IMG/VR virus record: IMGVR_UViG_3300025881_000985
Span: 62,001-126,000 of that record
DNA from: a virus
Direction: 5' to 3' (one strand)
Length of the DNA stretch: 64,000 nucleotides
Positions within the stretch are counted from its first letter, which is position 1. Each line of letters opens with the position of its first letter. The notes below the pieces were generated by a model. That model saw only the letters and a program-made list of their open reading frames with translations, was not told the DNA's origin and made no database searches. This document shows, one piece after another, positions 1 through 64,000 of this stretch. A program made the position numbers and the translations under genes.

Positions 1-1
1 G

Positions 2-1765
2 CATACAACCGTAGCAACAGATGGACAAGTTTTAACTTGGGATAATGCTAATACTAGATGGGCACCAGCAACACCAGGCGGAAGTGCTAATGTAGGTAAC
101 TTTACATTTACTAGTAATACAATAGCAGTAACTGATGCCAATGGCGGAATTACAATTGATGCTAACGGCAATGGTGAAATTGTAATGGGTGATAATGTTG
201 GTATTAACAATACCAACCCAGGTGTTTGGTTGCATGTTGGTAACCAAGGAGACTTAACAGAAACTGGTAGTATTGCGATTGCATATGGAGATGTAACTCA
301 AGTACAAGAAAGTAAAACACAAGGTGGTGAAGCATTACTTACATGGGATTGGTCAAACGGAGTTTCAGCAGGTAGCAACGTAGACGGAACTAACCATGCA
401 ATATTTGGAATTTACAATGGTGCGTTAGCACAACCTTTTATTACGTTTGATAGACCAAGTGCAGGTAGATCAAGTCCATTACACATTGATGAAACTGGTA
501 ATGCAACATTTAAAGATGATATTATTCTTAGCCAACCTGCAGAAATAAAATTCCAAGACGGAGACAAGTCAAACTATGTTGGATTTACCGCTCCGGTTAC
601 TGTAGGAGCCAATGTTGTTTGGACACTTCCAAACACAGACGGAACACCAGGACAATACCTAATAACAGATGGATCCGGAGCACTTAGTTGGGCCGCAGGA
701 CTAGCATCAGGATTAGCCGCAACAGATTTAAGTGTTACTGTCGCAAGTGTAGGTACCGCAGGATTAACATATGATAACGCAGGTGTGTTTACATATACTC
801 CGCCAGACCTAAGCACATATTTAACAAGTGTTCCAGCACAAACTTTTGCTAGTTTAACTGGCAAACCAACTACAATAGCAGGTTATGGAATTACTGATGC
901 ATTGGCATTGGGTACAACTAGTACAACAGCTTTAGCAGGTGATACTGCACTACTAGCATTGGGTACAACTAGTACAACAGCTTTAGCAGGTGATACAGCT
1001 ATTCCTAGTGCATTAACAGATTTAGGAATTACAGACGGTACCGCAGGACAACAACTAACAACAGATGGTAGTGGAAACTTTACTTTCCAAGCCGCTGGTA
1101 GTGGTAGCGGTATTGCACTAACTGATCTAAGTGTTACAACTGGCTCAGCAAGTAGCGGTGGAACACTAGCTTATGATAACTCCACTGGAGTGTTTAGTTT
1201 TGCACCAGCAGACACGTCAACATTTATTACAGCAACTTCAACTAATACACTCACAAATAAAACAATGGGTGCTACTACAATGGGTGGGCATCTAATTCCA
1301 GATTCCGATGCCGCATACGATTTTGGTAATGCAACTAACAAAATTAGACATTTGTTCCTGAGCAATAACAGTATTAAATTTGGAGATTCTGAACTAGCCT
1401 TGGGCGTTGATGTTACAGCAGGTACTATTCAGTTTAACACACATACTATTGCAACAAGTACTACTGAAGTTAACGATACGCCAGGTGCTCTTGACATTAC
1501 AAAACGCAATCATTTTGTTACCCCAGGTGTAAATTACACACTAGCAGATGGAACTTATACAGGTCAAGAATTGCATATATGGAAATCAGGACTTGCTACT
1601 GGTGTTTGTGATATTACAATAGCAAATGCAATACATACCAATGCCGGCGATGTTACAGCGGCAGTAGCCGCCTTTGTTTGGAGACTAACAGGTGCTCAAG
1701 GTAGATTCAGTTGCATATGGAACGGAACACAATGGATTATTGGAGACGGTGGAATTGCCGCTTAA
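2..1765 (+). CDS. Fibre-like virion protein, 5' end outside window
   Basis: The frame is open from the first complete codon of the window, so the true start lies upstream; the ATG at 185 is internal. The visible 587 residues are rich in Gly, Thr, Ala and Ser, with low-complexity beta-type segments typical of phage tail fibres. A 17-residue unit (ALGTTSTTALAGDTALL) is repeated in tandem near the middle. The C-terminal part has a WRLTGAQG...WNGTQWIIGDGG ending, the sort of compact beta-domain seen at the tips of marine phage fibres. It heads a run of four co-directional structural genes. Function as host-binding or fibre protein is inferred from composition and context only. Confidence 0.6.
   Translation, partial: HTTVATDGQVLTWDNANTRWAPATPGGSANVGNFTFTSNTIAVTDANGGITIDANGNGEIVMGDNVGINNTNPGVWLHVGNQGDLTETGSIAIAYGDVTQVQESKTQGGEALLTWDWSNGVSAGSNVDGTNHAIFGIYNGALAQPFITFDRPSAGRSSPLHIDETGNATFKDDIILSQPAEIKFQDGDKSNYVGFTAPVTVGANVVWTLPNTDGTPGQYLITDGSGALSWAAGLASGLAATDLSVTVASVGTAGLTYDNAGVFTYTPPDLSTYLTSVPAQTFASLTGKPTTIAGYGITDALALGTTSTTALAGDTALLALGTTSTTALAGDTAIPSALTDLGITDGTAGQQLTTDGSGNFTFQAAGSGSGIALTDLSVTTGSASSGGTLAYDNSTGVFSFAPADTSTFITATSTNTLTNKTMGATTMGGHLIPDSDAAYDFGNATNKIRHLFLSNNSIKFGDSELALGVDVTAGTIQFNTHTIATSTTEVNDTPGALDITKRNHFVTPGVNYTLADGTYTGQELHIWKSGLATGVCDITIANAIHTNAGDVTAAVAAFVWRLTGAQGRFSCIWNGTQWIIGDGGIAA
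905..1006 (+). repeat. Tandem 51-bp coding repeat (2 copies)
   Basis: Two adjacent 51-bp units (905-955 and 956-1006) share their first 41 bases exactly and encode the 17-residue unit beginning ALGTTSTT. The period is a whole number of codons, so the copy number could change without a frameshift. Confidence 0.85.
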
Positions 1766-1772
1766 TAACATG

Positions 1773-1779
1773 ATAAATA
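1773..1779 (+). promoter_or_regulatory. T4-type late promoter box
   Basis: ATAAATA followed by CTG lies in the short gap before the structural gene at 1800, about 20 nt upstream of its ATG. The same ATAAATACT core recurs at 25062 and 31062. Confidence 0.55.
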
Positions 1780-1799
1780 CTGTAAGGAAAGATTAAAAT

Positions 1800-2780
1800 A
1801 TGCCTAGTTTAGATACAATTAATATTGGTGCCTCAGCAAACGATGGGTCCGGCGATAGCATACGTGAAGCATTTAGTAAAGCACGTAATAATTTTAACAC
1901 AATTGAAACTACTTTAGTTCCAACTCTAATTAGTACGGCCGTTGCTAATATTAGTGCAACTTTCTCAGGCGGTACAATTACTAACGACACTAGTTTTACT
2001 TCAGCAACCAATGCAACTAACTCAACATCAGGTGCGTTACAAGTAACTGGTGGTGTTGGCGTAGGTGGAGATGCATTCTTTGCAAACAACTTAACTGCTA
2101 CAACGATTAATTCATCTTCGTATACAGCAACTGGAACAGTTACAGCAAATGCTTTTGCTGGCCCAATTAACGGAGCAGTCGGTGGAACAACACCAGCCGC
2201 TGGTGCGTTTACAACTATTACATCTAGTTCTGGATATACAGGTACAGTAACTGGAGCAGTGACAGGAGACGTAACTGGCAATTTAACAGGTAACGTAACA
2301 GGTAACGTAACTGGTGACTTAACTGGCAGTTCAACTGGTGCTCATGATGGTACAGTTGGAGCAACTACACCAGCAACAGGTGCATTTACAAATGTAACTG
2401 CCACAGGAACTGTTACAGCTCAAACTGGAATGACTGCTACTACAGGTAACATTCGAGTATTAAACGGAAACTTGTATTGTTTAACAACTGGTACCGGAGA
2501 CGGTAGAATTGAAACAACTGTTTTTGTATCAGGCTTTGGAGCTTTTAGACGTGGACAAATTGGACAGTCAGGCGGAAGTGGCGATCCTAGTAATCCAAAC
2601 AATTTTGCAATTTATACAGAAGACGGCAACTTAATAGTTAAAACTAATAGTATTCCAAGTAGTGCAACTGATACCGGCACTGAAGGTGAAGTTATTATTG
2701 GCACCGACTCTGGAACAACATATATCTATTATTGTACTGCCGCAAACACTTGGGTACGTAGTGCTTTCGCTACTTGGTAA
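1800..2780 (+). CDS. Fibre-like virion protein with NFNTIET N-terminal module
   Basis: A 326-residue protein. Residues 1-40 carry an N-terminal module (INIGASANDGSGDSIREAF then RNNFNTIET) that I associate with marine T4-like virion proteins; a related module begins the gene at 8138. The middle has Val-Thr-Gly ladder repeats (VTGDVTGNLTGNVTGNVTGD, about residues 160-180), which suggest a repetitive beta-structure shaft. A late-type box lies 20 nt upstream and AAGGAA serves as ribosome binding site. Likely a fibre or fibre-adaptor; the attachment partner is unknown. Confidence 0.6.
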   Translation: MPSLDTINIGASANDGSGDSIREAFSKARNNFNTIETTLVPTLISTAVANISATFSGGTITNDTSFTSATNATNSTSGALQVTGGVGVGGDAFFANNLTATTINSSSYTATGTVTANAFAGPINGAVGGTTPAAGAFTTITSSSGYTGTVTGAVTGDVTGNLTGNVTGNVTGDLTGSSTGAHDGTVGATTPATGAFTNVTATGTVTAQTGMTATTGNIRVLNGNLYCLTTGTGDGRIETTVFVSGFGAFRRGQIGQSGGSGDPSNPNNFAIYTEDGNLIVKTNSIPSSATDTGTEGEVIIGTDSGTTYIYYCTAANTWVRSAFATW

Positions 2781-2790
2781 GGAATAGATA

Positions 2791-5700
2791 ATGGCAATCG
2801 GTGAAGTTGCACGACATAAGTGGATAACACAAGGTGGAGATATCGGGACTGTTCCTGAACTTGAGTTCATTGACATTCCGCTTGAAGTTACCAATCCAAC
2901 TCAAGACAATATTATATTTGATTTAATTAGTGGTGAGTTGCCTCCTGGTGTGCAAATTGAACGTATGCCTGGTGCAATTCAAGGTGTTCCTGTTGTACTG
3001 GATCCATTACCAGTTGACGAAGCAAGAACATATCGTTTTAGTATTAGAGCTTCATCAACCTCAGGCATTGTTACAGACAGAAGTTTTGAAATAACTGTTA
3101 CTAACTTATTTCCTCCTTATATTACTCCTCGTACTGCCAACCTTGGTACAGTATTTGATGGAACATATTATAAGAAACAACTAAGTGCTACAGAACCAAA
3201 CCCAAATGCAGTATTGAATTGGACTGTAGCAAGTGGGCAACTACCACCAGGCATTACACTGAGTTCAAGCGGATTAATTAGTGGATATATTACAATTGAG
3301 TCCACTGATGCAGACAATGTTATTCCGGGTTACGATGCACAGAGTTCAGGTGGATCAGTAGCATTTTATGATGTAGCCGGTTGGGATACTTTAGGTCGCA
3401 GTAGAAATAGAAAATATACTTTTACTGTACAAGTATCTGATGGAAGCAGTGTTGATAGTTTAACTTATCAACTTGGTATTGCAAGTAAAATATTATTCAC
3501 AGCAGACCAGGATCATACATCTATTAGCGGTAGTGCAGAACAACCAATTGCTATTAGTGCAGACAACGACGAACTCTCAATAGATGCTGACAACAGATAC
3601 GTTCCGGTTATTACAACTCCTCCAGCAAGTTTACCACAAGTTAGACAAGAAAACTTCTTTGCATATAAATTTGATGCATTGGACTTTGAGGGAGACCCAA
3701 TTGAGTTCCAATTTAGATTGGCTGAGGGCGGAAGTTTTGATCAAGGTGGCGGTGCTATATTTGGTTGGAAAGATCCACGCAACGGTAATGGTGTCACTGG
3801 ACAATTTGAACCCAACGAAGGCAGAGCAAAAAACAACCCACGTACAGTACAGTATTTTGATACTGATGAACATGAACTAGCATATAACTTAATTACAGAA
3901 AATTATCCAGTAGGAAGTCAATTTGATATTATAGGTGTATGGTATGAAACCGACGCCGGTGTTGTTACTATATTTGAAGAAGGTGTTGACTTTACTGTTA
4001 ACGTAACCAACACATTGGTTACAGTAACTGATCCTGCTGATGTTCCAGACAATGGACGTCTTGCAGTTGACTTTTATATTATATTACCAGACAATACATT
4101 TGGTGTTGGTAGCGGATTAGACGAAGGACTTTATGATCAAAGTGAAAGCAAACTTCCACCAACATTAACAATTGATGCCAATGGCTGGCTTAATGGTTAT
4201 GTTGATCCTCAAGTTGAAGATAGAAAAGTATACGAATTTATTATTTCTGCTAACAAAATAGAAGATGCAACATACGAAAGTGCTCCTGTACAATTTGCTT
4301 TAACAATATTAGGTAGTTTAACTGATACAATTACTTGGGTAACTCCAACAGACTTGGGTTCACTTATTCCAGGTGAAGTAAGTCAGTTGAGTGTACAAGC
4401 AACCAGTGCCAACGGACAGGCAATTACATATAGTATTGAAGAAGACACAAAAGTTAATACACCACAAGGTTTAAGTTTAGATATATTACCAAATGGGTTT
4501 ATTAGTGGACGTACCTCGTTTAGAACATTTCAAATGGATTCAGGTGTAGTTACATTTGATAAAGGTAAAACTCTTTTTGATAATAAATACGAGTTCACTG
4601 TAACTGCTACCACTGTAGACGGATTAGTTAGTAGTAACAGAACATTTACTCTGCGTCTAAATCCACGTTACACAAGACCATATGAAAACTTGTATCTGAA
4701 AGCATTGCCAACACAAGCACAAAGACAATCATTCTTGGATATTGTAAACAACCAAGCAATATTCCCAGACAACTTGATATTCAGAAAAGAAGATCCATGG
4801 TTTGGTAGAGCTAAAACTATTAAGTTCCTTGCACTTGCTGGAGTTAATCCAAGCACACTTGCAAGTTATACCGAAGCCATTGACAAAAACCATTACACTA
4901 AAAAGATTGATTTTGGTAAAGTAAAAACAGCGAGAGCAGTTGATGAGTTCTACAACGTAAAATACGAAGTAGTATATGTTGAAGTTGAAGATCCGCAAAA
5001 CATCAATGATACTGATGTTACTTTGTCAAACAAAGTTGGAACAATAACTCCGCCAATGGGAGGACAGTTCTTCCTTGACAGTGAACAGCCAACAATTAAC
5101 AAATACATTGACGAACAGGGTGTGGAATACGATACTATCTATCCTAATACATTTGAAAATATGAATACTAGAGTTATCAATTCATTGGGCTATAGTGCTA
5201 GAGGTGTATTCCCAGACTGGATGTTAAGTGTACAAGAAGATAAAACAGTAATTGGATTTAAACGTGCGGTGGTATTGGCTTATACAGTACCGGGTGCAAG
5301 TAAGTTAATTGCTTATAGATTAAAAAGTAATAACGTAAGTTTCAGCAAAATTGAATTTGTTGTAGACAGATACCAACTTGATAACGTACTGAGTAAAAAC
5401 TTTGACATTCCGCAAAACCAGTTTCTACCAAGTGAAGAAACAACCTATGATAGACTATTAATTGGCCCAGGTGAACTACAATACCCAGTTACATATGCTG
5501 TTGAACAATCATTCGATAGTATTCATTTAAGAACCAAAGCATATATTAATGATAACCAAGCCGCCAATCCTTTATTACCTCCAGGAATTGATGGTACTAA
5601 GAATTACAAACATGGCGAAACTCTTATCTTTGCTAAACAGGAAGGTTTTGCTAATGTAGCAAGTCCTGATACAGATGGATGGGTCGAATATCAAAACTTA

Positions 5701-8136
5701 TTTGTTGGTGATATTCCAGGAGATGGAATTGAAAGTGAAGCCGTTACAGAAAATGGCGAGCGTGTTAGCAGTAGCCTTACAAGCGGAAATGCAAATTGGA
5801 CATTTAGTAATGGAACAGTAAGTATAAAAGCAACAGGGTTACCTTATCATAGTAGAGGCAATCCAGCGGCACCGTTTAATTCAGCCGCTCAATCATATAG
5901 TATGACATGGTCGAACCATGCCGGTAGAGATTATCCAAACTCAGGAACTAAAACACCATTACCATTGAACCATATTGGTTTTTGGCTAAACGGAGTTGCA
6001 ATTTATAACCCTGCAGGAGGTGATCGTGCTCCAATTGGTATGTCACCTATTGCAGGAATGAACTTTAACCTTGCTTTTCAAAGTGCGACTGACTTAGGAT
6101 ATTCTTTTGGAGATGATTTAGCTGGCGGTCATGCAGATGTTAACGGAGTGTATAGTTATAGAGATCGCACATTTACACAATCCTGGACAAGTGGAATTGG
6201 AGCAACAGACAATTCAGTTGGCGGTAAAGAATTAGAACAAATTCCTTATATAGGTAGCAACTTAGCTCACCCTGATGGACATAGTAAAATACTTGGTTGG
6301 TCATTAGACGGATATCCAATTTACGGACCTAATGGTTATACTAACTATAACGACAATACTTCAGCAGTAATTAGAATGACTAGTGCTTGGGCTATCAAAT
6401 CAGATTTTAGTCACAGGACTGGTGTTGCAAATGATCCATCAACATATCCATTGGGCATATTCATTGAAGATTTTGAACATGTAGGTGGCGGAACTCTTGA
6501 CAAGTGGAACGGAAGGTATTGTGTTACACCTGACTATCCAACTGGAACTTATGCTTACTTTGTTACAGAAGATGCTGACGGTGATGCAGTTTATCCATAT
6601 GTAATTGGCCAAGAGTATTACGGTTATGCAAGTGCGTTTGATATTAGCACTAGCAACAGTGGTTTAGGATTTGAACCAGCTGGCACTGATTTAATTAGTT
6701 CAGGGTCAATGACTGACTACGATGGTGTATTTGGATTTGATTCATATAAAGTTATTCCGGGTTTCCGTGAAAGAGGATTAACTATTTCACAATTACTATT
6801 AGTGAATACTGCGGCAAGTGGTTCAACTAGTTTTGATGTTGAATACCAATACGGAGCGGATCTAATAGGAAAAGCCTTTTTAGCACCTAGTAACGATGCC
6901 ATACCAGATAATACAAAAATCTTACAACAACAGACAGTTGATATTAGTGTAACGCCAGGCGTTGTAAGTTTAGTTACACGTCTTGTAGTTAACAACCCAA
7001 GTACTATTGGTTTAACCAAAGGTTCACCAGTTGATATTGTATCAGCAGTAACTTCAACACAGATTGGTGTTGGAGATACTATTATTGTTGACAGTATTCC
7101 AAGCGATCTAAAACCAGGTATGAGTATACAAGGAAAAAATATACCAGCTGAAACTTATATTAGAGCAGTTGATAGTGGTACAAATAGAATCGAAACTACT
7201 AGTCAACTTAGTACAGTAGAGAGCGGTACTATAATTAGATACCTACAAACAAATCAACGTGCTGGTATCTGGAGAATCAATATCACTGGAACACAAACAC
7301 TAGTAAACTTTGATCATACAGCTCATTATGCATTGAACTATAAATGGAGTGACATACATGGACAAGCCTGGAGTACATTCTTATTAAACAATCCTAATGC
7401 AATTGATGGTGTTCGTAGTATTGCTGACCTTCAAGATAAAGAACTTATTTTCCTAGGCGACATAGGTAACGAAGACGGCTGGACACCTAAGGATATATGG
7501 GACTTAACAAGGTATGATCCAGATGCAATCAGCGGAACCACTATTCCGTATCATAATAGACGTCAAGTTTGGAAACTAACATTCCAAGAAACAGATATAA
7601 TTATTAATCAGAGAGTTGCACCCAGTGACGTACTAGACTTTGATGCGTTCGATGAGGATAAGCAGTTTCAACCATTTATCCTTGGTAAAGAGTATATTAT
7701 GCAACTTACCCTAGTAACTGCAAAAGATGTAGAGCGTGGCGATAGAGTACGTGTTACGCTAGGAACATATAAAGATAAGGACATGTCACTTGATTTTGCT
7801 GATAATTACACTGAAACTGAAATAATTATATCAGATGAACTAGTTAGACTTGATTTTGTTCGTGAAATTGACGTTGGAACGAAGATTAAAGTAGCAAAAG
7901 GGCAGAGTTACGGTTTCTCTTTCCTAACGTATGATGCTACATTAGAGGCCGATCAAACCGTGCCAAAGTATAAATATTGGAAAGGGAGTGTAGAAGCAGA
8001 GCCCGGCACCGACAACAAAGACTATACCAGGTTTGATGGTGGAGGTACCCGTTTCTTCAATTACAGAGATAGTTATCATAAGCCTGAAGACGGTGATAAA
8101 TATATTAAATTCCCACAGATAGGAGTGTTTACATAA
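2791..8136 (+). CDS. Giant structural adhesin with Ig-like and YHYH domains
   Basis: A 1781-residue virion protein. The N-terminal third holds putative Ig-like (He_PIG type) domains, recognisable by repeated LPPG followed by G-x-I-x-G signatures (near residues 50-70 and 150-170). Around residues 1015-1270 is a YHYH-type domain: YHSRG, a long Gly/Asn-rich insert, then LGWSLDGYPIYGPNGY and GRYCVTPDYPTGTYAYFVT. The final 300 residues are mixed alpha/beta. Start ATG follows AAGGAA with 6-nt spacing. The next gene begins one base after its stop, so the two are probably co-translated. YHYH domains occur in marine phage and bacterial surface proteins, but their ligand is not known to me; a receptor-binding or baseplate-associated role is inferred. 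Confidence 0.65.
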   Translation: MAIGEVARHKWITQGGDIGTVPELEFIDIPLEVTNPTQDNIIFDLISGELPPGVQIERMPGAIQGVPVVLDPLPVDEARTYRFSIRASSTSGIVTDRSFEITVTNLFPPYITPRTANLGTVFDGTYYKKQLSATEPNPNAVLNWTVASGQLPPGITLSSSGLISGYITIESTDADNVIPGYDAQSSGGSVAFYDVAGWDTLGRSRNRKYTFTVQVSDGSSVDSLTYQLGIASKILFTADQDHTSISGSAEQPIAISADNDELSIDADNRYVPVITTPPASLPQVRQENFFAYKFDALDFEGDPIEFQFRLAEGGSFDQGGGAIFGWKDPRNGNGVTGQFEPNEGRAKNNPRTVQYFDTDEHELAYNLITENYPVGSQFDIIGVWYETDAGVVTIFEEGVDFTVNVTNTLVTVTDPADVPDNGRLAVDFYIILPDNTFGVGSGLDEGLYDQSESKLPPTLTIDANGWLNGYVDPQVEDRKVYEFIISANKIEDATYESAPVQFALTILGSLTDTITWVTPTDLGSLIPGEVSQLSVQATSANGQAITYSIEEDTKVNTPQGLSLDILPNGFISGRTSFRTFQMDSGVVTFDKGKTLFDNKYEFTVTATTVDGLVSSNRTFTLRLNPRYTRPYENLYLKALPTQAQRQSFLDIVNNQAIFPDNLIFRKEDPWFGRAKTIKFLALAGVNPSTLASYTEAIDKNHYTKKIDFGKVKTARAVDEFYNVKYEVVYVEVEDPQNINDTDVTLSNKVGTITPPMGGQFFLDSEQPTINKYIDEQGVEYDTIYPNTFENMNTRVINSLGYSARGVFPDWMLSVQEDKTVIGFKRAVVLAYTVPGASKLIAYRLKSNNVSFSKIEFVVDRYQLDNVLSKNFDIPQNQFLPSEETTYDRLLIGPGELQYPVTYAVEQSFDSIHLRTKAYINDNQAANPLLPPGIDGTKNYKHGETLIFAKQEGFANVASPDTDGWVEYQNLFVGDIPGDGIESEAVTENGERVSSSLTSGNANWTFSNGTVSIKATGLPYHSRGNPAAPFNSAAQSYSMTWSNHAGRDYPNSGTKTPLPLNHIGFWLNGVAIYNPAGGDRAPIGMSPIAGMNFNLAFQSATDLGYSFGDDLAGGHADVNGVYSYRDRTFTQSWTSGIGATDNSVGGKELEQIPYIGSNLAHPDGHSKILGWSLDGYPIYGPNGYTNYNDNTSAVIRMTSAWAIKSDFSHRTGVANDPSTYPLGIFIEDFEHVGGGTLDKWNGRYCVTPDYPTGTYAYFVTEDADGDAVYPYVIGQEYYGYASAFDISTSNSGLGFEPAGTDLISSGSMTDYDGVFGFDSYKVIPGFRERGLTISQLLLVNTAASGSTSFDVEYQYGADLIGKAFLAPSNDAIPDNTKILQQQTVDISVTPGVVSLVTRLVVNNPSTIGLTKGSPVDIVSAVTSTQIGVGDTIIVDSIPSDLKPGMSIQGKNIPAETYIRAVDSGTNRIETTSQLSTVESGTIIRYLQTNQRAGIWRINITGTQTLVNFDHTAHYALNYKWSDIHGQAWSTFLLNNPNAIDGVRSIADLQDKELIFLGDIGNEDGWTPKDIWDLTRYDPDAISGTTIPYHNRRQVWKLTFQETDIIINQRVAPSDVLDFDAFDEDKQFQPFILGKEYIMQLTLVTAKDVERGDRVRVTLGTYKDKDMSLDFADNYTETEIIISDELVRLDFVREIDVGTKIKVAKGQSYGFSFLTYDATLEADQTVPKYKYWKGSVEAEPGTDNKDYTRFDGGGTRFFNYRDSYHKPEDGDKYIKFPQIGVFT

Positions 8137-8137
8137 G

Positions 8138-8911
8138 ATGTCATCAGAAATCAACCCATTTAACATTAATGGCAGTTTTCCTATTGCAGGTCAAGACAAC
8201 GATAGCCAAGGCTTTCGTGATAACTTTACTAATACCCGCAATAACTTTAACTTAGCCAAAACAGAATTAGAGGACTTACAGAATAAAGTAGTTCTCAAAA
8301 GCCCATTAAGCGGAGAGCTGGCGACAGACGCGGCTTACAATAATCTTAATGGCACAGTATTAACGGCGCCAGAACTTAAAGCATGGCGCTCAACCAAAGT
8401 TCTTAAAGATCCAGCAGGAGCCAGCGTAGACGTTGACTTCTCAGCAGGAAACTTTTATCAACTTGTAACAAATGCTTCAACAACCTTAAGTTTTTCAGGT
8501 TTTCCAAACGATGCTTATTCAGCAATACGTGTTTGGTTAACAGTTGATGCTTCACATACAGTTACATTACCAAGTGGTGTAATGGTTGGAGCAAGTACAA
8601 TTGAAGGATTTGATGTAAGTAACGACAGTGTTACTTTTGCCGCAACAGGCAGTTATTTGTGGGAAATTAGTTCTTATAATGGTAGCACATTCTTTATTGA
8701 AGACTTGAGCAGAAACAGAAATGCAGTAACTACACTAGCTATTTCTAATCTTGTTACATTTACTCCATTAGCCGCTGAACCATCTGGTGCAATTGATGGC
8801 ACTGTGGCAGTAGCAAACGGACTTGCCGCAGGATGGGATCCAGCTTCAGTTGGTGGAACAACATCATATCCAGTATACTATGATGGAGCCGCTTGGCACA
8901 AGATGATTTAA
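8138..8911 (+). CDS. Virion protein sharing the NFN N-terminal module
   Basis: A 257-residue protein whose first 45 residues (FRDNFTNTRNNFNLAKTELEDLQ) resemble the module at the start of the gene at 1800, followed by a short helical stretch and a beta-rich remainder (SGVMVGASTIEGF, SGNFYQLVTNASTTLSFSGF). It ends in VYYDGAAWHKMI, a typical fibre tip ending. It is the last gene of the structural run and is followed by a weak hairpin and then an early-type promoter. Fibre or collar protein is the likeliest role; no enzyme motif is visible. Confidence 0.55.
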   Translation: MSSEINPFNINGSFPIAGQDNDSQGFRDNFTNTRNNFNLAKTELEDLQNKVVLKSPLSGELATDAAYNNLNGTVLTAPELKAWRSTKVLKDPAGASVDVDFSAGNFYQLVTNASTTLSFSGFPNDAYSAIRVWLTVDASHTVTLPSGVMVGASTIEGFDVSNDSVTFAATGSYLWEISSYNGSTFFIEDLSRNRNAVTTLAISNLVTFTPLAAEPSGAIDGTVAVANGLAAGWDPASVGGTTSYPVYYDGAAWHKMI

Positions 8912-8930
8912 GGTAATTAACTTACCTTTT
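8912..8930 (+). terminator. Weak hairpin plus T-run after the fibre operon
   Basis: GGTAA and TTACC form a 5-bp stem with a 5-nt loop, followed by TTTT. The stem is short, but its position between the structural operon and a new promoter supports a terminator. Confidence 0.35.
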
Positions 8931-8944
8931 GGTTGATTTTTACA

Positions 8945-8973
8945 TTGACTCCTTGTTGTAACTAATATATACT
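8945..8973 (+). promoter_or_regulatory. Sigma70-type promoter for the mazG operon
   Basis: TTGACT (8945-8950) and TATACT (8968-8973) are separated by exactly 17 bp, with AAGGAG and the mazG ATG just downstream. Confidence 0.75.
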
Positions 8974-9002
8974 ATTAGTAATTAGTTCCAAGGAGTTTTT
9001 GT

Positions 9003-9416
9003 ATGACTAAAGAAATTGATCTCGACAAATATGCCGAGTTTGTTGATGCTGTTACTAGCAATGAAAGTAAAGCAAACAACGATTATATTATGCGTTGGAC
9101 TACACTTGTAAATCAACGCAATGCCAACCTACCTCGAATGTTAACCGCATGCCTCGGACTTAGTGCTGAAGCAGGTGAGTTTACTGAAATTGTTAAAAAA
9201 ATTGTATTCCAAGGCAAACCATTGGATGACGATAACATCTTTCACATGAAGCGTGAGCTTGGTGATGTAATGTGGTATTGGATGCAAGCCTGTATGGCAT
9301 TAGAGCTTGATCCCAATGATGTCATTGCAGAAAATGTAAAGAAGTTAGAAGCACGTTATCCTGGAGGTAGCTTTGATACATTTCAGAGCGAAAATAGGAA
9401 AGAAGGAGATTTATGA
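9003..9416 (+). CDS. mazG: MazG-like nucleotide pyrophosphohydrolase
   Basis: A 137-residue all-alpha protein with the MazG metal-binding signature: EAGEF (E56, E59) and ELGD (E85, D88), the ExxE...ExxD arrangement that binds Mg2+. MazG-family enzymes hydrolyse (d)NTPs, and phage members have been linked to nucleotide pool control during infection. AAGGAG precedes the ATG, and a strong sigma70 promoter lies 30 nt further upstream, so early expression is likely. It overlaps the next gene by 4 nt (ATGA). Substrate preference cannot be read from sequence. Confidence 0.85.
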   Translation: MTKEIDLDKYAEFVDAVTSNESKANNDYIMRWTTLVNQRNANLPRMLTACLGLSAEAGEFTEIVKKIVFQGKPLDDDNIFHMKRELGDVMWYWMQACMALELDPNDVIAENVKKLEARYPGGSFDTFQSENRKEGDL

Positions 9417-9604
9417 GTTATCCTAAACGTACAGGTCCAAACAGTTGGATAGTAGAAGTAAAACAGGACGGAAAATCAAAAGAACTATACTTAGAGTTTC
9501 CGGTTGGCAGTATTGATCAAGCTGGTTGGGATGTCGGTGATGATCTTATTTGGGAAGAATTAGATGAAAAAACATGGTCAATATCTAAAAAAGAAACACA
9601 ATGA
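9413..9604 (+). CDS. Small AbrB/SpoVT-like protein
   Basis: A 63-residue protein whose second half (LYLEFPVGSIDQAGWDVGDD then a WSISKK ending) follows the swapped-hairpin AbrB/MazE pattern of polar-aromatic-GW-VGD followed by a final beta strand. Such proteins usually bind DNA, but no target can be named. Start and stop codons overlap both neighbours (ATGA), so it belongs to the mazG operon. Alternative: an unrelated small beta protein. Confidence 0.5.
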   Translation: MSYPKRTGPNSWIVEVKQDGKSKELYLEFPVGSIDQAGWDVGDDLIWEELDEKTWSISKKETQ

Positions 9605-9810
9605 GTGGACAAAGACGTTATCTAAGAGTTTGGGCTAGAACAGTTGGTATGCCAATTGGTTTAAATGATGAAGATAAACCAGAGTTTCTTCCTATTACTC
9701 AAACAGAGGTACGTAGGGCTTTAGCCTTTCGTACTTTTTGGATTGTATTACATGTACTAACATGTTTTATGATTATAGCTGGAAATGCTAAAGCATTAGG
9801 CTGGTGGTGA
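9601..9810 (+). CDS. Small single-pass membrane protein
   Basis: A 69-residue protein with a polar N-terminal half and one hydrophobic segment near the C terminus (residues about 42-60, FWIVLHVLTCFMIIAG). It overlaps the previous gene by ATGA and closes the mazG operon. Function unknown. Confidence 0.6.
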   Translation: MSGQRRYLRVWARTVGMPIGLNDEDKPEFLPITQTEVRRALAFRTFWIVLHVLTCFMIIAGNAKALGWW

Positions 9811-9889
9811 TACCAAACCATTTAAAAATTGCAAAAAACGCAAGATACGACAATAAGTAATGTTGTATAAACGACATAAGGAGAAAACA

Positions 9890-10078
9890 ATGTCAGCAAG
9901 TAAATCAGAAATGGAAGCACATATGGCTTCATTTTTAGCAGAGCATGAAAAATTCACTGGTGGTAATGCATCAGCTGGTACTCGTGCAAGAAAAGCACTT
10001 AGTGAAATGTCAAAGTTGGCAAAGGTAATTCGTAACGAAATTACTGCTGAAAAGAATGCACGAAAAGAAGGCAAGTAG
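9890..10078 (+). CDS. Histone H1-like (Hc1-type) small DNA-binding protein
   Basis: The start at 9890 is chosen because AAGGAG sits 6 nt upstream; an in-frame ATG at 9860 has no such site. The 62-residue product is helical and Lys/Ala-rich. Its core GNASAGTRARKALSEMSKLA then VIRNEI matches the pattern of bacterial Hc1/histone H1-like proteins (NxxAGTRARKAL...I..EI), which bind DNA non-specifically. A role in condensing or organising DNA is inferred. It stands alone between small phage genes. Confidence 0.6.
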   Translation: MSASKSEMEAHMASFLAEHEKFTGGNASAGTRARKALSEMSKLAKVIRNEITAEKNARKEGK

Positions 10079-10083
10079 TTTCA

Positions 10084-10335
10084 ATGCACCCTCTTGGTAG
10101 CGATCTGTCTGAATTGAGTGACTCTGATTTACAAGAACGTATTTCAGAATTGCATCAAAAAAGAATGACAGCAAATCGAGTTGGCAGTATGGATTTACTG
10201 AGACAAATTGATATGTTGTTAGCAGATTGTAACCAAGAGGTGTACGACCGCAATGCAAAGATTATGCATAAAATGGATACTAAACGTGAAGAGAGCGGTT
10301 TAGATAAACTTATTAATGTATCGAAAAAGAAATGA
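10084..10335 (+). CDS. Hypothetical helical protein
   Basis: An 83-residue charged helical protein (LSDSDLQERISELHQKRMTA) with heptad-like spacing and a basic tail. No domain recognised. It starts 5 nt after the histone-like gene and overlaps the next gene by ATGA. Confidence 0.6.
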   Translation: MHPLGSDLSELSDSDLQERISELHQKRMTANRVGSMDLLRQIDMLLADCNQEVYDRNAKIMHKMDTKREESGLDKLINVSKKK

Positions 10336-10853
10336 TTAACTACGATAAATTTGGACAAGCATATTGCACACAGGAAGATTTATGTGATGTATTATACAAA
10401 AATCCTAACCAAGATATTTCAAAGTTTCTCTTAGTACAAGAAGAAACAGATTTATATAATAAGTCTGTTGAACGTTACTTTAATCAAGTACCAACAATCA
10501 ATGCATACAAAATGCTTGATGGTGACATTGAAGACTTTGATAATTTTAATCAATCCCATTGGGATATGCCCAATGAGTATAAAGAATTAGACATCTGTGC
10601 ATGGTTACTTGAACAATGCAATCACGACACAGAATTACAAAGAGTAGGAGAAGAACTTTTACTCTATCAAGAAAGAGATTTATTTGACTTGCTTAAATTT
10701 CTTAAGTATTTTATTGACACACTTAGATCTAACGATATAGTATGGGGTGTTGGTAGAGGAAGTAGTGTAGCAAGTTTCGTGTTATACCTAATAGGTGTAC
10801 ACAAAATTAACAGTATATATTACGATTTAGATATCAGTGAATTTTTACGATAA
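10332..10853 (+). CDS. Stand-alone DnaE-like (Pol III alpha) palm fragment
   Basis: A 173-residue protein. Residues 110-173 read like the entry to the palm domain of bacterial DNA polymerase III alpha: RVGEELLLYQERDLFDLLKF, then WGVGRGSSVASFVLYLIG and YDLDISEFL. In DnaE this GxGRGS loop binds the incoming triphosphate and comes just before the catalytic Asp motif (PDIDIDF). Here the protein stops right after FLR, so the catalytic aspartates are absent. It cannot be a polymerase by itself. It may be a domesticated remnant or a nucleotide-binding regulator. It overlaps the preceding gene, and its stop codon overlaps a late-type promoter. Confidence 0.6.
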   Translation: MINYDKFGQAYCTQEDLCDVLYKNPNQDISKFLLVQEETDLYNKSVERYFNQVPTINAYKMLDGDIEDFDNFNQSHWDMPNEYKELDICAWLLEQCNHDTELQRVGEELLLYQERDLFDLLKFLKYFIDTLRSNDIVWGVGRGSSVASFVLYLIGVHKINSIYYDLDISEFLR

Positions 10854-10856
10854 ATA
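10850..10856 (+). promoter_or_regulatory. T4-type late promoter box
   Basis: ATAAATA overlaps the stop codon of the DnaE-like gene and precedes the conserved phage gene at 10885 by about 28 nt. Confidence 0.5.
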
Positions 10857-10884
10857 GTAATATACACATATAACGGAGAATAAC

Positions 10885-11502
10885 ATGGCAGACAAATCAA
10901 TGTATCGTTCAGCAATGGGAAAGAATATCGACATCGATAGTCTAAGAGTTGCAAACGAAGAATTAATTGCCGTTGGTAACATGAGAGTTAATGCAAGAGG
11001 TGATGAATTAGGGCCTGGTGGTGTAGTACTACGTTCAAGAGAAGAAGTACTAGCAGATACCAATCCGCCTTCTAAACCAACACCAACCCATGCAACAGCA
11101 ACTAACCCTAATTTACCAGTCAATGCCCCCAGAAAAGAAACCCCAAAAACACCAGTGGAGGAAGCAATGGCTCAAGCACCAGTTCCAGTTGAATTTCCAG
11201 ATGATCTTGGCAACGAAGATGAAGTAGTATTAAGACCAGATCCGGTCCCTGCTCCAATTCCAGATCCTCAGCCTATAGTTGCTCAACCAGTTCCACAAGT
11301 TGTTCCAGACGTAGTTCCGGCACCAACTCCACCAGTGGTTGAAGAGCCAGTGGTTGAAGAATCATCAGGATTTATTGAGCCCGGAGCACCAGTTGAAAGA
11401 ACTGTTAGAGGATCATTGGCGGCATCAGTAGCAGGTGGAAAAACTGTTACGCAAGAAGCTCAGCCAAATCCAAAAAAAGCAAACGGTCCAAGGAGACTAT
11501 AA
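10885..11502 (+). CDS. Conserved T4-like marine phage protein, proline-rich
   Basis: A 205-residue protein. Residues 1-55 (MYRSAMGKNIDIDSLRVANE then GNMRVNARGDELGPGG) match a pattern I recall from T4-like cyanophage hypothetical proteins. Residues 65-165 are Pro/Val/Glu-rich and probably disordered, with PVPAPIPDPQPIV-type repeats. A late promoter box lies upstream, with an AACGGAGAATAAC ribosome site. Late expression suggests a virion or assembly role; no activity is visible. Confidence 0.6.
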   Translation: MADKSMYRSAMGKNIDIDSLRVANEELIAVGNMRVNARGDELGPGGVVLRSREEVLADTNPPSKPTPTHATATNPNLPVNAPRKETPKTPVEEAMAQAPVPVEFPDDLGNEDEVVLRPDPVPAPIPDPQPIVAQPVPQVVPDVVPAPTPPVVEEPVVEESSGFIEPGAPVERTVRGSLAASVAGGKTVTQEAQPNPKKANGPRRL

Positions 11503-11505
11503 TTA

Positions 11506-11646
11506 ATGGCTAAGAAATTAATGTCGGGTAAAGATCCAAAAGCAAAAGGTAAAAAAGTATCGCATGGTAACTCACATGCCAGTGCTGATGAAGTACGGTG
11601 GGACGAAACTGCACACAAATGGGTAACAAGAAATAAAGGAAACTAA
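11506..11646 (+). CDS. Small basic hypothetical protein
   Basis: A 46-residue Lys-rich protein beginning MAKKLMSGKDPKAKGKK and ending HKWVTRNKGN. It starts 3 nt after the preceding stop, with a GGAG site 10 nt upstream, and sits one base before the GroES-like gene. Function unknown. Confidence 0.55.
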   Translation: MAKKLMSGKDPKAKGKKVSHGNSHASADEVRWDETAHKWVTRNKGN

Positions 11647-11647
11647 A

Positions 11648-12022
11648 ATGTCAAACTATCTACCAATACATAGTTCAAGTGGAATCAGAGCATTGCGTGA
11701 TCACGTTATAGTTGAAGATATTCAATTTGGTGAACGTAAAACATCTGGTGGTATTATTGTTCTTGATGACGATGGAAAAACTCAAGGCATCCGTGCTAGA
11801 TGGGCTAAAGTACATGCAGTTGGTCCAGAACAAACAGATGTTAAAGTAGGACAATGGGTTCTAATTGAACACGGTCGTTGGACACGAGCACTTAAAATTG
11901 AAATTGAAAGTGTAGTTAAAATGATTTCTCGTGCTGATAACGATGGTATTCTTGCTGTCAGTGATGATGCACCAGACGATAATGCTGAAACATGGGCATC
12001 GTCGAGTGTAATGCATGCCTAA
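11648..12022 (+). CDS. GroES-like co-chaperonin (gp31-type)
   Basis: A 124-residue protein with the GroES beta-barrel layout: IRALRDHVIVEDI (cf. GroES IRPLHDRVIVKR), KTSGGIIVLDDD in the mobile-loop region, then KVHAVGP and KVGQWVLIEHG. Phage T4 gp31 replaces host GroES so that GroEL can fold the major capsid protein; the same role is inferred here. The C-terminal 30 residues are acidic and extra. The gene lies in a late-box-led cluster. Confidence 0.75.
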   Translation: MSNYLPIHSSSGIRALRDHVIVEDIQFGERKTSGGIIVLDDDGKTQGIRARWAKVHAVGPEQTDVKVGQWVLIEHGRWTRALKIEIESVVKMISRADNDGILAVSDDAPDDNAETWASSSVMHA

Positions 12023-12176
12023 ATGGGGTGTTGAATACGAGCCGAGAATTGAAGATCCGGTTATCGTTGCAAAGTTTGATACTAAAGATGAAGCAACTGC
12101 TCATTTAGAGTATATAAAAAATGTAAGACCAAAAGCAAGTCCATATCATACAATAGTGGAGATTGATGATGCATGA
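12015..12176 (+). CDS. Small hypothetical protein
   Basis: A 53-residue protein (MPKWGVEYEPRIEDPVIVAK start) that overlaps the GroES-like gene by 8 nt and the next gene by about 11 nt. The VAKFDTKDEATAHLEYIK stretch looks like a small alpha-beta fold. No function recognised. Confidence 0.55.
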   Translation: MPKWGVEYEPRIEDPVIVAKFDTKDEATAHLEYIKNVRPKASPYHTIVEIDDA

Positions 12177-12432
12177 AGTTCGAATACAATCAGATAAAGT
12201 TACTCAACGAGGACGTTGGGTTGGTGAAGAATCCGGAACCAGTGTTGAAGGTGGTGCGTTGAATGCAAACTATCGAGATACCGAAGCACTTGCTATTGTA
12301 GCAAATCGTTTGGGACAATATAGTTTAGAATATGGTAAAGATTTCCATTTTAAGACTTGCGGATTAGACGAAATTGTGTTAGAATTTAACGATAATAAAG
12401 ATGCACTTCTCGCACATTTGAAATGGATATAA
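12166..12432 (+). CDS. Hypothetical protein upstream of gp44
   Basis: An 88-residue protein. ATG codons at 12166 and 12169 are both possible; GGAG at 12158-12161 gives spacing 4 or 7, so 12169 is equally good. Compact alpha-beta composition with no recognisable motif. It ends 3 nt before the clamp loader gene and may be translationally coupled to it. Confidence 0.55.
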   Translation: MMHEVRIQSDKVTQRGRWVGEESGTSVEGGALNANYRDTEALAIVANRLGQYSLEYGKDFHFKTCGLDEIVLEFNDNKDALLAHLKWI

Positions 12433-12435
12433 CAC

Positions 12436-13365
12436 ATGAAAGAACTTTGGACAGAAAAATACAGGCCTGCAACTGTATCCGACTACGTATTTACAGACCA
12501 ACAACAACGCTCACAAGTTGAAAGCTGGGTAAAAGATCAAACTATTCCACACTTGTTACTAAGTGGAAGCCCAGGAACAGGCAAAACAACTCTTGCTAAA
12601 GTTTTAATTAACGAACTAAACATTCAAGACTTTGATATTTTACACATCAATGCCAGTAGAGATAATGGTGTAGACTTTATTAAAAGTAGAGTTGAAACAT
12701 TTGTACAAACAATGCCATTTGGTGAGTTTAAGATTGTTTTATTAGACGAAGCTGATTACCTCTCGCACAACGCACAAGCTATTATGCGTGGACTAATGGA
12801 AACATATCACGAAGCGGCAAGGTTTATTTTTACTTGTAATCTTCCACATAAAATTATGCCAGCATTGCATAGTAGATGCCAAGGCTTCCATATCAGTAAA
12901 ACAGATCATGTTGAGTTTACTGCAAGAGCGGCAACTATCTTGGTTGGAGAAAGTGTTGAGTTTGAACTTGATATCCTTGACAGTTATGTAAAAGCAACAT
13001 ATCCAGACTTGCGTAAATGTTTGAATTTGCTACAAGCAAATAGTATTGAAGGAGTTCTTAGTAGCCCAGGTGAAAACGATTCAGCAGTACATGATTGGAA
13101 ACTTGGTGCAGTTGATTTGTTTAAGAATGGTGACATTCTTAAAGGTAGAGAAACTATTTGTAAACAAGCAAGTGTTGAAGATATTGACGAAATGTTTCGC
13201 TGGATGTACGACAACCTTGAGCTATGGAGTGATACGCCAGATGGACAAGACAAAGCAATCCTTGCAATTCGTGATGGTATGGTCAATCATAGTATGGTAG
13301 CAGATCCTGAAATTAATTTAAGTGCAACTCTAGTAGAATTAACAACTATTAACAATGAAACGTAA
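12436..13365 (+). CDS. 44: Clamp loader ATPase subunit gp44
   Basis: A 309-residue AAA+ ATPase matching T4 gp44. The N terminus LWTEKYRPATVSDYV is the clamp-loader box II motif. Walker A is GSPGTGKT (44-51), Walker B LLDEAD (102-107), and the SRC motif (146-148) supplies the arginine finger. It loads sliding clamp gp45 at primer-template junctions for polymerase gp43, both encoded 31-34 kb downstream. No partner recognisable as gp62 follows. The C terminus overlaps the next gene by 11 nt. No clear ribosome site is seen, suggesting coupling to the preceding gene. Confidence 0.93.
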   Translation: MKELWTEKYRPATVSDYVFTDQQQRSQVESWVKDQTIPHLLLSGSPGTGKTTLAKVLINELNIQDFDILHINASRDNGVDFIKSRVETFVQTMPFGEFKIVLLDEADYLSHNAQAIMRGLMETYHEAARFIFTCNLPHKIMPALHSRCQGFHISKTDHVEFTARAATILVGESVEFELDILDSYVKATYPDLRKCLNLLQANSIEGVLSSPGENDSAVHDWKLGAVDLFKNGDILKGRETICKQASVEDIDEMFRWMYDNLELWSDTPDGQDKAILAIRDGMVNHSMVADPEINLSATLVELTTINNET

Positions 13366-13792
13366 AGACGTATATATAACTGCCAAGTATACCCGAGTAC
13401 TTCGTGACGGTGTAGATAAGACCCTTAAAGGGTGGAAAACCGATGAAAACAACTGGTCATGGACCGAAAGAGTTGAAGTTACGAACCGTATGAAGAAGCA
13501 AAAAAAGATCGATAACCAAGTGGTAGTTAATGTAACAAAAAGAGAAGTTCTTAAGAACGATATAGGTGCAACAGGTACAGTGCCTAATTTTTGGCTTACG
13601 TGGGACTATTTCTGTCGCACAAACGGTAAGTATATACAAGAAACCATGATTCCGTTGGATGATAGATTATTTAAAGATGTAATGGCTGAAATGGATCTTA
13701 AGAAGTTTGAAGCTGAAATGCACAAGAAGCAATTAGAAGAAGATTTAAATGAACAAATCAATGTACAAACAGAAAAAGAAGAGAGCAGTTAA
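13355..13792 (+). CDS. Hypothetical protein in the gp62 position
   Basis: A 145-residue Lys-rich protein with a central WLTWDYFCRTNGKYIQET stretch and a charged coiled C terminus (LKKFEAEMHKKQLEEDL). It overlaps gp44 by 11 nt, where T4 relatives carry the clamp-loader small subunit gp62, but I see no gp62 signature. It could be a highly diverged gp62 or an unrelated replication accessory. Confidence 0.55.
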   Translation: MKRKDVYITAKYTRVLRDGVDKTLKGWKTDENNWSWTERVEVTNRMKKQKKIDNQVVVNVTKREVLKNDIGATGTVPNFWLTWDYFCRTNGKYIQETMIPLDDRLFKDVMAEMDLKKFEAEMHKKQLEEDLNEQINVQTEKEESS

Positions 13793-13979
13793 TCCTAACA
13801 TTGTTCGCCCTAATCTGTTTAGCCACGAAAAAACTATTAAAGAACAAGCTCAAACCCTTGGTGAAATGTCTCATCGTACTGACACATTGAGTCGTACAAT
13901 TGAAGCACAAAATACACGAATACACAACCTCGAAACTACAGTATCGCAATTATTAGAAGTTTTACGTAGACGAGGTTAA
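13749..13979 (+). CDS. Small coiled-coil protein
   Basis: A 76-residue protein with a basic N terminus (MYKQKKKRAVNPNIVRPNLF) and a C-terminal coiled coil (LSRTIEAQNTRIHNLETTVS). It overlaps the preceding gene by 44 nt; an internal ATG at 13761 would shorten the overlap. Its stop overlaps the stop of the convergent pyrB gene. Function unknown. Confidence 0.5.
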   Translation: MNKSMYKQKKKRAVNPNIVRPNLFSHEKTIKEQAQTLGEMSHRTDTLSRTIEAQNTRIHNLETTVSQLLEVLRRRG

Positions 13980-14854
13980 CTTAATATTTCCTTTAAAAGA
14001 AACTTACGAACAGCAAGTCCATTAGACATTTGTTCAAAGTACCTAGCACGTGGATCGTCATCGAACCATGTAGGCAATTCGTCAACCCTTGGTAACGGAT
14101 GCATAACAATACACTTTTGATTTAGATGTTCAACATCGCCTTCTTCAAACTTATATGATGCCCATGCTCCACGTTCAGCTTGAACTCGAGTGATATACAA
14201 TACATCAGACTCTTGTAATACTGAATAGTTAAGTTCATTAAATGAAGCAAACGAAGGATCACTATAATCCATTGGTAACTGTAAGTTTGGTGGGCTAACT
14301 AGATTTACTTTACAATTAAACATCTTAAGCACATTAACCAAACTATGCACAGTTCTACCAAATTTTAAATCGCCCATTACTGTTATTGTAAGGCCATCTA
14401 GTGTTTGATATTCTTTATATATTGTATATAAGTCAAGCAGTGTTTGTGTTGGATGTTCGCCAACTCCGTCTCCAGCATTTATAATAGGTACATCACTAAC
14501 TTCAGTCGCACGTAAAGCCGAACCAACTTCAGGATGTCTAAGTACAATACAATGCGTATAACTTCCTAAAGTGCGTATTGTATCTTCTAATGTTTCACCT
14601 TTGCTAACACTAGAATACTGTACATTATTGATGCTGAGAACTTCATGTCCAAGATATTTTGCCGCCGCATAGAAACTAGAACTAGTTCGTGTACTAGGCT
14701 CATAAAATAGATTGCAAATTAATTTTTTAGTTTGAGATTCTTGGAATACTTTTAGTTTGCTAGTTTCGGACTTTTGAATTTTGTCCAATAGTAGCATTAT
14801 AGATAATTTAGTATAATTGTTTAAGGTAATAAAATGTCTACCTTGTTTTATCAA
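13976..14854 (-). CDS. pyrB: Aspartate carbamoyltransferase catalytic chain
   Basis: A 292-residue protein aligning over its whole length with bacterial PyrB, which condenses carbamoyl phosphate with aspartate in pyrimidine synthesis. Visible sites: FYEPSTRTS carbamoyl-phosphate loop (about 50-58), SKGETLEDT with the catalytic-loop Lys, HP in VLRHPEVG, HPTQTLLDLYTI, GDLKFGRTVHSL, TRVQAERG and HPLPRVDEL. The start is a TTG: GGAG lies 8 nt upstream, and starting at the next ATG would remove conserved sequence. No regulatory subunit gene is nearby. It leads the distal end of a minus-strand block and converges on the gp44 operon. All active-site motifs are intact, so it is probably functional in boosting pyrimidine supply. 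Confidence 0.88.
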   Translation of the reverse strand: MIKQGRHFITLNNYTKLSIMLLLDKIQKSETSKLKVFQESQTKKLICNLFYEPSTRTSSSFYAAAKYLGHEVLSINNVQYSSVSKGETLEDTIRTLGSYTHCIVLRHPEVGSALRATEVSDVPIINAGDGVGEHPTQTLLDLYTIYKEYQTLDGLTITVMGDLKFGRTVHSLVNVLKMFNCKVNLVSPPNLQLPMDYSDPSFASFNELNYSVLQESDVLYITRVQAERGAWASYKFEEGDVEHLNQKCIVMHPLPRVDELPTWFDDDPRARYFEQMSNGLAVRKFLLKEILS

Positions 14855-14897
14855 AATCCGTCTCCACTTCCTTTGACGTTATATTACTTATGCTTAA

Positions 14898-15563
14898 TTA
14901 ACGCCAATAGAATCCTAAGCGTTTGGATTCGGATTGTCCATGTGCATCATAAACAGATTCTTTAAAAGTATATCCTGCATCAGCTAATGTTAAATGACTT
15001 GACATCGCATTTTCACCGTCGTCCCAAATTGGGATTATTTCTTTTGCATTCTGTGGGAACCATTCATTGTGATGTAAATGTATTTCAATGATCTTGTCTC
15101 CAATCCATTCAATATTAAACTTGAAAAGACTGTGTAAATCTTTGACTATAAATGGTGGTATTTCAAGCTGAGGTAATTCCTTTACATCAACTCTTGTCCA
15201 ACTTGAGTAATGTACATTTTGATCATTCTTGTGCCCATGAAAACAACGTTGGGGATATATTTCACTTCTATGAGTTGAATAATCAATTGTTAAATGATCT
15301 CCATCAAATTTCTCGCACCAAAAGAGGCTAGGATCATTTATAGTTTCACCTTCTTTAAGAGTAACAATTTGTGTGTTGGCACTTAATCCTGACAAGTTAT
15401 ATATTGGGCGAATAATGTATTCACCATCATGAGGCACAGGGGTTCCTGCTGGACCGGCAACATATTCTAATTTTAACGAAAGATCAAGTTTGTTAAAATA
15501 AGATCTAAGATGCGGATAACTATCCCAGGCGTCTTTATCTTTTTTCGGATAAAATTTTGACAT
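14898..15563 (-). CDS. ATP-grasp-like phage protein
   Basis: A 221-residue protein. RPIYNLSGL (about 52-60), LFWCEKFDGDHLTIDY (about 80-95) and KFNIEWIGDKIIEIHLHHN (about 148-166) follow the ATP-grasp order: nucleotide-binding loop, acidic strand, then a final strand with Glu and Asn ligands. I recall similar proteins in T4-like cyanophages. The substrate is unknown. It lies 43 nt upstream of pyrB on the same strand, downstream of a hairpin terminator. Confidence 0.5.
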   Translation of the reverse strand: MSKFYPKKDKDAWDSYPHLRSYFNKLDLSLKLEYVAGPAGTPVPHDGEYIIRPIYNLSGLSANTQIVTLKEGETINDPSLFWCEKFDGDHLTIDYSTHRSEIYPQRCFHGHKNDQNVHYSSWTRVDVKELPQLEIPPFIVKDLHSLFKFNIEWIGDKIIEIHLHHNEWFPQNAKEIIPIWDDGENAMSSHLTLADAGYTFKESVYDAHGQSESKRLGFYWR

Positions 15564-15580
15564 TGTAGTACAAAGAAGAA

Positions 15581-15603
15581 ATAAGAGGGAAAACCCCTCT
15601 TAT
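15581..15603 (-). terminator. Intrinsic terminator, minus strand
   Basis: A perfect 9-bp inverted repeat (ATAAGAGGG/CCCTCTTAT, 5-nt loop) is followed on the minus strand by TTCTTCTTT. It lies between the minus-strand genes at 15630 and 14898 and would end or attenuate transcription from the upstream four genes. Confidence 0.6.
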
Positions 15604-15629
15604 CTCAATAATCTATAATAACCTTTGTG

Positions 15630-15965
15630 TTATGAAGTAACAGTTTTCATGCGTTCTTCCCAATCAGCAGTTGCTGGATCGGGTGCAGGAAGGTCGGAAT
15701 CATCATATTCTGCAGTGTCCGGTACATCACTAGAAACACCTTTCATGCGTTCTTCCCAATCAGCTGATGCAGGATCAGGTGCTGGTAAGTTATCTTCTTC
15801 ACCATCACCATCCATATCAGGTTCTACCCAACGTCCGATGATATCATCCCAATGACCGTAATCGTCTGGCCACCAGTCTGGGCGGTTATCTTTGTCAGTG
15901 AAAGTAGATTCTTCAGCAAGTTTACTTGCCGCAATAAAATCTTCTTCAGTTACATTCTCAGCCAT
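15630..15965 (-). CDS. Acidic protein with a 32-residue tandem duplication
   Basis: A 111-residue, very acidic Trp/Asp-rich protein. Its C-terminal half contains two copies of LPAPDPA(S/T)ADWEERMK spaced exactly 32 residues (96 bp) apart. The N-terminal half carries DWWPDDYGHWDD. Probably a linear-motif or virion-associated protein; no fold recognised. It overlaps the upstream membrane-protein gene by one base. Confidence 0.6.
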   Translation of the reverse strand: MAENVTEEDFIAASKLAEESTFTDKDNRPDWWPDDYGHWDDIIGRWVEPDMDGDGEEDNLPAPDPASADWEERMKGVSSDVPDTAEYDDSDLPAPDPATADWEERMKTVTS

Positions 15966-16249
15966 TATTTGCTCCTTTGCTCTAATTTAGCGATCCTATT
16001 TTCAAGTTCATCTATTTTACGAGAGATATTTGGATTTACCAATCTCCATGCATCCGGCTTTTGATCAAACCATGTCCATCCATATCTGTCACGAACATAA
16101 TCTAAAATTGAATCCCATTTTCCATATACCCACAAACCAATATTAGTATCACGCATATATGCTACAAACAACGCACCAAATACACTTCCTATTATTCCGG
16201 TATATATCCAAGTACGATTTGTTGCCATTTCAGCAATCATGTCCCACAT
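15965..16249 (-). CDS. Small membrane protein with coiled-coil tail
   Basis: A 94-residue protein with one membrane segment (about 14-31, WIYTGIIGSVFGALFVAYM) and a C-terminal coiled coil (ISRKIDELENRIAKLEQ). Second in a minus-strand cluster whose members touch end to end. Function unknown. Confidence 0.6.
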   Translation of the reverse strand: MWDMIAEMATNRTWIYTGIIGSVFGALFVAYMRDTNIGLWVYGKWDSILDYVRDRYGWTWFDQKPDAWRLVNPNISRKIDELENRIAKLEQRSK

Positions 16250-16289
16250 ATAGTATCCTCTAATTATATAACAAAACTATTTAGCCAAT

Positions 16290-16628
16290 TTATTCCCATT
16301 TCTGGGTATCTTCGTTCCAAATAGTGCCTGCTGTGGTAGTCTCGCCTAAATTTTTTGCAATTTCGATTGATTGAGCACGTTCCATAACCTCTTGGTCTGT
16401 CATTAACTTTGATGTGCTATTTTTGTAGAATTCTGTAACCAGTTGCTCAGCATCTAACCATGTTCTGTTTTCGTTGCTAACAACTTCTAATAGTCTGGCA
16501 CCAACATTAAATTGATCACCTAAGGTAACTAATTCATTAGCACCTTGTTCAATCATTTCCCAGCTGTCTTGTCCAATGCCTTCCCAAACAAGATCAATAC
16601 CGCCAAGATGTTCTACTGTATCTGTCAT
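16290..16628 (-). CDS. Hypothetical protein
   Basis: A 112-residue helical, acidic protein with LVTLGDQFNVGARLLEVVSN and a C-terminal IWNEDTQKWE. It begins one base after the stop of the oxygenase gene, so co-translation is likely. No domain recognised. Confidence 0.55.
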   Translation of the reverse strand: MTDTVEHLGGIDLVWEGIGQDSWEMIEQGANELVTLGDQFNVGARLLEVVSNENRTWLDAEQLVTEFYKNSTSKLMTDQEVMERAQSIEIAKNLGETTTAGTIWNEDTQKWE

Positions 16629-17543
16629 TTAATTCTTCTCCATTTTTAATAAAGTATGTTTAGTTTCTGGAATCTTAACTCTAAAGGCAATACGATACGA
16701 AGGTGTTGGAGCAAATGCCGCTGACGTTCGATGTGTTGCATAATGTGGGTAAACTATAACCCGCCCAGGCTTATTTCCAATCATCTGATTTGGCCAGCCA
16801 ATATTGTACAGTTGTTTCCAATGCTTTTCCCCACTTGGTTCATCGCCATAAAAAAAGAACTCGTTACCCCACGATGGTTTCCACTCTTCGTTTGCAATAA
16901 AAAGTACAGTATAATATTGATCTTGTCTTGTAAAACCAGGACCTGAATCTTTGTGAATTGATCCAAGTATTCCGGACTCAGTTAAACTGCTTCTACTATG
17001 TCCGGCGATTACTCTTCCTTCTCGAGCATTTAGGTAACATGTAAATTCTCTCTTATTCCGAGGACAAGAATACTTGTCGTAAAAATCCACACCGTCTGAG
17101 TATCTATCACCTGAGTCATGAGTTACTACGTCTTTACTAAGATGTGGAGCAACTTTACTCATTTGACGTAACACACTTCTGCTTTTTTCTCTTATACCCA
17201 AACCGCCAATGCCTTCGGGTATACCATCTAAATTAGCAAGAGAATTAAATACTCTATCATTGATGTCAGTCCATAATTTATAAATCAGTGGATTTCGTTC
17301 CATTGTGCTTTCGGTATCCCATCCAATTGGATGTCTCCACATTGATCTAATTATAGCACTTGCATGGTTGTCTCCACGTGGATCAAAATCGTTTTGGTGA
17401 TGCATTTTTAAAATACCTGCATACCATTTTACATCTAGACACCATTCTGAAATGTCTTTGTGCTGGTCTCTGGGTATAATATCATCAAAATAAGTGGGTT
17501 GACTGTACATACTAATACTTATTGGCGAAAATAGAGGTTGCAT
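16629..17543 (-). CDS. 2-oxoglutarate/Fe(II)-dependent oxygenase
   Basis: A 304-residue protein with a prolyl-4-hydroxylase-like double-stranded beta-helix in its C-terminal half. Iron ligands are H197 and D199 (IHKDSG) and a distal His (YATHRTS, H271); R284 in SYRIAFRVK would bind 2-oxoglutarate. The strand YYTVLFIANEEW and the GNEFFFYGDE segment fit the family. Such enzymes are common in T4-like marine phages, but their substrates are mostly unknown. First gene of the minus-strand block; its start codon overlaps the -35 element of the divergent plus-strand promoter. Confidence 0.75.
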   Translation of the reverse strand: MQPLFSPISISMYSQPTYFDDIIPRDQHKDISEWCLDVKWYAGILKMHHQNDFDPRGDNHASAIIRSMWRHPIGWDTESTMERNPLIYKLWTDINDRVFNSLANLDGIPEGIGGLGIREKSRSVLRQMSKVAPHLSKDVVTHDSGDRYSDGVDFYDKYSCPRNKREFTCYLNAREGRVIAGHSRSSLTESGILGSIHKDSGPGFTRQDQYYTVLFIANEEWKPSWGNEFFFYGDEPSGEKHWKQLYNIGWPNQMIGNKPGRVIVYPHYATHRTSAAFAPTPSYRIAFRVKIPETKHTLLKMEKN

Positions 17544-17566
17544 TTTTTTTCTATTGGATATATACT
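17538..17566 (+). promoter_or_regulatory. Sigma70-type promoter
   Basis: TTGCAT (17538-17543) and TATACT (17561-17566) with a 17-bp spacer. The -35 overlaps the start codon of the divergent oxygenase gene. Confidence 0.6.
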
Positions 17567-17594
17567 AATAGTACACAATGAGAGGTGTCACAAA

Positions 17595-17783
17595 TTGATA
17601 GAAGACTTTGAGCATTGGTGTTCTGAGAAATGGTACGAACATAAACAGGAAAAGAAAGACTGGGAACGATTAAGTGTTCTACCATACACACAAGAACAGT
17701 ACATCGAAAAAAACTCCGTATTTTTACGTAAATTATACGAAGATAAAGTTAATAGGGATGATTCTAAGAATACGGAATTGTGA
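17595..17783 (+). CDS. Small hypothetical protein (TTG start)
   Basis: The open frame reaches back to 17538, but that region is the promoter. The TTG at 17595, with AGAGGTG 7 nt upstream, is the first plausible start after it. The 62-residue product is charged and aromatic-rich (IEDFEHWCSEKWYEHKQEKK). It overlaps the metallopeptidase gene by 26 nt. Confidence 0.55.
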   Translation: MIEDFEHWCSEKWYEHKQEKKDWERLSVLPYTQEQYIEKNSVFLRKLYEDKVNRDDSKNTEL

Positions 17784-18234
17784 TCCAATAATTAAAGAAG
17801 CGGTTCGTGCTTATGTAGGTTTCGCTGGTCCGATACTCTTTGGCCGTAGGCTATCTAAAAACATTAAAGTATCAATTTGTTTCAGTAACAAAATATCTGA
17901 TTGTGGCAGTGCAATGCCAAACGACGAAAAGTATTATCCTCGTTCATTTTTAATACACTTACATTCTGATTCAAAGTACACTGAAACGTTACAGACTCTT
18001 GGACACGAACTTACCCATACTAAACAGTTTGCCAGAGGCGAGTTGAGGTATCCTAGTACCGGACATACTGTATGGCACAATAAGTTGTATAAGGACGAGG
18101 AAGTTGCATATTATCGTGAGCCATGGGAAATTGAAGCATTTGGCGAAGGATACTGTTTGACTCAGCTATTTTTTGAAGAATTACCCCAATACCATCCTAA
18201 ATTAAGAGCAAAAATATTAACTCATTCTAGCTAA
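17758..18234 (+). CDS. Zinc metallopeptidase-like protein (HExxH)
   Basis: Start ATG at 17758 chosen over upstream codons, which lie inside the preceding gene. The 158-residue protein contains LGHELTHTKQ (H83, E84, H87), the zincin active site, and a downstream PWEIEAFGE whose Glu is a candidate third zinc ligand. Arrangement resembles SprT/WLM-like minimal metallopeptidases. No signal peptide, so a cytoplasmic role is inferred; the substrate is unknown. Confidence 0.65.
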   Translation: MILRIRNCDPIIKEAVRAYVGFAGPILFGRRLSKNIKVSICFSNKISDCGSAMPNDEKYYPRSFLIHLHSDSKYTETLQTLGHELTHTKQFARGELRYPSTGHTVWHNKLYKDEEVAYYREPWEIEAFGEGYCLTQLFFEELPQYHPKLRAKILTHSS

Positions 18235-18272
18235 GTCATTGATATACAACAAATCTTTTTTCACATTTTTGG

Positions 18273-18301
18273 TTGACATTTTGGTAAAAGTATCGTATAC
18301 T
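18273..18301 (+). promoter_or_regulatory. Strong sigma70-type promoter
   Basis: TTGACA (18273-18278), 17-bp spacer, TATACT (18296-18301), followed by AGGAG before the ATG at 18334. Confidence 0.8.
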
Positions 18302-18333
18302 GTATAGACAATAAGGAATTAGGAGTTACCCAT

Positions 18334-19032
18334 ATGTACTACCGTTCAAAAAAAATGATGAAGATAAAGAAGCAACCAATGCATAACATGGACAATGTCC
18401 TTGGTTTTGTTGTACGTGTTTTTAATGATCAAGGTAATATGGTTGTTAAGGCTCCAGTATGGGGCGAGCAAGTTGCTAAGGAAGACCAGGGAAAATCCAA
18501 TAAAGAAAAGGTACTGGCCTTGCTTGAATCTGGTACTAAGCCTAGCAAAGAAGAAATTGATGAAGGTCGTAAAATGGCGTCACAGTTGCAGGGCAAGATT
18601 GTTCTAAACGAATTGTCCGGTGTTCGTACTAACGATTTTATGGCCAATGTTAATACAAACTCACAAGGTGATGAGATTGAACAACGTGCTATTGGTATTG
18701 TAGTGTGGTTGCCTAAGATTGCTAAAGACCTTGATACCGCAGAAAAAGAACAAGAGACAATGCAGGTAAGCGGATCTACAAGCGAGTTTATTGGCAAGGT
18801 CAAGGACAAACTTACATTAGACATCGTTCCTATTAAAGTTCGCAAGGTAGTGTCTATAGGTAAGTTTAGTGTTACTGGTACAGTTGATGGTAACTTAGTT
18901 ACTTTTTGGCATAGTGACGAACCAGAAGTTGGTAAGCAAATGACAGTGTCGGCTCGTGTCAAAGAACACAAGCAATGTCAGTACCACTTCCAAAACAATG
19001 TTACTCAGCTTCATTACGTAAAGGTTGCATAA
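18334..19032 (+). CDS. Conserved protein with possible C-terminal OB-fold
   Basis: A 232-residue protein. The N-terminal 60 residues are basic; the middle is helical and charged. The C-terminal 75 residues (VVSIGKFSVTGTVDGNLVTF then MTVSARVKEHKQ and TQLHYVKV) have the strand pattern of an OB-fold, as in single-strand-binding or primase-accessory domains. A nucleic-acid role is inferred. The strong early promoter just upstream suggests an abundant early product. Confidence 0.55.
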   Translation: MYYRSKKMMKIKKQPMHNMDNVLGFVVRVFNDQGNMVVKAPVWGEQVAKEDQGKSNKEKVLALLESGTKPSKEEIDEGRKMASQLQGKIVLNELSGVRTNDFMANVNTNSQGDEIEQRAIGIVVWLPKIAKDLDTAEKEQETMQVSGSTSEFIGKVKDKLTLDIVPIKVRKVVSIGKFSVTGTVDGNLVTFWHSDEPEVGKQMTVSARVKEHKQCQYHFQNNVTQLHYVKVA

Positions 19033-19217
19033 TGGAACACCCAGCAACATATGAAATTAGCCGCGATGAGTGGTTGACAATTAACAGGGCTTTGTGTGGA
19101 GCAAGGTTACAAATGAATAATATCCCGCCATATGGTGTTGACCGTAAAGCACAGGTTAACGATTCATTAGATATTATTTCAAAGATTTATCAACAAGCAA
19201 AGGAGAAGACAATATGA
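19032..19217 (+). CDS. Small hypothetical protein
   Basis: The start ATG at 19032 overlaps the preceding stop (TAATG), preferred over the upstream in-frame codon inside the previous gene. 61 residues, helical (ISRDEWLTINRALCGARLQM). Overlaps the next gene by ATGA. Function unknown. Confidence 0.6.
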   Translation: MEHPATYEISRDEWLTINRALCGARLQMNNIPPYGVDRKAQVNDSLDIISKIYQQAKEKTI

Positions 19218-19372
19218 AGTTAAAAGGTGCAATGACAGTCCTTAAGAAGGACATGGAGTTCTTAGGATTAACATTTGAAGAATTGTGTATCTTTATTGAA
19301 CGTAATCCGTATGCTATGAAGAATAGCACTATTGATGCATACACAGTTTATAAAACGCAGACGCAAGGATGA
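19214..19372 (+). CDS. Small hypothetical protein
   Basis: A 52-residue protein (MKLKGAMTVLKKDMEFLGLT start) between two ATGA overlaps, with AGGAG 9 nt upstream. The codon pattern and perfect coupling support it as real. No fold recognised. Confidence 0.55.
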   Translation: MKLKGAMTVLKKDMEFLGLTFEELCIFIERNPYAMKNSTIDAYTVYKTQTQG

Positions 19373-19527
19373 ACTGCTATCATTGTGGGACAGAATTAAT
19401 TTGGGGTGGTGACCATGATTGTGATGAACACATGGAAGACTATCTAATTGAAACAAATCTGTCATGTCCTAAGTGTAATAGTCTTGTAATAGTTTATTAC
19501 CCAAAAGAAGAAGGAGAAGATGTTTGA
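19369..19527 (+). CDS. Small zinc-ribbon protein
   Basis: A 52-residue protein with CYHCG (C3, C6) and CPKCN (C33, C36), two CxxC knuckles of a zinc ribbon, plus an acidic tail. It is joined to neighbours by ATGA (upstream) and TTTGA (downstream) overlaps. Probably binds nucleic acid or protein; the target is unknown. Confidence 0.6.
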   Translation: MNCYHCGTELIWGGDHDCDEHMEDYLIETNLSCPKCNSLVIVYYPKEEGEDV

Positions 19528-19934
19528 CCCCTGTGCTTTACATATTAATGCGAACTGATCTGGACAGTATGAATCCAGGCAAAGCAATGGCACAAGCCAG
19601 TCATGCTAGTAATGCATTTGTTAACCACGATATGAACGTCAACACTATTATCGGTCACATCGCCAGCAACATGAGAGAGGACTGGAAACATCAGACTGAA
19701 CAAGGGTTTGGTACTGTATTGGTATTAGGTGTAACAGAAAGTCAAATGCGAACCGCGGTCACAGTTGCAACAGTATCCAACTTTGTAAGTGGTATAGTAC
19801 ACGATCCAACCTATCCATTACGCGATGGTGACACCACACATTTTATTCCACTGGATACATGTGGTTATGTATTTGGTGACAAAGATGATCTATTGCTACA
19901 ATCGATCTTGGGCAATTTTGAATTGCACTATTGA
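19524..19934 (+). CDS. PTH2-family peptidyl-tRNA hydrolase-like protein
   Basis: A 136-residue protein starting at TTG with AGGAG 8 nt upstream. The N terminus LMRTDLDSMNPGKAMAQASHAS matches the PTH2/Bit1 signature (R-x-DL-x-M-x-x-GK-x-x-AQ-x-x-HA). PTH2 enzymes, typical of archaea and eukaryotes, recycle peptidyl-tRNA that drops off ribosomes; bacteria normally use unrelated PTH1. The following segments (FGTVLVLGVTESQMRTAV) fit the family fold. Activity is inferred. Confidence 0.7.
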   Translation: MTPVLYILMRTDLDSMNPGKAMAQASHASNAFVNHDMNVNTIIGHIASNMREDWKHQTEQGFGTVLVLGVTESQMRTAVTVATVSNFVSGIVHDPTYPLRDGDTTHFIPLDTCGYVFGDKDDLLLQSILGNFELHY

Positions 19935-19944
19935 GGAATAAGAA

Positions 19945-20538
19945 TTGAAAATTAAAAAGAAGATAATACTTACAGATGCAGATGGTGTATTGCTTAACTG
20001 GGAATATGCTTTTAACGTCTGGATGGACCAACATGGCTTTGAAGAATTGCCTGATGCAAAGTTTAATTATGATATGGGAGAACGATACGGTATTCCTAAA
20101 TCGCAGGTTGCAAAGCTAGTCAGGATATTCAATGAGAGTGCCGCAATAGGCTTCTTACCAGCATTTAGAGATGCAATGTATTATGTGAAACGTTTACACG
20201 AAGAACATGGATACGAGTTTCATTGTATTACGAGTTTGAGTTTAGATGCTAATGCTTACAAGTTACGTAAAATGAATTTAGATAAATTGTTTGGCGAAGG
20301 TGCATTTACCAAACTGATCTGTTTAGATACTGGTGCTCCAAAGGACGAAGCATTATCTAAATACAAAGACAGCGAAATGTGGTGGCTTGAAGATAAGCCC
20401 GAGAATGCAGAAGCAGGTATTGCACAAGGACTAAAGCCTGTACTGTTTGAGCATGGCCATAATATGAATTACCGCAATGACTTGATACCAATCGTAGATA
20501 GCTGGAAACAGTTTTATAAACTTGTTACCAAGAAGTAG
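19945..20538 (+). CDS. HAD-like phosphatase
   Basis: A 197-residue protein with HAD motif I LTDADGVLLNW (nucleophile and acid Asp pair), a cap region, CITSLS for motif II, and WLEDKPENAEAG as the C-terminal acidic motif. It starts at TTG after GAGGAA with 5-nt spacing. A 5'-nucleotidase or deoxynucleotidase role would fit phage nucleotide metabolism, but the substrate cannot be deduced. Last gene before the convergent phoH. Confidence 0.65.
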   Translation: MKIKKKIILTDADGVLLNWEYAFNVWMDQHGFEELPDAKFNYDMGERYGIPKSQVAKLVRIFNESAAIGFLPAFRDAMYYVKRLHEEHGYEFHCITSLSLDANAYKLRKMNLDKLFGEGAFTKLICLDTGAPKDEALSKYKDSEMWWLEDKPENAEAGIAQGLKPVLFEHGHNMNYRNDLIPIVDSWKQFYKLVTKK

Positions 20539-20558
20539 TGTTCTATAACAGAACACTA
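20536..20558. terminator. Hairpin between convergent genes
   Basis: A perfect 9-bp stem (TAGTGTTCT/AGAACACTA, 5-nt loop) includes the stop codon of the HAD gene and lies before the phoH stop. It lacks a T-run on either side, so it may work as an RNA 3'-end stabiliser rather than a classic terminator. Confidence 0.5.
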
Positions 20559-20578
20559 CCTCCTCCTATGCTACATTA

Positions 20579-21340
20579 TCACAGATCTTTATAAAGTCTA
20601 AGAATCTCTGTTACGGCTGGATCACGTTGAATATCTGTACCTGTAAATTCTACTCCTGTAATATGGTCTAGTTTTCCATAATTGTCAACTAAACGTTTAA
20701 AATCTAATAGACCGTTCTCAGGATCTTTGCGATCCGCTTGTCTGGTATCTCCAGTGACAACAATCTTACTTCTTTCGCCTAAGCGGGTCAACAACATTTT
20801 CATTTGACCTGGGGTCGCGTTTTGCATTTCGTCTGCAATAATATAGCTATTCTTAAATGTTCGACCTCGCATAAAAGCTAGTGGGGATATTTCCAATACA
20901 GAATCTTCTAGCATTTTATTGATTTGGGCTTTCGTGTAGTATTCTTGAATATAATCAAAAATTGGTCTAGTCCATGGAGCCATTTTTTCATTTAAGTCTC
21001 CTGGTAGGAACCCATGTTTCTCATCATCAACTCCCACAGCCGGGCGAGTAACTACGATTTTATTAAATTCTCCTTCTCGTAATAATTTTAGGGCTGTAAT
21101 CACGGCAAGCATTGTTTTACCAGTGCCTGCTGGTCCTGTTGCAAAAACAATCTTGTTTGTTTCCGATTCTAACATATCTATATATGTTTCTTGTTTAAGA
21201 CTTTTAGGAATAAGTGTGATTTTAGTCTTCTTTTGACGGTATCTGTCAAAATCAACTACATTCTGATCGAATGCTGGATGCTGATAGTTTTGTTTGGATT
21301 CGCGTTGTTTACGAGCGAGTGCTCTCTTTTTTCTAGACAA
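20579..21340 (-). CDS. phoH: PhoH-like ATPase
   Basis: A 253-residue P-loop ATPase of the PhoH family. Walker A is GPAGTGKT (69-76), Walker B YIIADE (166-171), with VTGDTRQAD and the family motif TRPAVGVDDEKHGFLPGDL. Widespread in marine phages; the role is still unclear (RNA-related helicase/ATPase). The start is TTG, supported by AGGAGG exactly 8 nt upstream. Only gene on its strand here, transcribed from a region with an unusual RNA-like structure (21367-21445). Confidence 0.88.
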   Translation of the reverse strand: MSRKKRALARKQRESKQNYQHPAFDQNVVDFDRYRQKKTKITLIPKSLKQETYIDMLESETNKIVFATGPAGTGKTMLAVITALKLLREGEFNKIVVTRPAVGVDDEKHGFLPGDLNEKMAPWTRPIFDYIQEYYTKAQINKMLEDSVLEISPLAFMRGRTFKNSYIIADEMQNATPGQMKMLLTRLGERSKIVVTGDTRQADRKDPENGLLDFKRLVDNYGKLDHITGVEFTGTDIQRDPAVTEILRLYKDL

Positions 21341-21366
21341 TTTGTTAGCCTCCTATGCTTGTTATG

Positions 21367-21445
21367 GTGTCCACAGCTAGGAATCTTACATTGGTTGCTA
21401 AACTTATACGTGGACGTTAACAACCAGTGTAAGGTCTGTGTCCAC
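21367..21445. other. Candidate structured RNA in the phoH leader
   Basis: A 13-bp inverted repeat (21385-21397 with 21421-21433, one G-U pair) encloses a 23-nt loop containing GTGGAC (21410-21415). Directly flanking the stem are two copies of GTGTCCAC (21367-21374, 21438-21445), each complementary to the loop. Alternative pairings or a pseudoknot are therefore possible. On the minus strand it sits just upstream of the phoH AGGAGG. Confidence 0.5.
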
Positions 21446-21541
21446 TATTAATATTTAAACCTATGACATCAATCATAAAGTGTACATTTAAGATTGACCT
21501 TATCGAAGCTAATTATATGCCACATAAGATTTGTCCAAAGG

Positions 21542-21547
21542 TAAATA
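21542..21547 (+). promoter_or_regulatory. Late-type promoter box
   Basis: GTAAATACAC stands 25 nt before the ATG at 21573. The box lies inside the open frame extending to 21531 and argues for the later start. Confidence 0.4.
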
Positions 21548-21572
21548 CACTAAACAACAGAAGGTGCCCAAG

Positions 21573-22133
21573 ATGTCATCAGCCGCAGTATTACACGACA
21601 TTATAGATAACGTCAAAAACATATATCAAAATTCAAGTAGTATTAGTACACTTATGGATTTTGAACGTGTACTTGATACTCTTGACTTATATAGTTTTAA
21701 AAATTGGCAATCAGGTGAAATTGTTGAAGGTCCTATCTTTGAAAAGTATTTTGTTACTGTTACATTAATGTTTCCATATAGAAAAATGCCCGACCCCGAC
21801 GGAGCACAACGTTTATTAGATTATGATTGTCATGTAAGATTTCGCAGGAGTGAACTTGAATCACCAGTTCAAGTTAAAGGTCCTGAAGATTACGAAGGTG
21901 GCACAAAGTATCCTAAAATGGAACGTTATCCAATTTGGTTAGTTGAAATTGTTATGACAAAATCATTGATGTCAGAAATTTCACGTGGTAGTGTTGAAAT
22001 ACAAGGTGATCAAATCAATGTTGAAGAATTAGAATCTGCTTATGAACAAGGCGCTGACGAACAAGAGGTGTCAGGTGACGTTGTAGCAGACAATGATGCA
22101 ACAGGTGACGAAGTAGGGAGTGAAGTAGCATAA
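21573..22133 (+). CDS. Conserved phage hypothetical protein
   Basis: Start at 21573 (AAGGTG 6 nt upstream) preferred to a TTG at 21531 that precedes the late box. 186 residues with a globular N-terminal two-thirds (LDLYSFKNWQSGEIVEGPIF, YDCHVRFRRSELESPVQVKG) and an acidic, low-complexity C terminus. Its stop overlaps the start of the next gene by one base. Probably a virion or assembly protein expressed late. Confidence 0.55.
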   Translation: MSSAAVLHDIIDNVKNIYQNSSSISTLMDFERVLDTLDLYSFKNWQSGEIVEGPIFEKYFVTVTLMFPYRKMPDPDGAQRLLDYDCHVRFRRSELESPVQVKGPEDYEGGTKYPKMERYPIWLVEIVMTKSLMSEISRGSVEIQGDQINVEELESAYEQGADEQEVSGDVVADNDATGDEVGSEVA

Positions 22134-22687
22134 TGAATTACAATCTACGAGAAGGTTTAGAAATAAACGATCTAAACAGAGGTTTAGTTGAAAAGACTGT
22201 ACAGATTGACCGCTTCAAAAGTAAAATTGGTAGAGACGAAGATGTCTGCGTAATGAATTTTCTAGTCAATGGAAAAGAACCTGCATTAGATTTAATGGGT
22301 TTTATTGAAAGAGGCTATGATTTTGTAATTGACTCAGATACAAGCCCAGGAGAAAACAAAGACGGTTCATATGAAGTATTTGTTGAAATGGATCGTGACG
22401 AAAAACTACACGAGAATATTTTAAAGATTATTTCCCAAGTATGTAACTTAACTGAAAACAAGGAAGAAGATTGGTCCTTTACATATCGTGGAAATTTTAA
22501 AGATGTGTCTCAACTAACTGCTGAATCTCTAGAAGAAAAAGTTCCATCAGACCCAAAGATATACAATGAAAAGTATGCTGATGAAGAAATTGCTAAACTA
22601 AAAGCAATGGCCCACTTGAAAGTGGATAGCAAGGCCCCCCAAACAGAAGAGATGAATGCAATTAGAAGAGCCGCTGGTATAATTTAA
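22133..22687 (+). CDS. Conserved phage hypothetical protein
   Basis: 184 residues; LEINDLNRGLVEKTVQIDRF and LDLMGFIERGYDFVIDSDTS then YEVFVEMDRDEKLHENILKI suggest an alpha-beta fold, followed by a charged tail. It is translated with the preceding gene (TAATG). A partner of that protein is likely; no function recognised. Confidence 0.55.
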   Translation: MNYNLREGLEINDLNRGLVEKTVQIDRFKSKIGRDEDVCVMNFLVNGKEPALDLMGFIERGYDFVIDSDTSPGENKDGSYEVFVEMDRDEKLHENILKIISQVCNLTENKEEDWSFTYRGNFKDVSQLTAESLEEKVPSDPKIYNEKYADEEIAKLKAMAHLKVDSKAPQTEEMNAIRRAAGII

Positions 22688-22711
22688 TTATTATCATAAG
22701 GTGAACTAATT

Positions 22712-23539
22712 TTGGATTTTATTACTGTCGTATATGCAGATGAGATAGATATGCTCGTGACACAAGGTCGCAGTATAGATCTGTATGCTCCGGATATAGC
22801 AGAAAATATATTTGTAATTGTGAATGACGAAGAAAGTGTTAACATTGAAATTGATAAACTTTGGTGGGGAAGCCAACGTAGTCGAGTTCACATTCTAAAT
22901 AGAAAACAGATTAGTTGTACTCCATATGGAACTGGTTGGGATAGCCAACAACTATGTAAACTGGTAACAGCAGGAATGAGTAAAGAAGATTATGTATTAA
23001 TCTTTGATGCTAAAACTTGGTTTGTTAAACCATTTAATACTGCTGATATCTTTCCAGAACCAAATAAAATTAATGTTGCGATGCAAGAAATACAACCAGT
23101 ATTTAAAACTGGTTGGGATTGGCTTGTAAAAGAATTTAACATAAAAGATCCAGGGTGTCAACCTGGTCCAGCTGGCGTTCCAGCAATAATGAAGCCTCAG
23201 GCTGTAAGGCAACTGTTTTCTTACATTGAAAACAAATACCATCAAAGTTTTAGAACTTGGTATAGAGAATATAGCTTAACTCCTACGTTCATCACCGAGT
23301 TCTTATTGTATGCAAGTTGGATCTATATGAGCGAGGGGTATTCGCAGTACACTGGAGAGCAACCTTGGAATCCAGTGAATATTGCTAGAGATGAGGGGAA
23401 ACTGTTTAACCAGAAACTCAATGAAATGAAAAACGATAATACATTAACTGCAAGTATACATGCAGATTGTAAATTATCAGCAAAACGTAAAAAAGAATGG
23501 AAGAGCTTTTTACAGGAAAAAGGCTTAACCCAGGAATAA
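22712..23539 (+). CDS. Glycosyltransferase-like protein (DUF6492-type)
   Basis: A 275-residue protein starting at TTG after AGGTGA. The layout is that of a GT-A glycosyltransferase: N-terminal TVVYADEIDML, then MSKEDYVLIFDAKTWFVKPF with an acidic site in place of DxD, and a Trp-rich C-terminal half containing GPAGVPAIMKP. It sits just before the lysis cassette and may modify surface glycans or virion proteins. The sugar donor is unknown. Confidence 0.5.
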   Translation: MDFITVVYADEIDMLVTQGRSIDLYAPDIAENIFVIVNDEESVNIEIDKLWWGSQRSRVHILNRKQISCTPYGTGWDSQQLCKLVTAGMSKEDYVLIFDAKTWFVKPFNTADIFPEPNKINVAMQEIQPVFKTGWDWLVKEFNIKDPGCQPGPAGVPAIMKPQAVRQLFSYIENKYHQSFRTWYREYSLTPTFITEFLLYASWIYMSEGYSQYTGEQPWNPVNIARDEGKLFNQKLNEMKNDNTLTASIHADCKLSAKRKKEWKSFLQEKGLTQE

Positions 23540-23542
23540 ATA
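23536..23542 (+). promoter_or_regulatory. Late promoter of the lysis cassette
   Basis: ATAAATA overlaps the preceding stop and stands about 35 nt before the endolysin ATG, which has its own GAGGAAG site. Confidence 0.5.
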
Positions 23543-23577
23543 TGTGCATAGCACTAATAATATGAGGAAGTATCAAA

Positions 23578-24195
23578 ATGAACTTTGAATTTACAGAAGA
23601 CCAACTGGACCAAATGGTACCTAGGTGTAAGCATACAGAAGAGCTTTACGAAGCACTATTAGATGTATGTCCCCGTTATGAAATTAACACTGAAGACCGT
23701 TTAGCGGCATTTGTTGCTCAGTGTGGTCATGAAAGTGCAGATTTTAATACACTTAAAGAAAATCTAAACTATTCTGGAGATGCATTATGTCGTGTGTGGC
23801 CTAGACATTTTGACCAAGACAATAAAGAGTTTTATCATCGTAACCCAGAACGTATTGCAAATCGTGCATACCGTGATAGAATGGGAAACGGCAGTGAAGA
23901 AAGTGGTGACGGTTGGCGTTATAGAGGACGTGGTGCTATCCAACTAACTGGTTGTCATAACTATACCAAGTTTGCTGATTACAACGAAATGGATGTTGGA
24001 GATGCTGTTGAGTATCTTGAAACTCTTAAAGGAGCAGTTGAAAGTGCGGCTTGGTATTGGCTAGAGCATGGATTAAATGAAATGGCTGACGACAGAGATA
24101 ACACTAAAATGACAAAGAGAATCAATGGTGGAACACATGGCATTGAGGATCGAAAAGAAAGACTCATCAGGAACCTAGAGGTTCTGTTAGGATAA
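23578..24195 (+). CDS. GH19-type endolysin (chitinase-like lysozyme)
   Basis: A 205-residue cytoplasmic enzyme of the glycoside hydrolase 19 lysozyme type. FVAQCGHESADF holds the catalytic Glu (E52), with E61 in LKENLNYS as the second acid; RGRGAIQLTGCHNY (116-129) is the family signature; ITKRINGG-like KRINGGTHG follows. No signal peptide, so release needs a holin. First gene of a cassette followed at once by two spanin-like genes. Confidence 0.85.
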   Translation: MNFEFTEDQLDQMVPRCKHTEELYEALLDVCPRYEINTEDRLAAFVAQCGHESADFNTLKENLNYSGDALCRVWPRHFDQDNKEFYHRNPERIANRAYRDRMGNGSEESGDGWRYRGRGAIQLTGCHNYTKFADYNEMDVGDAVEYLETLKGAVESAAWYWLEHGLNEMADDRDNTKMTKRINGGTHGIEDRKERLIRNLEVLLG

Positions 24196-24199
24196 AAAA

Positions 24200-24706
24200 A
24201 TGTTTGCGAGTATTGGATTAAAAATTGCAATAGGAATTGGTATCATTGGAATTGCTGGTGGTGCGTGGTTCTATGTACAAAACCTACAATCTAAATTAGA
24301 TTTAGCGGCAGAACGCCAGGCTAGAACAATGGATGTAGTTAATTCTCAAGTGGCGGCACTAAACCAATTACAAGAAGATATTAAAAAAGTGCAACAAGTA
24401 ACCAATACACTCAACGAGAAAATAGCAGAAGCAAACGCATCTGTAAGTAAACTTGACGATAAATTTAACAAGAATAGCTCAGGTAAGGCAAGAGATATCG
24501 GCAAGGATGCAGAAGCAAAACCCGAAGTAGTAGAGAAAATTATAAACAGAGCAACTAAAGATGCAATTAGATGTGGTGAACTCCTTACCGGTGCACCACT
24601 TCTTCCTAAAGAAACTAACAGTCAATGTCCCGAGCTAACTGTAACTAACTTTAAAAAAGAAGATAAAGCAGATAACAAGGAAGACATTAGGAAGTCAGTA
24701 AAATGA
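24200..24706 (+). CDS. Rz-like inner-membrane spanin
   Basis: 168 residues: one N-terminal membrane anchor (about 5-25), then a long periplasmic coiled coil (LDLAAERQARTMDVVNSQ through VSKLDDKF) and a basic, flexible C terminus. Size, topology and position after the endolysin fit an i-spanin. Overlaps the lipoprotein gene by ATGA. Confidence 0.6.
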   Translation: MFASIGLKIAIGIGIIGIAGGAWFYVQNLQSKLDLAAERQARTMDVVNSQVAALNQLQEDIKKVQQVTNTLNEKIAEANASVSKLDDKFNKNSSGKARDIGKDAEAKPEVVEKIINRATKDAIRCGELLTGAPLLPKETNSQCPELTVTNFKKEDKADNKEDIRKSVK

Positions 24707-25062
24707 AAAAAATAATTTTAATTGGAGCACTGTTATTTGTAATGACTGGTTGTTCTAGTATCAAAGAAACACTAGCAATTAAACCTGAGATTGTAGAGAG
24801 ACCACCATTGGTACTTCCAGACTTAGTACCAGCAAAAGGATATGACTTTAACTTTATTATTATTACAAAAGATAACTTTGATAAAAAACTTAAAGAATTA
24901 AAAGAAAGCGGAGTTGATGTTGTTTATTTTGCATTGACAGATGAAGGTTATAAAGCATTAAGTTTGAGCGTTGCAGAGCTAAGACGCTACATTGCACAAC
25001 AGAATGCAACAATTCGTGCTTATAAAGAGTACTATCAACCCGACGAACCTGCTAAAAAATAA
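24703..25062 (+). CDS. Lipoprotein, outer-membrane spanin candidate
   Basis: 119 residues with a lipoprotein signal: basic start, hydrophobic core and lipobox MTG-C (C17). A proline-rich stretch (ERPPLVLPDLVPA) follows, as in o-spanins, then a helical C terminus. Overlap with the i-spanin candidate suggests complex formation across the periplasm to fuse the two membranes at lysis. Longer than classic Rz1. Confidence 0.6.
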   Translation: MKKIILIGALLFVMTGCSSIKETLAIKPEIVERPPLVLPDLVPAKGYDFNFIIITKDNFDKKLKELKESGVDVVYFALTDEGYKALSLSVAELRRYIAQQNATIRAYKEYYQPDEPAKK

Positions 25063-25068
25063 TAAATA
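25062..25068 (+). promoter_or_regulatory. Late promoter box
   Basis: ATAAATACT begins at the end of the spanin stop region, 32 nt before the holin-candidate ATG. Confidence 0.5.
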
Positions 25069-25099
25069 CTAGTGTCAAATAGTTATATGAGGTTCAACA

Positions 25100-25501
25100 A
25101 TGTCAGAAGAGCAACAAGTCAAGAAGAAACTTGACTGGTGGTGGCACGCCCCCGAATACTTTAGTAGATGGAGATTATTTCCACGTGCTTTTATTAGCAT
25201 GTATATCTACTTGCTTTATACTGTGGTAACATGGTTTATGGCACTCGAAGATCCAAACATGAATCAAGCAGGTTTAGTATCAGTTGTGGTTGGTGCTGGT
25301 GCCGCATGGTTTGGATTATATGTTAACAGTGTTGGTAGCAACAAAGAATCAGAAAGTCCTTTGATGCGAGTTAATACAACGACATCAACAACTACAAGAA
25401 CAGTTGAACCAGTATTTTCAGACGCAGACAGAAAAACAAAACCAAAGCCTAAACCTAAGGCAAAGCCATCGTCAAAGTCAAATAAATTTGATATTAAGTA
25501 A
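25100..25501 (+). CDS. Two-pass membrane protein, holin candidate
   Basis: 133 residues with two hydrophobic segments (about 30-50, FISMYIYLLYTVVTWFMAL; about 60-80, GLVSVVVGAGAAWFGLYV), a short loop and a Lys/Pro-rich charged C terminus (KPKPKPKAKPSSKS). This is the class II holin layout and it follows the endolysin and spanins. It has its own late-type box. Other small membrane roles cannot be excluded. Confidence 0.55.
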   Translation: MSEEQQVKKKLDWWWHAPEYFSRWRLFPRAFISMYIYLLYTVVTWFMALEDPNMNQAGLVSVVVGAGAAWFGLYVNSVGSNKESESPLMRVNTTTSTTTRTVEPVFSDADRKTKPKPKPKAKPSSKSNKFDIK

Positions 25502-25508
25502 CTATGCT

Positions 25509-25514
25509 TAAATA
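25509..25514 (+). promoter_or_regulatory. Late-type box very close to the dnaJ start
   Basis: TTAAATAG ends 8 nt before the dnaJ ATG, which lacks a visible ribosome binding site. If used, the transcript would have almost no leader. Confidence 0.35.
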
Positions 25515-25522
25515 GATGTGCA

Positions 25523-26464
25523 ATGACACATTACCAAACGCTTGGCGTTCCGAATACAGCCAGTCCTGATGATATTAAGAAAGCATTCCGTGTATTAGCT
25601 GGAAAGCATCATCCTGATAAGGGCGGCGACGAAGAACAGTTCAAAAAAATTAATCAAGCACATGACGTACTAAAGAATCCTCAAACACGGAACCAGTACG
25701 ATGCAGAGTTACAATTTGGCCATCAGGGTGGTCCTTTTCGTGCTGGCAGTGGAGCCAGAGGTCCTTTTGGTGGTAACTATGCTGGACCCGGAGGTGTACA
25801 TTTTGGTTTTTCTAACGATGGCATGAATGCCGGAGGATTTGCTGATGGATCATTTCCTGAAGATATTGCTAACTTGTTTAGACAAATGCACGAAGGTCGC
25901 GATCCTAATCCTAACATGCACACAAAGCAAAGAGATAAACGCAACAGAGATGTGCGTATCCGAATGAGTGTATCACTAGAGTCTTTGCTTGAAGTACAAA
26001 GTAAAACTATCAATGTACAAACCCCAGAAGGCCCAGGAGAAGCATTGTATGTTACTATTCCAGTTTCAGCACGTAACGGAACTAAAATTAAGTATCCAGG
26101 TTTGGGAGACAACATGTTTAAGAGTATTCCCAGAGGTGACTTATATATCGAAATAGCAGTTGACAACCATCCTAATTTTGTATATAATAATGATGACTTG
26201 CACACACAAATAGAAATAGATTCCTTCACCGCTGTTACAGGTGGCGAAAAAGAAATTGTAGGATTAGATGGTAATAGGTTTATGTTAAAGATACCTCCAG
26301 GTACACAACATGGAGCAAAATCACGAATACCAACACAAGGACTTTATAGGAATAATCATAAAGATACACGAGGTGACTTGTATATTATAACTAATGTTAT
26401 AACTCCAACACTAACTGAGGAGCAAATACGCTCAGTAAAAGACCTGGCTAAAAGTTTTAAATAA
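25523..26464 (+). CDS. DnaJ/CbpA-type co-chaperone
   Basis: A 313-residue J-domain protein: HPD motif at 30-32 in GKHHPDKGGDEEQFKKI, a Gly/Phe-rich linker (about 70-120), then two C-terminal beta domains (VSLESLLEVQSKTINV, IPPGTQHGAKSRIPTQGL). The Cys-rich zinc finger of DnaJ is absent, so it is type II (CbpA/DnaJB). It would recruit host DnaK. It lies directly before clpA, suggesting a phage-encoded protein-remodelling pair. Confidence 0.85.
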   Translation: MTHYQTLGVPNTASPDDIKKAFRVLAGKHHPDKGGDEEQFKKINQAHDVLKNPQTRNQYDAELQFGHQGGPFRAGSGARGPFGGNYAGPGGVHFGFSNDGMNAGGFADGSFPEDIANLFRQMHEGRDPNPNMHTKQRDKRNRDVRIRMSVSLESLLEVQSKTINVQTPEGPGEALYVTIPVSARNGTKIKYPGLGDNMFKSIPRGDLYIEIAVDNHPNFVYNNDDLHTQIEIDSFTAVTGGEKEIVGLDGNRFMLKIPPGTQHGAKSRIPTQGLYRNNHKDTRGDLYIITNVITPTLTEEQIRSVKDLAKSFK

Positions 26465-26490
26465 CTATAATTAACGAAAGAGATTGATAT

Positions 26491-28797
26491 ATGATACAAA
26501 CCAATCCAGAGATTGAAAACATTGTACAACTAGCCACAAACTATGCGGCAACAAATCAACACGAATATGTAACACTAGAGCATCTACTTTATGCTATTTG
26601 CAGTTATAAACCTTTTTATGATTTGTTAGAAATACAAAACACTGACACAGATGGTTTACTTGCAGACATTGATCATTATGTAAAAGCACAAGCACATCTT
26701 GTACCCAAGGAAATGAAGAAAGAAATCATTCCACGTAAAACACATGCACTTGAAAGAGTATTTAATCGTAGTTTTACACAGGTACTTTTCAGTGGACGTA
26801 GTCATGTACAAGTAATAGATTTGTTTCTGAGCATTGGACAAGAAAATAATAGCCATGCTGTTTATTTTATGGTCAAGTATGGTATAAATCGTGGAGAACT
26901 AGTTGACTTGTACAATGAACGCTGGAGTGGAATTACTACAAGACAAGTAATGGCAGAAAGTCAAGCGGATCATGTATTAGCAGAGTTTTGTGATAACTTA
27001 AACAAACAAGCAGTTGATGGCAAAATTGATCCAGTTATTGGCAGAGATTTTGAGATTGAAGAAATTACCGAAGTACTAGCAAAACGTAACAAAAGTAATA
27101 TATTAATGGTGGGCGATCCTGGTGTAGGTAAGACTGCTATTGCAGAAGGACTTGCTAAAAAGATTGTCGATAAGCAAGTGCCAGATTACTTGATTGACTT
27201 TACAGTATGGAATTTAGATATTAGTACATTACTTGCTGGAAGTAAGTATCGTGGAGAATTTGAAGAAAAACTACAAACAGTTATTAAAGCATTAAAAGCC
27301 AAGAAGAAAGTTATCCTGTTTATTGATGAAGCACACCAAATGCGTGGTGCTGGAGCAGGAAGCGGAAGCAGTGTTGACTTCTCTAATATGATTAAGCCAG
27401 CTATTAGTAAAGGTGAAATTAAAGTTGTTGCAAGTACAACATGGGAAGAATACAGCGAATCATTTGAAAAAGATCGTGCATTAATGCGTAGATTTTATCG
27501 TATGACAATTGAAGAACCTACGTCAGATGTAACAAAAGACATACTACGTGGATTAAAGCCTTATTTTGAGGAGTTCCATAACGGTGAAATACATGACGAT
27601 GCATTGGTTGCCGCAGTGGATCTAAGTGTGAGGTATCAAACTGATAAGAAGTTGCCGGACAAAGCTATTGATTTAATTGACACAGCCTCAGCAAAAGTTA
27701 AACTTAAAAGAAGTAATTTTGTATTGCAACGCAAAGATATTATTGAAGCAGTTAGCAAGGCAACTAAAATTCCAGTCGACCAACTAGGAACCGATCAAGG
27801 CAGTGTTGGTATTAGTAAACTTGAAGATCATATTAAGAGCAAACTATTTGGTCAAGATCAAGTGGTTGATACATTGTTAGAAACTATCTATGTTAGCAAA
27901 GCCGGACTTAAAGCAATTAACAAGCCAATTGGTAGTTTTTTGTTTATTGGTCCTACAGGCACAGGTAAAACTGAACTAGCCAAATTAATAAGCGAACACA
28001 TGAATATGAAATTGCTTAGATATGATATGAGTGAATACCAAGAGAAACACTCTGCCGCAAAACTAATTGGTGCACCTCCGGGTTATGTTGGGTATGATGA
28101 TGCAAATCTTGGAGGAGGGTTATTAGTATCTGATATTGAGAAGAATCCTAACTGTATTATATTGTTTGACGAAATTGAAAAAGCACATAGAGATGTTAGT
28201 AATGTATTATTAGGATTATTAGATGAAGGTTCAGTTACTAGTTCAAATGGTAAGAAAGCAGACGCTCGTAATGCTATTATTATATTAACTTCAAACCTTG
28301 GAGCAACTGCTGGAGATCAGAATGCCATTGGCCTTGGTAGAGATTTTGAAAAAGTTGGAGAAGACGATAAGGCTGTTAAACAATTCTTCAAACCTGAATT
28401 TAGAAACAGACTTGATGGAGTATGTAAGTTTAATAAACTTGAAACAATGGCAATTAAAAAGATTATTTGCAAGTTTATCACTGAACTAAATGAATTACTT
28501 GTTGAGAAAGATCTAAAAATCCGTTTAACAGAAGAAGCAATTAAACATATTGCTGATGTTGGCTACGATCCTAAGATGGGAGCAAGACCATTACAGCGAA
28601 CAATTAACAATCTTATTAAAATTCCGCTAAGTAAAAAGTTAATATTTGAATCAGTAGAGCCTAATCATATAATTATAGTTGATTACGTTAATGACGAGAT
28701 TATTTTTAACGTTAAGTCTACAGAAGTAGACTTTGACCAACCTAAAGTGAACAACGATGGATACATCATACTGGATCAGTTTAAACCAAAAAGTTAA
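26491..28797 (+). CDS. clpA: ClpA-like double AAA+ unfoldase
   Basis: A 768-residue protein matching ClpA in length and order: Clp N domain (1-145), AAA1 with GDPGVGKT (208-215) and ILFIDE (275-280), AAA2 with GPTGTGKT (487-494) and CIILFDE (555-561), and a C-terminal D2-small domain. The ClpB middle coiled coil is missing. An IGL tripeptide (613-615, NAIGLGRD) sits where ClpA/ClpX use IGL/IGF to dock on ClpP. It could redirect host ClpP to selected substrates. Follows dnaJ by 26 nt. Confidence 0.85.
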   Translation: MIQTNPEIENIVQLATNYAATNQHEYVTLEHLLYAICSYKPFYDLLEIQNTDTDGLLADIDHYVKAQAHLVPKEMKKEIIPRKTHALERVFNRSFTQVLFSGRSHVQVIDLFLSIGQENNSHAVYFMVKYGINRGELVDLYNERWSGITTRQVMAESQADHVLAEFCDNLNKQAVDGKIDPVIGRDFEIEEITEVLAKRNKSNILMVGDPGVGKTAIAEGLAKKIVDKQVPDYLIDFTVWNLDISTLLAGSKYRGEFEEKLQTVIKALKAKKKVILFIDEAHQMRGAGAGSGSSVDFSNMIKPAISKGEIKVVASTTWEEYSESFEKDRALMRRFYRMTIEEPTSDVTKDILRGLKPYFEEFHNGEIHDDALVAAVDLSVRYQTDKKLPDKAIDLIDTASAKVKLKRSNFVLQRKDIIEAVSKATKIPVDQLGTDQGSVGISKLEDHIKSKLFGQDQVVDTLLETIYVSKAGLKAINKPIGSFLFIGPTGTGKTELAKLISEHMNMKLLRYDMSEYQEKHSAAKLIGAPPGYVGYDDANLGGGLLVSDIEKNPNCIILFDEIEKAHRDVSNVLLGLLDEGSVTSSNGKKADARNAIIILTSNLGATAGDQNAIGLGRDFEKVGEDDKAVKQFFKPEFRNRLDGVCKFNKLETMAIKKIICKFITELNELLVEKDLKIRLTEEAIKHIADVGYDPKMGARPLQRTINNLIKIPLSKKLIFESVEPNHIIIVDYVNDEIIFNVKSTEVDFDQPKVNNDGYIILDQFKPKS

Positions 28798-29479
28798 CAT
28801 ACTTGAAAGTACAAAGGTTTATTTCAAGGAGTTTACTTGTAAGGCAAAGTATTATTGCCCAGGAGGCATGTACCTCAGAGAACAATCCCAAACACATTGG
28901 GGAGAACCGCTTGTTTATGTTGATATGCGTAAAGAAACATATCGTCGATATAAACAGATAGGTAGTTGGGCACCTGCAGGCAGAGAATTTGAATCTATCA
29001 ATAGTACGCAATTAGAAAAAACTCGCATTGCACTTGGAATGTCCGACGAAATGTCATTCAAGTTCAGAGTTGAAGAACCATATTTTGCTCTTTATACTAC
29101 CAACGAACAAGACCTTAAAACACTTGTTAGTAGAATTGATTGCAACAATAGAATACACGAAGTTTCAGTACCTCATAGTACACAAGCATCAGAAGATTTA
29201 AAAAATAATATTATATATCGTAAACGAGATGTAGGATATCAATACAGAGTTACAGTACGTGATCGTTACAAGAGAGACACTGTTTCAATTACCTTTAAGA
29301 ATTACCTTGACAATTTGGGTATTGATACAGTTAAAATATCACGCACAGTAGCAAGAACACTTTCAAAAGGAAGATTTTCGCAGGTTTGGTTTTACTCAAA
29401 CGATCTAACATTTTTGCCAATGTTGGAACTGATCTACCCTTCTTCCATTTTAAAAGTTGAAACAATCGAAATTATATAA
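28757..29479 (+). CDS. Hypothetical protein
   Basis: 240 residues, overlapping clpA by 41 nt; a downstream start is possible, but no good ATG exists near the clpA stop. Mixed alpha-beta with Arg/Tyr-rich strands (YQYRVTVRDRYKRDTVSITF) reminiscent of a nucleic-acid or virion protein. No domain recognised. Followed by a late-type box. Confidence 0.55.
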   Translation: MDTSYWISLNQKVNILESTKVYFKEFTCKAKYYCPGGMYLREQSQTHWGEPLVYVDMRKETYRRYKQIGSWAPAGREFESINSTQLEKTRIALGMSDEMSFKFRVEEPYFALYTTNEQDLKTLVSRIDCNNRIHEVSVPHSTQASEDLKNNIIYRKRDVGYQYRVTVRDRYKRDTVSITFKNYLDNLGIDTVKISRTVARTLSKGRFSQVWFYSNDLTFLPMLELIYPSSILKVETIEII

Positions 29480-29480
29480 G

Positions 29481-29486
29481 TAAATA
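29481..29486 (+). promoter_or_regulatory. Late-type box with nearby TATAAT
   Basis: GTAAATA (29480-29486) is followed by TATAAT (29496-29501) without a clear -35. Either may drive the gene at 29515, which has a strong AAGGAGG site. Confidence 0.4.
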
Positions 29487-29514
29487 AACATAGTATATAA
29501 TCAAGGAGGCATGA

Positions 29515-29694
29515 ATGGCCAAAATTATAGAACAGGTAATAGCTATTAGATTTAGCAAACTCGCAAAAGAATCAGACGCAGGTGATTCTAGCATAATCCC
29601 AGCTGATCTCCAAAACAACCTAGAACAGGTTGCACAAGAGTTAGCAGGTGAAGGTGTAATTGTTGAGATTGAGAATCTAAATGCAGGAGCCTAA
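29515..29694 (+). CDS. Small hypothetical protein
   Basis: A 59-residue protein (MAKIIEQVIAIRFSKLAKES start) with AAGGAGG 4 nt upstream. An out-of-frame ATG lies 4 nt earlier and ends quickly. Ends by overlapping the glycosyltransferase gene by 14 nt. Function unknown. Confidence 0.65.
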   Translation: MAKIIEQVIAIRFSKLAKESDAGDSSIIPADLQNNLEQVAQELAGEGVIVEIENLNAGA

Positions 29695-30532
29695 ACCCGA
29701 GCTTGAAATTGTTACTGAGCTTCCTGAAGACGCAGTTCCGGTAGATTTCTCAAAATATCATTTGCATATTGCAATGCCGTGTTTTGCTGGACAAGTAAGC
29801 GAAGCAACAATGAGCAGTATGTTCAAGTTCATATTGGCCGCTCAAGATTTAAAACTCAATTGGAGTTTTGATAGCATTTCCAATGAGTCATTGGTAACTC
29901 GTGCTAGAAACAATCTTAGTGCTAAGATGATGTACAATCAAAATGCAACTCATTGTATGTTCATTGATGCAGACATACGTTTTGAGCCATTGAGTATATT
30001 TCAAATGATTGCCGCAGATAAAGATGTTATTGGCGGACTATACCCTAAAAAAGGATACCCAGTCTCTTATGCAGTAAACTTAAATGAACAGACTGATATA
30101 CAAGGAGACATATTTACAGTTGATAGCATTGGAACAGGATTCTTAATGTTTAAGAAAGACGTATACTTAAAGATATGTCATGCTAATCCAGAAACCAAAT
30201 ATGTTGATGAAGTATTTTATGGTAAAGAGTACGAACCTTTTATGTATTCTATTTTTGATACTATGATTATTAATGGAAGGTACCTAAGCGAGGATTGGAC
30301 TTTCTGTGAACGATGGAAAAGAATTGGCGGAACAATTTGGGCACACGGTAAAGTATTATTAGATCACACTGGATATCATGAGTTCCTTGGTGATTTAAGT
30401 AAGCTACCCGACTTTGCACAACCACGCGGAGATATCAGTGATATTGAACCCGACGGCGAAGTTCCAGATGCATTGCGTAACACATTAAAAATGTTACGTC
30501 CTGAAAAACTACCTGAAAAAGAGGAAAAATAA
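29681..30532 (+). CDS. GT-A glycosyltransferase
   Basis: A 283-residue protein with a GT-A fold: LHIAMPCFAGQVSE at the nucleotide-binding strand, LVTRARNNLSAKMM, then HCMFIDADIRFEPLSIFQMI with the DxD-type metal site, and GLYPKKGYP. Similar enzymes are frequent in T4-like marine phages. The ribosome site for it lies inside the preceding small gene. The acceptor may be a virion protein, DNA or a host glycan. Confidence 0.75.
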   Translation: MQEPKPELEIVTELPEDAVPVDFSKYHLHIAMPCFAGQVSEATMSSMFKFILAAQDLKLNWSFDSISNESLVTRARNNLSAKMMYNQNATHCMFIDADIRFEPLSIFQMIAADKDVIGGLYPKKGYPVSYAVNLNEQTDIQGDIFTVDSIGTGFLMFKKDVYLKICHANPETKYVDEVFYGKEYEPFMYSIFDTMIINGRYLSEDWTFCERWKRIGGTIWAHGKVLLDHTGYHEFLGDLSKLPDFAQPRGDISDIEPDGEVPDALRNTLKMLRPEKLPEKEEK

Positions 30533-31047
30533 TGTCAAACGACAACGAAAATATTGATTTTACTATTGAGATTAGTGGTCAGTACTGGGATAAGAAACCA
30601 ATGTATAGCATTTTAGTCAATGATGTTGAAGCCGTAGGGCCAACTGAGTTTGATGCACCTAGTAATGAAAGAAAAGAAATTGCATTCTCAGTTCCTTTGC
30701 CAGGATCAAATGAAACAGAATGCTTATTAAAAATTAACCTTTTAAATAAAGAAAGCACTGACACTAAAAAAGACAATTATAACGACCCAGACAACTATAA
30801 TATCATTGACGACATGTTGTTAACTGTACATGATATTTCAATTGACGGAATTAAATTGCCTGTTGGTGCTGACTTTGGCGATAAATCAGACGATGTTGGA
30901 TATTATCAAGTTGACGAACCAGTAACATATAAAGGTGAAGAAAACGTATCAACAATTCCAGGTTGTACAACAATGGGCTGGAATGGATCATATTGTTATA
31001 AATTTAGTACTCCAGTCTACCTCTGGCTCTTAGAGCAAATATCTTAA
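30532..31047 (+). CDS. Beta-rich protein, possible carbohydrate-binding module
   Basis: 171 residues joined by a one-base TAATG overlap to the glycosyltransferase. FTIEISGQYWDKKPMYSILV then DMLLTVHDISIDGIKLPVG resembles calcium-dependent carbohydrate-binding or Ig-like jelly rolls. Location after a glycosyltransferase fits glycan recognition, but this is inference. Confidence 0.45.
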   Translation: MSNDNENIDFTIEISGQYWDKKPMYSILVNDVEAVGPTEFDAPSNERKEIAFSVPLPGSNETECLLKINLLNKESTDTKKDNYNDPDNYNIIDDMLLTVHDISIDGIKLPVGADFGDKSDDVGYYQVDEPVTYKGEENVSTIPGCTTMGWNGSYCYKFSTPVYLWLLEQIS

Positions 31048-31061
31048 GTTTGTAAACTAAC

Positions 31062-31068
31062 ATAAATA
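31062..31068 (+). promoter_or_regulatory. Late promoter box
   Basis: ATAAATACTGC, 20 nt upstream of the nucleotidyltransferase ATG, with GGAGA between. Confidence 0.55.
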
Positions 31069-31088
31069 CTGCAACGGAGAGAATTTAG

Positions 31089-32873
31089 ATGTTTGTTGCA
31101 GATTCAATAGAAGATAAATCGGTCGTAGCAATACTTCCAGGTAGATTTCACCCTTTTCACAAAGGGCATGCCTATATGTACGAAACTCTTGTTAGCCAAT
31201 TTGGCAGAGACAGAGTTTGGATTGCAACAAGCAACAAAGTAGAACTTCCAAAATCCCCGTTTTCATACAGTGACAAGTTACAAATGATGCAACTTGCAGG
31301 TGTTCCTGCGGATCGTGTTGTTGAAACACGTAACATGTATACTGTTCCTGAATTAACAGATTCATTTAATAAAGAAAACACAGTCATTATCTTTGCTGTG
31401 AGCGATAAAGATATGGCCGAAGATCCCCGTTTTAGTTTTAAACCTAAAAAAGATGGCAGTTCTTCATACCTACAACCACTTCCCAGAGATTTAAAAAATG
31501 CAGAAACTATGGACAAACATGGTTATATTTCTGCGATTAAAACATTAAACTTTACAGTACTTGGTGAGCCTATGCGTAGTGCTACTGAAGTTCGCTCATT
31601 ATACGCAAAATCAAACGATGAAACACGTAAATCTTTGATCAAGGATTTATTTGGCGGGTACAATAATGAGGTTAAAGCTATCATGGATGCAAAATTACAA
31701 ACCAACGAACAACAGAGTATAGAAGAAGGATACGGCTTTGCGTCAAAGACTAATCTTGAAGAAGATTGGAAAAAAACTTTGGCCGCGGCGGCAGTAGCAG
31801 TAGGAACCTCAACTGCACCAATGCCTGCTCATGCTGATGCAGATATCCTAAGTGCAATTACCAAACTTACAAGAGCATTTGGTAGCATACAACGTATCAC
31901 TCCAAATAGTGTTAAAGGTGATATCAAAGGTGAAATTGGTAATCAAGCTCGTCGAGGAGATGCAAGTTCACAAAATCTTACAATACAAAATAGAGGCAAG
32001 ACACAAGTTTCTAAATTTAATAAATGGGACGGAAAACTTGGTAACCAAGAAAGTATTGAAACCGAAGCAGTGTTTACCCCAGACGATACTATTGTAACAG
32101 ATATTATGACCAAACTTGCTTCACTTGTTAAGAGGCCAGCAGGACAAAGTATGATTGGTCGCATGTTTAGCAAAAAGCCAGAACAGCCAACAGAAGTAGA
32201 AATTAAATTTCCAACAGGAAGAATGTCAGTTGATAAGTTTACTGCTAAAGCAGTACTTGATGCTTATGCTAAGATTAACCCTAAGAATCAAGGTAACATG
32301 GATCAACTGTTAGGCACGAAACAAGGGTTTAGTCAAATTGTTGACAAGCTAACAAAAGATGGAAAAATTAGAGAAGGTGTAGACATAAACGTTGCATTAG
32401 GGCAAATTATATTAGAGTCTAAAATTAACGAATACGGAGTCGGAATTATTACAAAACAAAATTCTACTCCAGATGTAAAACCCGGCGAGACACAAAGACA
32501 AGCCGCAAAGTTTGGTAATAAACTAAACAAGAAAGGTTTACCGCCAATGGTAAACGAACAGATTAAAACTATTAATAAAATAGGCGAAGAACTATATCAA
32601 ATTGATCGTGATGATCCTATGCTTAAGAGTCAAGTTCTTGTTCCAGGCGTAGGTAGAATGAATATAGATTCTTTACATAAAAATTTAGCTGAAAAGTTTT
32701 TAGACTTAGCTGACAAAATGAAAGCAATGAGTCCAGAACAAGCCGAACAAGCAAATTATCTCTTGCAAAAAAGTCCGTTACGTGTTATGTTAAATGCACT
32801 AAGTGATGCATATGCAGAGCTTGAAAATGTTCGACGCAAAGGTGGACGCAACAGCAGAGGTATTGGTGCATGA
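31089..32873 (+). CDS. Nucleotidyltransferase fused to a long phage-specific C-terminal region
   Basis: 594 residues. Residues 1-190 form a cytidylyltransferase/NMN-adenylyltransferase-like domain: LPGRFHPFHKGH with HxGH at 24-27, ATSNKVELPKSPFSYSDK, and SATEVRSLY near 165. The remaining 400 residues contain an Ala-rich hydrophobic stretch (about 235-255, TLAAAAVAVGTSTAPMPAHA) and helical segments with no recognised fold. The late box and neighbouring virion-type genes suggest a packaged or assembly-linked enzyme. Substrate unknown. Confidence 0.65.
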   Translation: MFVADSIEDKSVVAILPGRFHPFHKGHAYMYETLVSQFGRDRVWIATSNKVELPKSPFSYSDKLQMMQLAGVPADRVVETRNMYTVPELTDSFNKENTVIIFAVSDKDMAEDPRFSFKPKKDGSSSYLQPLPRDLKNAETMDKHGYISAIKTLNFTVLGEPMRSATEVRSLYAKSNDETRKSLIKDLFGGYNNEVKAIMDAKLQTNEQQSIEEGYGFASKTNLEEDWKKTLAAAAVAVGTSTAPMPAHADADILSAITKLTRAFGSIQRITPNSVKGDIKGEIGNQARRGDASSQNLTIQNRGKTQVSKFNKWDGKLGNQESIETEAVFTPDDTIVTDIMTKLASLVKRPAGQSMIGRMFSKKPEQPTEVEIKFPTGRMSVDKFTAKAVLDAYAKINPKNQGNMDQLLGTKQGFSQIVDKLTKDGKIREGVDINVALGQIILESKINEYGVGIITKQNSTPDVKPGETQRQAAKFGNKLNKKGLPPMVNEQIKTINKIGEELYQIDRDDPMLKSQVLVPGVGRMNIDSLHKNLAEKFLDLADKMKAMSPEQAEQANYLLQKSPLRVMLNALSDAYAELENVRRKGGRNSRGIGA

Positions 32874-33190
32874 TACACGAAGTCAGTTTTAATATATTCT
32901 GCAAACATGAAACACACGAACAACCTGTATATCGGCTATGGTGCAATGGTACATTACTAACTGAACGTAAATTTATATGGGAAACACATAAAAACTATTT
33001 AAATGAATTAGTTACTGTTAACATAGACGAAAATACACGTAATAATATCGTTGTTGAAAACATAAGTAAGTATGGGCAGTTTAAGGTAGATGACGTACAG
33101 ATTGTAACGCCAAACGTAAATACAACATTTGCAGTTACAACCAAAAATCCGGAAGTTATCGAATCCGACAATATTGCTGTTACAGCATAA
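32870..33190 (+). CDS. Beta-rich hypothetical protein
   Basis: 106 residues, overlapping the previous gene by ATGA. Predicted beta sandwich (VSFNIFCKHETHEQPVYRLW, then repeated Val/Thr strands), similar in character to the protein at 30532. Function unknown. Confidence 0.5.
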   Translation: MIHEVSFNIFCKHETHEQPVYRLWCNGTLLTERKFIWETHKNYLNELVTVNIDENTRNNIVVENISKYGQFKVDDVQIVTPNVNTTFAVTTKNPEVIESDNIAVTA

Positions 33191-33193
33191 ATA
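33187..33193 (+). promoter_or_regulatory. Late promoter box
   Basis: ATAAATA overlaps the preceding stop and stands 33 nt before the ATG at 33226. Confidence 0.5.
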
Positions 33194-33225
33194 ATAACAA
33201 TATAATAACATAGGGTGTTAATAAT

Positions 33226-33678
33226 ATGAAATCATCACATTTTGTTGCTGAAAGATCAGATATGTCAGAAAAAGCACTGACAATGGATCTTGACCATGAA
33301 GTTCAGATGGCAAGACAGCAATGCTACAATGCGGCAAAAGACGCAATTAGAATTCATGAACTACTTAAAGAACGCAATGAAATTGAAGGATTAGAAGGTT
33401 GGATACAATCTAAGATTACACAAGCACACGAGATGCTTAGTGCCGCCGCTGATGCCCTTGAATACGAACAAATTGAAAAAAGCCAAGATGATGTAGTAGC
33501 TGTTCCAGATGTTGACCCTATGGCATTTGAAGAGAAAGCTGAATCATTATACAACGAAGCACTAGATGAAACAACTTCTTCATCTGGTATCGCTGTTGGA
33601 GGAAGTAATGTTTTACCTATTGGAGACCCTCCGTTAAAAAGAAAAAAATCTAAAAAAACTGAAGCGGAGAAAGTATAA
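33226..33678 (+). CDS. Conserved helical phage protein
   Basis: 150 residues. LDHEVQMARQQCYNAAKDAI and LEGWIQSKITQAHEMLSAAA then LEYE match a small protein I recall from T4-like cyanophages (DHEVxMA...EGWVQS). The C terminus is a basic tail (KRKKSKKTEAEK). Probably a virion-interior protein. Overlaps the next gene by one base. Confidence 0.55.
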   Translation: MKSSHFVAERSDMSEKALTMDLDHEVQMARQQCYNAAKDAIRIHELLKERNEIEGLEGWIQSKITQAHEMLSAAADALEYEQIEKSQDDVVAVPDVDPMAFEEKAESLYNEALDETTSSSGIAVGGSNVLPIGDPPLKRKKSKKTEAEKV

Positions 33679-34664
33679 TGAGTGATTTTTATAAATTAGT
33701 CGAGCATCTACGTTCACTGGAAGACCATAATGAACAGACAACCAAAACTCTACACGAAAATAGAATGGGCTTCAAAGACTTAGATAAACTAGGCAGAGAT
33801 AATGCTAGTAAAGTGGACCACGAAGCCCGTCGCCAGGGCAGTGCTGACATGGAGCCAGGTGATGCTGATCGACTACGTTATAAAGTAGCAAAAGAAATGG
33901 GATTAGCAGAAGTAGAAGAACAAGGTAGATCATTCCAAGACCTTCTAACTTTAATGGACGACGAAGTTGTTGAAGCTTTTGATAAAGTGGATAGAATTAC
34001 AGATCCACAAGAGCTCAACCTTTACGATGAAGAAGACATAGAAGCCGCTAGTAACATGAGTGCAGAAGAACTTAAAGACGAGTTGTTGATGGATATCTAT
34101 CATTTAATGGATATGGCCAGTGATGACTTTACTGATAATGATCATATTGCAGATGAAATGGGCGATTACTTTGCCAACATGCATGTGAAAGGTGACGATG
34201 CATCATTAAGTTGTTATGCCGCAATGAGAGACATGATTGATGCAGATCCAGCAGACGTTTATGAAACAGGTAAGCAATGTCTTAAAATATTAGGTGCTCA
34301 GGAACATGAAGATAATGTTCGTGGCAATAAAGGACCAACTAAGTTGGCCGTCGGCAAAAGAAAAATAGAATCACGTGGGAAAGCAGGTGAACTGCAACAA
34401 CGTATTAACGAACTACAAAAACAACTTGATTCTTTTAAACAGTTAGATGAAATGGATCCACCAGATCCAGAAGAGATTAAAAAGCAAAACATTATTAATA
34501 CCAATATGAATTCACTAAAATCATCAGGACTTGATATTGATGTTAGTAAACCAGCAGATGACCCTAAAAATGCTGAAGAGATCGGTGCAAAAGTACAAGT
34601 AGCTATGGGCGACCCAGCTCTAGCAAATCAAGTCAAGGGTGTTCTAAGTAAAATTAAAGACTAG
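33678..34664 (+). CDS. Acidic helical protein, probably virion-associated
   Basis: 328 residues, strongly acidic and Met-rich (EDIEAASNMSAEELKDELLM), with a coiled coil near 235-265 (LQQRINELQKQLDSFKQL). Residues 45-60 are basic. Lies in a late-type run of three large helical proteins. Function unknown. Confidence 0.5.
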   Translation: MSDFYKLVEHLRSLEDHNEQTTKTLHENRMGFKDLDKLGRDNASKVDHEARRQGSADMEPGDADRLRYKVAKEMGLAEVEEQGRSFQDLLTLMDDEVVEAFDKVDRITDPQELNLYDEEDIEAASNMSAEELKDELLMDIYHLMDMASDDFTDNDHIADEMGDYFANMHVKGDDASLSCYAAMRDMIDADPADVYETGKQCLKILGAQEHEDNVRGNKGPTKLAVGKRKIESRGKAGELQQRINELQKQLDSFKQLDEMDPPDPEEIKKQNIINTNMNSLKSSGLDIDVSKPADDPKNAEEIGAKVQVAMGDPALANQVKGVLSKIKD

Positions 34665-34675
34665 GAAAAAGAAAA

Positions 34676-36439
34676 ATGCTATTATCAGAATTTAAACCAA
34701 CAAAAAAAGCAACAAAGGTTGTTGAAAGTCGTATCACTGAAGAACCAATGGAATTTGGCCCTGAGACCGGAAACGAACTATACCCAGCTGGTTATGAAAA
34801 TGACGGAAGATTAATTTTACATGTTGTTACTGAATTATTACCTCGCATCAAAGATGATCAAATGTCATTGGATGTTATGAAAGCAGTTGATGCAATCGAA
34901 GCAGGAAAAGGAAACAAAGCAGACATTAAAACAGTAATGGGCGTTTACAAAGAAGCTGATAAACAAGGCATTACTAAAAAGTACAAAGATGCTATTGGTA
35001 AATTTGATCAAGACTACAAAGATGATGATGGCGAAGACGACCTTGAAGAGTCAGACATTGATCAAATTGCAGACGTTGGAAAAGTCTATTCTAAGATCAA
35101 TAAAATGAAAATGGATTTAGTTGACAAAGGCATGGAGCCAGAAGATGCACAGGACGAAGCATGTGAAAAATATGATTGTGATCCATCAATGTACGACAAA
35201 TATGTTGAAATGAAGAGAGATGAAAGAGAAGGTACAAAGAAAGAAAGCAAATACGGTAAGAAAAAATACGAAGCGGTTGGACAGTACGCAGATCCAATCC
35301 ACGATTTAATTGAAGAATTAGGCAGTCATCAGGTAGTAATGGATGAACTTATTCGTTATTTAGACGGAGATACTATAAAAGACTTTGTAGCAGACTTCCG
35401 TAGACATCACGAAATGGACGATCCAAGGTACATGGATGATGAAAATCTTCTAAAATCTGAAGGAAACGAATTTTCAGGCAAACGCCAGGCCGCTATTGAT
35501 GCAGGCAAAGATGAGTTTGAAGTTGGCGGAAAGAAATACAAAGTTGAGGCAGAACATAAATTTACAAAAAACTCAGTTACCGAAGAAGCAGATGATGATG
35601 CCGCTCGTGAGTTGGAACTGTATGCAGAAAATGACGAATCTCTTTACAGACAGAGTTATGTTCCTATTGCAAAGAACCTAAGCAAGAAGTTTAAGAAGGG
35701 TGTTTACGACAGTGAACTAGCCAAGAAACTTTGGAAGTATCATGCAGACAGAGCCGCACAAAAGTATGGCATGGACCACGCTGGTGGATCAAAAGAAGGA
35801 CTACGTATGTTTAGTCCTGATACACGTAGAGCATTTGCACGTAGCCTTGAAGATTATTGGCACGATGAAATGAAAAGTGGTAACTTTATGGAATCAGCAG
35901 TAACAGAATACGAAGGTGCATCGCAAGAAGACGTTGCAGGAGCGATAACACACCGTTTTAAAATGAACACAGATTTATTATCTAAAGCACTAAAAAAAGA
36001 AGGTGGCATTGACGCACTGATAATGGCTATTGATGATGTAGCAGAATGGCATGCTGGTGCAGAAGAATTAGGTTCAAGTGATGTTAGCATTATGGTACGT
36101 GAAGTTATGGCTCAATTGGGAATAACAGAACGCAGTCTTTCAGGCTTAAGAAACTCTAGTGCATTTGATGGCAAAGACCGAATGATGGCACTACTAGATA
36201 AAAATAAAAAATTAAACGACAAAGAAAAAGAAGAAGAAAGAATTAAAAAAGCAACTTTTGGTGAAGGGGCAATGATGGTATGTAAGCATTGTGGAGATGA
36301 AATGCACAAGCCTACAACAAATTGCGAATGTGATTGCAATGATGAAAACGGAGATCATTGGATCACAAAAGAATCTTACACCGAAAACCAAGATAAAATA
36401 GTTAAAGAATACAAAGACGCAGGCTACGTCACAAAATAA
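34676..36439 (+). CDS. Large acidic phage protein with C-terminal Cys/His cluster
   Basis: 587 residues, highly charged. It contains a short DEFEVGGKKYKVE strand segment of a type I associate with internal virion proteins of marine T4-like phages, and a C-terminal cluster CKHCGDEMHKPTTNCECDC (about 542-560) that could bind zinc. Several stretches are rich in Asp-Asp-Asp/Glu. A virion-interior role is inferred. Confidence 0.5.
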   Translation: MLLSEFKPTKKATKVVESRITEEPMEFGPETGNELYPAGYENDGRLILHVVTELLPRIKDDQMSLDVMKAVDAIEAGKGNKADIKTVMGVYKEADKQGITKKYKDAIGKFDQDYKDDDGEDDLEESDIDQIADVGKVYSKINKMKMDLVDKGMEPEDAQDEACEKYDCDPSMYDKYVEMKRDEREGTKKESKYGKKKYEAVGQYADPIHDLIEELGSHQVVMDELIRYLDGDTIKDFVADFRRHHEMDDPRYMDDENLLKSEGNEFSGKRQAAIDAGKDEFEVGGKKYKVEAEHKFTKNSVTEEADDDAARELELYAENDESLYRQSYVPIAKNLSKKFKKGVYDSELAKKLWKYHADRAAQKYGMDHAGGSKEGLRMFSPDTRRAFARSLEDYWHDEMKSGNFMESAVTEYEGASQEDVAGAITHRFKMNTDLLSKALKKEGGIDALIMAIDDVAEWHAGAEELGSSDVSIMVREVMAQLGITERSLSGLRNSSAFDGKDRMMALLDKNKKLNDKEKEEERIKKATFGEGAMMVCKHCGDEMHKPTTNCECDCNDENGDHWITKESYTENQDKIVKEYKDAGYVTK

Positions 36440-36458
36440 AAATATGGCATTAGCATTA

Positions 36459-36478
36459 TAGCAGTGTAAATACTGCTA
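36459..36478 (+). promoter_or_regulatory. Hairpin and late-type box touching the start of A1
   Basis: TAGCAGT-GTAAAT-ACTGCTA is a perfect 7-bp hairpin whose last base is the A of the A1 start codon. The late-type box TAAATA (36467-36472) is inside it. No ribosome binding site is present. Confidence 0.5.
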
Positions 36479-37212
36479 TGAGCAACTATAATGCACAACA
36501 AGAAAAACTCGGTTTCGCATTAGTTAGTTCTAATCGGAACCGTATTTTTTTCTACCACAAAAACTACGAAGTTACTAAACGTTTACAATTACATTTTTTA
36601 CGAAATGATCTATTGTATCTAGTCCCTGTGACTTTAAAAATGTTGCACCGACAACGATTGCTTAACAGGAAGAAACAACAAAACAACAATCGTGTTGATA
36701 AAGAATTTGATTTTTATAGTTGTGTAAACTATACATTTAATAATGCTAAAGTATTACAGGTTGAACTTGATGTTGCTCCGTTTAGGCAAAGAAAAATGCA
36801 CATCATCCAAACTGCTACAGATGCCACCAACGAAGACAACAACATACATCAAAATTTGATATCAGCATCTAAGTATATTGAATCATTTAAAACAGCTATT
36901 GATCAACGAGAAGCAATACTAGACGAACAGTTTTCATATACTATTAAAGGATACGAAATGTTCCAGACGTTTTGCCAAGAGCAATTTACAAATTCACAAC
37001 TTGATAATATGTTTGAAATTGACATTGCAGACGAAAAACGATATAAATCACAAATGCGTGAATTGCGTATAAAGGTAACAGATGCTATTATGGAAATGAA
37101 CTTTACTGTTGATCCTGATACCTATAATGTACTGTTTAAAAATACAATAAAAGAAATTACCAACAAAGCAAACAAATACGAACAATCTGTGCTTGGAGCG
37201 GTAAATCAATGA
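36478..37212 (+). CDS. A1: first copy of the array protein A
   Basis: 244 residues. The N-terminal 45 residues (FALVSSNRNRIFFYHKNYEV then TKRLQ and LLYLVPV) align with A2 (38517) and A3 (40422), so the three are paralogues. The remainder is helical and charged. No known domain. Only in-frame ATG fits; it lacks a ribosome site. Overlaps B1 by ATGA, so A and B are made together and probably interact. Function unknown. Confidence 0.7.
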   Translation: MSNYNAQQEKLGFALVSSNRNRIFFYHKNYEVTKRLQLHFLRNDLLYLVPVTLKMLHRQRLLNRKKQQNNNRVDKEFDFYSCVNYTFNNAKVLQVELDVAPFRQRKMHIIQTATDATNEDNNIHQNLISASKYIESFKTAIDQREAILDEQFSYTIKGYEMFQTFCQEQFTNSQLDNMFEIDIADEKRYKSQMRELRIKVTDAIMEMNFTVDPDTYNVLFKNTIKEITNKANKYEQSVLGAVNQ

Positions 37213-38390
37213 TGACCGCTGAAGATTATTTTAAAGGAAATCGTTTAGTTGACAACAGTTACATTGGTATTGCACTTGACAACGAAGATATGGGAAAGTA
37301 TGGGAACTATTGGCTATCAAGTTTTAAAAACATTCCTATGCTCAATGATATACGTAGTCGCAGTCTTAAATTTACCACGCCATGGTTAAACGATGAACAC
37401 CCTGATTATATAAAATTACCCAAGTTATCAACTACTGCTAAAAAATTAGACGATATCTTAGACGAACGTGCAATTGAGCTACACAAAATTGCAATACGAG
37501 ATAATAAAAAGATATGGATTATGTGGAGTGGTGGCATTGATTCAACAACCATGCTTACAGCATTTATTAAGAATATCCCAAGTAACGAATTAAAAGATCG
37601 ATATAGTGTTATTATGAGTGCTAATAGTATTGCTGAGAACTATTACTTTTTTAAGCACTATGTAGATGGAAAGTTTAATTTAATTAACTGGTTAAACTTA
37701 GACATCAGTTCTGAATTGTTTAAAGATACTATTGTACTACATGGAGATCCAGCGAATGCATTATTAAGTGTACCAACTGTGGCCGCATTTGCATCATTGG
37801 TTCCTAGCGGAGAACATTTACTTCCGTTTAGAGAGAACATCGGCACTTTAATTGATGGACTTGAAGCAATGGTAGTTGGCAATGGCAAAGAATCCTTACC
37901 TGGTTGGGCGGAATGGTATATTGAAAAGTTAGTTAATGCAATACCAATTACTGACAATGCTACAAGTATTGCTTCGTTTTGGTGGTGGCATTATGTAAAC
38001 TTTAAATGGCACGGAAGTATGTTACGCCCATTTTTCTTTACAAGAGAAAGCACTGATCAACCCATACACGAAGACGAGTTCAAGTACTATTATGATACAG
38101 TATTCTATGTTAATGAAGATTTCCAAAATTGGAGTTATAGTAATATTGACGAAATAGTTAAAACACCAAGCGACTATAAACCATTAATGAGACAGTACAT
38201 ACATACTTTAACCAAGGACGATCTTTATTCAACCTATAAAAAGTTTATGGCCAGTAGACGCACAAACTTAAACCAAGCTATACTTGAACAAACACTTCCA
38301 TTTGTATACGATTCTAATTGGATTGGACACAAGTTTGATAAGAACTCCAAAAATATAGTACGAGAATTATTACATGCCTTTGAAGGATAG
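37209..38390 (+). CDS. B1: asparagine-synthetase-like PP-loop enzyme
   Basis: 393 residues. WIMWSGGIDSTTML carries the PP-loop SGGIDS (107-112) that binds ATP pyrophosphate in asparagine synthetase, beta-lactam synthetase and lasso-peptide cyclase families. HGDPAN (178-183) occupies the place of the second motif but differs from HGDPGD in B2 and B3. Further shared landmarks are WWWHYVNFKW and NWSYSN. No glutaminase domain is present. Expected chemistry is adenylation of a carboxylate followed by amide formation; the substrate is unknown. Confidence 0.75.
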   Translation: MMTAEDYFKGNRLVDNSYIGIALDNEDMGKYGNYWLSSFKNIPMLNDIRSRSLKFTTPWLNDEHPDYIKLPKLSTTAKKLDDILDERAIELHKIAIRDNKKIWIMWSGGIDSTTMLTAFIKNIPSNELKDRYSVIMSANSIAENYYFFKHYVDGKFNLINWLNLDISSELFKDTIVLHGDPANALLSVPTVAAFASLVPSGEHLLPFRENIGTLIDGLEAMVVGNGKESLPGWAEWYIEKLVNAIPITDNATSIASFWWWHYVNFKWHGSMLRPFFFTRESTDQPIHEDEFKYYYDTVFYVNEDFQNWSYSNIDEIVKTPSDYKPLMRQYIHTLTKDDLYSTYKKFMASRRTNLNQAILEQTLPFVYDSNWIGHKFDKNSKNIVRELLHAFEG

Positions 38391-38517
38391 AATTATAAGA
38401 TCAGCAATTTTATTGTTGACAATCATAGCACTCACTGCTATAATGATAAATGTAATACCACCAGGTGATCCTGATTATCCACCGGGGCATACACTAGGAA
38501 GGCATATGTTACATTAA
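38374..38517 (+). CDS. Tiny membrane protein inside the A-B array
   Basis: 47 residues: MPLKDRIIRS, a membrane segment (about 11-28, AILLLTIIALTAIMINVI) and a Pro/Gly/His-rich tail. It overlaps B1 by 17 nt and joins A2 through TAATG. The close coupling supports translation, although a sigma70-like promoter lies in the same stretch. Confidence 0.5.
   Translation: MPLKDRIIRSAILLLTIIALTAIMINVIPPGDPDYPPGHTLGRHMLH
38416..38444 (+). promoter_or_regulatory. Consensus sigma70 promoter inside the small membrane gene
   Basis: TTGACA (38416-38421), 17-bp spacer, TATAAT (38439-38444): a perfect match in both boxes. It would start transcription about 65 nt before A2. Confidence 0.6.
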
Positions 38518-39245
38518 TGTTTGGTTTATTAAGTGTACATCAAAACTATTTTTTAACTGTTGGTGAATACAATTCACTTAAACGGACACAGCATATAATT
38601 GGCTCACAGTTGCCTTGTTTGTTTGTTGACTTTGATTTAATTCAAACACGTGATGCTGACAAAATATCTAAACTTAATTTTAAAGATTATGCTGGAAGTT
38701 TTAGACTTAAAAAGTTCCTTGAGTTAGATACAGTTGGTACTAAGATAGTTCCAAAGTTTGATGATGCTTTTATTAGTACACGTGAACACTTTGGTCTTAA
38801 ACCTATTACTGACACACAAGAGATGATGGTTACTCACATATCTCTGTTGCATGAATTTATTAATATACATTGGAAAGAGCTTGATGTATATAAGAAGCAT
38901 CGAGACAAAGGCAACGATCAAAAAATTAACGGTATAAATGCTTTTTCAGATTTTGTTATTGAACAGACCGGAGCCGACGGTTTTATTAACGAATTAGTTG
39001 AATACGAAACACAACAGATTCAAGCAAACACAGGTGTATTGGGAAATCATACAAAACACTTGCAACAGAGTTTAATGAATATAAACTATAGCAATGTTAA
39101 CTTACACGATTTGATAGCAAGATTAAACCAAGAGATTCAAGCTATTCCTCCAATCTTTGCATTTGGGCAAAAAAGGATAAGCGAAATGCTACAACGCCAA
39201 GCACAAAAAGCTCTGCTTATGGCAAGGAAATCAATGAATGCCTAG
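38517..39245 (+). CDS. A2: second copy of the array protein A
   Basis: 242 residues; N terminus FGLLSVHQNYFLTVGEYNSL aligns with A1 and A3. The C-terminal part shares ETQ...LNQEIQAIP with A3 (ETD...LTQELNSIP). Ends in basic helices. Overlaps B2 by 8 nt. Function unknown. Confidence 0.7.
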   Translation: MFGLLSVHQNYFLTVGEYNSLKRTQHIIGSQLPCLFVDFDLIQTRDADKISKLNFKDYAGSFRLKKFLELDTVGTKIVPKFDDAFISTREHFGLKPITDTQEMMVTHISLLHEFINIHWKELDVYKKHRDKGNDQKINGINAFSDFVIEQTGADGFINELVEYETQQIQANTGVLGNHTKHLQQSLMNINYSNVNLHDLIARLNQEIQAIPPIFAFGQKRISEMLQRQAQKALLMARKSMNA

Positions 39246-40425
39246 TGCTGAAGAATACTTTTACAAGAAAATTACTGACAGTATGGCCGACAGTCGGATG
39301 GTACAATCTATTGCTATGTATCCAACTGAGTTTAAAAACAAAAATGCTACATATTGGCAGAGTTTAAATCGTTGTATTATTGGAGTAGCTGACTGGAGAT
39401 CACGTGTAGGTAAATTTGAAAACCCATGGAATGCAAGTACTAGCCCAGAGTTTGCTCCGCCGGCACTTGCATATACTCCAGATACGTTTGAAGACATTGC
39501 AAACCACAGAGCATTAGAATTAATTGATGAAGCTAAAAATTCTAATCGTAGACTTCTTTTATTATGGAGTGGTGGCATTGATAGTACATTTGTACTTACA
39601 AGTTTTATTAAAAACATAGAACCTGCTGATAGAGAACTGATTATTATATGTTGCAACTTTACTAGCATATTTGAAAACACACAGTTTTATGTTAACTACA
39701 TTAGTAATCAATTTAGATGTATGCCGTACCAATACTTTGATTTAACTCCTGAATTGCTAGACAACTATATTGTAATACACGGAGACCCAGGTGACTGTTT
39801 ACAAGGTCCTAGTATTCCTGCGTATGCAACATTTATTGAGCAAGGTGTACATAAAGAACCATGGAAAAACTATGTTGATCAAATAGCGGAAAGCATACAA
39901 CCAGACCCAAGCCATCCATATTATGCAGAAGGATTTGGCAATTGGTTTACTCAAAGAGTTTGCGAAAACTTGGAAGAGATTCAACCCGAGAATGTTACAA
40001 GTATTGCAGACTGGTGGTGGTGGACCTACTATAACTTTAAGTGGGAATTTTCATGCCAACGTGCTTTCTTCTTTAGTCGTAGAGATCCAACAACAGAGTT
40101 TACTCCTGCACATATTGCAGACTTTGCTCGTAACACTTACTTTAACACGGCCGATTGGCAACATTGGAGTTATAGTAATCTTGACAATTTAATTGGCCTG
40201 GATAGAAGTAACCATAAACATTTTGCTCGTAATTATATACTCGAACTTGATGGCAATGATGTTTATTACTCAACTAAAATTAAAACAGCAGGAGCTCCAG
40301 CAGACATAATTACTAGGAGAGACAATGACATTCCTTTCTATTTTGACAAGAACTGGAAAGGGCATTATTGGTCAGAAACGGCTGTTGAAGAAGTGAGTAT
40401 GTCATTATTAGGTAGATTTCAATGA
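39238..40425 (+). CDS. B2: asparagine-synthetase-like PP-loop enzyme
   Basis: 395 residues with both family motifs intact: SGGIDS (111-116) and HGDPGDCLQGPS (181-192), the latter replacing the GxGxDExxGG loop of AsnB. SIADWWWWTYYNFKWEFSCQ and HWSYSNLDN are shared with B1 and B3. N-terminal 100 residues have a conserved W-x-R-x-G-x-F-x-x-PW segment. Coupled by overlaps to A2 and A3. Predicted ATP-dependent amide-forming enzyme. Confidence 0.75.
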   Translation: MPSAEEYFYKKITDSMADSRMVQSIAMYPTEFKNKNATYWQSLNRCIIGVADWRSRVGKFENPWNASTSPEFAPPALAYTPDTFEDIANHRALELIDEAKNSNRRLLLLWSGGIDSTFVLTSFIKNIEPADRELIIICCNFTSIFENTQFYVNYISNQFRCMPYQYFDLTPELLDNYIVIHGDPGDCLQGPSIPAYATFIEQGVHKEPWKNYVDQIAESIQPDPSHPYYAEGFGNWFTQRVCENLEEIQPENVTSIADWWWWTYYNFKWEFSCQRAFFFSRRDPTTEFTPAHIADFARNTYFNTADWQHWSYSNLDNLIGLDRSNHKHFARNYILELDGNDVYYSTKIKTAGAPADIITRRDNDIPFYFDKNWKGHYWSETAVEEVSMSLLGRFQ

Positions 40426-41108
40426 GCGAACTTTATGCATTGTATAATGTTAAGGCAAATAAGTTTTTGGTAACTGATCGCAGTTATGAAATGCTAAAAA
40501 CAATTCAGTTTATCTTTTCACATCGAATACTATTCTATTGTGTCAGATTGAATGATGTACACGGATATCGTGATGGTTTACTTGCTAAAGGAAGACATAC
40601 CAAAATTGGATTTGCAGATCCACAATTGATTAATATTAGCACCGACATTCATGCAAAAAGTGATGGTAAAATTAAATTTGTATCCAGTCCAAATCACAGT
40701 GATGTAAACGAAAAATTTAGCAAACAAGCAGAATTCTATAGAGACTTCTTACGTGTGTTTAACAAAGAATATGGATATTTTCAAGATATAGTACGTACAC
40801 GTAGTCGTACACAAAAGAACGGCCTAACTCAATTGACAGAGTATACTAAATTTTTAATGCCAGACGACGAAGCACTTCGTAACTTAATAGCTCAAGAGAC
40901 TGACTATAACTTTAGTGTTATGAAATACTTGAGACAATTCAAAGGAGAGGTCATTGATAAACTACAGAGTCTTGATTTAGAACTAGAAGTAGGTGACATG
41001 GTTAAACAGTTAACACAAGAATTAAATAGTATTCCTGTTAAATGTCACACTCAACGTTATGTAACACCTAAAGTATTGGAGTGGCTTGATGAAAACTATA
41101 ATATGTGA
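40422..41108 (+). CDS. A3: third copy of the array protein A
   Basis: 228 residues starting ELYALYNVKANKFLVTDRSY, aligning with A1 and A2. It overlaps B2 by ATGA and is separated from B3 by the small gene at 41141. Function unknown. Confidence 0.7.
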   Translation: MSELYALYNVKANKFLVTDRSYEMLKTIQFIFSHRILFYCVRLNDVHGYRDGLLAKGRHTKIGFADPQLINISTDIHAKSDGKIKFVSSPNHSDVNEKFSKQAEFYRDFLRVFNKEYGYFQDIVRTRSRTQKNGLTQLTEYTKFLMPDDEALRNLIAQETDYNFSVMKYLRQFKGEVIDKLQSLDLELEVGDMVKQLTQELNSIPVKCHTQRYVTPKVLEWLDENYNM

Positions 41109-41140
41109 ATGGAACAATATGATTGGAAGGAAGTAGGATT

Positions 41141-41398
41141 ATGAGTGACAACGAAGACATGAAAATTGACGATGTTCAAAAACAAATATGGAATCTAATA
41201 GATAGACAATTTGCCGAAGAAACATCACAAGAGCAACTGTATGTAACAGGTGCGGTGTTACTACAAACTGCTATTGAATTATACAGTGTAATATTAGAAG
41301 ATGACGATATTCAAAGATTGTTTGATAGTGCTACTGACAGCATTCCAGACCTCCGCCAACGAATGCAAGATCGTCTTGGAACACGAGTTATTCATTAA
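41141..41398 (+). CDS. Small acidic protein between A3 and B3
   Basis: 85 residues; ATG at 41141 with AGG 5 nt upstream chosen over an upstream TTG. Helical and acidic (QLYVTGAVLLQTAIELYSVI, then LEDDDIQRLFD). It ends exactly where B3 begins. I recall similar short helical proteins in marine T4-like phages. Function unknown. Confidence 0.6.
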   Translation: MSDNEDMKIDDVQKQIWNLIDRQFAEETSQEQLYVTGAVLLQTAIELYSVILEDDDIQRLFDSATDSIPDLRQRMQDRLGTRVIH

Positions 41399-42583
41399 AT
41401 GAAAGCCGTTGATCAACATATTGATGAAATTACTAACAATGCATGTATGGTAGACAATATGCTTATTGAACACCTTGATGTTAAAAACCCATACGGAAAT
41501 CATTGGCAACGATATAGCAGACTCAATATCGGAGTTAAAGATGTTAGGCCTCGTGTTGGTACGTTTACAACTCCATGGAACACACCTAATAGAGATCTTT
41601 GGAGAATGCCAGAATTATATTATATTGATGATAAACTATCAGATGTACTTGATGAACGTGCAATCGAACTATTCAATTTGGCTAAAAACACCAATAGAGA
41701 CATACACATTATGTGGTCAGGAGGAATTGACAGCTCAGGTGTACTTGTGTCATTTCTTAAAACATTAGATCCAGCAGATAGAGATATTCTCACAGTAGTA
41801 ATGAACACTGATAGTTACTTGGAGAATCCTGACTTTTACAGGAACCATATCAGTAATAAACTAAAAATTAAATACCTCAATACTATTGATGTTAACAACG
41901 AATTCCTTAGTAAGAGCATGTTGTTACATGGTGATCCGGGTGATTGTTTATACGGGCCAAGCATTGGCGCCTTTGCACACTTAATACCTGATGGGAAACA
42001 CCTATTACCAGCAAACGAGAATAGACATTTAATTAAAACCTTTTATGACCGTCAGGTAAGCAGATGGGCACACCCAGACTTTGGTGAATGGTATGTTAAC
42101 AAAGTTGCAGACAACTTTGCTGAAGCTGGTTTAGAAAATGCAAGTACTATTGCTGATTATTGGTGGTGGCATTATTTTAATCTCAAGTATCAATTCTCAA
42201 TGCAGAGACCGTTACAGCATCTTAAAGGAAATTATAAAGATGCACTTGAACCATCATTGTACGATCGTTTTATACGTGAAGTATTTTTTCACACAGATCG
42301 TATGCAACGTTGGAGTTATAGCAACTTACATACCTTCTATGAAAAGATACATCTTGGCGACCCTGGTACTAAATGGCAAGCAAGAGACTATCTATACGAT
42401 TTTGATAAAAACGATCGATATTACTACCATAAGGTTAAGATATCGAGTCAAGCGAGCGATAAAGAACGCAGAATGTTAGATATCAGTCCGTTTTATTACG
42501 ATCGTTATAACATGGGACACTATCCATGGGAAGAAGGTGTTACAGAAGCAATCACACACTTTTTGGAAGAATATCAGGGTTGA
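41399..42583 (+). CDS. B3: asparagine-synthetase-like PP-loop enzyme
   Basis: 394 residues with SGGIDS (107-112) and HGDPGDCLYGPS (177-188). YWWWHYFNLKYQFSMQRP and RWSYSNLH match B1/B2. Starts directly after the preceding stop (TAAATG). Last gene of the array; a sigma70 promoter for the replication genes follows within its end. Confidence 0.75.
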   Translation: MKAVDQHIDEITNNACMVDNMLIEHLDVKNPYGNHWQRYSRLNIGVKDVRPRVGTFTTPWNTPNRDLWRMPELYYIDDKLSDVLDERAIELFNLAKNTNRDIHIMWSGGIDSSGVLVSFLKTLDPADRDILTVVMNTDSYLENPDFYRNHISNKLKIKYLNTIDVNNEFLSKSMLLHGDPGDCLYGPSIGAFAHLIPDGKHLLPANENRHLIKTFYDRQVSRWAHPDFGEWYVNKVADNFAEAGLENASTIADYWWWHYFNLKYQFSMQRPLQHLKGNYKDALEPSLYDRFIREVFFHTDRMQRWSYSNLHTFYEKIHLGDPGTKWQARDYLYDFDKNDRYYYHKVKISSQASDKERRMLDISPFYYDRYNMGHYPWEEGVTEAITHFLEEYQG

Positions 42584-42608
42584 CAAACAACAATTACTGT
42601 TATATAAT
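42580..42608 (+). promoter_or_regulatory. Consensus sigma70 promoter of the replication operon
   Basis: TTGACA (42580-42585), 17-bp spacer, TATAAT (42603-42608), starting in the stop codon of B3, with AAGGAG before the ATG at 42634. Confidence 0.85.
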
Positions 42609-42633
42609 ATGTACAAATTAAGGAGAACTATCT

Positions 42634-42888
42634 ATGACTATGTTTAGCTCAGAACAAAAAGCAAAACTTACACAAGTAATCAATGAAGGGATTCAGGTCA
42701 AGCAAGAAGTAGAAGATCTGAATGCTGGACTTAGTGATACAGTTAAAGCTATTGCTGAGGAAATGGAAATTAAACCTTCTACTTTAAAAAAAGCAATTAA
42801 TATTGCACACAAAAGTGGACTAGGTGATGCAAACGCAGAACACGAGGTACTAAACGACATTCTTGAGACTGTCGGAAAGACCTTGTAA
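42634..42888 (+). CDS. Small DsbA-like DNA-binding protein
   Basis: 84 residues, helical: INEGIQVKQEVEDLNAGLSD, AEEMEIKPSTLKKAINIAHKSG. The order resembles T4 DsbA, a small double-stranded DNA-binding protein, with a possible helix-turn-helix (MEIKPSTLKKAI). Expressed from a consensus promoter. Assignment is tentative. Confidence 0.5.
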   Translation: MTMFSSEQKAKLTQVINEGIQVKQEVEDLNAGLSDTVKAIAEEMEIKPSTLKKAINIAHKSGLGDANAEHEVLNDILETVGKTL

Positions 42889-43122
42889 ATGGAAGTCAAG
42901 CCATACCAAAAATTGGCTTGGAGTGCTACAGCGGGATTGATTCTTGCAAGTTTATTTGCAAGTTTCGTCCCGCATCTCTTGATCCATCATGTGCTCTTTA
43001 TTGTTAGCAATGCACTGTGGACAGCCGTAGGAATATTATGGAAAGAAAAGAGCTTGATTGTTCTGAACTTTTCGCTTACTATAGTGTACATATTAGGATT
43101 GGTGTATAATGAGTTATATTGA
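42889..43122 (+). CDS. Small multi-pass membrane protein
   Basis: 77 residues, with about three hydrophobic segments (13-30, 34-50, 57-74) and little else. It starts right after the preceding stop and overlaps the polymerase gene by 14 nt. Function unknown. Confidence 0.6.
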   Translation: MEVKPYQKLAWSATAGLILASLFASFVPHLLIHHVLFIVSNALWTAVGILWKEKSLIVLNFSLTIVYILGLVYNELY

Positions 43123-45772
43123 CGCAAGGCTGGATAGAGAACGTGATATGATTCACGTGGTAGAACGTATTGACGGAAAAAGAAACTTTACGGAATACCC
43201 TGCTGAATATGTGTTTTATTATGATGATGCAAGAGGCAAGCATAAAACTATATACGGTAATCCTGTAAGTCGTTTCAGTACACGCAATAGCAAAGAGTTT
43301 CAAAAAGAATTACGTATTAATTCTAATAAAAGTGTACACGAAAGCGACATCAATCCAGTATTGCGTTGTTTAGAGAACAATTATCTCAACAAAGACGCAC
43401 CTAAACTACAAACATGTTTCTTTGATATTGAAGTAGATTTTGATCCAGAACGTGGATACAGTAGTCCAAGTGATCCATTCAATATGATTACATCAATTAC
43501 ATTGTATTTGGATTGGGCAGATAAACTTATTACACTAGCAGTACCACCTAAGAGTATGAGTTGGGAAACGGCCACTGAAATTTGTGCTAAATTTGATGAC
43601 ACTTATATATTCAAACGTGAAGAAGAATTATGCGAAACCTTTCTTGATCTGATTGATGATGCAGATGTCCTTAGTGGATGGAATAGCGAAGGCTATGATA
43701 TTCCATATACTGTTTTACGTATCAATCGTATACTGAGCAAAGATGATACAAGACGTTTTTGCTTGTGGGGACAATATCCTAAAAAACGTATGTTTGAACG
43801 TTTTGGCGCAGAGAACATTACGTTTGATTTGATTGGTCGTGTACATTTAGATTATATGCAACTATACCGCAAATACACATACGAAGAGCGTCATAGTTAT
43901 GCACTTGATGCAATTGGTGAGTATGAACTTGATGAAAAGAAAGTTGCATACGACGGCACACTTGATCAACTGTACAACGGCGACTTTGAAAAGTTTTTAG
44001 ACTATAATAGACAAGACGTTATGTTGCTTGTTAAACTAGATAGGAAGTTACAGTTTCTTGATTTAGCAAATGTTATTGCACATGATAATACTGTTCTACT
44101 TCCAACTACAATGGGTGCGGTTGCAGTTACCGAACAAGCAATTATCAACGAAGCACATTCATTAGGACTTGTAGTTCCTAGTAGAACTAAAAAAGAAGAA
44201 CATACAGAAACACAAGCGGCAGGTGCTTATGTTGCATATCCTAAAAGAGGTATGCACGAATACATTGGTGCCATCGACTTGAACAGTCTATACCCTAGTG
44301 TTATTAGAGCTTTGAATATGGGTCCTGAAACAGTTGTAGGACAACTACGACCCACAATGACAGAATTTTATATTAAAGAAAAGCAGGCAGAAGGAAAGAG
44401 TTTTGCTGATGCTTGGGAAAATATGTTTGGTAGTAAAGAATACCAAGCAGTTATGGAAATGGATCCCACTGTAGAAATTACCATTGATTGGCAAGACGGA
44501 ACCGAAGATTCGTGTAGTGCCGCAGATGTATGGAGATTGGTATTTGATAGTAAGCAACCGTGGATGCTCAGTGCTAACGGAACTATCTTTACATACGAAA
44601 AGAAAGGTATTGTACCTGGATTGCTAGAACGTTGGTATGCTGAACGTAAAGAGCTACAGGCTAAGATGCGAGATAGCGAAGGCGAAGAACGTGCCTTTTG
44701 GGACAAGCGACAACTTGTTAAAAAGATTAACTTGAATAGTTTGTATGGTGCTATTCTAAATCCATACTGTAGATTCTTTGATCATCGTATAGGACAATCA
44801 ACTACACTCACTGGCAGAATTATTGCAAAACACATGGATGCATTCACAAATGAATGTATAACAGGCGAGTACGATCATGTTGGCGAGGCAGTAATTTATG
44901 GTGATACTGACTCTGTATATTTCAGTGCTTGGCCAATGCTTAAAAGTGAAGTCGAAGCAGGTAATATGGAATGGAACAAAGAAATTTGTGTACAACTGTA
45001 TGACCAAATTGCAGAAAACTTAAACGATAGTTTTCCGGCATTTATGGAAAAGTCTTGTCATTGTCCACGCGAAATGGGTGAAATTATTAAAGCAGGGCGT
45101 GAGTTGGTTGCTAGTAAAGGTCTTTACATTAAGAAAAAACGTTATGCAGTTTTGATCTACGAACTTGAAGGTACAAGGTTGGATGTTGGCGGCAAGCCAG
45201 GTAAAGTTAAAGCAATGGGTCTTGATCTAAAAAGATCTGATACTCCCAAAGTAGTACAAGACTTCCTTAGCGAAATTTTACTTACTACTTTAACTACCAA
45301 CGCACCACGAGACGACGTTATTAAAGCAGTACGTGATTTTAAAATAATGTTTGCTGATAGACCAGCATGGGAAAAAGGTACACCTAAACGTGTTAACAAC
45401 TTAACCAAGTATACTGCTGAAGAAAAACGATTGGGCAAAGCCAACATGCCCGGACATGTTAGAGCCGCAATGAACTGGAATAAACTAAAGCAGATGCATG
45501 GCGACAAGTATAGTTCAGAAATCATGGACGGTATGAAAACTATTGTATGTAAACTTAAAGACAATCCAATGGGTTATACTAGTGTGGGTTACCCAACTGA
45601 TGAATTACATATCCCAAATTGGTTTAAGGACCTACCATTTGACAATGGTGCAATGGAAGCAGGAATTGTAGATCAAAAAGTTGAGAATCTATTAGGCGTA
45701 TTGAAGTGGGACATTGCTGGTGAAACCAACATCAAAACAACTTTCACGAGCTTGTTCGAATGGGACGACTAA
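43109..45772 (+). CDS. 43: DNA polymerase gp43 (family B)
   Basis: 887 residues. Proofreading exonuclease: FFDIEVD (D106, E108), SGWNSEGYDIPY and YNRQDVMLL. Polymerase: IDLNSLYPSV (motif A, about 390), KKINLNSLYGA (motif B), IYGDTDSVYF (motif C, about 596) and the thumb KKKRYAVLIYELEG. Length and order match T4 gp43. It works with gp44 and gp45 encoded in this window. Transcribed from the promoter at 42580. Confidence 0.97.
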   Translation: MSYIDARLDRERDMIHVVERIDGKRNFTEYPAEYVFYYDDARGKHKTIYGNPVSRFSTRNSKEFQKELRINSNKSVHESDINPVLRCLENNYLNKDAPKLQTCFFDIEVDFDPERGYSSPSDPFNMITSITLYLDWADKLITLAVPPKSMSWETATEICAKFDDTYIFKREEELCETFLDLIDDADVLSGWNSEGYDIPYTVLRINRILSKDDTRRFCLWGQYPKKRMFERFGAENITFDLIGRVHLDYMQLYRKYTYEERHSYALDAIGEYELDEKKVAYDGTLDQLYNGDFEKFLDYNRQDVMLLVKLDRKLQFLDLANVIAHDNTVLLPTTMGAVAVTEQAIINEAHSLGLVVPSRTKKEEHTETQAAGAYVAYPKRGMHEYIGAIDLNSLYPSVIRALNMGPETVVGQLRPTMTEFYIKEKQAEGKSFADAWENMFGSKEYQAVMEMDPTVEITIDWQDGTEDSCSAADVWRLVFDSKQPWMLSANGTIFTYEKKGIVPGLLERWYAERKELQAKMRDSEGEERAFWDKRQLVKKINLNSLYGAILNPYCRFFDHRIGQSTTLTGRIIAKHMDAFTNECITGEYDHVGEAVIYGDTDSVYFSAWPMLKSEVEAGNMEWNKEICVQLYDQIAENLNDSFPAFMEKSCHCPREMGEIIKAGRELVASKGLYIKKKRYAVLIYELEGTRLDVGGKPGKVKAMGLDLKRSDTPKVVQDFLSEILLTTLTTNAPRDDVIKAVRDFKIMFADRPAWEKGTPKRVNNLTKYTAEEKRLGKANMPGHVRAAMNWNKLKQMHGDKYSSEIMDGMKTIVCKLKDNPMGYTSVGYPTDELHIPNWFKDLPFDNGAMEAGIVDQKVENLLGVLKWDIAGETNIKTTFTSLFEWDD

Positions 45773-45809
45773 GTAGTTATGTAGGTACTTTATCAGCGAG
45801 GTGTGTGTT

Positions 45810-46796
45810 ATGAATACCGACGAAAAACTCAGTTTAAGCGAACTGGTTGGCTTTCGGAATAGACTAAACAACATCGTAACAGTTGACGGTGTTAAGAATT
45901 CTATAGATGACATTTGTACATTAATTGAAAATACAAATGTGAATAGTAACACCCATAAAGAACAACTCTCTCTGTATAACGAAAAGTTCCAAAGCATCAA
46001 ACAACAACTTGATTCTGTTTCTGAAGACGTAGCAAACCATAATAAACTAATCAGTGAAGAGCTTGAAAGAGTAAGTAAGAAATTCTATGCTTCAAATTAT
46101 GATTTAGAACTTGCATATGATTCAGCACAAAGTATTAGAGATGGTCGTCAACTTACCATGAGCGACAAAGCAGACGAAATATTTCGTCAACGTATTAAGA
46201 TGTATGTTGACTGGCGATTTCCTATTCTTGAACTTGGTTGCCGAGATGGAGATATGACCAATGAGTTAGTTGCTGGTGATCCGTTATACATTGTTGATAA
46301 CTACCAAGAATTTATTGATAACACACTTAGCAAATTCAATGATCAATATAAAAATAGAGTGCGACCATATTTGATACAAGAAGAATCTGGACAACCAAAT
46401 ATATTAGACATACAAAAGTTACCAATTGGTCAATTTGGTTTTATATTCAGTTTTAACTATTTTAATTATAGAAGTATACAAGGTCTCAAAGACTATCTTG
46501 GTCAAGCAAAAGAACTATTGCGTCCAGGTGGAACAATGATGTTCACTTACAATAACTCAGATATAGAACAACAGGCGGCGTTTGCTGAAAGTTATTTTAT
46601 GAGCTACATGCCTAAATCTCTTTTAATACCGTTGTGTCAAAGTGTTGGATTTGATTATGTTACAAGTTTTGATATCGGAAACCTAAGTTGGATTGAGATT
46701 CGTATACCTGGAGAACTTGAAAGTATTAAAGCTCATCAAGCAATGGCTAAGATTGTGCATATAGAAAAGTATCCAAAAGAATTGACTTTTGAATAA
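45810..46796 (+). CDS. SAM-dependent methyltransferase with coiled-coil N terminus
   Basis: 328 residues; ATG at 45810 chosen (GAGGTG 7 nt upstream). Residues 1-120 are helical, coiled-coil-like (EKFQSIKQQLDSVSEDVANH). From 139 a Rossmann methyltransferase begins: ILELGCRDGD (141-147 core), YIVDNYQEF, FGFIFSFNYF and LLRPGGTMMFTYNN. The target is unknown; nothing resembles a DNA-specific recognition domain. It is inserted between gp43 and gp45. Confidence 0.7.
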   Translation: MNTDEKLSLSELVGFRNRLNNIVTVDGVKNSIDDICTLIENTNVNSNTHKEQLSLYNEKFQSIKQQLDSVSEDVANHNKLISEELERVSKKFYASNYDLELAYDSAQSIRDGRQLTMSDKADEIFRQRIKMYVDWRFPILELGCRDGDMTNELVAGDPLYIVDNYQEFIDNTLSKFNDQYKNRVRPYLIQEESGQPNILDIQKLPIGQFGFIFSFNYFNYRSIQGLKDYLGQAKELLRPGGTMMFTYNNSDIEQQAAFAESYFMSYMPKSLLIPLCQSVGFDYVTSFDIGNLSWIEIRIPGELESIKAHQAMAKIVHIEKYPKELTFE

Positions 46797-46810
46797 GTGT
46801 ATGCTACATT
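46782..46810 (+). promoter_or_regulatory. Extended -10 promoter of gp45
   Basis: TTGACT (46782-46787), 17-bp spacer, TGcTACATT extended -10 (TG at 46802, hexamer 46805-46810). A nearby TATAAT at 46810-46815 is an alternative. Confidence 0.55.
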
Positions 46811-46840
46811 ATAATATAATCTAATGAAAGAGGATTGAAA

Positions 46841-47563
46841 ATGAAAGACTATCTACTAGATATTGTTCAACACACTTACGGCCTTGGCGGAATTGAGTTG
46901 GCCAAGATTACAGGTGATGAAAACGGAACTAAACTAAATTCAATCAGTGAAGATCGTACAAGTGTGGTTATCGAAGCTGACTTTAAAAATGCTATTCCAG
47001 ACTTTATTGGAACATTTGGGCTTCCTAACTTGGGTAGATTGCATACTTTACTTGGACTTCCTGTTTACAAAGAAGAAGCAAAACTTAGTGTAAATCGTAA
47101 CAATGATGAACCAAGCAACTTGCACTTTGAAAACAAAGAAGGTGATTTCCAGAACGACTATCGCTTTATGGGCGAAAGTGTAGTTAACAGTATCTTGAAG
47201 AACTTCAAGTTTAAAGATGTAACATGGAATATTGATATTGTTCCAACTGTTACTAGTATTCAACGATTGAAGTTTATGTCACAAGCACACCCAGACGAAA
47301 CAACCTTTAGTGCTAAAACTGAAGATAGTAAACTAAAGTTTTACTTTGGTGATCCAAGCAGTCATTCAGGTGAGTTTGTGTTCGAACAAGGTGTAAGTGG
47401 TACACTAAAAACTAACTGGAGTTGGCCAGTAGCTTATGTTAATGCTATCCTAAGTTTGCCTGGTGATAAGACTTTTAAGATCAGCGACGAAGGTGCATCA
47501 ATGATTACAGTTGACAGCGGACTAATTGCTTATAACTATATTCTACCTGCACAAACCAAATAG
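46841..47563 (+). CDS. 45: Sliding clamp gp45
   Basis: 240 residues; ATG at 46841 with AAAGAGGA 7 nt upstream, preferred to the TTG at 46835. Two-domain clamp fold: FGLPNLGRLHTLLGLPVYKE is a hallmark of T4-type gp45, with WSWPVAYVNAILSLPGDKTF in the C-terminal domain. The trimer tethers gp43 and also stimulates late transcription in T4, consistent with the late boxes seen here. Confidence 0.92.
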   Translation: MKDYLLDIVQHTYGLGGIELAKITGDENGTKLNSISEDRTSVVIEADFKNAIPDFIGTFGLPNLGRLHTLLGLPVYKEEAKLSVNRNNDEPSNLHFENKEGDFQNDYRFMGESVVNSILKNFKFKDVTWNIDIVPTVTSIQRLKFMSQAHPDETTFSAKTEDSKLKFYFGDPSSHSGEFVFEQGVSGTLKTNWSWPVAYVNAILSLPGDKTFKISDEGASMITVDSGLIAYNYILPAQTK

Positions 47564-47571
47564 GAGGTTAC

Positions 47572-47685
47572 ATGAAGCTAAGTGAATTTAAAAAGAAGTT
47601 TGGCGAAGGTACAGATTTTGATCTTGATTACGGGAAGGTAGTTATACTTGTTCTTTGCATTTATATTGCCATACAAGTATCGTAA
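47572..47685 (+). CDS. Tiny membrane protein
   Basis: 37 residues: MKLSEFKKKFGEGTDFDLDY, then one membrane segment (22-36). TAGGAGG lies just upstream, and the dpdA-like ATG follows the stop directly. Confidence 0.6.
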   Translation: MKLSEFKKKFGEGTDFDLDYGKVVILVLCIYIAIQVS

Positions 47686-49155
47686 ATGGATAACTTAACT
47701 GCAAAGCAGAATGACTATGCTGTCTTTCTTCCAGCTATTAGCGGATTTTATGCTACATTTATAGGTAAACAACGTAACGAACATTACGTTGAACCAGATC
47801 GTTTGTCCAAAGCAGGACTTGGTGATATGGAAGAACTTAATTGGCTAAACAGTCAAAAAGGTTTGTTTCCCTATCGTTGGAGTTTGTACTCCGGCGGACA
47901 TGCTAACTTGGATTTGAACAAGCAAGACTGGTCCGAAGACATGGTTCGCAACAGAGAAGAAGGTACGTTGATACTTGGTGATAGTGGAGGTTTCCAAATT
48001 GCTAAAGGTCTCTGGGAAGGCGACTGGAAAGCAAACAGCGGTTGTGCTAAAGCTCAAAAGAAACGTGCGGCTATACTGACATGGCTAGATAATATCAGTG
48101 ACTACGCAATGGCATTAGATATTCCGACTTGGGTTATTCATGACGAGAAAGCATCTAAAGCATGTCAGATTAGTACATTGCAAGAAGCAGTTGATGCCAC
48201 AAAGTATAACAATGAATACTTTATGAAACACCGTAAAGGTGTTAACAACGGTGGTGCAAAGTTTCTAAACGTATTGCAAGGTGCAAATCATGCTGATGCA
48301 GAACGTTGGTATGAAACAATGAAAGACTATTGTGATCCGGTTAAGTATCCTGATACACACTTTAATGGTTGGTCCATGGGTGGACAAAACATGTGTGATA
48401 TACACTTGGTTCTTAAAAGGTTGGTTACATTGCGTTATGATAACTTGTTGCAAGAAGGCATACATGATTGGATGCATTTTTTAGGTACAAGTAAACTGGA
48501 ATGGGCAGTACTATTAACAGTACTACAACGAGCAGTTAGAAAACATGTAAATCCTTCCTTTACAATCAGTTTTGATTGTGCAAGTCCTTTCTTAGCAACG
48601 GCAAATGGTCAGGTATATAGAGAAAATAAATTTACTCATAATGGCAAATGGAGTTATCTAATGAGTCCAACTGCTGATGATAAAAAATATGCAACAGACT
48701 CACGTAAATTAAGCGATGCGTTACTTGCAGATGGGTTTCATACAGTATTTGAAGATTCGCCAATATCAGACCAATTAAAGATTTCTGATATATGCTATTA
48801 CAAACCAGGTGATTTAAACAAAAACGGCAAAGAAGGTAAAACTAGTTGGGATAGTTTCAGTTATTGTTTATTAATGGGTCATAATGTTTACATGCACTTG
48901 ACCGCAGTACAAGAAGCCAATAGAAGATTTGATGCAGGAGACCATCCAGCGATGATGTGGAATCAAAAAGGTGATTATACATATTTTAAAGATATTGTTG
49001 ATGCAGTATTTGAAGCACCCGACAAAGAAACTGCTATGGCAGTAATTGATATGTATGATAATTACTGGATGGATATTATTGGTACCCGTGGCTTTAAAGG
49101 TAAAAAGACAAAGAATGCAAACACAATGTTTGGAGAATTGTTTTCAGTTTCATAA
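47686..49155 (+). CDS. DpdA-like DNA 7-deazaguanine transglycosylase (TGT family)
   Basis: 489 residues of the tRNA-guanine transglycosylase superfamily. LGDSGGFQIAKG (DSGGFQ 99-104) contains the catalytic Asp D99; NVLQGAN (195-201) and GWSMGG (228-233) bind the base; ISFDCASPF gives the second Asp D297, the TGT nucleophile. The zinc-binding Cys cluster of tRNA enzymes is not evident. Phage homologues (DpdA) exchange guanine for 7-deazaguanine bases in DNA. FolE, QueD-like and QueE genes 7-12 kb downstream supply the precursor route. Confidence 0.8.
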   Translation: MDNLTAKQNDYAVFLPAISGFYATFIGKQRNEHYVEPDRLSKAGLGDMEELNWLNSQKGLFPYRWSLYSGGHANLDLNKQDWSEDMVRNREEGTLILGDSGGFQIAKGLWEGDWKANSGCAKAQKKRAAILTWLDNISDYAMALDIPTWVIHDEKASKACQISTLQEAVDATKYNNEYFMKHRKGVNNGGAKFLNVLQGANHADAERWYETMKDYCDPVKYPDTHFNGWSMGGQNMCDIHLVLKRLVTLRYDNLLQEGIHDWMHFLGTSKLEWAVLLTVLQRAVRKHVNPSFTISFDCASPFLATANGQVYRENKFTHNGKWSYLMSPTADDKKYATDSRKLSDALLADGFHTVFEDSPISDQLKISDICYYKPGDLNKNGKEGKTSWDSFSYCLLMGHNVYMHLTAVQEANRRFDAGDHPAMMWNQKGDYTYFKDIVDAVFEAPDKETAMAVIDMYDNYWMDIIGTRGFKGKKTKNANTMFGELFSVS

Positions 49156-49167
49156 AAGGAGAATAAC

Positions 49168-49362
49168 ATGAAAAAGAGTAAACTCGAACGACATTTAAAA
49201 AGTTTAAAAGAAACTCATAATTTGTTAAATACACAAGTAGATGAGATTATGTCAAAACCGTGTTATACTGACAATGGACGAGTTGGTGCATTGAAACTAA
49301 AGAAGTTACATGTTAAAGATCAAATCTCAACAATCGAACGTGAGCTCGAAAACCTCATATGA
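49168..49362 (+). CDS. DUF465/YdcH-like small coiled-coil protein
   Basis: 64 residues forming a helical hairpin: LERHLKSLKETHNLLNTQVD, then GRVGALKLKKLHVKDQISTI, the H-x-LDxQIxxL...LKKxKLxLKD pattern of DUF465. AAAGGAG site upstream. Function of the family is unknown. Confidence 0.6.
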   Translation: MKKSKLERHLKSLKETHNLLNTQVDEIMSKPCYTDNGRVGALKLKKLHVKDQISTIERELENLI

Positions 49363-49388
49363 TACTTTAGGTAGATGAAGGAAATAAG

Positions 49389-49850
49389 GTGAAAAGACAG
49401 TTGCTATACTGGTGGTTGCTAAACGTTATAACCATTGCAGTTATATATATTATACACGATTTTGGAGTATTAACTCAGTTATACACCAACGATAAAACGT
49501 TTATTACATATTTAATAACAACATTATTAATTATGTCTACTATATCTGTTGGAGCCAAGTACTGGCGAAGCAGTATAACTGGATTTGAAGCAGACTATAG
49601 AAAGGAAGAGTATGTAAGTAGCATTGCTATTACTCTTGGTATGATTGGAACTATTATTGGTTTTATGATTATGTTATCGGGGTCTCTAGGAAACATTGAG
49701 ATCAACGATGTACAATCAGTTAAAAGATTGTTAAGCGGACTTACCCAAGGTCTCTTTACAGCTCTTAATACCACATTGCTTGGTTTAATCACTAGTCTGC
49801 ATTTAAGAACTCAGTTTGTTATCTTGGGTGCAGATGATCATGAAGACTAA
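49389..49850 (+). CDS. MotA/TolQ/ExbB-type proton channel protein
   Basis: 153 residues with four membrane segments (about 6-25, 38-56, 76-98, 117-137). Segment 3 LGMIGTIIGFMIML and segment 4 LTQGLFTALNTTLLGLITSL are the diagnostic ExbB/TolQ sequence pair, including the Thr-Thr in the proton path. Starts at GTG. Overlaps the ExbD-like gene by 11 nt. Shorter than ExbB because the large cytoplasmic loop is reduced. Would use proton-motive force together with its partner. Confidence 0.75.
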   Translation: MKRQLLYWWLLNVITIAVIYIIHDFGVLTQLYTNDKTFITYLITTLLIMSTISVGAKYWRSSITGFEADYRKEEYVSSIAITLGMIGTIIGFMIMLSGSLGNIEINDVQSVKRLLSGLTQGLFTALNTTLLGLITSLHLRTQFVILGADDHED

Positions 49851-50466
49851 ATCAAATCCATTAGAATTTGTTGACTTTCTATTCATTCTACTGCTAACCT
49901 TTATTAGTCTGTATATACTAACACTTATACTAATCAATCCAGTAGCAAAACAAAGCGAAGTTAAACAGAAAGCTGAATTTTTAATTATACTTGATTGGGC
50001 GGCAAATGCCAATACGGATATTGATCTCTGGGTACAGGATCCAGCTGGTAATATAGTGAGCTTTCGTGCAAAGCAAGCCGGAACCATGCACTTGGATAAA
50101 GATGACATGGGAAAAGTAACTGATGTATATACCAAAGCTGATGGTCAAGTGCAAGTGGTTAACATCAACCAAGAAATAGTAACAATACGCGGAGTGCCGG
50201 CCGGAGAGTTTCTTGTTAATTTACACTTGTATAGACTTGAAGGTGAACCTGAAAAGATGTATCCAATCAATGTACAAGTTATTAAATTAAATCCTTTTAA
50301 AAAAGCATTTGAAGGTAGGCTGATGCTAACTAAGCAAGGCGAAGAAGTAACTGTAACACGTTTTACAGTTAGTGTTGAAGGCGACATTGTTGAATTAGAT
50401 GACACTCCGGCTAGATTTATTAATACATCAATTTATGATGTTCCACAACCTGGAGATTATAAATGA
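49840..50466 (+). CDS. ExbD/TolR/MotB-like partner with YfaP-type domain
   Basis: ATG at 49840 chosen (an ATG at 49834 and an upstream TTG exist). 208 residues: one N-terminal membrane helix with an Asp near its cytoplasmic end (EFVDFLFILLLTFI, D12), the position of the proton-carrying Asp in ExbD/MotB. The periplasmic part begins IILDWAANANTDIDLWVQDP and continues MHLDKDDMG, the pattern of DUF2135/YfaP beta domains rather than the usual peptidoglycan-binding domain. Overlaps both neighbours. Confidence 0.65.
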   Translation: MKTKSNPLEFVDFLFILLLTFISLYILTLILINPVAKQSEVKQKAEFLIILDWAANANTDIDLWVQDPAGNIVSFRAKQAGTMHLDKDDMGKVTDVYTKADGQVQVVNINQEIVTIRGVPAGEFLVNLHLYRLEGEPEKMYPINVQVIKLNPFKKAFEGRLMLTKQGEEVTVTRFTVSVEGDIVELDDTPARFINTSIYDVPQPGDYK

Positions 50467-51014
50467 TAGATGTACTGTTTGAAAATATTAATATATGGAT
50501 GTTATACGGACTTGTAATTGTATTCTTTATTATTTCGTTGGTGATGTTAATAAAGTTAAAGGTGCGTGGATTGTTTTTTGTGATTCCTGTTGTTGTTTTC
50601 TTTGTAACAAGTGGAGTATACACATACCAAAGCATACTTGGTCAACCAACAACAAGAGTGTTACCAGAAGAGTTTAATGTAATTTCGTATATTGCTGACG
50701 AAGGCAATAAGAAAATTTATCTATGGATTCGTGAAAACGATAAACCATTTCCAATGAACTATGTTATACCTTATGAACGCCCATTGCATAAAAAATTACA
50801 CAAGAAGTCTGAAGAGGTTGGAAAATCTAAAGGGGCCAAGGGTTTAAAAGGAAAAAGAAAGATTATGCCAGATAACAAATTTGGCATAGATATCCAAGTA
50901 TACAAATTTGTTGATCAAAAAAGAATCACCAAAGAAGGTAATACTTTGGAACCAAACAGTGGTGGAGAAATCAAAGAATCCAAGAAAGCAGATCCACCAA
51001 CAACATACAAGTAG
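50463..51014 (+). CDS. Two-pass membrane protein of the envelope cassette
   Basis: 183 residues: two N-terminal membrane segments (about 12-31, 36-54), then a basic soluble region (KKLHKKSEEVGKSKGAKGLK) and a polar tail. It overlaps the ExbD-like gene by ATGA, so it likely belongs to the same complex. No family recognised. Confidence 0.6.
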   Translation: MIDVLFENINIWMLYGLVIVFFIISLVMLIKLKVRGLFFVIPVVVFFVTSGVYTYQSILGQPTTRVLPEEFNVISYIADEGNKKIYLWIRENDKPFPMNYVIPYERPLHKKLHKKSEEVGKSKGAKGLKGKRKIMPDNKFGIDIQVYKFVDQKRITKEGNTLEPNSGGEIKESKKADPPTTYK

Positions 51015-51023
51015 GAGGCTACT

Positions 51024-51359
51024 ATGAAGAAAACACTTGCCACAGTTGCATTAGTTGGCACCTTGATGATATCAAGTACTGCTCAAGCTGGAGATAGAAA
51101 CAACTGGATTGCTCCATTTGTAATTGGAACTATTATTGGCAACATACTGCACAATAATCAAGGACATACTACAACTTATGTTCAACCACATGTTACATAT
51201 GTACAGCCGCCAGTGATACACGAAGTTAGGCCAGTTAGAAGACATGTACGTTGTGAGCGACACTGGGAAACTAGATATGATAGTTACGGTCATCCTTACC
51301 AAAGTTGGTATAAGGTTTGCACTCGTAACCACCGCAGACACAGTCATAGATACGATTAA
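51024..51359 (+). CDS. Secreted His/Arg-rich protein
   Basis: 111 residues with a clear signal peptide (MKKTLATVALVGTLMISSTA then QA cleavage near 22). A short hydrophobic glycine stretch (IAPFVIGTIIGNIL) follows, then a Pro/Val and His/Arg/Tyr-rich region with two Cys. Similar glycine-zipper-like periplasmic proteins exist in host-envelope stress systems. TAGGAGG site upstream. Last of the envelope cassette. Confidence 0.6.
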   Translation: MKKTLATVALVGTLMISSTAQAGDRNNWIAPFVIGTIIGNILHNNQGHTTTYVQPHVTYVQPPVIHEVRPVRRHVRCERHWETRYDSYGHPYQSWYKVCTRNHRRHSHRYD

Positions 51360-51373
51360 AAGGACTGCAATAA

Positions 51374-51691
51374 ATGTATCGACCATTGCCAGACGGACTA
51401 ACTATCCGTGATTCAAATGTACAAGGTCTTGGACTCTTTGCTACACAAGACTTTGTTGAAGATACGGTTTTTGGTATTGTACATATCAAAAACAAAAACT
51501 TTCCTCATGGTTATATAAGGACCGCATTAGGTGCTTTCTATAACCATTCCGAGGAACCTAATTGCAAAACTGTAAAAGGATTCTGGCATCAAGTTCCTGT
51601 TGTATACCTTATGAGTACTAGCCCTATTCATGCCAATGACGAACTTACTGCAAAATATACTTTATACAACGATTTTAACGACATACCGTAA
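51374..51691 (+). CDS. SET-domain protein
   Basis: 105 residues, a minimal SET domain: GLTIRDSNVQGLGLFATQDF (GLGLFA 18-23, SAM-binding), GAFYNHSEEPN (NHSxxPN 57-63, the pseudoknot motif) and IHANDELTAKYTLY with the catalytic-type Tyr Y95. SET enzymes methylate protein lysines. Small viral SET proteins exist in algal viruses. The target may be a host DNA-binding protein or a phage protein. RBS not obvious. Confidence 0.75.
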   Translation: MYRPLPDGLTIRDSNVQGLGLFATQDFVEDTVFGIVHIKNKNFPHGYIRTALGAFYNHSEEPNCKTVKGFWHQVPVVYLMSTSPIHANDELTAKYTLYNDFNDIP

Positions 51692-51738
51692 AAAATATTA
51701 TTTTGGTTATCTAAATTGTAGACCTAAATAGGTTTATA

Positions 51739-51747
51739 TGCTATAGT
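51739..51747 (+). promoter_or_regulatory. Extended -10 promoter candidate
   Basis: TGcTATAGT, with no good -35 at 17 bp (TTGTAG at 51716 gives 20 bp). It precedes the gene at 51779, which has AAAGGT. A CTAAATAG late-type box lies at 51724-51731. Confidence 0.4.
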
Positions 51748-51778
51748 ATATAAACAATCAACTTAAAGGTTTAGATGC

Positions 51779-52408
51779 ATGGACGACGAAGCACTTATTA
51801 AATCTGTCAGGGTTACTGATAGGTCTGACAGCGATTTTATGGTGGGTAGAGAGATTGAACATACTCCAGCCTACAATATGCAAACTTTGTTTTTGCCTAA
51901 AATATATCCAGTTAAATTTATTATGTCGGTTAAACCAAAACATTGTACACACCTTTACTTTGGTGCAAACAAAGGTTTTCCAGAAACTGTTGACTCTAAA
52001 GAGTTCAAGATATGGGAACTGACTGTACTTGCTTTTCTTAAGAAAGGCTTCTGGTGTACACTAGATTTTCAACCACACCATTGGAACTTGGTTATGAATT
52101 CCAAACTTATCAACGAACCGCGTTTTATTCCGTTGGTGTCTTTGGAAGTACCCGGAATTGAACGTGCAAATTATAATACTTGTATCAAACTTGACGACAC
52201 AGGTATTGAAGCAACCAATGGTGGTGTATGGGTGCATGAACTTCACAACTTACGTACACGTGAAACATTTACACGTTGGGACGAATACCGAGGTGATAAG
52301 CATCATAAATTTTTAACTCAAGGTGTTAATGATCGTAAACGTGTTTATGGATTATGCATGGAAGACGATGTAATTAAAAACAAATCTACAAAGGAAGATG
52401 AACAATGA
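51779..52408 (+). CDS. Conserved hypothetical protein in the modification region
   Basis: 209 residues; alpha-beta with FKIWELTVLAFLKKGFWCTL, FIPLVSLEVPGIERANYNTC and GVWVHELHNLRT. ATG at 51779 is in frame; an ATG 4 nt earlier is not. Overlaps the next gene by ATGA, so the two products may cooperate. No confident family; the linkage to deazaguanine genes is only positional. Confidence 0.55.
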   Translation: MDDEALIKSVRVTDRSDSDFMVGREIEHTPAYNMQTLFLPKIYPVKFIMSVKPKHCTHLYFGANKGFPETVDSKEFKIWELTVLAFLKKGFWCTLDFQPHHWNLVMNSKLINEPRFIPLVSLEVPGIERANYNTCIKLDDTGIEATNGGVWVHELHNLRTRETFTRWDEYRGDKHHKFLTQGVNDRKRVYGLCMEDDVIKNKSTKEDEQ

Positions 52409-52839
52409 GCGCCAATGATAACATAGTCAGCTTAACTGGAAAAGGTATGGATAAGTCCAGCGAAGTTATTGGATTAGCAAAAAGAATGATTTGGGTTACT
52501 TTTACCAAAGAAGGTATGCATTGTTATCCTGCCGCGGCAACTGATCCTAACCTTGCCACTGGTGATGAATATGATGTAAGTTTTCTTGCTCACCCACACA
52601 GACATATCTTTCATTTTCGTGTAGCTATTGAAGTATTTCATGACGATAGAGATATTGAATTCATTCAGTTTAAACGTTGGTTAATGAAACTGTTTGAAGG
52701 CGAACTAAACGTAGACTATAAGTCATGTGAGATGATTGCAGATGACTTATACAGAGAAATTGCAACCATTTATCCAGGACGTGATGTTACTATTCATGTG
52801 TCTGAAGATGGTGAAAATGGTTGCGAAATTCAGTATTAG
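52405..52839 (+). CDS. Possible T-fold (QueD/PTPS-like) protein
   Basis: 144 residues. SFLAHPHRHIFHFRVAIEVF followed by IEFIQFKRWLMKLF, SCEMIADDLYREIA and VTIHVSEDGENGCEIQY matches the order of 6-pyruvoyl-tetrahydropterin synthase-type tunnelling folds: His-containing strand, helix, second helix, final strands with an E-x-x-x-x-G segment. The fit is loose. It could supply a second QueD-like activity for base synthesis. Confidence 0.45.
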   Translation: MSANDNIVSLTGKGMDKSSEVIGLAKRMIWVTFTKEGMHCYPAAATDPNLATGDEYDVSFLAHPHRHIFHFRVAIEVFHDDRDIEFIQFKRWLMKLFEGELNVDYKSCEMIADDLYREIATIYPGRDVTIHVSEDGENGCEIQY

Positions 52840-52843
52840 ACAC

Positions 52844-52872
52844 TTGACAAACTTGCTAGAACATATTACAAT
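52844..52872 (+). promoter_or_regulatory. Sigma70-type promoter
   Basis: TTGACA (52844-52849), 17-bp spacer, TACAAT (52867-52872), upstream of 52917 and the glycosyltransferase-galE genes. Confidence 0.75.
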
Positions 52873-52916
52873 AATGAACTTCAACTTACTTACACTCCAA
52901 AAGAAGGAACAAAACA

Positions 52917-53156
52917 ATGAAGTCCGAAGTCACAGCAATATTCGACGATCTCGATCAATACCGTCAGTTTTGTGTGCAGTTTGGGAGGCCCTATAATGAA
53001 CGGGATCTCTACAATAAGTCCAACAATCACTATGTTGATTTTTTGGCATTCAAGGAAGGCAAACGAATTCGTAACCACTGGAATAGCCAGTCCAAGAAGA
53101 AGCGACCGTTTGTGAAAAAGAGCAATTATAAAATGGCCAAGAGGAAACATGCGTAA
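52917..53156 (+). CDS. Small basic hypothetical protein
   Basis: 79 residues, acidic N terminus and strongly basic C terminus (SKKKRPFVKKSNYKMAKRKH), possibly nucleic-acid binding. AAGGAAC upstream and a consensus promoter 45 nt before. Overlaps the glycosyltransferase gene by 8 nt. Confidence 0.6.
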   Translation: MKSEVTAIFDDLDQYRQFCVQFGRPYNERDLYNKSNNHYVDFLAFKEGKRIRNHWNSQSKKKRPFVKKSNYKMAKRKHA

Positions 53157-54330
53157 ATTATTCTATATGGGTTTAGAACCCTACGAAGGTCGATACACTT
53201 TACAACTTCAAGATTGGAGCACTGAAGTGTTCGACCGCCGGGGGATTGACTATGTTGTCGTTCCCGGAACTACAATAGATGACACTAAAGCAATTAGTGT
53301 TGGGCAAGTACTAGATGCACATGGTCGTTCATACTTTGGTATGAGTCAGTTGATGAACCTGGTACAGATGATGCGAAATGGAGAATGTACTGGTGAAGAT
53401 GTTGTATTCTTTGAAGACATGTTTCAGCCTGGTATGGAATCATTACCTTATATCATGTGTCAGATACCAGAAGAGCAACGACCTAAGATTTTTCTACGTT
53501 GTTTAGCCCAGGCAATTGACCCAGATGACTTTGTTCATGTATGGGGTATGAGCAAGTGGATGTCATTGTACGAACAGATGTGCAACGAAATTCCTAATGT
53601 TCATATTCTAGCAACCAATGAAGAGATGGTTGCACACATGAAGATTGCAAACTGGACTGCTCCAATTTATAACATCTCAGGTTTGAGTTTTGGTAAAGCA
53701 GAAGTTCAAAGACGTATTGATAACAAAATTAAACCGTGGACAGAACGTAGCGACAGAGTAGTATTTGCGGCTCGCTTTGACCAAGAGAAGCAACCAGACT
53801 TCTTTATGGATGTTATTGAAATGGTCAAAGAGAAAAGGCCTGATGTTGAGTTTGCAGTACTAAGTGGTGGTCCATTGCGTAGTAATAATGAAAAGTATTT
53901 GGATCGAGCACTTGCAATGCAGGCTGAAGGTAAACTTACAATACTGAAATACTTGCAAAAGAATGATTACTACTATACAGTAAATGATAGCAAAGTATTG
54001 TTTAATTGTGCATTGCAAGACTGGGTAAGCAATACTGTAAGTGAAGCAGATGCATTGGGTTGTAACGTGGTGTATCCTGCTTACAGAAGTTTTCCTGAAA
54101 CGTTTGCAAATGATTATACACGTCTGTATACTCCGTGGAGCAAAGAAGATGCAGTAAGTAAAATCATGCAAGGTCTTTTGGAACCAAGTCCTAATATGGG
54201 TAAAATCAGTAACTGGACTGATGGTACTATTGATCGTATGATTGATATTATGGAAGGCAGTTACAAACACAATACTTGGTTACGAAGTGGTAACAGGTAT
54301 CGTGATCATGTAGCGGAAGGGAAATACTAA
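53149..54330 (+). CDS. GT-B glycosyltransferase
   Basis: 393 residues. Two Rossmann halves: N-terminal acceptor half (GVEPYEGRYTLQLQDW-like start, EDVVFFEDMFQPGMESLP) and C-terminal donor half with RVVFAARFDQEKQPDFFMDV, VEFAVLSGG and VSNTVSEADALGCNVVYPAY, the GT4-like nucleotide-sugar pocket (E in SEADALGC). galE and an aminotransferase follow directly. Acceptor could be modified DNA, virion protein or a host glycan. Confidence 0.75.
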   Translation: MRKLFYMGLEPYEGRYTLQLQDWSTEVFDRRGIDYVVVPGTTIDDTKAISVGQVLDAHGRSYFGMSQLMNLVQMMRNGECTGEDVVFFEDMFQPGMESLPYIMCQIPEEQRPKIFLRCLAQAIDPDDFVHVWGMSKWMSLYEQMCNEIPNVHILATNEEMVAHMKIANWTAPIYNISGLSFGKAEVQRRIDNKIKPWTERSDRVVFAARFDQEKQPDFFMDVIEMVKEKRPDVEFAVLSGGPLRSNNEKYLDRALAMQAEGKLTILKYLQKNDYYYTVNDSKVLFNCALQDWVSNTVSEADALGCNVVYPAYRSFPETFANDYTRLYTPWSKEDAVSKIMQGLLEPSPNMGKISNWTDGTIDRMIDIMEGSYKHNTWLRSGNRYRDHVAEGKY

Positions 54331-54331
54331 G

Positions 54332-55330
54332 ATGCCTGAAAACACCGTATTAATTACCGGCAGTGATGGCTACGTTGGTAGCCATGTTGCTAAAGCATTT
54401 AAAGATATCAGTTGGTATGTGTGCGGTTTAGATCGCACTGGTGCAAATGAAAATGCACGTTCATACTGTAACGAGTTTTTACGTGCTGATTACGGTGAGA
54501 GTAAGGTCGTTGGAAAGTATATTGAAACTATCAAACCAGATGTTATTGTACATTGTGCTGGTACTAGTCTAGTAGGTCCAAGTGTTACAGATCCGCATGC
54601 CTACTATCAGAACAATGTACTTGGTACAATCAATTTATTAGACAATATAATTAACGTACAAAAAGATAATTTACCTGTTGTGCTTTTTAGTAGTTCAGCA
54701 AGTGTTTATGGCAATCCCGAACAACTTCCAATCACAGAAGATAGCAAGATCAATCCTGTAAACCCATATGGTAATACAAAGTCAATAATTGAAACCATGC
54801 TCAAAGACTATGCTAGTGCATACGGATTGAACAGTGTATCATTTCGTTTCTTTAATGCCGCTGGTGCCAGTGAAGATCTTGGTCAAGTGTTTGGTGCTAC
54901 TCATATTATTGCTCGCATACTTGAAGCCAAGTTACGCCAACGACAGTTTACTTTGTATGGTACAGATTATAAAACTGAAGATGGTACTTGTGTTAGAGAT
55001 TATGTACACGTAAAAGATATTGCTCAGGCACACCTAAACGCCGTTACAAAATACACAGCCGTTGGTGCCAATGCATTTAATCTTGGCACTAGCAAAGGAT
55101 TCAGTAACCAAGAGATTATTGATGCGGTGGTAGAACAAATTGGCGAATTCGAAGTAGAAAAAGGACCACGCAGAGAAGGTGATCCAGATATGCTAATAGC
55201 CAGCAGTGATAAAGCAAAAACACAACTAGGTTGGGATCCAGTAAATAGTAACTTAGACACAATTATCAATGACGTATGGGCTTGGTATAACGTACTACTA
55301 GAGAAACAAAAAGAGCAAGAACAGGCATGA
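54332..55330 (+). CDS. galE: UDP-glucose 4-epimerase-like enzyme
   Basis: 332 residues, extended short-chain dehydrogenase. NAD-binding GSDGYVG (10-16), FSSSASVYG with the catalytic Ser region, NPYGNTKS with the Tyr-x-x-x-Lys pair, FRFFNAAGA and CVRDYVHVKDIAQAHLNA, all typical of GalE. Converts UDP-glucose/galactose or a related nucleotide sugar. One base after the glycosyltransferase stop; overlaps the aminotransferase by ATGA. Confidence 0.85.
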   Translation: MPENTVLITGSDGYVGSHVAKAFKDISWYVCGLDRTGANENARSYCNEFLRADYGESKVVGKYIETIKPDVIVHCAGTSLVGPSVTDPHAYYQNNVLGTINLLDNIINVQKDNLPVVLFSSSASVYGNPEQLPITEDSKINPVNPYGNTKSIIETMLKDYASAYGLNSVSFRFFNAAGASEDLGQVFGATHIIARILEAKLRQRQFTLYGTDYKTEDGTCVRDYVHVKDIAQAHLNAVTKYTAVGANAFNLGTSKGFSNQEIIDAVVEQIGEFEVEKGPRREGDPDMLIASSDKAKTQLGWDPVNSNLDTIINDVWAWYNVLLEKQKEQEQA

Positions 55331-55920
55331 GTTTTAGTCATATACAGGAGTTTGAGGAGCAATTAGCACTATATACTGGTGCCAAGTGGGCCGTAATGAC
55401 AGACACCTGTACCAATGCATTAGAACTATGTTTTAGGTACGATGAAGTTAAAGAATGCCAGTTTAGTGCATATACCTACCTAAGCATTTATCAGTTATTA
55501 CATAGATTGGATATCTCTTATACACTTACAGAAGAAGTATGGAGAGGCCAATATCATTTTGAAAATACCCGTATTTGGGATAGTGCAAGATTACTTAAAA
55601 AGAATATGTATCAACCAGGACAATTACAATGTTTAAGTTTTGGTTATGACAAACCCTTATATCTCGGTTGGGGTGGTGCGATCCTAACCGACGACCCGGC
55701 GTTCTACAAACATACGATTCAGCAACGTTATGACGGGCGGAACCTCTCAGTTACTCCATGGGAAACAGAAATACTTCCACGTATTGCATTCCATATGAGA
55801 CCTACCCCTGAGATTGCACTAGATGGACTAGAACGATTAAGGACCGGAGATATAAGTAAACTTCCACCAAAGGCCGCTGACGAATTATATCCAAATGGAA
55901 AAGATATAAAATGGAAATAA
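55327..55920 (+). CDS. Compact DegT/DnrJ/EryC1-type aminotransferase
   Basis: 197 residues, about half the usual length. WAVMTDTCTNALELCFRY is the N-terminal PLP phosphate motif, FSAYTYLSI the substrate strand, WDSARLL the Asp strand, and SFGYDKPLYLGWGGAILTDD the PLP-lysine loop (K109). The C-terminal domain of the family is largely missing. Sugar amination for the adjacent glycosyltransferase is a reasonable inference, unless the protein needs a partner. Confidence 0.65.
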   Translation: MSFSHIQEFEEQLALYTGAKWAVMTDTCTNALELCFRYDEVKECQFSAYTYLSIYQLLHRLDISYTLTEEVWRGQYHFENTRIWDSARLLKKNMYQPGQLQCLSFGYDKPLYLGWGGAILTDDPAFYKHTIQQRYDGRNLSVTPWETEILPRIAFHMRPTPEIALDGLERLRTGDISKLPPKAADELYPNGKDIKWK

Positions 55921-55936
55921 AACCTAATATTACTAC

Positions 55937-55965
55937 TTGACAATAACTCTAAATAAAGGTATAAT
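55937..55965 (+). promoter_or_regulatory. Consensus sigma70 promoter, possibly leaderless
   Basis: TTGACA (55937-55942), 17-bp spacer, TATAAT (55960-55965). The expected start site coincides with the ATG at 55972. Confidence 0.8.
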
Positions 55966-55971
55966 AAGAAG

Positions 55972-56178
55972 ATGATAGACATTTATGCATTAATTATAGT
56001 ATGTTCAATTGGACAACCATGTTACGAAGTAAGAGATAGAGTAGAAGAGTATACTACCATATCCGAATGTAAAAGTTCTATCGGACGATTAAAAAGGTTA
56101 TATAATAGTACGATGGTTACCTGTCATAGAGGTAACATCTTAAGAGACAATCACGGACAACTACCAAAGTCCGCATAA
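55972..56178 (+). CDS. Small hypothetical protein
   Basis: 68 residues with a hydrophobic start (MIDIYALIIVCSIGQPCYEV) and four Cys spaced to form possible disulphides, which suggests export or membrane association. Its ATG lies 7 nt after the -10 box, with no room for a ribosome site. Confidence 0.5.
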   Translation: MIDIYALIIVCSIGQPCYEVRDRVEEYTTISECKSSIGRLKRLYNSTMVTCHRGNILRDNHGQLPKSA

Positions 56179-56216
56179 TAAATGGCAATCCTCTGCCTTA
56201 ACATCGGAGATTTTAA

Positions 56217-56915
56217 ATGAGTGAACTAATATCTAAAATTATCACAGATCGTGTAAAAGAATCAGGCGACCGCTACTGGGCTGGTGATAATATTTCTAAA
56301 CATATCCATAACGAATACGAAAAACAAGATTTAATTAATGAAATTGCAGTAGCATTTGAAGATGTTCTTGATGCATTGGTTATTGATAGATTCAATGACC
56401 CTAACAGTATGGATACTGCAAGACGTCTTGCTAAAATGTATATTAATGAAGTTATGAGTGGCAGGTACGACCCAATGCCTAAGGCAACAGCCTTTCCTAA
56501 TCATGTAGATGATGGATACAAAGGTATGTTGGTTGTACGTTCAGAACTTAAAAGTATGTGTTCGCATCATCATCAACCAGTAAGCGGTGTTGCATACATT
56601 GGTATTATTGCCGCAGAAACACTAATTGGTCTTAGCAAGTATACACGTATTGCTCAATGGTGTGCAAGGCGAGGTACACTACAAGAAGAACTTAATAATG
56701 TTATTGCTAACGAGATTCAAAAAGCAACAGGTAGTCCTAACATAGGTGTTTACGTTCAGGCCACTCATGGTTGTTGCGAAAACAGAGGCATTATGGCACA
56801 TAGTAGTTTAACACAAACAACTGTACTTAGAGGTGCATTTAGTGATGATCCAGGCACTAAGAAAGAGTTTATGGATAACATTAAACTGCAACAAGAGTTT
56901 GCTTGTGGAAAATAA
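56217..56915 (+). CDS. folE: GTP cyclohydrolase I
   Basis: 232 residues. SMCSHHHQP (C115, H117/H118) and THGCCENRGI (H184, C186) supply the zinc and active-site residues of FolE; YIGIIAAETLIGLSKYTRIA is the conserved core helix. Converts GTP to 7,8-dihydroneopterin triphosphate, first step toward 7-deazaguanine bases. CGGAG 8 nt upstream of the ATG. With QueD-like and QueE it forms the precursor branch for DpdA. Confidence 0.9.
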   Translation: MSELISKIITDRVKESGDRYWAGDNISKHIHNEYEKQDLINEIAVAFEDVLDALVIDRFNDPNSMDTARRLAKMYINEVMSGRYDPMPKATAFPNHVDDGYKGMLVVRSELKSMCSHHHQPVSGVAYIGIIAAETLIGLSKYTRIAQWCARRGTLQEELNNVIANEIQKATGSPNIGVYVQATHGCCENRGIMAHSSLTQTTVLRGAFSDDPGTKKEFMDNIKLQQEFACGK

Positions 56916-56947
56916 AGAGCACAGTTTTTGGTGCTAGAAAGGAAGTT

Positions 56948-57376
56948 ATGTTTTTAAAGTTACTTGATCGATTAGGTCGAAAAAGAATTGTTTACGATAG
57001 GTTGGATGACGAGCCTTATCTTGAACGTTACTATGTGTTTATTAAAGAAAGAAAACACTTTCCTTTCAATATTTTCCTACACAAATTTCTTAAAAGCGAT
57101 CCAGATGATTTACACGATCATCCTTGGGGATATGCTACACTTATTCTTAAAGGTGGATATTGGGAGCATACCCCCGACGGAAAGTTTTGGAGAGGTCCCG
57201 GACATTTTAGAATGTGCAAGTCCAACAATACACACAGAATTGAACTAGACCCTGATGTTCAAGCCTGGACATTGTTTATGCCCGGACCACAAAGGAAAGA
57301 CTGGGGATTTATCAAAGACGGTAAATGGATTCAACACGAAAAATATCTTTCATCTAGAAAAATGTTAAAGGAATGA
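56948..57376 (+). CDS. Cupin-like protein
   Basis: 142 residues; ATG at 56948 with AAAGGAAG upstream preferred to an earlier in-frame codon. DDLHDHPWGYATLILKGGYW is a cupin motif 1 (HxH...G), and CKSNNTHRIELDPDVQAWTL supplies the second His. Cupins bind metals or sugars; the substrate is unknown. Overlaps the next gene by ATGA. Confidence 0.65.
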   Translation: MFLKLLDRLGRKRIVYDRLDDEPYLERYYVFIKERKHFPFNIFLHKFLKSDPDDLHDHPWGYATLILKGGYWEHTPDGKFWRGPGHFRMCKSNNTHRIELDPDVQAWTLFMPGPQRKDWGFIKDGKWIQHEKYLSSRKMLKE

Positions 57377-57897
57377 CAATGAATAAACTCTATATTGACG
57401 ATACTCAGATTAAAAATGCATGTCATTCCATTGTAACAAAAATGTATAGAGATAACTTTAAACCTAAATACATTGTAGGAATTACACGCGGCGGGCTAGT
57501 TCCAGCTTTATACCTAAGTCATATGACTGGTATTACAATGCATACACTAGATGTTCGTTTACGTGATGGTGATGAACAAGAATCAAATCTATGGATGGCC
57601 GAAGATGCATTTGGTTATCCTAATCAAGACAGTGGCGGACAAGGAAAAAATATTTTAATTGTAGATGATATAAATGACACTGGTGCAACGTTCAACTGGA
57701 TTAAACAAGATTGGCCCTCAGGGTGCTTACCTAACGATCTTCGTTGGAATGAAGTATGGCATAACAATGTACGTTTTGCAAGTATTATTGACAATATGGG
57801 TAGCAACTTCAAGGTTGACTATTCAGAAATTGAGATTAATAAATCCGAGGAGGATGTGTGGGTAGTATTTCCGTGGGAAGAACCTTTAAGGGTCTAG
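57373..57897 (+). CDS. Phosphoribosyltransferase
   Basis: 174 residues. KYIVGITRGGLVPALYLSHM is the PRTase N-terminal loop, and NILIVDDINDTGAT the PRPP-binding motif (two Asp, then DTGAT). Resembles hypoxanthine/xanthine PRTases (COG2236 type). Role may be base salvage during infection, including purine or deazapurine bases. Confidence 0.8.
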   Translation: MTMNKLYIDDTQIKNACHSIVTKMYRDNFKPKYIVGITRGGLVPALYLSHMTGITMHTLDVRLRDGDEQESNLWMAEDAFGYPNQDSGGQGKNILIVDDINDTGATFNWIKQDWPSGCLPNDLRWNEVWHNNVRFASIIDNMGSNFKVDYSEIEINKSEEDVWVVFPWEEPLRV

Positions 57898-58100
57898 AAG
57901 GAAAATACAATGTGCATTATAACTTTGATGTGCGAGCAACTACCGATGGTGGAATTCCAGGTACGACAATTAACTGGTGTAAAGAAAATATAACTAACGA
58001 ATGGGGTTGGTACTTTGATCAAGACAATAAAGATATCGGGTACTGTACTTTTATTGATGAAAAAGACGCAATTTATTTTGCATTAAGGTACTCAAAATAA
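57858..58100 (+). CDS. Small hypothetical protein
   Basis: Two starts are possible. GTG at 57858 has AGGAGG 5 nt upstream but overlaps the previous gene by 40 nt; GTG at 57912 has AAGGAA and no overlap. The conserved-looking part (VHYNFDVRATTDGGIPGTTI, NEWGWYFDQDNKDIGY) lies after the second. Alpha-beta, function unknown. One-base overlap with the next gene. Confidence 0.55.
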   Translation: MGSISVGRTFKGLEGKYNVHYNFDVRATTDGGIPGTTINWCKENITNEWGWYFDQDNKDIGYCTFIDEKDAIYFALRYSK

Positions 58101-58669
58101 TGCTTGGATTTTATCCAAATTTTAAAATCACATGCAATGTAGATTGGACTGAACTGTCATTACGTGTCACTGACACGGCTATAAATTATGTTCACACAAA
58201 CAAATACAAAGAAAATATATTATACGAAAGTGTAAACAGTATCGTAGCAAGTCTACCTACAGGTGGTTGGATAAGCAAGAGTGGTCCAAGTTTTGATTTC
58301 TTTGTAATGGGCGGAATACCCGAAACCGAAATATTAGATAATTGGTTTAAAAAACAATTTCCAAATTTAACATTTACCCCAGCAACAATTTGTTGGAGTA
58401 GTAAAAATGTTCCGTTGCACAGAGACAACATAAAGAACGGACAATCAAGTTTAGTATATCCTATATCAAATAATAGTGGATACGGAACTGTATATAGCAA
58501 CGATGCCAAGTTCACTTATGGTACCGAAAAACATAAACCTGTTGTAATCAATATAACTGTTGATCACGAGGTAGTAATTACTGAACCAAGAGTCTGGTTC
58601 AGTATTCATATGCAAGAACCAATTAAAATGGTTAAAGAAGTACTTGACAATTATGCAAATAACGTATAG
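58100..58669 (+). CDS. 2OG-Fe(II) oxygenase-like protein
   Basis: 189 residues. VPLHRDNIKNGQSSLVYPIS carries an HxD pair, NITVDHEVVITEPRVWFSIH gives a distal His and an Arg, in the order of the double-stranded beta-helix oxygenases. A second such enzyme in the window (see 16629). Could hydroxylate protein or nucleic acid; substrate unknown. Confidence 0.55.
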   Translation: MLGFYPNFKITCNVDWTELSLRVTDTAINYVHTNKYKENILYESVNSIVASLPTGGWISKSGPSFDFFVMGGIPETEILDNWFKKQFPNLTFTPATICWSSKNVPLHRDNIKNGQSSLVYPISNNSGYGTVYSNDAKFTYGTEKHKPVVINITVDHEVVITEPRVWFSIHMQEPIKMVKEVLDNYANNV

Positions 58670-58672
58670 TAT
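58644..58672 (+). promoter_or_regulatory. Weak sigma70-type promoter candidate
   Basis: TTGACA (58644-58649) with TAGTAT at 17 bp or TATAGT at 15 bp; a TTAAATATT late-like box follows. Confidence 0.4.
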
Positions 58673-58697
58673 TAAATATTATAAAGGTGATTTCTAA

Positions 58698-59189
58698 ATG
58701 ACATACTACAGTACAAAAACATACGGACACAACATAGGACTAAGTGCAGTGTTCCGTCAACCAAATGCAGATCACTCACATTGCCATTTGTTACATGGTT
58801 ATAGTTTGCAGTTTAAATTTACATTTGGTTGTTCTGAATTAGATAAAAAAAACTGGGCCGTTGACTTTGGTGGATTAAAACCACTCAAAGCATGGCTTGA
58901 AGATAGCTTTGATCATAAGACAGCAATTGATATTGCTGATCCTCATAAACAAGAATTTTATGATTTGCAGGACAAAGACTTATGTGAAGTAAGAGAATTT
59001 GACGGGGTTGGTGCAGAGAAGTTTGCAGAACATGCATGGCGCTTTGCAGACAAACTCGTCAAAGAAATGACAAATGGACGTTGTTGGTGTGAGAGTTGTG
59101 AGTGTGCAGAACACGGGGCAAATTCTGCTATTTATTCTCCGTATGTCGTACAAAAAACCTCGTTCAAGGAGAACCATAATGAACAATAA
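58698..59189 (+). CDS. QueD/PTPS-like protein with altered zinc ligands
   Basis: 163 residues of the 6-pyruvoyl-tetrahydropterin synthase family. NADHSHCHLLHGYSLQFKFT aligns with the CxxxHGH motif of QueD; catalytic-type Cys is C29. But the third motif His is Tyr (HGY), and the upstream AAH ligand is AVF. WAVDFGGLKPLKAWLEDSFDH matches the rest. Expected step: dihydroneopterin triphosphate to 6-carboxy-tetrahydropterin. A Cys-rich loop (CWCESCEC) near the C terminus may compensate for metal binding. Confidence 0.65.
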   Translation: MTYYSTKTYGHNIGLSAVFRQPNADHSHCHLLHGYSLQFKFTFGCSELDKKNWAVDFGGLKPLKAWLEDSFDHKTAIDIADPHKQEFYDLQDKDLCEVREFDGVGAEKFAEHAWRFADKLVKEMTNGRCWCESCECAEHGANSAIYSPYVVQKTSFKENHNEQ

Positions 59190-59385
59190 ACTACTATTGG
59201 CATTGCAGGCAAGGTATCAAGCACAAAAGGCAGAAGGCCTTGCTAATATCGATGTCTACATGCAAAATCCAGCAGGTATTGGCGAGCATCCAGACATCAC
59301 TGGTGCTATTGCTGAACAAATTGCTAAGATTGCAGAAGCAGACGATGGTTTGCTTGTGTTAGAAGAAAACTTCAGTGACAAGTAA
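59179..59385 (+). CDS. Small hypothetical protein
   Basis: 68 residues; ATG at 59179 with AAGGAG upstream. Helical (LLLALQARYQAQKAEGLANI) with an acidic tail. Overlaps the QueD-like gene by 11 nt and the rubredoxin-like gene by 11 nt. Function unknown. Confidence 0.6.
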   Translation: MNNKLLLALQARYQAQKAEGLANIDVYMQNPAGIGEHPDITGAIAEQIAKIAEADDGLLVLEENFSDK

Positions 59386-59503
59386 TACTGACAAACAGTG
59401 GATATGCCCGGTTTGTGGGCATATCCATTATGGCGAAACTCACCCTGAGGTTGATTGCCCTATCTGTGCATTGCCTGGTGAAGAATACATTGAACAAGAA
59501 TAG
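59375..59503 (+). CDS. Rubredoxin-like zinc/iron-binding small protein
   Basis: 42 residues from a GTG start. WICPVCGHIHYGETHPEVDC then PICALPGEEY has the CxxCG...CPxC pattern of rubrerythrin-type rubredoxin domains. A perfect 10-bp inverted repeat overlaps the first CxxC. Just before queE; an electron donor role for the radical-SAM enzyme is possible but speculative. Confidence 0.6.
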   Translation: MTSNTDKQWICPVCGHIHYGETHPEVDCPICALPGEEYIEQE

Positions 59504-59514
59504 AAAGGCACACT

Positions 59515-60387
59515 ATGAACTGGCGTTATAGCGAAGAATTTTATAGTATACAAGGTGAAGGCAAATTTGTAGGAGTACCTAGTGTATTTTTACGTATGTT
59601 TGGTTGCAACTTTCGTTGTAAGAACTTTGGTAGATCCAAAGACGAAACCTTTGCTAAAAACGAACCAAATCCTGAAGTGCAAGAAGTTATTGATAATATT
59701 GATCAATACGAGAATTTTGGAGATTTACCAATTGTGCATACTGGTTGCGATACGTATGCAAGTATCTATCCGCAGTTTAAACGTTTTATGAAAAATCTTA
59801 ACACTGACGAGGTAGCTGAACGTTTACTAGCATTAACACCAAATGGTTCATGGACCATGCCCAATGGGCAAGATATTCATCTAATTATAACTGGCGGAGA
59901 GCCATTGCTTGGTTGGCAAAAAAATTATGTTGAATTATTTAATCATCCGAAAATGAAAGATTTAAAAAATGTTACAATCGAAACAAATGGTACTCAAGCT
60001 CTTAGACCGGAGTTTGTTGACTTTATCACACATCAAGAAAGAATATGTATTACTTTCTCGTGTAGCCCAAAGTTATCCGTTTCGGGAGAGTCTTGGAGTG
60101 ATGCTATTAACCCTGACATTGTTAGCACTTACTATAATCTTCCTAATAGTGATTTGTATCTTAAGTTTGTGGTTAACGATGATGTGGATGTGGACGAAGT
60201 TAGCAGAGCTACTGAAGAGTATCGTGCGGCCGGGGTTGAGTGTCCAGTATATACTATGCCGCTTGGCGGACGGTATGACGAGTATAAAGCAACGACTAAA
60301 AGGGTCGCAGAACTCGCAATGCAAAAAGGGTGGAGATATACACCCAGACTACACGTTGATATCTTCGGAAATGCATGGGGCACGTAA
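59515..60387 (+). CDS. queE: 7-carboxy-7-deazaguanine synthase, phage-type
   Basis: 290 residues, radical-SAM. EFYSIQGEGKFVGVPSVFLR is diagnostic of QueE. The cluster motif reads CNFRCKNF (C31, C35), so the third position is Phe; a Cys in HTGCDTYAS (C78) probably replaces it, as I recall in phage QueE. ITGGEPLL (127-130 GGEP) binds SAM, followed by VTIETNGT. Converts carboxy-tetrahydropterin to 7-carboxy-7-deazaguanine, precursor for DpdA. Confidence 0.85.
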   Translation: MNWRYSEEFYSIQGEGKFVGVPSVFLRMFGCNFRCKNFGRSKDETFAKNEPNPEVQEVIDNIDQYENFGDLPIVHTGCDTYASIYPQFKRFMKNLNTDEVAERLLALTPNGSWTMPNGQDIHLIITGGEPLLGWQKNYVELFNHPKMKDLKNVTIETNGTQALRPEFVDFITHQERICITFSCSPKLSVSGESWSDAINPDIVSTYYNLPNSDLYLKFVVNDDVDVDEVSRATEEYRAAGVECPVYTMPLGGRYDEYKATTKRVAELAMQKGWRYTPRLHVDIFGNAWGT

Positions 60388-60460
60388 GAAAGAAACGCCA
60401 TTAGAAAAGGCTATGAAAGCACCCATTGACATTGACAAACTGAGGAACCGAGGATTTTGA
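60371..60460 (+). CDS. Possible 29-residue peptide
   Basis: ATG at 60371 overlaps queE by 17 nt and ends with TGA overlapping the next TTG start. The peptide (MHGARKKETPLEKAMKAPID start) is basic. Coupling supports it, but it is very short. Confidence 0.35.
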   Translation: MHGARKKETPLEKAMKAPIDIDKLRNRGF

Positions 60461-61128
60461 CCAAAGTAGTACACACCCAAATAGTATGTGGAATGCCACA
60501 CCTACTATCAAATTTTGATTTGAACCTAAATCATCTTAGCAAAGAACTTGGAGACATACACTGGCATTTTATGTATGATCGTCCCGGTGATGCAACAGTA
60601 AAAGGTGAGCGTGTTTATCAAAGTTTTCTACGTCTTGATTTTGACATTGTAGATACATTTAAAGAAGATGATGTACTTCATATTGTTACAACAGGAGAAC
60701 AAGTTGACGATGCTATCTTTAAGACTGTACATACATTTGGTAAAAATAAAATTACCTTGTACAGTATTGGGATAATTATTGATAAGGGTTCACTTGTTAA
60801 AGCTATAACTGCAAAAAATAGAGACTTAGAGTTTTGGGCCAATCACAGAAATTTTAAACGTGTTACACGTTCAAAAGAAATATTAGCCTCATTTAATACG
60901 TATCCTAGTATTGATTTTAATTGTGCTGGAATACTATATTGTGCAAACTATGTTAGGTACATATACCAGTTTGCAGATATACTAAAGAAACAAGTTACTG
61001 TTAAAAATATGTACTTCTTTGGTAACATTAAACCATATCAAGTACTTGATATTGTTCAGGACGAACACGGCATACATATTATTAGTGAAGACCGATTAAT
61101 AGCAACTTGTATATGCGAACTAGAATAG
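60457..61128 (+). CDS. Hypothetical alpha-beta protein (TTG start)
   Basis: 223 residues starting TTG three bases after CGAGG. Alternating strands and helices (HIVTTGEQVDDAIFKTVHTF, KITLYSIGIIIDKGSLVKAI) suggest a Rossmann-like fold. No motif recognised. It follows queE, but a functional tie is unproven. Confidence 0.5.
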   Translation: MTKVVHTQIVCGMPHLLSNFDLNLNHLSKELGDIHWHFMYDRPGDATVKGERVYQSFLRLDFDIVDTFKEDDVLHIVTTGEQVDDAIFKTVHTFGKNKITLYSIGIIIDKGSLVKAITAKNRDLEFWANHRNFKRVTRSKEILASFNTYPSIDFNCAGILYCANYVRYIYQFADILKKQVTVKNMYFFGNIKPYQVLDIVQDEHGIHIISEDRLIATCICELE

Positions 61129-61138
61129 GAGTAGAAAT

Positions 61139-61480
61139 ATGAATTCATTTTTTGATAAGTTTAAGAAGAAACCTGCTACAGCCACTCCTCCAAAGCAGAA
61201 GCCTAAGAAGACTCCAAAGGAAATTGCTACCGAAGCAGGTGAACCATGGGTTGAAGTTATCTCAATGGATATTGATCCGGATGATGTTGGCAACGGGGCA
61301 TTTGAATTAGACTGGAATGATAAATTTATTGTTAATTTAGTCAGAGCAGGATACCAGGTCAAACCAGGCGAAGCCGAAGAATTAATTGTAGATCGTTGGT
61401 TTCAATCTGTTTGTCGCAATGTTGTTATGGAAAACTATGAACAAGAACAAGCAGATCCTGATATTCGAAATCAGAAGTAA
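61139..61480 (+). CDS. Conserved phage hypothetical protein
   Basis: 113 residues: basic Pro/Lys-rich N terminus (KKKPATATPPKQKPKKTPKE), then a conserved core (PWVEVISMDIDPDDVGNGAF, ELDWNDKFI) known to me from T4-like cyanophages. TAGGAG upstream. One-base overlap with the next gene. Confidence 0.6.
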   Translation: MNSFFDKFKKKPATATPPKQKPKKTPKEIATEAGEPWVEVISMDIDPDDVGNGAFELDWNDKFIVNLVRAGYQVKPGEAEELIVDRWFQSVCRNVVMENYEQEQADPDIRNQK

Positions 61481-62208
61481 TGTCAAAGATACTATACATT
61501 AACGGCGACAGTCATGCGGCCGGCGCTGAAGCAGTGGTTTCATTTGCATTTGCAGAAGATGATCCACATAACTATCCTCCGCCTAATCGTAAACCACACC
61601 CAGAAAACGAAATAGCAAGTTTTGGCAACGTATTAGCAGATCAATTGGGCATGACTCCTTACAATGATAGCGAGAGTGCTAGTAGCAATGATCGTATTGT
61701 ACGTACTACCCGGAAATGGCTTGAAGAAACATCAGAAAAACCTGGACTAGTATTAATTGGATGGAGTACTTGGGAAAGAGAAGAATGGTTCCATGATAAT
61801 GAATATTTTCAGGTAAATTGTAGTGGAGTTGACCTGGTCCCACGAGATTTGCGAGATAAATACAAGCAGTGGATTATAACACAATCAAAAAAAGAACGTG
61901 AACTAGAATATAAATGGCATGATGAAATACATCAGTTCCATTTAGAATTATCAAGAAAGAACATAAATCACCTATTCTTTAATACATATCAGTATTTCTT
62001 TAACACTGTGTCGTTTAGTCGTGAAAAACTAAATTGGGACAACTGTTATATCAACCCATACGAACAAGACGGAACATATTACTATTACCTAAAGAAACAG
62101 GGTTATAGTACAGTAAACAAAAATAGTTATCATTACCCAAAATTAGCACATCGTGCTTGGGCAGACTATTTAAGACAATATCTCCAAAGAGGCGGAAATC
62201 ACATTTAA
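61480..62208 (+). CDS. SGNH-hydrolase-like protein
   Basis: 242 residues. ILYINGDSHAAGAEA gives the GDS nucleophile block, and KLAHRAWADYL at the C terminus could supply the His. WSTWEREEWFHDNEYFQ lies in between. Such GDSH proteins recur in T4-like marine phages; the substrate is unknown. Confidence 0.55.
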   Translation: MSKILYINGDSHAAGAEAVVSFAFAEDDPHNYPPPNRKPHPENEIASFGNVLADQLGMTPYNDSESASSNDRIVRTTRKWLEETSEKPGLVLIGWSTWEREEWFHDNEYFQVNCSGVDLVPRDLRDKYKQWIITQSKKERELEYKWHDEIHQFHLELSRKNINHLFFNTYQYFFNTVSFSREKLNWDNCYINPYEQDGTYYYYLKKQGYSTVNKNSYHYPKLAHRAWADYLRQYLQRGGNHI

Positions 62209-62213
62209 ATTGG

Positions 62214-62242
62214 TTGACTTAATCAAAAATATGTATTATACT
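62214..62242 (+). promoter_or_regulatory. Sigma70-type promoter of the RNase H gene
   Basis: TTGACT (62214-62219), 17-bp spacer, TATACT (62237-62242). Confidence 0.75.
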
Positions 62243-62276
62243 ATATAAAATTTGAATATTATAATAGGATATACAC

Positions 62277-63266
62277 ATGAAGTATCTGTTAGTTGACACC
62301 GCAAATACGTTCTTTCGTGCCCGGCATGCGGCATTTAGAGGATCTGATACTTGGACTCGATTAGGTTTTGCAATGCATGTTACCTTAGCCGGACTCAACA
62401 AAGTTTGGCGTGATCAACAAGGTGAACATATTGTATTCTGTCTTGAAGGACGCAGTTGGCGTAAAGACTTTTATGATCCGTATAAGAAAAATAGGGCAGT
62501 GGCTCGTGCCGCCCTTACAGAAGCAGAGCTAGAAGAAGATAAAGTATTCTGGGAGGCATTTGACGACTTTAAAGACTTTGTGTCAGAAAAAACCAATTGT
62601 ACTGTTATGCAACACCCCCAACTAGAGGCAGACGATCTTATTGCAGGTTGGATACAAAGTCACCCAGACGATGAACATATTATTGTTAGTAGCGACAGTG
62701 ATTTTTACCAGCTACTATCAAGTAACGTAAAACAGTACAATGGCATAACCGACGAGTTGCATACACTTGAAGGTATCTTTGATAAGAAAGGTAACAGAGT
62801 ATTGGATAAAAAGACTAAAGAACCTAAAGTAATTCCAGACCCTGAATGGTTATTGTTTGAAAAATGTATGCGAGGTGACTCTAGTGATAATGTATTCAGT
62901 GCATATCCTGGGGTACGTAAGAAAGGTACTAAGAACAAAGTTGGTCTACTAGAAGCATATGCTGATAGAAAGACTAAAGGATATAATTGGAATAACCTAA
63001 TGTTACAACGTTGGGTTGACCATAACGAAATTGAGCACCGTGTGCTTGATGACTACGAACGTAATGTAACATTGGTTGATCTTTCTGCTCAACCAGATGA
63101 CGTTAAACAAATTATTGCTACTACTATTGCAGAAAATAGTGTAACAAAAAACATCTCACAAATAGGAACTAAGTTTCTTAAATTTTGCGGCAAGTATGAA
63201 CTTAACCGCATGAGTGAAAATGCTCAGCAGTTTGCTGAGATACTATCATCGGAGTATAAAGAATGA
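62277..63266 (+). CDS. rnh: RNase H-like 5'-3' exonuclease (T4 Rnh type)
   Basis: 329 residues, FEN/5'-nuclease family. Metal-binding acids: LVDTANTFFRARH (D7), LEADDLIAGW, VSSDSDFYQLL and RGDSSDNVF. In T4 this enzyme removes RNA primers. The internal H3TH-like region is GVRKKGTKNKVGL. Own promoter 35 nt upstream; overlaps the next gene by ATGA. Confidence 0.88.
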   Translation: MKYLLVDTANTFFRARHAAFRGSDTWTRLGFAMHVTLAGLNKVWRDQQGEHIVFCLEGRSWRKDFYDPYKKNRAVARAALTEAELEEDKVFWEAFDDFKDFVSEKTNCTVMQHPQLEADDLIAGWIQSHPDDEHIIVSSDSDFYQLLSSNVKQYNGITDELHTLEGIFDKKGNRVLDKKTKEPKVIPDPEWLLFEKCMRGDSSDNVFSAYPGVRKKGTKNKVGLLEAYADRKTKGYNWNNLMLQRWVDHNEIEHRVLDDYERNVTLVDLSAQPDDVKQIIATTIAENSVTKNISQIGTKFLKFCGKYELNRMSENAQQFAEILSSEYKE

Positions 63267-63751
63267 CACAAAAAACAGCCACTCCAGTTCTAAAAAATAA
63301 ATTTTGGATTGTAGAAGATAACGGTAAAAAGATTGCCACTATTCAAGCCGTTGAAGGCGGCGGGTTTACGTATGTTAAAGGAGCAACATACAGAGAACGA
63401 TTCCCGGCACTCAAAGATATTGAAGTGAAATATAACGTTAGTATCAGCGACGAAAACAATGAATCAGCTAAAACTAAAGACAATTCATTGTACGGATATC
63501 CAGTTGGAGATACAAAAACTTTTAACGAAAGTTACAATGCTCAAACTAAAATGCCGGTATTTACTAAAACTCCAGCAAGTAAAAGTCAATATTGTGCAGG
63601 GTTTTATTGTATTGAACTTGACAACGATCAATGGATCAGTCACTTCTGTCCCAAGCTAATTACGGTCAGAAGGTATGCATATATGGGTCCATTTAAAAAC
63701 GAAAATGAAATGTTGGAAGCATGGAAAACAGCCTACCCACACCTAAGTTAA
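63263..63751 (+). CDS. Conserved phage hypothetical protein
   Basis: 162 residues; beta-rich N terminus (FWIVEDNGKKIATIQAVEGG) and a conserved C-terminal SQYCAGFYCIELDNDQW, then VRRYAYMGPFKNENEM. I recall related T4-like cyanophage proteins. Overlaps the next gene by 31 nt. Confidence 0.6.
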   Translation: MTQKTATPVLKNKFWIVEDNGKKIATIQAVEGGGFTYVKGATYRERFPALKDIEVKYNVSISDENNESAKTKDNSLYGYPVGDTKTFNESYNAQTKMPVFTKTPASKSQYCAGFYCIELDNDQWISHFCPKLITVRRYAYMGPFKNENEMLEAWKTAYPHLS

Positions 63752-63978
63752 CTCGTAACTTACAAACTTTAAGTGACCGTGTGCAAGTTGCACAACAGAC
63801 AGGTAAACGAGAAGTTGTATTGGATATAAAACTTGCTAGTGGTGTGGTAAGTGAAATTGTTAAACTATTATCGCTTAATATTGAATTACACCAGCAGTAT
63901 TTAGAAAACCAACTTATTCAAGTTGAGCTTGATGCCGGAAATTACATTTTAGATCCTAACGAAAAAATAGATAAATAA
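63721..63978 (+). CDS. Small helical hypothetical protein
   Basis: 85 residues, helical (RNLQTLSDRVQVAQQTGKRE, LNIELHQQYLENQLIQVELD), possibly a dimer. No domain recognised. The last complete gene of the window. Confidence 0.55.
   Translation: MENSLPTPKLTRNLQTLSDRVQVAQQTGKREVVLDIKLASGVVSEIVKLLSLNIELHQQYLENQLIQVELDAGNYILDPNEKIDK
63971..63977 (+). promoter_or_regulatory. Late promoter box at window end
   Basis: ATAAATA overlaps the final stop codon and would drive the next gene beyond the window. Confidence 0.45.
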
Positions 63979-64000
63979 AAGTAGCATATAATAGAGGTAT

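Follow-up and report, generated by a model that had tools for sequence, protein, structure and literature searches.

The window, meaning the whole stretch of 64,000 nucleotides of viral DNA that was analysed, carries at 36478-42583 an array of genes on the plus strand in the order A1-B1, P, A2-B2, A3, S, B3. The three A-B pairs described in the initial annotation were recovered with every coordinate correct, and the sizes given there (228-244 aa for A and 393-395 aa for B) also hold. The first pair consists of A1 (36478..37212, 244 aa), a partner protein with no known fold, and B1 (37209..38390, 393 aa), which we class with the AsnB-like PP-loop enzymes and which has the motif SGGIDS and a second motif, HGDPAN. 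The second pair is formed by A2 (38517..39245, 242 aa) and B2 (39238..40425, 395 aa; predicted structure with a pLDDT of 94.3), and the third by A3 (40422..41108, 228 aa; predicted structure with a pLDDT of 92.8) and B3 (41399..42583, 394 aa), in which the second motif reads HGDPGDCLYG. As had been proposed, the genes are coupled by overlaps, which amount to 4 bases for A1/B1, 8 bases for A2/B2 and 4 bases for B2/A3.

The two small extra genes mentioned in the initial annotation are P (38374..38517) and S (41123..41398). P encodes a peptide of 47 aa with a hydrophobic N-terminal stretch and the conserved tail PPGDxxxPPGHTLGRHML, and its stop codon overlaps the start of A2 (TAATG). The peptide is conserved in related phages, within one subclade and with pair 2 only. 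S is a small ORF of 91 aa when read from TTG or 85 aa from the ATG at 41141, and it was present in four loci, all of them on near-identical contigs. A sigma-70-type promoter-like site (TTGACA-17-TATAAT, 12/12, plus strand) is located inside P, upstream of A2, at 38416..38444, and similar sites were seen by eye in L006, L007 and L008. Another such site (12/12, plus strand) lies at the array end at 42580..42608, upstream of an HTH-like gene and a DNA polymerase gene. The full record of 194,556 bases, which may be a fragment, revealed no A or B genes beyond those of the array. Within the window we detected no tRNA and no Rfam match at the gathering score, and none of the array proteins reached the cut-off of a Pfam or NCBIfam model, so that the B family with its own partners is represented here by copies that no such model names.

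Divergence and conservation of the A and B families

The mutual identity of B1, B2 and B3 is 30-36% (32% to B1 for both B2 and B3). The PP-loop is kept in all three, SGGIDS and HGDP being invariant, and the HGDPGD region is degenerate in B1. The A proteins are more divergent, with 20% (A2) and 17% (A3) identity to A1, and A evolves faster than B. Nevertheless, any one A used as the seed recovers the other two with E < 1e-58, relatives included; judged by these profiles, A1-A3 are one family, and the expectation that they would align in profile comparison was borne out. In the tree of B proteins the three copies belong to three old orthologous groups whose order is constant across phages, in agreement with the earlier statement that diverged copies have been kept side by side. 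Arrays of three, two or one pairs are also seen on other contigs, which together with the old orthology of the B copies takes the arrangement beyond chance. Judged from the tree, old separate copies are consistent with three substrates or with a hetero-complex.

Across 93 aligned B proteins the residues R56, SGGxDS, W310, K327 and K347 are invariant, and SGGxD[ST] is retained in 188 of 190 B proteins. The co-occurrence of the two families, which the initial annotation had offered as a check, holds in part: of 98 viral B genes, 65 have A immediately before them, whereas 33 have no recognised A in that position (11 B genes lacking upstream room and locus L001 were excluded from the count). Four of these 33 are B3 copies in which S stands between A3 and B3 (the window and L002-L004). 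A phage system of such a layout was found neither among the named phage records nor in the literature searched, as the initial annotation had supposed.

Relationship of B to AsnB-class enzymes

The likeness of B to the synthetase half of AsnB and to beta-lactam synthetase, which had been claimed from the letters alone, was supported both by the structural matches of the B2 model and by profile alignment. The best structural match was TsnB9 (Z 12.6, rmsd 4.9, 270 residues aligned), followed by human ASNS (Z 11.3), beta-lactam synthetase (BLS, 10.9), AsnB (10.8) and carbapenam synthetase (10.0); GMP synthetase (9.0) and LarE (7.0) scored lower. The B profile compared with 12 AsnB proteins gave a probability of 95 and an E-value of 3e-8, and in this alignment SGGIDS and IHGDPGD were paired with LSGDGGDELFGG, the second AsnB motif GDGxDELFGGY being set against HGDPGDCLQG. 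Alignment to ASNS, AsnB and BLS begins at B residue 66-77, which agrees with the statement that a glutaminase domain is lacking, and the two glutaminase models tried (PF13522 and PF00117) had no match in G000 or G001. Other searches were less productive. The Pfam model Asn_synthase (PF00733) did not match B1-B3 and was found at E ≤ 0.01 in only 5 of the 93 B members, and Foldseek on its own gave no PDB match below E 1e-3. A search of PDB sequences with the B profile returned only matches with E ≥ 0.13, prion proteins among them, which we took as chance. We also considered whether K347 is the catalytic lysine of AsnB; since hhalign at loose settings produced no convincing alignment of the C-terminal lysines, this correspondence is not claimed.

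The profile matches of B to other PP-loop families raise the question of whether B could be a sulfur-transfer or nucleobase-modifying enzyme of the PAPS reductase, QueC, LarE or MnmA type whose target is tRNA, DNA or a cofactor, A then being an adaptor to the nucleic acid. In PHROG, the window B proteins match PAPS reductase (E 5.8e-5) and QueC best; LarE is the commonest of the NCBIfam matches among the 93 members, all of which are weak (26 members, best E 5.5e-4, in comparison to 5 for CysD, 2 for asparagine synthase and 1 for QueC); B1 itself matches LarE at 0.034, and the relatives in a cultivated phage, Cygsa01, are annotated as MnmA. However, the PHROG matches span just 20-83 residues at the PP-loop, and the Z score of LarE is 7.0 against 10-12.6 for the AsnB-class enzymes. 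LarE and MnmA have a conserved catalytic cysteine, whereas no cysteine is invariant or nearly invariant across the 93 B members. We regard a sulfur-transfer function as unlikely, although the LarE counts make it somewhat more probable and the AsnB-like reading slightly less so.

Lasso cyclases have an AsnB-derived fold like B, and B could in principle act on a peptide, with P (perhaps A) as the substrate. P is conserved together with A2-B2, and B shares the fold class of AsnB-derived enzymes; a conserved short peptide is present, and no protease family was matched among the array genes, where biosynthetic neighbours typical of beta-lactam, carbapenam or lasso pathways were not seen either. Yet P is confined to one subclade and to pair 2, it resembles a membrane anchor by eye, and the lasso family is absent from the NCBIfam matches; the absence of lasso cyclases from the VIA-align list carries no weight. 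We consider peptide maturation highly improbable.

The partner protein A gave fewer leads. The A3 model consists of a small alpha/beta N-terminal part and long helices. Neither Foldseek nor VIA-align found a trusted PDB fold for A, the N-terminal part being barely covered, and a resemblance to the CHMP3/CdvB helical hairpin (Z 8.3 in VIA-align) was rejected, as it lies inside the range about which the tool warns. The best PDB match of the A profile, a designed helical protein (E 0.0056), was likewise set aside, and matches of the A proteins to NCBIfam models were far under the cut-off. In BFVD the best matches were four uncharacterised proteins of uncultured phages (probability 1.00, E 4.5e-5 to 0.05).

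The accessory cassette and the pairing of B-family genes with solute-binding proteins

Among the 80 polymerase loci, those with at least 2.2 kb upstream (51) were counted as having room for the cassette, and it was present upstream of DNA polymerase in 14 of them, with one to three pairs each; the remaining 29 loci had B in 2 cases and no B in 27. The ABABAB arrangement was seen in three polymerase loci of 7.5 kb or more, all of them nearly identical to the window. As an accessory insert, the cassette keeps to a fixed site but varies in copy number.

A B-family gene was also found in 37 of 80 phage loci carrying a TRAP-type solute-binding protein (DctP), or in 35 by a stricter rule, as two of the B-profile matches score better as another PP-loop family. 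Twenty-two B genes come directly after DctP, 14 of them with a 4-base overlap; near-identical contigs are included in these counts, and the DctP-coupled B genes form 7 clusters at 80% identity. In the 80 polymerase loci, B occurred in 16 and DctP in none (summed lengths of 1.13 Mb for the DctP loci and 1.00 Mb for the polymerase loci). On whole records, in two sets of ten that were hand-picked mainly by length, differ in length and include apparent near duplicates (G000/G001 and G006/G007), DctP (PF03480 over the cut-off) was present in eight of the ten records that carry A-B or a B relative and in two of the ten polymerase relatives that had been selected as lacking a visible cassette, one of these two having B near DctP; among records of 100 kb or more the figures are 7/8 and 2/6. 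Some polymerase relatives have the polymerase gene at the very end of the contig, and there the absence of the cassette is judged by the whole-record search, which detected B in one member of that set (G021) and, in two, weak matches confined to the PP-loop. The window's own record has DctP genes about 26 and 46 kb away from the array. The initial annotation had foreseen neither the link to TRAP/TTT solute-binding proteins nor the conservation of P, nor that the cassette would be accessory.

By eye, no export signal is evident in the B-linked DctP proteins, which have a MKTIRWVLAHEP-type start, in some cases preceded by a short non-hydrophobic extension. One query for a DctM-like gene found none across the 80 DctP loci. 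TRAP solute-binding proteins have a carboxylate-binding arginine, which by eye is present in four and absent in four of eight aligned phage DctP proteins, and which L198 retains. Named "phage" records gave five DctP matches, four to short unannotated Escherichia/fecal pieces and one to a 515-kb Salmonella contig; these look like host DNA and were discarded. The TctC of L058 had no match among named phages.

A cassette that is accessory, sits at one place in varying copy number and contains an A that evolves faster than B could also be a defence, counter-defence or toxin-antitoxin unit with A as a fast-evolving sensor or toxin. PADLOC, however, gives just DndC at E 0.021, on B3, and coupling to a solute-binding protein would not be expected of such a unit, which makes this explanation very unlikely.

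Members of the B family recur in phage contigs from the environment, and some bacterial genomes have them as well. Among named phages, the B proteins of L064 and L198 match only the cultivated Pseudomonas phage Cygsa01, whose two relatives of B score E 5.7e-26 and 3.1e-18, and B2 has no match; the B of L064 has no match among plasmids. Of the 118 neighbours listed, chosen ones were scanned. The two Cygsa01 relatives come after a tail fibre gene and a glycine-rich protein; in Xanthomonas, Endozoicomonas and Motiliproteus the order is a tail fibre gene, a short gene and a B relative, in Parasutterella the relative lies a few genes behind a tail fibre gene, and L165 and L211 have the order B-B, an adhesin-like gene (by eye), B and DctP. 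These neighbourhoods favour the idea that the modules modify receptor-binding proteins of the phage or cell-surface targets by adding a small acid to tail adhesins. On the other hand, unrelated cargo is common behind tail fibre genes, the proteins from Endozoicomonas and Motiliproteus are only weakly related (E 4e-7 and 7e-9), PHROG gave no match for the adhesin-like gene of L165, and the window array adjoins DNA polymerase behind host-type promoter-like sites, away from tail genes. We thus consider such a role quite unlikely.

A putative ligase module and its comparison with known systems

Taking together the gene order, the homology, the fold class of the model, the conserved motifs, the old orthology of the B copies and the pairing with solute-binding proteins elsewhere, we favour, at slightly less than even odds (about 0.48), the reading that B uses ATP to activate a small carboxylic acid, which it then links to an acceptor, with A as its cognate partner. 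Each A-B pair would then be a small ligase module. B would bind ATP at the PP-loop and adenylate a small organic acid at its carboxyl group; the acyl group would then pass to an amine or a comparable acceptor, in the manner of AsnB, beta-lactam synthetase and hydroxyamidotransferases. As the search for a glutaminase found none, the ammonia or amine would come from elsewhere. The translationally coupled A may provide specificity through acceptor or substrate docking, and the three pairs could each serve a different substrate/acceptor combination or form an assembly line of three parts. As the coupled partner in related phages is a TRAP-type carboxylate-binding protein without an evident export signal, the substrates of B are probably carboxylates, and this recurrent coupling is a direct lead to the B substrate. 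Points against the ligase reading are the weak or missing family-model matches of B, the 33 of 98 viral B genes that have no recognised A next to them, the distance between the array and the DctP genes in the window's own record, and the lack of the TRAP arginine in half of the aligned DctP proteins. The link between B and DctP, as read from gene neighbourhoods, hints at undescribed phage chemistry on small organic acids. In a more far-reaching version, which we consider improbable, phages would take up organic acids, keep them bound to cytosolic TRAP-type proteins and use families of AsnB-like ligases, each with its cognate partner, to attach them to specific targets, possibly the tips of tail adhesins, as virion ligands for host receptors. 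If true, several aquatic phage lineages would run their own small-molecule chemistry.

B has in common with AsnB (PF00733) the PP-loop SGGxDS, the region of the second motif GDxxD and the overall fold of the model, but it differs in the absence of a glutaminase domain, in its own N-terminal extension, in the small upstream partner and in not reaching the Pfam model. The hydroxyamidotransferase TsnB9 is the best structural match of B2; however, it is a 576-residue chain with 9% identity. The beta-lactam and carbapenam synthetases have an AsnB-derived fold like the B2 model, together with a glutaminase-like domain that is absent in B. The phage DctP partners resemble the DctP/SiaP proteins of TRAP transporters in scoring above the PF03480 cut-off and in having many PDB matches, but differ from them in that 22 instances are linked to the gene of a PP-loop enzyme. 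Finally, tctA, a TTT transporter gene, occurs on SUP05 marine virus contigs, where its role is stated as unknown (PMC4164917); it is likewise a phage transporter gene, and the passage that describes it has no link to a PP-loop enzyme. Through the coupling of B to DctP, phage transporter genes of this kind become testable.

The array genes and their genomic site

The six large genes that the initial annotation had placed in the array (36478-42583), the pairs A1-B1 and A2-B2 followed by A3 and B3, were borne out by our analysis. The three B proteins could be aligned end to end, with WSGGIDS and HGDP invariant among them. Despite identities of 17-20% (A1 shares 20% with A2 and 17% with A3), the proposal that A1-A3 are paralogues also held, as an iterated profile seeded with any single A recovered the other two at E < 1e-58 when relatives were included. 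No further A or B genes were found beyond the array in the 194,556-base record. None of the array proteins matched a Pfam or NCBIfam model at cut-off, and their PHROG matches were weak and partial. The predicted structure of A3 (pLDDT 92.8) has a small alpha/beta N-terminal part and long helices; comparison of A with the PDB gave no trusted match, and the BFVD matches were uncharacterised proteins of uncultured phages.

The two small extra genes noted initially correspond to S and P. The former, between A3 and B3 (41123-41398), was seen only in near-identical contigs, whereas P, a 47-codon ORF between B1 and A2 (38374-38517), is conserved: it was found again before A2 in the loci L006, L007 and L008, and in diverged form before A2 in L009/L010 and L011, where only two pairs are seen. 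Among four closer sequences the dN/dS of the whole ORF was 0.20-0.57, and in the last 20 codons the synonymous differences amounted to 0.45-0.81 per site and the non-synonymous ones to 0.02-0.12. These dN/dS values and the low non-synonymous change in the last codons support P as a coding gene. By eye, P contains one hydrophobic stretch and then a conserved tail.

Of 51 loci that have a relative of the downstream DNA polymerase and 2.2 kb or more of sequence before it, 14 carried the cassette; the cassette-bearing loci with at least 7.5 kb upstream had the pattern ABABAB in three cases, ABAB in four and AB in one. This marks the array as an accessory cassette that occupies a single site. The named polymerases matching best were those of large phages, with Sinorhizobium phage Phosso at the top (50%). 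Perfect sigma-70-type promoter-like sites were detected at 38416-38444 and 42580-42608, the whole scan giving 27 sites against a shuffle mean of 32.1 and thus not exceeding the shuffles; similar sites were seen by eye in relatives. We infer that the array is expressed early by the host polymerase.

Three large genes 5' of the array (31089-32873, 33678-34664 and 34676-36439; region 31089-36439) form one blastp-linked family with 76 members across 36 viral loci. Two genes lie between the array and the polymerase (42634-43122). One, related to genes in 43 viral loci, encodes an HTH-like protein that matches a transcriptional regulator in PHROG and, under cut-off, Phage_DsbA in Pfam; the other encodes a small DUF6552 protein and has relatives in 12. 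A further protein of the window (2791-8136; 1781 aa) carries, according to Pfam, a YHYH domain together with a putative Ig domain.

Distribution and evolution of A and B

The initial search yielded 15 viral loci. The B profile detected 249 relatives in 321 candidate stretches of IMG/VR, the best 80 of the 249 representing 72 distinct loci, and B relatives were also present in 41 bacterial loci. Three-pair, two-pair and one-pair arrays were observed, and A stood immediately 5' of 65 of the 98 viral B genes having upstream room. The iterated A profile revealed additional A genes in more distant phages; in several other loci, including L064, L065, L070 and L118, an upstream gene overlaps B, and its start resembles that of A on visual inspection alone.

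In trees of 36 pairs, the B proteins formed the orthologous groups B1 (5 rows, support 100/99), B2 (9 rows, 91/88) and B3 (9 rows, 98/99), which keep the same order throughout the phages. The A tree contained the same subgroups; the nine A2 rows were joined weakly (54/88), and the A1 subgroups and the A3 subgroups were unjoined. Between the window and its relatives, A identity was 29-60% where B identity was 51-77%, and the A and B distances were correlated (Spearman 0.52 over 36 pairs whose entries are not independent).

Neighbours of B genes

Eight of ten records that carry A-B or a B relative encode TRAP solute-binding proteins (PF03480, DctP); the window's own record has two, both outside the window. 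TctC (PF03401) exceeded the cut-off in five of the ten. In the reciprocal test, based on the best 80 of 480 viral relatives of a phage DctP profile, a B-profile match was found in the flanks of 37 of the 80 loci (35 by a stricter rule). Across all loci, B directly followed DctP in 22 cases (7 clusters at 80% identity), 14 of which overlapped by 4 bases, and TctC lay directly 3' of B in three. DctP was absent from all 80 polymerase loci and present in two of ten polymerase relatives without a visible cassette, one of which has B about 3.5 kb from DctP. No export signal was visible by eye in the phage DctP proteins listed.

Outside the window, in L115 5097-8434 (about 49-52 kb) and L116 4915-5943, the window's own record encodes a TctA permease (Pfam) and, adjoining it, a protein whose start is signal-like; the two binding proteins of DctP type encoded there have no evident signal peptide. 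The 228-kb record G001, whose array is identical, carries in one block (L117 3-9551) a desaturase (Pfam; others by eye), a further PP-loop enzyme of 393 aa, TctA-like and TctC-like proteins, and a TRAP operon in which DctP was identified by Pfam and DctQ and DctM were recognised by eye. An A-like gene (by eye) and B occur near a TRAP operon in L118. The stretch L151 4758-17000, which looks like a small biosynthetic cluster, combines B with two further PP-loop families, DctP, two TctC, an AMP-binding enzyme, BKACE, a Rieske protein and, by eye, a dehydrogenase.

Tail fibre genes precede B genes in some prophage-like loci, as they do in the cultivated Pseudomonas phage Cygsa01 (PP179332.1), where two B relatives (E 5.7e-26 and 3.1e-18 to the B profile) stand directly behind the genes of a tail fibre and of a glycine-rich protein (L216 6422-8571); their annotation as tRNA 2-thiouridylase MnmA is doubtful. 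In L165 (5511-9933) and L211 (5783-10010) three B genes surround a gene that is adhesin-like by eye, and the first B of each, lacking the PP-loop motif, may be a non-catalytic copy. A tryptophan-halogenase-family protein (PHROG) lies directly 5' of a phage B gene in L179 (182-1378).

A cupin-like protein (Pfam Cupin_2 just below cut-off) was encoded in 25 of the 41 bacterial loci, at most 120 bases from B in 12 and at most 700 bases in the other 13. In these bacterial contigs (within L074-L111), from Bacteroidota, Pirellulaceae and Verrucomicrobiota among others, the chromosomal B homologue and the nearby cupin-like protein, often joined by a small third gene, make up an unnamed conserved gene group.

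The initial annotation had known of no phage system of such layout, and no paper describing one was found in the literature searched, which included few subscription journals, so that absence in print is not thereby established. One report describes tctA on SUP05 virus contigs and gives its role as unknown (PMC4164917).

The class of B and its proposed chemistry

The suggested resemblance of B to AsnB and beta-lactam synthetase stood in predicted fold (Z 10.8 and 10.9) and motifs, while the sequence libraries were less decided on its class. The B2 model (mean pLDDT 94.3) aligned best in VIA-align with TsnB9 (Z 12.6, rmsd 4.9, 270 aligned), followed by human ASNS (11.3), beta-lactam synthetase (10.9), AsnB (10.8) and carbapenam synthetase (10.0); GMP synthetase (9.0), NAD synthetase (7.6) and LarE (7.0) scored below the AsnB class. 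Foldseek alone was weak (best E 2.2e-3, to ASNS), and profile alignment against 12 AsnB proteins gave a probability of 95 (E 3e-8). Among 93 B members, NCBIfam matched LarE weakly in 26 and asparagine synthase in two, and Pfam Asn_synthase matched five. R56, SGGxDS, W310, K327 and K347, but no cysteine, were invariant over the 93, and SGGxD[ST] was kept in 188 of the 190 B proteins with a length of 300 aa or more; the two exceptions are the leading copies of the tandem Bs, one in L165 and one in L211. As initially proposed, B lacks a glutaminase domain, and neither of two glutaminase models matched in the window's record or G001. Thus, the predicted fold and motifs of B are AsnB-like, and we do not class it as an asparagine synthetase.

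The AsnB class adenylates a carboxylate, and carboxylates are ligands of TRAP binding proteins. Together with the coupling of the two in some phages by gene overlap, this makes it the best-supported explanation that B would activate a carboxylate as a ligase, with A as its cognate partner. The likeness to AsnB extends to the motifs, the PP-loop of B aligning with that of AsnB and its IHGDPGD pairing with the GDGGDELFGG motif of AsnB.
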